From Amoebophrya sp. AT5.2 (Eukaryota > Sar > Dinophyceae > Syndiniales > Amoebophryaceae): a stretch of DNA of 13,834 nt. The position numbers and the translations under genes were made by a program. Of this stretch, positions 1 to 13,834 are shown piece after piece (position 1 is the stretch's first letter; the number at the start of each line of letters is the position of its first letter). The notes below the pieces were generated by a model. It made no database searches, was not told the origin of the DNA, and saw only the letters and a list, made by a program, of their open reading frames with translations. The stretch covers positions 1 through 13,834 of the forward strand of contig RXOD01005485.1 in assembly GCA_005223375.1 (NCBI GenBank), in the 5' to 3' direction.

Positions 1-246
1 TGTGATCAATTTGTGCTCTGTTCTATTCGATCTATTCTGGTCTTTTGTGGTGAGGAGGTCCAGAAAGTGCGCGAATTCATATGCTCTGCTGATGTGTGGT
101 CGCTTTTCGTTTGTGCGTCGGTTGTTTTTTACTTTCATCCTTGTCGCAAATGCAGCGGACGACGCATACTATGCATGCTGTAGCTTCGGAGATAGATGAC
201 TTTTTTGCTTTAGTTTTCGCGGTAGGTTTTTAGGTAGTTCAATACG

Positions 247-3200
247 ATGACTGATCTGCAGCAGCTTATCGCGGAGCAGATGGCTGCTGATGCTTTGCTC
301 GCGGAACAGGCGGACAGCGACGAAGAAGGCAGTGGCGGCGCTGTCGAGGATGTTGGTGCTGTTGCTCCCAATGTTCCTCCACCCCCCAACGAGTTCGCCG
401 TGCCTCCGCTGGATGATGCAGCTGGTTTGGAAGCAGGGGTCGCGCCGCTGGGGAAGCAGGAGGAGCATGTCGCGAGCTTCTTCGACAATGTCAGAGCGTC
501 GACGAAGTGGGGCGTCCGGGTCTACAGCAAAATCGTGCACCTCATCGGGCGTTTCTACGTTGCTGTCGCGTCTTCTCTCAGCGGCTCTTGCATCCCGCAG
601 CACATCTGTTTTCGCATTGAGTCGGATGCAACTCCAGCAGGCCACCGCTTGCAAAAGGCGTGGGGCCTCTCCGTCGATCGCTCGGCCAAAGCGATGCTGA
701 TCGCGGCCAGCGTGTCTTGGCTTCTCCCCAGCGACGACGCGGACGACGACCGGGAGCTTGGTGCTACCTACAAAGCAGTGGGAGAGTGGGTGCATTTCGA
801 CATGCCGTCCGAGGTCCGCCTGCTATCTTCGGACAAGGCGGACAAGGATAGCGAGACGGAGATGGTTTTCGACACCCTCGCGAGCGTGAAGGGATTGGAA
901 GCAACATGCCGGGCAAGTGCAGGGCCTTTGGAGCTGCTGGTAGCCTTGGACTCAGCGTCGTCGAACATCAGCGCGCTGCACCTGTTCATGTCGTGGGCCG
1001 AGTCGCTGAGCCGGAACGTCGTGACGCGGCCCGTCCTCTGCTCCCTTCATGCTATGAACAAGACCATTAGTGACGCTGCGAAGCTCGCGTGCGAGTTGCT
1101 GGGGTACAATTTGAAAACGCTGGAGAAGCGCCTTTTTTTGACGTCTCGCTTGTATGGCAACCAGGCCAATGCCATCAATGAAGCAGTCGAGCAGGTCGCG
1201 GCGGATCTGGACCGGTTGAAGCCGGCGGACGTGGCGGCGCTGGATGGCGATGAAGTCGCTGTCTTCCAGCAGTTTCTCAGCATGTTCGAATTGCTCGGGA
1301 ACAAGAAGTGCGGCAACATCTTCCCAGCCGATGGCTGCGTCCATGTCTTTGACCCATCCCTCGGGTATGGCGGGGAGGATTTAGTGCTGGACCAAAAGAA
1401 GCTGCTGGAGGGGGGGACAACTGCGGTCCATGCCGTCTTCCACAAGCCCACGAATCCTTCACTGACGCGATTTGCAACCGCGTCACGCGCCGCCGCAGAA
1501 CAGGTCTTGATGTTCATCTTCCAGTCACGGGTAAAAAATTCAATTTGTTGGGAGAATTGGAAGAGGACTTGGGCCAGTCCGCACATCGGTGGGGGCGACC
1601 GATTCACATTCGAGGACAACGAGCGCGAGTGCCGGCTGGTGTGTCTTGTCGTCGCGTTGATCTCGTACGCCGGCAACAAGCTGCAGAAGAGAGTGATGAA
1701 GAAGGGCGCCGTCGCTTCGTGGAGCGACATGCGCGCGAAATTTCTAAAGGACCTCGAGACGGCGCAGGAGTTTGCGCGGACGCCTGCACTCTGGCGACTT
1801 TTAGGTGCTGGCGAGGAGGCTGCGGCGCCTTTCGTGTCGGCCGTCGAGCAGGGCCTCGCGGCACAGCTTGCAACGACGGATGACGGAGTTTTTTTCCGGT
1901 TTGCCTATGATCTGATGATGCAGGAGCTCTGCACCACCCCCCTCGCGCAGTGGAGATCCGTCGTGGGCGAGCACTCGCGACGGGTCGGCCCAATCATCAG
2001 GTACAACGACCCGACGGAGAAGACCGTCGTGCAACTCGCGAAGCAGCTGGACGGGCTGAGCGACTTCGCCGCGACGGCGCTCCTCCGCGGGTTCCTGGAG
2101 TCGTGGCTCGTGCAAAATCGGTCGACGCTCAAGGTCGAGCAGCTGCATGCCCGCTACCAGGCGCACCTACGCGGACTTTGCTGGCGAAGCGTTTCCGAGG
2201 CCTCGGCGCACCTCGTCCGGGTTTCGCTGCGAGCTGCACGACGCGCTGCGGACGCAGCGCAGTGGGTAGCTAGTGTCATTCCGAAGCCGCTCAAGAAACG
2301 CGGCATCGATATGTTTGTTAGTCTCGCGATCAAAGAGCACGGGCTGAGCGCGTGGAAGATGTGGCGGACAGACCTAACCCCCGTCGACCGCATCTTCTAC
2401 GAGCAGGCAGCGGAGGACCGATTCGCCCGCGACATGAATGACTTCCGTGACGCCGCGGCCGCTCTCGCTGCCTCGGAGACCGCGAACGAGATGCAGCGCA
2501 TCAACGGAGGCATCCGCGCAGAATTCTACGACGCGCTGGAGACCTTCGTGCGGGAAAGTTGGCAGGCAGTTTCGGTGGAAGCTGCCTGCGAAAGTAGAGC
2601 GAAGTACTGCGAACGCCGCGTCCCCACAATATCTCCCGGTAGCTGCCAGGCCCAGGGGGATACGTCAGTAGGTCTGCGTCGCTACATAGGTCGCATCGTG
2701 AAGGGTCTCGCACCCGGGAAGGACGGGGGGCTCGGGGAGATGGATATAGAGGGCGGCCTAGATGGGTTGGGGTGTGACGATGGGAACTACGACGTTGAGC
2801 ACGAAGCCCCACCGGGGCCCGAGTCCGATCTCAAAGCCGTCGCGCGGGTGCTTCTCGCTGAGTTCGTCGATGGCGACGTGCCGGAGGCGGCGGGAGCCGC
2901 AGGGGGGCTGTCGCGGGGAGTATTGGTTCTGGCAGTGGCGCTGAATCCGTTGAACTTCTGGGGCGTGGAGCTGCAGAAGGGCGCGGCGGGGGGTTGGGAG
3001 CTGCCAGAACGCTTTGCAGACATGAAAACAGTCGCAGGTCGGAGCCTGCAGCACATTGCCACCGCTCACGTCTTCTTGGCCAGCGTGACGGGCCGCGCGG
3101 TCAATCGGGTCGGCGGTGCGTTGCATCTCCACGCGAAGCCCAGCAAGCAGAAGGCAGAGCGAGAGCAGGCGGGAAAAACGATCACGATTGGGCATGGCGA

Positions 3201-4146
3201 GGCGGGGTTGAAAAAGATCCAGCACACCAAGGAGTACTTGGATTGCGTTCTCGAAGACGATCCGGAGAAGATTTGGGAGAAGCTGCAGGCCTTGCGCGCG
3301 CTGCGTGACGAGGAAGAACCCGAGACGAAGAAGCGAAAGATCGAAGGCGACAAAGACGCTGCGCCACCACGCCCGCACCTTGAAATTGTGCGCGAGGTTG
3401 TTGCTTCTGGAGGCGCCTGCGAGCAACCGCCCAACCGCGTGAAAGTCAAGGACCGGGTTGCGGTTTGCGTTCTGACGGACGAGGAAAAGAAAGACCTGGA
3501 GAAGCAGCGACAGGCGGAGAGGATGAGAGCGGCGGTGCCATCGTACAGAATCAAGTCGGGCGATTCGAAGTATACGGACACGATGATCGCAGTGGGGGCG
3601 AAAAAAAAGGACTCCAAAAAGCGCGTGGTCGAACCTTGTAGCAAAGTGGACGTCCGCAAATTCCTACCCGTGAAATGGCTTTTCAGCGTGTTGGGAAAAA
3701 AGAGCATCGAGTACAGCATCACCACCGTGGCGCCGGTGGAGCAGGTGCGAGCAGTCCTGAACCTCTGGGCCGCCCGACACGGCTTTATCATGTCGTGCCT
3801 CCGTGGCGAAGACGCGGCCACCCTTCACGACCGCGCTGAGCAACCGGACCAGGGCCAAGTGGTGGACACGCAGTGGCAAGTAGTTTTAGGTGCTTGGCAG
3901 CAGGCGAACAACCTGCAAATCTCCGACAAAACTCTGACGAAGAAAGTGGAAGAGCTGAGCACCATCCCGCCCGAAGTGCTCAATCGCCTGACTCCGTTGG
4001 CCGAGGGCGAGGAGGATCTGGCGGCGCCAGAGATGCTGGAGGACGAAGGCCTTGCTGCAGCACCCGCAGCGGCGCCGGCACAGCCACGACCGAAAGGGAA
4101 AAAAAAGAAGTTGGTGGTGGATGAGGAAGACGACCTTTTGGCCTAG
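247..4146 (+). CDS. Large intronless hypothetical protein (1299 aa), possible RNase H-fold (hAT-like) transposase
   Basis: This is a single open frame of 1299 codons from ATG to TAG, far longer than chance allows. The N-terminal 50 residues are acidic and low-complexity. A SDATP motif (D127), an ALDSASSN motif (D235) and a CSLHAMNK motif (C265, H268) follow in the order seen in hAT-type transposases: first catalytic Asp, second Asp in a D-x-S/A-S-N context, then CxxH about 30 residues later. I could not place a convincing catalytic Glu or a C-terminal dimerisation domain, so the family call is tentative. Later features are a basic cluster KKRKI near residue 1030, which could be a nuclear localisation signal, and a Lys-rich then acidic C-terminus (KGKKKK ... 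DEEDDLLA). The sequence before the ATG is T-rich with AG dinucleotides and could hold a splice or trans-splice acceptor. It could equally be an unrelated host gene. Confidence 0.8.
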   Translation: MTDLQQLIAEQMAADALLAEQADSDEEGSGGAVEDVGAVAPNVPPPPNEFAVPPLDDAAGLEAGVAPLGKQEEHVASFFDNVRASTKWGVRVYSKIVHLIGRFYVAVASSLSGSCIPQHICFRIESDATPAGHRLQKAWGLSVDRSAKAMLIAASVSWLLPSDDADDDRELGATYKAVGEWVHFDMPSEVRLLSSDKADKDSETEMVFDTLASVKGLEATCRASAGPLELLVALDSASSNISALHLFMSWAESLSRNVVTRPVLCSLHAMNKTISDAAKLACELLGYNLKTLEKRLFLTSRLYGNQANAINEAVEQVAADLDRLKPADVAALDGDEVAVFQQFLSMFELLGNKKCGNIFPADGCVHVFDPSLGYGGEDLVLDQKKLLEGGTTAVHAVFHKPTNPSLTRFATASRAAAEQVLMFIFQSRVKNSICWENWKRTWASPHIGGGDRFTFEDNERECRLVCLVVALISYAGNKLQKRVMKKGAVASWSDMRAKFLKDLETAQEFARTPALWRLLGAGEEAAAPFVSAVEQGLAAQLATTDDGVFFRFAYDLMMQELCTTPLAQWRSVVGEHSRRVGPIIRYNDPTEKTVVQLAKQLDGLSDFAATALLRGFLESWLVQNRSTLKVEQLHARYQAHLRGLCWRSVSEASAHLVRVSLRAARRAADAAQWVASVIPKPLKKRGIDMFVSLAIKEHGLSAWKMWRTDLTPVDRIFYEQAAEDRFARDMNDFRDAAAALAASETANEMQRINGGIRAEFYDALETFVRESWQAVSVEAACESRAKYCERRVPTISPGSCQAQGDTSVGLRRYIGRIVKGLAPGKDGGLGEMDIEGGLDGLGCDDGNYDVEHEAPPGPESDLKAVARVLLAEFVDGDVPEAAGAAGGLSRGVLVLAVALNPLNFWGVELQKGAAGGWELPERFADMKTVAGRSLQHIATAHVFLASVTGRAVNRVGGALHLHAKPSKQKAEREQAGKTITIGHGEAGLKKIQHTKEYLDCVLEDDPEKIWEKLQALRALRDEEEPETKKRKIEGDKDAAPPRPHLEIVREVVASGGACEQPPNRVKVKDRVAVCVLTDEEKKDLEKQRQAERMRAAVPSYRIKSGDSKYTDTMIAVGAKKKDSKKRVVEPCSKVDVRKFLPVKWLFSVLGKKSIEYSITTVAPVEQVRAVLNLWAARHGFIMSCLRGEDAATLHDRAEQPDQGQVVDTQWQVVLGAWQQANNLQISDKTLTKKVEELSTIPPEVLNRLTPLAEGEEDLAAPEMLEDEGLAAAPAAAPAQPRPKGKKKKLVVDEEDDLLA

Positions 4147-4179
4147 CCGTGATCCAGCGGACACCCGGAGGTACTTAGA

Positions 4180-4262
4180 CCTTGAACCAAAAAATTTATT
4201 ATTCTGAGACAAAAAATTTAAAATAATTCAAAAGAATTCAAAAAAAATCAGCACCACCCAAA
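4180..4262. other. A/T-rich tract after the first gene
   Basis: A strongly A-rich stretch begins about 35 bases after the stop codon and includes several runs of five to eight A and short AATT palindromes. It contrasts with the GC-rich coding sequence on its left. It may be a 3' untranslated or 3' end-forming region. A genomic poly(A) remnant of a retrocopied gene is another reading, but no target-site duplication or spliced-leader remnant is visible to support it. Confidence 0.5.
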
Positions 4263-4299
4263 AACCCTCACGATTCATTACAAAACCTGGATTTTGTCT

Positions 4300-4376
4300 C
4301 AGACTTGGCACAGACTTGGCACAGACTTGGCACAGAGTTGGCACAAACTTGGCACATTTTTGGCACAGTGCGGGCA
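4300..4376. repeat. 11-bp tandem repeat, seven units
   Basis: The unit CAGACTTGGCA occurs in tandem. Units 1-3 are identical. Units 4-7 (CAGAGTTGGCA, CAAACTTGGCA, CATTTTTGGCA, CAGTGCGGGCA) diverge progressively. The period of 11 bp is close to one helical turn and is not a multiple of three, which argues against a protein repeat. The loss of identity towards the right end suggests recent duplication at the left edge. Confidence 0.9.
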
Positions 4377-4670
4377 CTTTTCAAGCAATCGACAAACATC
4401 GACTCCAGGTTTTCGCGGTTCGGTGGTGGGCGTGCGCAGTCGCTGGAAAGAAGGAGCTGCTCGGGGAGGACCCCTAGCGCCATGGGGGTGCTCAATTTCG
4501 ATCCTCTTCTGCGCATGGAACGACTGGTGGCAAAAGTGGCTCACCCATAGCAGATCATGGGGGCATGGCAAGCACCTCGGATCGCCCAGACGCTTGAGTT
4601 CCGACAGCGACAGGCTCACCGCTCTTGATCCGCTACGCACGTACATAATCACGGGCGCACAAGCGTCGAT

Positions 4671-4718
4671 GTAAGTAAGAAATGCCATGGCATTTCTTTT
4701 ATTTTCGCCCTCTCTCAG
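4671..4718 (+). other. Possible 48-bp mini-intron enclosing a palindrome
   Basis: The left end GTAAGTAAG matches the strong consensus splice donor. The right end is a pyrimidine tract ending CTCTCTCAG. Between them lies the perfect palindrome at 4677-4698. No exon with clear coding sequence flanks it, so this would be an intron of a 5' untranslated leader or of an untranslated RNA. The reading is inferred from splice-site appearance alone. Confidence 0.25.
4677..4698. repeat. 22-bp perfect palindrome (family copy 1)
   Basis: The 20-bp core is AGAAATGCCATGGCATTTCT, with one further A/T pair on each side; symmetry breaks at 4676/4699. It shares the framework AGAAATGNCATGNCATTTCT with the palindrome at 6602-6625, and the two differing positions have changed symmetrically so that both copies remain perfect palindromes. 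Confidence 0.9.
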
Positions 4719-5134
4719 TGGTTATTTGTTCAGTCTTTGCATGCAGGGGCGCAAACGTTCGGACCGACTATCATCAGAAAAATGATCCCGCATGTTCCTA
4801 CGCAGTTCCCACCCTCTTCCAAAGAAATAAATGTGCGTGCCGTCAGAAATGCTTGCTCCTTTCCTCCGATGATGTGCCCGCGATGATCAGGCCGTCGCTC
4901 GCTGTCGGATCTGCGAGAGGTTCTAGAAGTATGTAGTGCGTAGCTAGAGGCTGCGTGGCCGTACTAGACTCGGACGTGGCAGCTACGCTTGCGGGTCTTT
5001 CCTTAGCTAGGTGCTGACGCATATGAAAACGATATCCGACCGGGAGCCGTACTCTTTGCAGTAGTTTCGCGTAGTTGAAGATCGGCGACAGTAGGTAGGA
5101 CCGGACAGCCGCTGCTCGTGTGTGAATCAGAATC

Positions 5135-7623
5135 ATGAAAAGAGCTCCGAAAAAATTGAAGCGGTCGGATTCCGCTGAGCTCACCACTGCGTGCACAGCT
5201 TTCCGGCGCAGCATGAAGCTCCTCCAGACGGGGCAGCCCCAGGCGGTCGAAGAGGCGATCGAGGCGCTGGTGGCCAAGCACCTGCTGAACGTCGACGCGG
5301 CCCAGCAAGACAAATCATCGGCGGAATACAAAATCATCAAAACCAGCGGGATCCCCGTCCAGAGCCGCGACAAAGAGCAGCAGAAGTTGATCTCCGCCGC
5401 TTGCAAAAGCGCCAACACGGTGTACGACCCCGCGACGGAAGCACTGCCGGACGAGATGAAGCGGTGCCAGTATGGGGGCACCACCATGCGCGGGTACTGC
5501 AACTACCTTTCGAAAAATACCAACGCCGTCCTGGAGAGTGCCGATACGAAGCTGTACAATGCGGTCCAGATGCGGGTTCTCAATGTCTGCAAGACATCGC
5601 AAGACCCGTCCAGCATCACCGGAATTCTGAGCAACATGTCGCTGAACAAAAAACCCCCGGAGAAGCACCACCGGCTGCTCAAGGCGTCGAAATACATCCT
5701 GCTGACAAATTTGTGGAACAACAAAGACCCGGCGGAAATCATGCTGGCGTAATATCGTTTTCATTTTTCCGGCGGCGCTTTTGATTTCAGAGTTTTCACG
5801 TTCCGATTGCTAGTGGCTTCGCCTCTCTCTCATCCATCGCATTCACTTCTATTTTTTTCTGATGCATTCGTTGATTCCCATGGCGGTGCGCATTCTGGAG
5901 GCAGTGTCTGCCGAAAAAAACGAACCCTAATCTCCGCACCAGGTACTCGTCCATCGGCAGCACGATTCTGGACGACCCCAACGACAAGTACCTGGTGTAT
6001 TCGGGCAAAGTGTACGCGGGCCAGGCAGGGGACGAAGGCCCTCCGGCCGCGGACAAAAAGTACCAGAAAGAATTCATGGAGAAAGTGGAGGAAAAAAAGG
6101 CCATGCTGGCCAAGGCGGCGCGCGGGATGGATGAGCAGAAGCTGCTGTTTCGGGTGGCGACTGGGGAGCAGGGGGCGACGCTGACCGATGACATCACGGT
6201 CCCGCACGGCGTCGCGAACATCGACTACATCATGCAGGCAATCATGGGCAATTTTGCGCCGACCTGGGAGATCGGGAAAGTGGTACTTAAATTTTTGGCC
6301 GTGCTCTGTGCGTTGTTCGTGTGCGATGAGGGGGAAACGCAACCGCGAAAGGAGGGCGCGCGACCATGTTCCCAAACGTTCGCTTTTGGTCAATTTTTTG
6401 CCCAAAAGTGAACGCTTGGGAACATGGTCGCGCGCGGTCCCTCCCCTTTTCGCCGTGGTCCGGTTGAGGAGTTTCCGCCCGTGTGAAGTGAAATCTTGCA
6501 CCTGTGCGCGCGTTTTTTAATGAATTTTCCATGGGGTCGCTTCAAATGCATAATCTAGCTAAAACCCGATAGCTGTACATCGCTGCGGCCGGTATTTTTT
6601 TCGAGAAATGACATGTCATTTCTCGCACAAGAACCTGCGAAAACGCGGCCCCACAGGTTGACGACTACGAGGTCGCTTGCGAGCGGCTGGTCGTGCTGTC
6701 GAACCTGGAGAACAAGCCCTTTCTCGCGCTGGCCGTGCAAGTCGCAATGCCTCTGATCGAGAAGACCATCGCGTTCGCGAAGGGGGAGTTCCCGACGAAG
6801 CCGCGGCCGCAGGGCTGGCCGAAGGGATGCCGGACGCAAACACTCTGCACCCGGTTCATGACCGCCGTGGAATCGATCCGGAAGGGGGGCCGCTCGCTCC
6901 TGCTGCAGAAGGTCGCAACCGCTTGTGCGACTACCAAAGAGGCGCGCACCGCAATCGAGCCGGAGGTGGATCGCGTCTTGAAAGGTTTCGACGCTGTCCC
7001 GTCCCAGATGATGGTGGAGGAACTAGGGAAAGACCAGCAGCGGTTTAAGGTGGCGTCGAGCGCACTCCAGTACTGCTCCGACCCGGAGCGGTATCGCCAG
7101 GCGCTGAAGTGCACGCTGCTGATCAAGGCCAAAGCGGTGAAGAGCGACGACTTTGTCCTTCTCCTCATGAAAACGCTGTGGACGATGGTGACCAAAGACA
7201 ACTTGAAGAAACTCGAAGAGAAGGAGGCGGCCCGTACTTATTTTCCTACTATAGCATCTCGCCCGGAGTTCTTTGTGGATCAACGCGCAGCCGTACGGGC
7301 ATGGGCTGGGGCGCGAGCTTGTCTATCGCCGAAGATCAATACTTTGTAGCGCATTGCGAAACTTCCATTCCCATGGCCATGCCCATCAGAAGGAATCTCG
7401 AAGCGCTGCGAGCTGTCTCGCGATGGATGGGTCTACTACATCAAAATCTTCAGGTGACTTGGCTGGCTTCGGCGAGGTGGCGAAAGAAGTGGCGAAGGAC
7501 ACGTTTTTGAATTCGGAGGCGATGCTGCAGATCATGAACCGGGAGGCGGTGCTCAAGCAACAGCTCAAGGAGGACCAAGTGGAGGACTTGGCTGCGCTGA
7601 TGGATGACGTGGACGACCTTTAA
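5135..7623 (+). CDS. Four-exon gene, hypothetical helical protein (566 aa)
   Basis: The proposed exons are 5135-5748, 5943-6282, 6657-7233 and 7454-7623, 1701 nt in total including TAA. Each junction is GT-AG and restores the frame: junction codons give ...IMLA|YSSIG..., ...EIGKV|VDDYE... and ...EAAR|DLAGF.... The start is the first ATG of the open frame and opens with a basic stretch (MKRAPKKLKR) that could be nuclear or nucleolar targeting. The rest looks largely alpha-helical, with a charged EKVEEKKAMLAKAARG segment near residue 250 and an acidic end (MDDVDDL) resembling the acidic end of the upstream large protein. I recognise no domain. It lies about 1 kb downstream of the large gene on the same strand. 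The start could move if further upstream exons exist. Donor choice for intron 2 is ambiguous by 3 nt (6280 or 6283). Confidence 0.75.
5749..5942 (+). other. Intron 1 of the four-exon gene
   Basis: The donor is GTAATAT and the acceptor is CACCAG before GTACTC. The intron is 194 bp and interrupts a codon after its second base. The upstream frame would otherwise stop immediately at TAA (5750-5752), and the downstream frame opens only after a stop-containing T-rich stretch, so splicing is the simplest explanation for continuity. Confidence 0.7.
6356..6435. mobile_element. MITE-like inverted repeat inside intron 2
   Basis: Two 34-bp arms (6356-6389 and 6402-6435) are reverse complements with two mismatches and enclose a 12-nt T-rich loop. 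The inner ends read CTTTTGG / CCAAAAG and the outer ends GCGCGCGACC / GGTCGCGCGC. Weaker complementarity continues outward on both sides (CGAAAGGAGG against CCTCCCCTTTTCG), suggesting an original fold-back element of about 120 bp. A non-autonomous fold-back or introner-type element is likely. No clean target-site duplication could be identified by eye. Confidence 0.65.
6602..6625. repeat. 24-bp perfect palindrome (family copy 2)
   Basis: The core AGAAATGACATGTCATTTCT is extended by GC and CG pairs at both ends; symmetry breaks at 6601/6626. It lies 31 bases before the intron 2 acceptor. It is the second member of the palindrome family found at 4677-4698. Confidence 0.9.
7234..7453 (+). other. 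Intron 3 of the four-exon gene
   Basis: The donor is GTACTTATT, nearly the same as intron 2, and the acceptor is ATCTTCAG before GTGACT. The intron is 220 bp and interrupts a codon after its first base. Exon 4 continues in a different frame from exon 3, and removal of exactly this segment joins the two. Confidence 0.7.
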
Positions 7624-8673
7624 GGGAGCTTTCGGCGGGGTTTTCTGGTGGGGGATGCGGGTTGAGGGGACGAATCAAAATTGATGACACAAGGCGGATT
7701 TACATGCAAAACAGCGACATGACTGAAACTTTTGGACCACATGGCGACAGACATCACGACGGACCTGCTGCACGGATCAAACTTTTCGTTCGGAATCAAA
7801 TCAGCAACGCAACCAGAAATGAAGGGCCGCCAGTGGTCTCAGTGGGATTCTGCGGGAAGTGGGCTAGGCGTTCGGCACTGACGTGTTGGTGGCGCCAAAC
7901 CTCCACGCACCGCGGAAAAAATTGGCAGTCGCACCCGTGCGGAGTATTTCACTTGTCCAGGCTGCGTGGCCAGATGAATGAAAGAAACGCCAAGCGATAT
8001 TCAGGGCCGATGATAAAGCGACTGGAGCCCCCAGCTCGCGCCCTCACGTGTGCACCACCCTCGACAGGGCCCCCCCTGTCCCACCGATGGGTCTTCGCGA
8101 CTTGTTGGGTTGAGGGTGGTGCGGCAATTTACCGCGGCGCCCCCACACGCTCGGCGGAGTCGGTGCTTCGGTTTGTGGAGGTGATTTGCGTGCAGCACTT
8201 TCGGGCCCGTGGGCGTGTTTGGATCAGTAGCGCCATCGACCCGCCCGGGGCTGATGGGCGCCGACCTTAGGCGCTGAACTCTGGGCCCAGCGTTTCGCCG
8301 GGGCCATACTTTGCGAGCACGGTGGCCGTTGTGCGCGGCAGTTGCACAGCATTCGCGCGGGCTTCGTGATTGTTGAAAAGCAGGGCGGGCTTCGCATCAA
8401 TTGCATGGGCTGCCATGCGTCTGAGGGTGTTCCGCAATTGCTGCAGCGCCGCACAGAATTGGAAAGCACCGCGGACGCCGCCAATTCGCGGCGAGGAAGC
8501 ATCAGCACCAAGAGGCTCGAGCCCTTTGGCATCATCATGGCAGTCACCAAACTTTTTGCTTTTCGTTTTGTTTCTTCTGGACCTAATTTGTCAGCTCAGA
8601 AGTCCACTGGGCGTCGATCTGGTCAATAAAATGCTGCTCGAGCCGATGGATGCAAGTCGAGACATCACGCTGC
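7624..8673. other. About 1 kb with no convincing gene
   Basis: The open frames here (for example 7662-8270 and 8342-8629, + strand) have random-looking composition, rich in Arg, Pro, Trp and Cys, and no recognisable domain. The stretch contains a nested inverted repeat at 8052-8122. It separates the intron-containing left half from the compact right half. Confidence 0.5.
8052..8122. repeat. Nested inverted repeat, possible multi-branched RNA fold
   Basis: An outer 11-bp perfect stem (GCACCACCCTC at 8052-8062 with GAGGGTGGTGC at 8112-8122) encloses an inner 6-bp perfect hairpin (GACAGG 8063-8068 with CCTGTC 8075-8080). A weaker GTC/GAC hairpin follows near 8091-8101. The arrangement could form a three-way junction. 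It does not match a tRNA or a hammerhead ribozyme core. Confidence 0.55.
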
Positions 8674-8691
8674 TGATCCTCAAGGGGATCA
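8674..8691 (+). promoter_or_regulatory. YYANGG-loop hairpin 1
   Basis: TGATCC-TCAAGG-GGATCA: six perfect base pairs and a six-base loop. It is the first of two hairpins in tandem before the 8737 gene. Confidence 0.8.
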
Positions 8692-8714
8692 ACTGGATGA
8701 AATGAAGGACCTCT

Positions 8715-8730
8715 GACTCTCAAGGGAGTC
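8715..8730 (+). promoter_or_regulatory. YYANGG-loop hairpin 2
   Basis: GACTC-TCAAGG-GAGTC: five perfect base pairs plus a possible outer T-G pair. The loop is identical to hairpin 1 but the stem differs. It ends 6 nt before the ATG of the 257-aa frame. Confidence 0.8.
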
Positions 8731-8736
8731 GCGTTG

Positions 8737-9507
8737 ATGAATGAAGTTTTATTTCTCAATTTTTATCTCAATCCAGTGGCCAGGATGCCAACTTCTATCA
8801 CTGCATCAGAACTTGGCGCTGCTTGTGAAGTGATTAGATTCGTAGCCGACCCGCTCAATATCTATCTGGGGAAAAATTTAGTTATTATCGAGGGGTCTAC
8901 TACAGTTTTTCGGTTCGTCCTCGAGTTTCAGGATTACGAAGAATTTCAGATTCGGAACTGCATCCTAGTACAAGCCACCGAAAGCTTAATCAGTGCTTGC
9001 CAATACTTGACTACTAGTACTTTCGGGCACGAACTGAGTAGGACACAAGCGCGTCTTATCGAAACGATCTTCGCGTTGTGCCACTACATCAATACGGATC
9101 TTCACAAGTCGTGCTACAACTTACTGGGCAGCACCCTCTTCCACTTCTGTAACTCGGCTGGGATCCAAGCACACCTTCACGGGGATCGGCTCGGTGAAGT
9201 CCTGAAAGATCACCTTCTAGCGCCTTTCAGCCACTTTGAAGAAAGCGACATTGTCAGCAGGCAGTGGACCAACTTGATCGATCGTACGTGGCGGGAGTTT
9301 GATAGTACCGCTTTTCTTCGTAACAGAACTGACAAGCCACTCCTGGGACGCACTGCTTTCCAGTGTGTGCGTGCTCTCTTCGTCGCTCTATCTCTCCCGC
9401 AAGGTCTAGCGCTGGGGTCCACTCATTATCCTTCCCACTTCGACGACGCGCTCGAACGCTTCAGACAAATAGTGTACATCCGTGGTGCCTACTTTCTAGA
9501 CGGATAA
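8737..9507 (+). CDS. Hypothetical helical protein (256-257 aa)
   Basis: This intronless frame runs from ATG (8737) to TAA. A second in-frame ATG at 8785 (MPTSITASELG) is an alternative start. The protein appears mostly alpha-helical with hydrophobic segments rich in Leu, Phe and Cys, such as the LIETIFALCHYINTDLHKSCYNLL region near residues 109-133. It has no signal peptide that I would trust and no domain that I recognise. It is preceded at once by two hairpins and followed 3 nt after its stop by another, so it behaves as one unit of the punctuated cluster. The codon mix is visibly less GC-rich than that of the left-half genes. A structural (capsid- or nucleoprotein-like) role is possible only by context. 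Confidence 0.65.
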   Translation: MNEVLFLNFYLNPVARMPTSITASELGAACEVIRFVADPLNIYLGKNLVIIEGSTTVFRFVLEFQDYEEFQIRNCILVQATESLISACQYLTTSTFGHELSRTQARLIETIFALCHYINTDLHKSCYNLLGSTLFHFCNSAGIQAHLHGDRLGEVLKDHLLAPFSHFEESDIVSRQWTNLIDRTWREFDSTAFLRNRTDKPLLGRTAFQCVRALFVALSLPQGLALGSTHYPSHFDDALERFRQIVYIRGAYFLDG

Positions 9508-9510
9508 CTG

Positions 9511-9528
9511 TGAGGCTCACGGGCGTCA
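9511..9528 (+). promoter_or_regulatory. YYANGG-loop hairpin 3
   Basis: TGAGGC-TCACGG-GCGTCA: six positions with a single G-G mismatch. It begins 3 nt after the stop codon of the 8737 gene and ends 17 nt before the ATG of the next. Confidence 0.7.
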
Positions 9529-9545
9529 AAGAGTTGAAAGGAAAA

Positions 9546-10373
9546 ATGGATGAGCAGGCGGTTGTTGTCCGGTACGCGGACGACGGGGCAGTGGTTGCCC
9601 CGGTCCCTCGCCCTGGCGGAGTCCGCGGTGCTGGTGGAGGTGGAAATCGCGCAGTCAACAATCCGAACCTGGGAGCTGCTGTTCCTGCTGCCCCGGGACA
9701 AGTCGCTGGAGGAGGTGACGATGACGGAGACGGGCCTCCGCCTCCGAGCGACCGTGTCGGACAAGTTGACCATCAACGCGACCTTCTGATCCGGACTATC
9801 TGGTACAACAACGAGGCAGAGTTCCTCGGCGTCCGCGGCGCCACGCAGGAAGTCGACGGACGCTACATGTTCCTGGGGGATTCCGTCCGTGTGTGGCGCA
9901 ATGGGCGCAACCCCGGTTTCCGCGCTAAGACAAGGCAGATTAAACTGTTGGCGCTGACCACCATGGAAATCTACGGGGACATCTCGGTGAGCGTCGAGAT
10001 CAGTGGACGCCTTGTTCGTGACTACACCTTGCGCTACGACGAAACGGGCGATGTGGTCGAGGAGGCTCGCCCGCAACGTGGTGAAGGACGTGCTGCAGCC
10101 GGTGGTGCGAACCGCGGCGTGCCGCTTGCCAACATGGCAGGTTTGGAGGACTTTCTGCTGGCTCTCAACAACACGACGCAGGGACTGCAACAGCAGGCGA
10201 TGCTGCTGAACGCGCATTGCCGACGCCTGGAGTCTGCGGTCAACCTCCAGCGCGAGGAGAACACGCGGTTGGAGGAGCAGGTGAACACGTTGGAGCAGAG
10301 CATCGGGGACTTCAACCACCAGACGGGACGCCTGGAGCAGACCGCATCCATGCTGGAAGAAGGGTGGGCCTAA
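9546..10373 (+). CDS. Hypothetical protein with C-terminal coiled coil (275 aa)
   Basis: The ATG at 9546 is chosen because it is the first one after the hairpin at 9511. The frame is open further upstream, but there it overlaps the previous gene. The first 75 residues are Gly/Ala/Pro-rich and probably disordered, ending in an acidic Gly stretch and PPPPSD. Residues about 80-180 look like a beta-rich globular domain (LIRTIWYNNEAEFLGV ... VRVWRNG ... ISVSVEISGRLVRDYTLRYDETG). After a second Gly/Arg linker, residues about 200-270 form a strong heptad-like coiled coil (LQREENTRLEEQVNTLEQSIGDFNHQTGRLEQ). This layout suggests an oligomeric structural protein. No family is recognised. A full-length antisense frame exists but is a composition shadow. 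Confidence 0.7.
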   Translation: MDEQAVVVRYADDGAVVAPVPRPGGVRGAGGGGNRAVNNPNLGAAVPAAPGQVAGGGDDDGDGPPPPSDRVGQVDHQRDLLIRTIWYNNEAEFLGVRGATQEVDGRYMFLGDSVRVWRNGRNPGFRAKTRQIKLLALTTMEIYGDISVSVEISGRLVRDYTLRYDETGDVVEEARPQRGEGRAAAGGANRGVPLANMAGLEDFLLALNNTTQGLQQQAMLLNAHCRRLESAVNLQREENTRLEEQVNTLEQSIGDFNHQTGRLEQTASMLEEGWA

Positions 10374-10442
10374 GAACAAATCGCTGGCTTTGGAAAAATG
10401 TTTTCGTGCTTGATTCGAAGATCGAAGCAGAAACATTATTTT

Positions 10443-10461
10443 TGTGACTGGCCGGGTCGCA
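10443..10461 (+). promoter_or_regulatory. Hairpin 4, seven-base loop variant
   Basis: TGTGAC-TGGCCGG-GTCGCA: six pairs including one T-G, with a seven-base loop that keeps the terminal GG. The stem is nearly that of hairpins 10 and 11. Confidence 0.6.
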
Positions 10462-10482
10462 CGAGTGAGAGTTAGTCTCAGT

Positions 10483-10498
10483 GTAGCTTACGGGCTGC
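10483..10498 (+). promoter_or_regulatory. YYANGG-loop hairpin 5
   Basis: GTAGC-TTACGG-GCTGC: five pairs including one T-G. The loop is the same as in hairpin 9 but the stem sequence is unrelated. Confidence 0.7.
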
Positions 10499-10580
10499 TT
10501 TTCAAAACAACCTTTCGAGAAAAAGAAGAAATTTAGATTTTTGAAAGAGCAAGAACTTCGCCGACGAATTGCGTTCCTCG

Positions 10581-10706
10581 ATGTTCAACTACAGGAAGTC
10601 GTCTTCTCCCTCAACTACGATTCGCAGTGTCACCAGCTGGGTCGAAGGCGATTATGACCTGTCTATTGAAGACTATATGGCAGGTGCTCCCATCAACCGC
10701 TTGTGA
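10581..10706 (+). CDS. Small ORF (41 aa), hypothetical
   Basis: An ATG-to-TGA frame encodes a Ser/Thr-rich start (MFNYRKSSSPSTTIR) followed by a short acidic segment (VEGDYDLSIEDYMAG). It is the first ATG after hairpins 4 and 5, and its stop is 10 nt before the ATG of the next small frame. That spacing fits the compact layout of the cluster. A frame of this length could arise by chance, so the case rests on context. Confidence 0.35.
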   Translation: MFNYRKSSSPSTTIRSVTSWVEGDYDLSIEDYMAGAPINRL

Positions 10707-10716
10707 GTGAGAAGGA

Positions 10717-10845
10717 ATGGCTCCGGAAGTTTCTCATGAAGAAGAGCCTCTCGTTCTCATGAAAAAGATAGAAAAGAGAATCAAAGAAGCGGTCTATGAT
10801 CAAGAGATTTTCTGTGTTGCTGACAAATCAAGCATGCATCAATGA
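10717..10845 (+). CDS. Small ORF (42 aa), hypothetical, overlapping the next start
   Basis: The frame encodes MAPEVSHEEEPLVLMKKIEK..., acidic then basic and helical, ending SSMHQ. Its TGA (10843-10845) overlaps the ATG (10842-10844) of the following 80-aa frame in the arrangement ATGA, a pattern typical of coupled termination and reinitiation. Chance occurrence is possible because the frame is short. Confidence 0.4.
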   Translation: MAPEVSHEEEPLVLMKKIEKRIKEAVYDQEIFCVADKSSMHQ

Positions 10846-11084
10846 CAATTGTGACTCACGGGTCTGCAGGTTTTCATGTAAAAGAAATGTCCTCTTCCCA
10901 CTGTGAAGACTTCTGGGAGGACGACCCAGTGTGGTTTAAAATTGAGCCATGGGAAGATGAACGTCCTGGCGTCGTCGTTGAAATCTTTGAGGGAGCGAAT
11001 TATTGTGTAATTGAAGACGTGCTCTTAGGAGCCCGATATGAAGTACACCGATTCTACCTCCGTCGCAGAAAAGTAGTCAAGTGA
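10842..11084 (+). CDS. Small protein, probable SH3-like fold (80 aa)
   Basis: The start overlaps the stop of the preceding small frame; an alternative ATG at 10887 gives MSSSHCED.... The segment VWFKIEPWEDERPGVVVEIFEGANYCVIEDVLLGARYEVHRFYLRRR, about residues 30-76, reads as a run of short beta strands with an RPG turn and ends in a basic tail. This resembles SH3-type barrels, including the C-terminal GPY/F region of retroelement integrases, where V-x-L/F-x, G-x-V, Y-x-V and a V-H-x-x-x-L element recur. That likeness is pattern reading, not an established homology. The stop codon lies inside the stem of hairpin 7. Confidence 0.6.
   Translation: MTIVTHGSAGFHVKEMSSSHCEDFWEDDPVWFKIEPWEDERPGVVVEIFEGANYCVIEDVLLGARYEVHRFYLRRRKVVK
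10853..10864 (+). promoter_or_regulatory. YYANGG-loop hairpin 6 (weak stem)
   Basis: GAC-TCACGG-GTC: only three perfect pairs, extendable if one T is bulged. It is part of the conserved primary motif TGTGACTCANGGGT shared with hairpins 10 and 11. It lies inside the start of the 80-aa frame and before the alternative ATG at 10887. Confidence 0.5.
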
Positions 11085-11099
11085 CTGCCACGGCAGTCA
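11082..11099 (+). promoter_or_regulatory. YYANGG-loop hairpin 7
   Basis: TGACTG-CCACGG-CAGTCA: six perfect pairs. The TGA that opens the stem is the stop codon of the 80-aa frame. Confidence 0.8.
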
Positions 11100-11120
11100 A
11101 GTTCTTGAGGAAAGCAGGAA

Positions 11121-11136
11121 CGTTTCAGAGGGAACG
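11121..11136 (+). promoter_or_regulatory. Hairpin 8, divergent loop
   Basis: CGTTT-CAGAGG-GAACG: five pairs including one T-G and a six-base loop ending GG, but the loop does not fit YYANGG. Included because it lies between hairpins 7 and 9 with the same geometry. Confidence 0.35.
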
Positions 11137-11143
11137 CATGTAA

Positions 11144-11161
11144 CGACCGTTACGGTGGTCG
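11144..11161 (+). promoter_or_regulatory. YYANGG-loop hairpin 9
   Basis: CGACCG-TTACGG-TGGTCG: six pairs including one G-T. Confidence 0.75.
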
Positions 11162-11168
11162 AAGGTAA

Positions 11169-11504
11169 ATCTCATTTCTTGTCAATGACGAAATCACGCC
11201 ATATGCTTGGCCGCAACGACCCCTCCGAGAAGGTGATCGAGTTCGCTTTCCAACGAGCGGCCATACGCTGAAGACGGGCATCTTTTTGGGGTACCAAAGT
11301 CAGTACTGGGCACAAGACAAGCCTCGTCGCTACGGAGCGGTGCAGGTAATCAGCGACCCAGTAAACTCTCCGGTTCTCGTTTTAGTCGAGTGGTGCCAAA
11401 TATACGAACCCCTCGAACCGGAACCGGAACCCGAGCCGTCTTCTCCGCAGCCGAGCAGCGCTGTTTCTTTCTGGTCGAATCCGAACATGACTCTCTCATC
11501 GTGA
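11169..11504 (+). CDS. ATG-less open frame, possible SH3-like segment (about 111 codons)
   Basis: The frame is open from just after a TAA at 11166 to the TGA at 11502-11504, yet has no ATG until near its end. Its translation looks protein-like: LREGDRVRFPTSGHTLKTGIFLGY followed by YWAQDKPRRYGAVQVISDPVNSPVLVLVEWCQIYEP, a run of probable beta strands, then a PEPEPEPEP repeat (about 11410-11436). Its stop overlaps the ATG of the Gag-like gene in the arrangement TGATG. Initiation could be non-AUG or aided by the upstream hairpins, or the segment could be an exon or a decayed gene. The strand pattern loosely echoes the 80-aa protein. Confidence 0.4.
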   Translation: MSFLVNDEITPYAWPQRPLREGDRVRFPTSGHTLKTGIFLGYQSQYWAQDKPRRYGAVQVISDPVNSPVLVLVEWCQIYEPLEPEPEPEPSSPQPSSAVSFWSNPNMTLSS

Positions 11505-13519
11505 TGAATGATACGCCGGACCGACCGCCGCGAAAGAGAAGTAAAGGCGGAGACTCACCAAGTAGCAACATAATAATTGCATCTTCACGGAGTTTCGATA
11601 CTAAGCTCGCTGCTGAGCGTGCTCGAGTAGACGCCACTGGCGACATTCCACGACTAGTCGTAGAAATGGAAGATCGAGCAGACGACGAGGGGGTGCCTAG
11701 TGCCGAAGTGGAGGCAACCCCAGGCGAGGTGGAGCTCAAACAGAACCAGATCGCGTGCTGGTACTGCGGAGAAACAGGACACATGCTGCGCGATTGCGAG
11801 TTGCGACGGCAGCGACTGGGCGATGTCGCAGGTGGAAGCAGTCGAGCCTGCCGCACCTGCCGCTCCAGTGGTCCTCCCCTCCCGAGTGCTGATGTAACGG
11901 TAGACGACCGAGTGCAGGGAGAAGAGGAAGAGCACTGGTGGATGGTGCCTGTTGATGATCTTCCACTCGATTTTGCTGAGGGTGAAGCAGCGGAGAACGA
12001 AATCAGCTTCAGCGAGCTCGCGCAAGGAATAGTCGCGTCAGATGATTCTGGAATCGAGCTCGAGTCTCCGGAATTCAACACCCCGCGTGAGGACGAGCAA
12101 GTCCAGACTGCTGATAGTGGAGAGGCTCACGTCGAAGAAGTGCCTCCTCCTCCTCCAGTGGAACCGGAGGAGGTCGAGGTATCTGAAGCCTCAAGTGCAA
12201 GCGCGACTGTCGTGAGGACCGGAAATTCGGCAGGGATAAACGCGGCGCATCGAGGAAAGTTCATCGAGCACTCACCCGGAGTCCGCTCTGGCTTAGCAGC
12301 TTCATTTCCTTCAGGCCAGCTGTCCGGCACCACGCAATACTTCCCGACGCCACCGGGTCTGATGCCAAATGCAGAAGTCGGGACGTTGCCGATGCCAGCA
12401 GGACTTGAACATCTGCTGCTGCCACCCCTGACCGAGCAGGAACTGGGACTGATGCCGCAGTTGGGACTTCATCATTCCCCCATGCTGTTCGACATCCCTC
12501 AAGCCTTCATTCAAGGACCCGGTCCGGCATTGATGCCTCAGCCGGAAGGTTTAAGTCTGGACCTAAACTTGAACTGCGTGCCGTGGGAAGCCCCACTGCC
12601 GTGCGGGGAACAGCTCAAGCATTTCTCCTTTTTGGCAGACGGAGAGGGAATGTCTCGGGGCCAGCCGGTGTCAGTTAAACACCTAATGACCGACTCGTTC
12701 ATCCATCACCGGAAGTGCCAGACCGTCTTTCCCGGATCGGTGGCTCACGTCGAAGAAATCCTCCTTCTCTTGTCCAACCCCGAGAAAGAGTATGAAGAAA
12801 TCGACGTGGAGCTGACGACGTTTTGGCGGGCGTTCGAAAAGACCAAGTTCGAGAATTGCGACTGCCGGCGCCGCTCTCAAGAATGCGGACGCTGCACTCT
12901 GCGGGTGGCACTCCGCGAACTCGAGAGTCGAGAACCAGACTTCATGCTGGGGAAGTTGGGGCCCTGTGCTTTTGGTGGAGCTGAAGTTCTTGCGCATTTC
13001 GACTCGCGCGAACCCTTCAAGAATTTGCCATCGGTGGGGACTCTGTCCATTGAAGAACGGATCTGCGGACAGCCGTACCGCGACCGCTACGCGAGAATGC
13101 GGAATCGCATTAAAGTAGACCGCGGGAAGGTAGCCAAGAACGGCAGGCAGCAGAAGCAGTGGATGAAAATCCCACCAGCATGCAGCGATGCGGCGACGAG
13201 AAGGGACGGAGAAATTACAGATCAGATGACTGTAAATGAAAAGGGTCGCTGGGCGTATGTTGGGAAACAGGTCCCTGGCTTTGGGAAAAAGGGGACCCCC
13301 GACTCCATTCGAACCCCGGATTCGATGCTGAGCAGATCCTGGCCAACGCCGGATGTTATCCGCGACGCGCGGGAGGAGACGCCTTATCTCGAACACCAAA
13401 AAGGGAAAGGGGGTAAGGACGATGAGTGGAACTGGCATCACGAGGCGTGGTACTGGGACAGGAAAGGAAAAACTCCTGGCGGAAAGAACTGGGATTGGAA
13501 AGGGAAGAAGGGGAAGTAG
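11504..13519 (+). CDS. Gag-like protein with CCHC zinc knuckle (671 aa)
   Basis: The ATG at 11504 is the first in a frame that is open from before 11390; it overlaps the upstream TGA. Residues 85-98 are a textbook retroviral-type zinc knuckle, C-x2-C-x4-H-x4-C (CWYCGETGHMLRDC), which binds nucleic acid in Gag nucleocapsid proteins. A Pro/Glu-rich disordered region (PPPPPVEPEE) and a Leu/Pro/Met-rich region follow. A conserved-looking globular segment (about residues 395-520) contains a second Cys cluster, CDCRRRSQECGRC, at about 452-464. The tail is rich in Lys, Gly and Trp (WNWHHEAWYWDRKGK ... WKGKKGK), typical of nucleic-acid binding. No protease, reverse transcriptase or integrase is fused, so any polymerase gene would lie beyond the window. 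A cellular CCHC RNA-binding protein is the main alternative. Confidence 0.75.
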   Translation: MNDTPDRPPRKRSKGGDSPSSNIIIASSRSFDTKLAAERARVDATGDIPRLVVEMEDRADDEGVPSAEVEATPGEVELKQNQIACWYCGETGHMLRDCELRRQRLGDVAGGSSRACRTCRSSGPPLPSADVTVDDRVQGEEEEHWWMVPVDDLPLDFAEGEAAENEISFSELAQGIVASDDSGIELESPEFNTPREDEQVQTADSGEAHVEEVPPPPPVEPEEVEVSEASSASATVVRTGNSAGINAAHRGKFIEHSPGVRSGLAASFPSGQLSGTTQYFPTPPGLMPNAEVGTLPMPAGLEHLLLPPLTEQELGLMPQLGLHHSPMLFDIPQAFIQGPGPALMPQPEGLSLDLNLNCVPWEAPLPCGEQLKHFSFLADGEGMSRGQPVSVKHLMTDSFIHHRKCQTVFPGSVAHVEEILLLLSNPEKEYEEIDVELTTFWRAFEKTKFENCDCRRRSQECGRCTLRVALRELESREPDFMLGKLGPCAFGGAEVLAHFDSREPFKNLPSVGTLSIEERICGQPYRDRYARMRNRIKVDRGKVAKNGRQQKQWMKIPPACSDAATRRDGEITDQMTVNEKGRWAYVGKQVPGFGKKGTPDSIRTPDSMLSRSWPTPDVIRDAREETPYLEHQKGKGGKDDEWNWHHEAWYWDRKGKTPGGKNWDWKGKKGK

Positions 13520-13706
13520 TGCCATTGAGACAAGAGCAGAAAAAGGGGTATTACGAAACACACATATATCCCAAATCGACGACTGATCCAAATATACAAC
13601 AAGACTAGTACTACCGGAATCTACGCGCCTGCTCGTCTTTTACTCACTACTGCTACTTATCCGACCATACTATCGTCGCTCCCACTCTTCCTCCCAAACC
13701 AGGCTT

Positions 13707-13722
13707 GTGACTCAAGGGTCGC
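13707..13722 (+). promoter_or_regulatory. YYANGG-loop hairpin 10
   Basis: GTGAC-TCAAGG-GTCGC: five pairs including one T-G. It is the first of two hairpins about 35 bp apart, repeating the tandem layout seen at 8674/8715. Confidence 0.75.
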
Positions 13723-13739
13723 TTCGACAAAGAAACACT

Positions 13740-13759
13740 GTGTGACTCATGGGTTGCAC
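13740..13759 (+). promoter_or_regulatory. YYANGG-loop hairpin 11
   Basis: GTGTGAC-TCATGG-GTTGCAC: seven pairs including two wobble pairs. Relative to hairpin 10, a G-C pair has become G-T, so pairing is kept. Confidence 0.75.
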
Positions 13760-13834
13760 CTAAACGGAGCCTCCTTTTGGATAGAATGAAAGGCAAGACA
13801 AAAAGGGGGCGTGTCAATCTTCGTGCGCTGGCTT

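Follow-up and report, generated by a model that had tools for sequence, protein, structure and literature searches.

Among known kinds of sequence, the one closest to the hairpins described here is the repeated motif (RM) that Sireviruses, Ty1/copia elements of plants, contain. According to the available parts of PMC2829016, the palindromes of Sireviruses are element-specific and are located both in the LTR and in the linker that precedes the ENV-like gene, with 127 RMs in the 3' LTR versus 79 in the linker. Within an element these palindromes are 66.5-100% identical, and each element is represented by one consensus word, nearly always with a CGG-CCG core (same parts of PMC2829016). Repetitive hairpin-forming elements, described as invading, occur in sponge mitochondrial DNA (PMC2800124, available parts), and evidence for polycistronic mRNA in dinoflagellates is reported to be lacking (PMC7789003, available parts).

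The window analysed here is a stretch of 13,834 nt from the dinoflagellate Amoebophrya sp. AT5.2. Its 3' part (8600-13834) contains several open reading frames (ORFs) and a family of short hairpins (Table 1).

Table 1. ORFs, hairpins and the putative terminal feature in the 3' part of the window, in order of position
Feature	Sequence or length	Position	Strand	Remarks
Hairpin 1	TGATCC-TCAAGG-GGATCA	8674..8691	+	upstream of ORF A; 6 Watson-Crick pairs
Hairpin 2	TGACTC-TCAAGG-GAGTCG	8714..8731	+	5 Watson-Crick pairs and one U-G
ORF A	256 aa	8737..9507	+	open reading frame
Hairpin 3 (weak)	GAGGC-TCACGG-GCGTC	9512..9527	+	in the 38-nt gap between ORFs A and B
ORF B	275 aa	9546..10373	+	coiled coil at the C-terminus; homologue on C2142, behind copia pol
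Variant hairpin	TGTGACT-GGCCG-GGTCGCA	10443..10461	+	spacer between ORF B and small ORF; 7 pairs, 5-nt loop
Hairpin 4	GTAGC-TTACGG-GCTGC	10483..10498	+	5 pairs, one U-G
Hairpin 5 (weak)	GAC-TCACGG-GTC	10853..10864	+	before ORF C ATG at 10887
ORF C		10887..11084	+	in-frame upstream ATG at 10842
Hairpin 6	TGACTG-CCACGG-CAGTCA	11082..11099	+	first three bases are the ORF C stop; 6 Watson-Crick pairs
Variant hairpin	CGTTTC-AGAG-GGAACG	11121..11136	+
Hairpin 7	CGACCG-TTACGG-TGGTCG	11144..11161	+	before ORF D; 6 pairs, one G-U
ORF D	111 codons	11169..11504	+	open frame without ATG at its head
ORF E	671 aa	11504..13519	+	CCHC zinc knuckle near N-terminus
Hairpin 8	GTGAC-TCAAGG-GTCGC	13707..13722	+	3' UTR; 5 pairs, one U-G
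Hairpin 9	GTGTGAC-TCATGG-GTTGCAC	13740..13759	+	3' UTR; 7 pairs, two G-U
Possible polypurine tract and 3' LTR start		13800..13834	+	cut by contig end

The sequence-only reading had taken this region for a compact gene cluster; multiple ORFs are indeed present, but the 3' part of an LTR retroelement of a dinoflagellate is the best reading of the region, in preference to a virus or a gene cassette array. Sequence comparison supports a predicted Ty1/copia-type element with extra ORFs behind the expected place of pol, since two of the ORFs (B and E) have homologues behind the pol of a second element, on contig C2142, in the same order, ORF B and then ORF E. ORF B is 29% identical to its C2142 homologue over 150 columns (pairwise E 5e-11), which a genome search recovered at 32% identity and E 1.1e-6; its structure model (mean pLDDT 56.5) is confident in the C-terminal helix only. 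ORF E is 30-31% identical to ORF E of C2142 (E 4.1e-16), and a Pfam zf-CCHC match above the cut-off (7.4e-05) was obtained with the longer frame 11390-13519 as query. Searches for relatives of ORF A found none, one of them returning ORF A itself only, and no characterised relative of ORFs A, B or E was found.

At the 3' end of the window, AAAAAGGGGG-CGTGTC resembles, by eye, AAGGGGG-TGTGTG in the corresponding position of C2142. It may mark the putative, unproven start of a 3' LTR, of which about 24 nt would precede the contig end; a genome search that allowed up to 3 mismatches found no second copy of these last 24 nt. Neither reverse transcriptase nor integrase was detected in 8600-13834. 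The C-terminal 713 aa of the C2142 pol have 16 genome matches, none of them in the contig of the window (C1689), and a tblastx comparison between the window and the whole of C2142 gave no match in pol. The region could be a truncated copy, a non-autonomous copy or a contig join.

All nine hairpins were found where the sequence-only reading had placed them, with the loops TCAAGG (three copies), TCACGG and TTACGG (two each), CCACGG and TCATGG, as were the two variants at 10443 (alternatively read as GTGAC-TGGCCGG-GTCGC) and 11121. Seven of the nine copies have uninterrupted stems of 5-7 bp when G-U is counted; the copies with loops at 9517 and 10856 are weak, the one having a G-G mismatch within its 5-bp stem and the other 3 bp only. 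Folding with RNAfold favoured another local pairing for hairpin 3, and mutual pairing of hairpins 8 and 9 instead of their separate stems.

On the plus strand of 8600-13834, 7 of 16 YYANGG words are flanked by stems of at least 5 bp, versus a mean of 0.12 and a maximum of 2 in 500 shuffles, so that shuffled sequence does not reach similar numbers; on the minus strand the count is 0 of 7, in agreement with the proposed restriction to the plus strand. The location in spacers was likewise borne out, all nine loops falling within non-coding sequence, which makes up 832 of the 5235 nt when the ORFs are drawn as here (eight of nine if ORF C starts at 10842 rather than 10887). Outside the ORFs there are nine YYANGG words, each of them the loop of one of the nine hairpins; the seven coding ones have stems of at most 2 bp. 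In the remainder of the window (1-8600), stems of at least 5 bp flank 1 of 25 words on the plus strand and 1 of 21 on the minus strand, both at the single site 4685, where the self-complementary AAGAAATGCCATGGCATTTCTT is visible on both strands; this site is a different thing and was rejected as a family member. The family is local, because twenty random 10-kb stretches of other contigs contain stemmed YYANGG words at background level; pieces of five other element-bearing contigs showed no comparable hairpin family. The expectation of a genome-wide strand and spacer bias is thus inapplicable as worded, the YYANGG family being a property of a single element rather than of the genome. A loop-agnostic test, which counts single tetraloop words, did not single out the window (CAAG as its top word, with 3 copies, p 0.54), because its loops are split among several words. 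No Rfam match reached the gathering score in the window, and in its spacers the predicted fold energies are low to a mild degree only (z between +0.24 and -2.1).

Covariation was assessed on the nine copies, the structure having been read from the same sequences, which favours the test. Paired cells amount to 88.9% versus 58% after shuffling, and none of 500 shuffles reached the score, in line with the covarying stems proposed earlier; sliding the alignment reduced paired cells to 30-46%. Five of six pairs are changed on both sides, a value equalled by 46 of 500 shuffles. G-U exceeds A-C by 6 to 0 in the pairs of the nine chosen copies, an asymmetry that proves nothing, since all 16 words together give 8 to 5, and the YCCGG words on the minus strand of C2142 give 32 to 11. 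The six-base loop of the sequence-only reading is real as sequence, although a YANG tetraloop with a closing Y-G pair is the better description, which we take to be close to the UNCG/YNMG tetraloop class.

The element on C2142 has an RVT_2 match (2.5e-11, above cut-off), which places it in Ty1/copia, while rve (2.6e-4, 21.7 bits, cut-off 32.6) and zf-CCHC (20.4 bits, cut-off 20.8) remain below their cut-offs, the latter just so. Its terminal repeats are 305 bp long and 97.7% identical. It contains 19 hairpins with a YCCG loop on the plus strand versus 1 on the minus strand (300 shuffles: mean 2.4, maximum 7), which concentrate in the leader, the spacers and the 3' UTR. Three precede gag in the leader, four lie within ORF E, three are past the last ORF and one is inside the LTR; copies at 7955, 7990 and 9103-9433 occupy the linker that separates pol from the extra 3' ORF, where Sirevirus motifs are expected. 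In the loop-agnostic test, 12 of the 176 plus-strand tetraloop hairpins had the loop TCCG, the top count for a single tetraloop being 8 in 200 shuffles and 6 when both strands of 20 other 10-kb loci were scanned; CCCG, the second tetraloop (7 copies), is insufficient alone to pass. The YCCG alignment is 97.4% paired versus 67.9% when shuffled, a score reached by 0 of 500 shuffles, although 34 of 500 equalled the number of pairs changed on both sides and 63 of 500 that of further pair types. The stems are mostly Watson-Crick, so that the minus strand is foldable too (CGGA, 13 there) and orientation in C2142 is given by the loop letters only.

The two loops are nearly exclusive, C2142 having no plus-strand YYANGG hairpin and the window from 8600 onwards a single YCCG hairpin. 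Across the genome the word GACCTCCGGGTC has 14 copies, 4 of them in C2142, versus 16 for a reversed control. The decayed relatives C756 and C1519 have no array, save one GACCTCCGGGCC word in C756 (by eye). Selection on the single-stranded structure of the plus strand, as originally proposed, is supported, the covarying family of C2142 being independent support. We read both families as arrays of RNA hairpins, each specific to its lineage, within a single group of retroelements.

That such arrays are a chance or low-complexity artefact is barely credible: the loop motif was picked after looking and the loop-agnostic test raised no flag on the window, but the shuffle, strand and random-locus controls in the window and the loop-agnostic test in C2142 speak against it. 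Parasitic hairpins spreading inside the element without function for it would account for the numerous similar copies in non-coding gaps and for the four identical GACCTCCGGGTC words in C2142, and have a precedent in sponge mitochondrial hairpin elements (PMC2800124, available parts); however, the single loop orientation, the compensated stem changes and a relative with the same habit and another loop oppose this very improbable origin. It is also quite improbable that the hairpins are DNA-level regulatory palindromes bound by a transcription factor. Their location and element-specificity do resemble Sirevirus motifs, and both the LTR copy and the mostly Watson-Crick stems of C2142 agree with this, but a double-stranded palindrome has no need of asymmetric loops that point one way (YCCG 19 to 1; YYANGG 7 to 0), and the Sirevirus table lists one consensus word per element where here a constant loop is combined with a varying stem.

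Expression signals separating or starting the ORFs of one long RNA, by ribosome re-initiation, internal entry, cleavage or spliced-leader trans-splicing, are a rather unlikely explanation for which several positions argue. With the ORFs drawn as here, every inter-ORF gap of at least 38 nt in the window has at least one copy, hairpin 2 ends 5 nt before the ATG of ORF A, hairpin 6 includes the ORF C stop, and ORF D, lacking an ATG, opens 7 nt past hairpin 7; stops and starts overlap at 10842 (ATGA) and, by one base between the ORF D stop and the ORF E ATG, at 11504 (TGATG). However, the spacing between a hairpin and the ATG that follows ranges between 5 nt and 82 nt, and starts or cleavage would be useless or harmful past the last ORF, where both elements have copies, and within ORF E and at the three leader sites of C2142. 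Of the four roles proposed earlier, the one most compatible with the positions is a protein-bound packaging or control hairpin; the copies in the leader and ORF E of C2142 are a poor match for cleavage or 3'-end signals, and those past the last ORF for translation-start signals.

The reading we prefer, a 3' part of a retroelement with a YANG hairpin array read by its own RNA-binding protein and a relative with a YCCG array, is a serious possibility, if still short of probable. We infer that the array hairpins are most likely putative binding sites of an element-encoded protein. The sense RNA would bear hairpins in which the YANG tetraloop is fixed and the stems are free but paired, with an equivalent YCCG array in the distant relative, both seen as sequence, and the loop on any stem would be the recognition site, the prime candidate for the binder being a CCHC protein (Gag or ORF E). 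Through the many non-coding copies this protein could select and condense its own genomic RNA for packaging, and it might also regulate downstream ORFs; the loop would have diverged in step with the protein. Several points stand against this reading: the loop-agnostic test does not single out the window, some covariation measures are equalled by shuffles, the two decayed relatives have no array, only two arrays are known, and that of the window lies behind the expected place of pol, whereas retroviral packaging signals are usually near the 5' end.

It is a doubtful further step that a dinoflagellate copia group tags its genomic RNA with a lineage-specific tetraloop 'password' (YANG or YCCG), the stem being free, the loop alone being read and the protein co-evolving. 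If true, a retrotransposon would have a code for packaging and expression that is distributed along its RNA. The preferred reading, if right, would provide a comparative handle (the same ORFs with different loops) on how a retroelement tells its own RNA from host RNA, would invite an RNA-level look at the repeated palindromes of Sirevirus, a feature of other copia elements, and bears on the expression of several ORFs from one RNA by a dinoflagellate element.

Like the Sirevirus RM, the hairpins are element-specific short inverted repeats, present in many copies per Ty1/copia element and in the linker from pol to the extra 3' ORF (PMC2829016, available parts). Unlike it, they combine a fixed tetraloop in one orientation with covarying stems, occur in leader, spacers and 3' UTR, and have a dinoflagellate and not a plant as host; stems vary with compensation around a constant loop instead of following one word per element, and no CCG...CGG core was found in the window copies examined. 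Sponge mitochondrial hairpin elements are also families of similar hairpins scattered across intergenic regions (PMC2800124, available parts). Here, however, the hairpins have a single loop orientation and covarying stems and are internal to a retroelement. The UNCG/YNMG class describes a loop fold and not a gene system. By its letters, C(UCCG)G in 10 of 19 C2142 rows matches UNCG throughout, and CACG, UACG and CAAG of the window, but not CAUG, fit YNMG; eight of nine window loops would be closed by U-G, not C-G. Retroviral packaging hairpins are few, usually near the 5' end, and bound by nucleocapsid, as are the GACG tetraloops of murine leukaemia virus. The present hairpins are similarly short, with a conserved loop, in the genomic RNA of a CCHC-encoding element, where binding is putative, but the window has 9 of them and C2142 has 19, mostly behind pol. 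Small RNA phages have dispersed packaging signals, and the password reading would be nearer to these than to the single retroviral psi site.

All nine plus-strand hairpins with a YYANGG loop described in the sequence-only reading are present in the window. Stems of at least 5 bp flank 7 of the 16 plus-strand YYANGG words in positions 8600-13834, a number not approached in 500 dinucleotide shuffles of that strand (mean 0.12, maximum 2), and none of the seven YYANGG words on the minus strand of the same region has such a stem. Two of the nine hairpins are weak, namely those with loops at 9517, where the stem contains a G-G mismatch, and at 10856, with 3 bp. Across bases 1-8600 the same loop words do not exceed background, as had been stated, except for one fully self-complementary site at 4685. 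Shifted one base inward, YYANGG may be written as Y-(YANG)-G, in which the outer Y and G form the closing pair of the tetraloops CAAG, CACG, UACG and CAUG; seven YANG tetraloops with stems of at least 6 bp are found on the plus strand of 8600-13834. Apart from CAUG, their letters are similar to those of the YNMG/UNCG class. A coarser loop-agnostic test, which counts single tetraloop words, fails to single out the window (best word 3, p 0.54), as the loops there are divided among CAAG, CACG, TACG and CATG.

The claim that the stems covary is supported by an alignment of the nine copies, in which 88.9% of the stem cells are paired and the covariation score was reached by none of 500 shuffles, a result flattered by the slid controls since the structure was derived from the same sequences. 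Changes on both sides occur in five of the six pairs, a measure reached by 46 of 500 shuffles. G-U pairs outnumber A-C mismatches by 6 to 0 in the nine selected copies, but this is no evidence, because the ratio is 8 to 5 when all 16 words are counted and 32 to 11 for the YCCGG words on the minus strand of C2142, a contig of the same genome with a Ty1/copia element. Folding the window spacers gives z values of +0.24 to -2.1, only mildly favourable, and such single-locus energies are not decisive.

The hairpins were also correctly described as biased to spacers: with the ORFs as drawn in the table, all nine loops lie in the non-coding sequence, which makes up 832 of the 5235 bases. The nine non-coding YYANGG words are the nine hairpins, and the seven coding words have 0-2 pairs. 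The start of ORF C at 10887 and the ATG-less frame of ORF D are our reading; moving the former to 10842 makes hairpin 5 coding.

Open reading frames in the hairpin-bearing part of the window
Feature	Coordinates	Remarks
ORF A	8737-9507	
ORF B	9546-10373	
Small ORF	10581-10706	
Small ORF	10717-10845	
ORF C	10887-11084	
ORF D	11169-11504	no ATG at head; open for 111 codons; begins 7 nt past hairpin 7
ORF E	11504-13519	ATG overlaps the ORF D stop by one base (TGATG)

The source genome (50.7 Mb in 2759 contigs; the shortest of the first 20 sampled has 10,174 bases) contains nine DVNP matches over the family cut-off, which none of 14 control genomes has, and this identifies the host as a dinoflagellate; the window region is present in the genome once. 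Genome searches linked ORF E to C2142 (E 4.1e-16, 31% identity), and ORF B matches the C2142 ORF preceding the ORF E homologue. In C2142 both homologues lie downstream of a gag and a pol frame of Ty1/copia type (RVT_2 2.5e-11), and the ORFs stop short of a terminal repeat, the second copy of which is at the contig start (305 bp, 97.7%). Since the ORF B and E homologues thus sit between pol and the terminal repeat, the window most likely contains the 3' part of a related element, which appears cut near 7600-8600. Comparison of the C2142 pol with the genome and the window did not find pol within the window element, and its putative LTR start comprises only about 24 bases and is unique in the genome; for these reasons the element is possibly truncated, non-autonomous or domesticated, or the contig contains a join. 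The locus, described earlier as a compact gene cluster, is most likely a remnant or variant of a retroelement rather than a cluster of virus genes. A phage or virus origin found no support in the databases tried: ORF A and the C2142 pol piece have no relatives in viral contigs, and ORF E has no match in phages.

A large protein search returned no relative of ORF A, nor of the ORF E frame among the best 7994 candidates, and among the best 7995 candidates the ORF E profile found one protein, P0001. This is a public gene model built on the same sequence (EukProt g17728.t1, 372 aa); it matches ORF E but omits several stretches, including the zinc knuckle, as though they were introns. Structure prediction gave no usable fold for ORF A (mean pLDDT 48.3) or, a helix excepted, for ORF B (56.5).

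Analysis of C2142 revealed a second hairpin family, with the tetraloop YCCG, a post hoc choice that was spotted by eye and then subjected to the loop-agnostic test. In that test TCCG accounts for 12 of the 176 plus-strand hairpins with 4-bp stems, followed by CCCG with 7; no single loop was counted more than 8 times in 200 shuffles of C2142, or more than 6 times on either strand of twenty other 10-kb loci. Because the stems are mostly Watson-Crick, the same sites also read as CGGA on the minus strand (13), so that orientation rests on the loop letters. When one criterion is applied to both strands, the plus strand carries 19 YCCG hairpins and the minus strand 1, versus a mean of 2.4 and a maximum of 7 in 300 plus-strand shuffles. 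Three of the plus-strand copies lie in the leader ahead of gag, one at the end of pol, two in the pol-B spacer, four in the B-E spacer, one inside B, four inside E (there translated as PSAA), three in the 3' UTR and one in the LTR; 12 of the 19 fall within the 1502 non-coding of 11,567 bases. This count takes the gag-pol intervening stretch as coding and depends on where we set the gag start (806), the start of ORF E (9459) and the boundaries of leader and LTR; an ORF E start at 9348 makes the copy at 9433 coding. Within ORF E, at 9636-9954 of L027 (C2142), the hairpin word recurs in frame as GCCGTCCGCGGCC and variants, giving the repeated PSAA of the protein.

Covariation in C2142 was assessed on 19 sites, of which two have only 3 bp; of the 25 sites listed, three weak ones within gag-pol and three of the repeated ones within ORF E were set aside. 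Paired cells amount to 97.4% versus 67.9% in shuffled sequence, and the score was reached by none of 500 shuffles; two other measures, both-side changes and further pair types, were reached by 34 and 63 of 500. The two loops are nearly exclusive, with no plus-strand YYANGG hairpins in C2142 and one YCCG hairpin in 8600-13834 of the window. The hairpin observation is real, and a second, independent case strengthens it.

The many copies expected from a scan of the source genome did not appear: a 16-mer pattern with up to two mismatches gave 28 matches, three of them the window copies, versus 42 for the reversed control, and the commonest C2142 hairpin word occurs 14 times, four of them within C2142, versus 16 for its reversed control. 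A genome-wide host hairpin family was rejected, 20 random loci being at background, as was a known RNA family, an RNA-family search of the window yielding no match. Pieces of four of the 13 further contigs matched by pol were examined, and one of two further contigs matched by ORF E (C1519 and C78). No hairpin family was found in the decayed ORF E pieces of C756 and C1519, save one GACCTCCGGGCC word seen by eye in C756. The RT fragments L031 and L032 (contigs C271 and C728) are at background, and so is C2428, which carries another copia, over its first 8,000 bases; for its last 2,908 bases the ORFs were listed only.

That the loop keeps one orientation and the stem changes are compensated points to a structure that would act in the sense RNA, or in a single-stranded DNA copy of it. 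An element protein may read the loop on any stem, which fits every hairpin position, and the obvious candidate for this predicted binding is the CCHC protein of the element. The proposal that the hairpins are cutting or 3'-end signals is disfavoured by the copies in the C2142 leader and inside ORF E. The strongest rival is control of expression: the frame of ORF D, which lacks an ATG, starts 7 nt past hairpin 7, a stop codon lies within hairpin 6, and an ATG lies 5 nt past hairpin 2. The copies after the last ORF speak against start signals. Protein binding to the loops is the favoured reading, and the arrays would form a lineage-specific hairpin code in copia elements, of inferred function.

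The host-like first half of the window contains an uninterrupted ORF of 1299 aa (247-4146) with no Pfam match over cut-off, tandem copies of an 11-bp repeat, TTGGCACAGAC with variants (4294-4377), and two similar perfect palindromes, AAGAAATGCCATGGCATTTCTT (4677-4698) and CGAGAAATGACATGTCATTTCTCG (6602-6625). An inverted repeat at 6351-6440, with 43-nt arms 88% complementary and 4 nt apart, is reminiscent of Amoebophrya introner elements. Introner-type introns are known from Amoebophrya, according to PMC7789003, and were considered because of the long inverted repeats in this half; no hairpin-flanked intron was seen from the sequence alone.

Among the open-licence papers found in searches on hairpins, tetraloops and dinoflagellate copia elements, no title or abstract beginning describes such arrays. 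In Sireviruses, according to PMC2829016, palindromes specific to each element occupy the LTR and the linker ahead of ENV, a habit like that of the arrays described here. However, a single motif word is given there for each Sirevirus element, almost always built on a CGG-CCG core, whereas the present arrays combine a constant loop with a free stem. The repetitive hairpins of sponge mitochondria (PMC2800124) offer a looser parallel.
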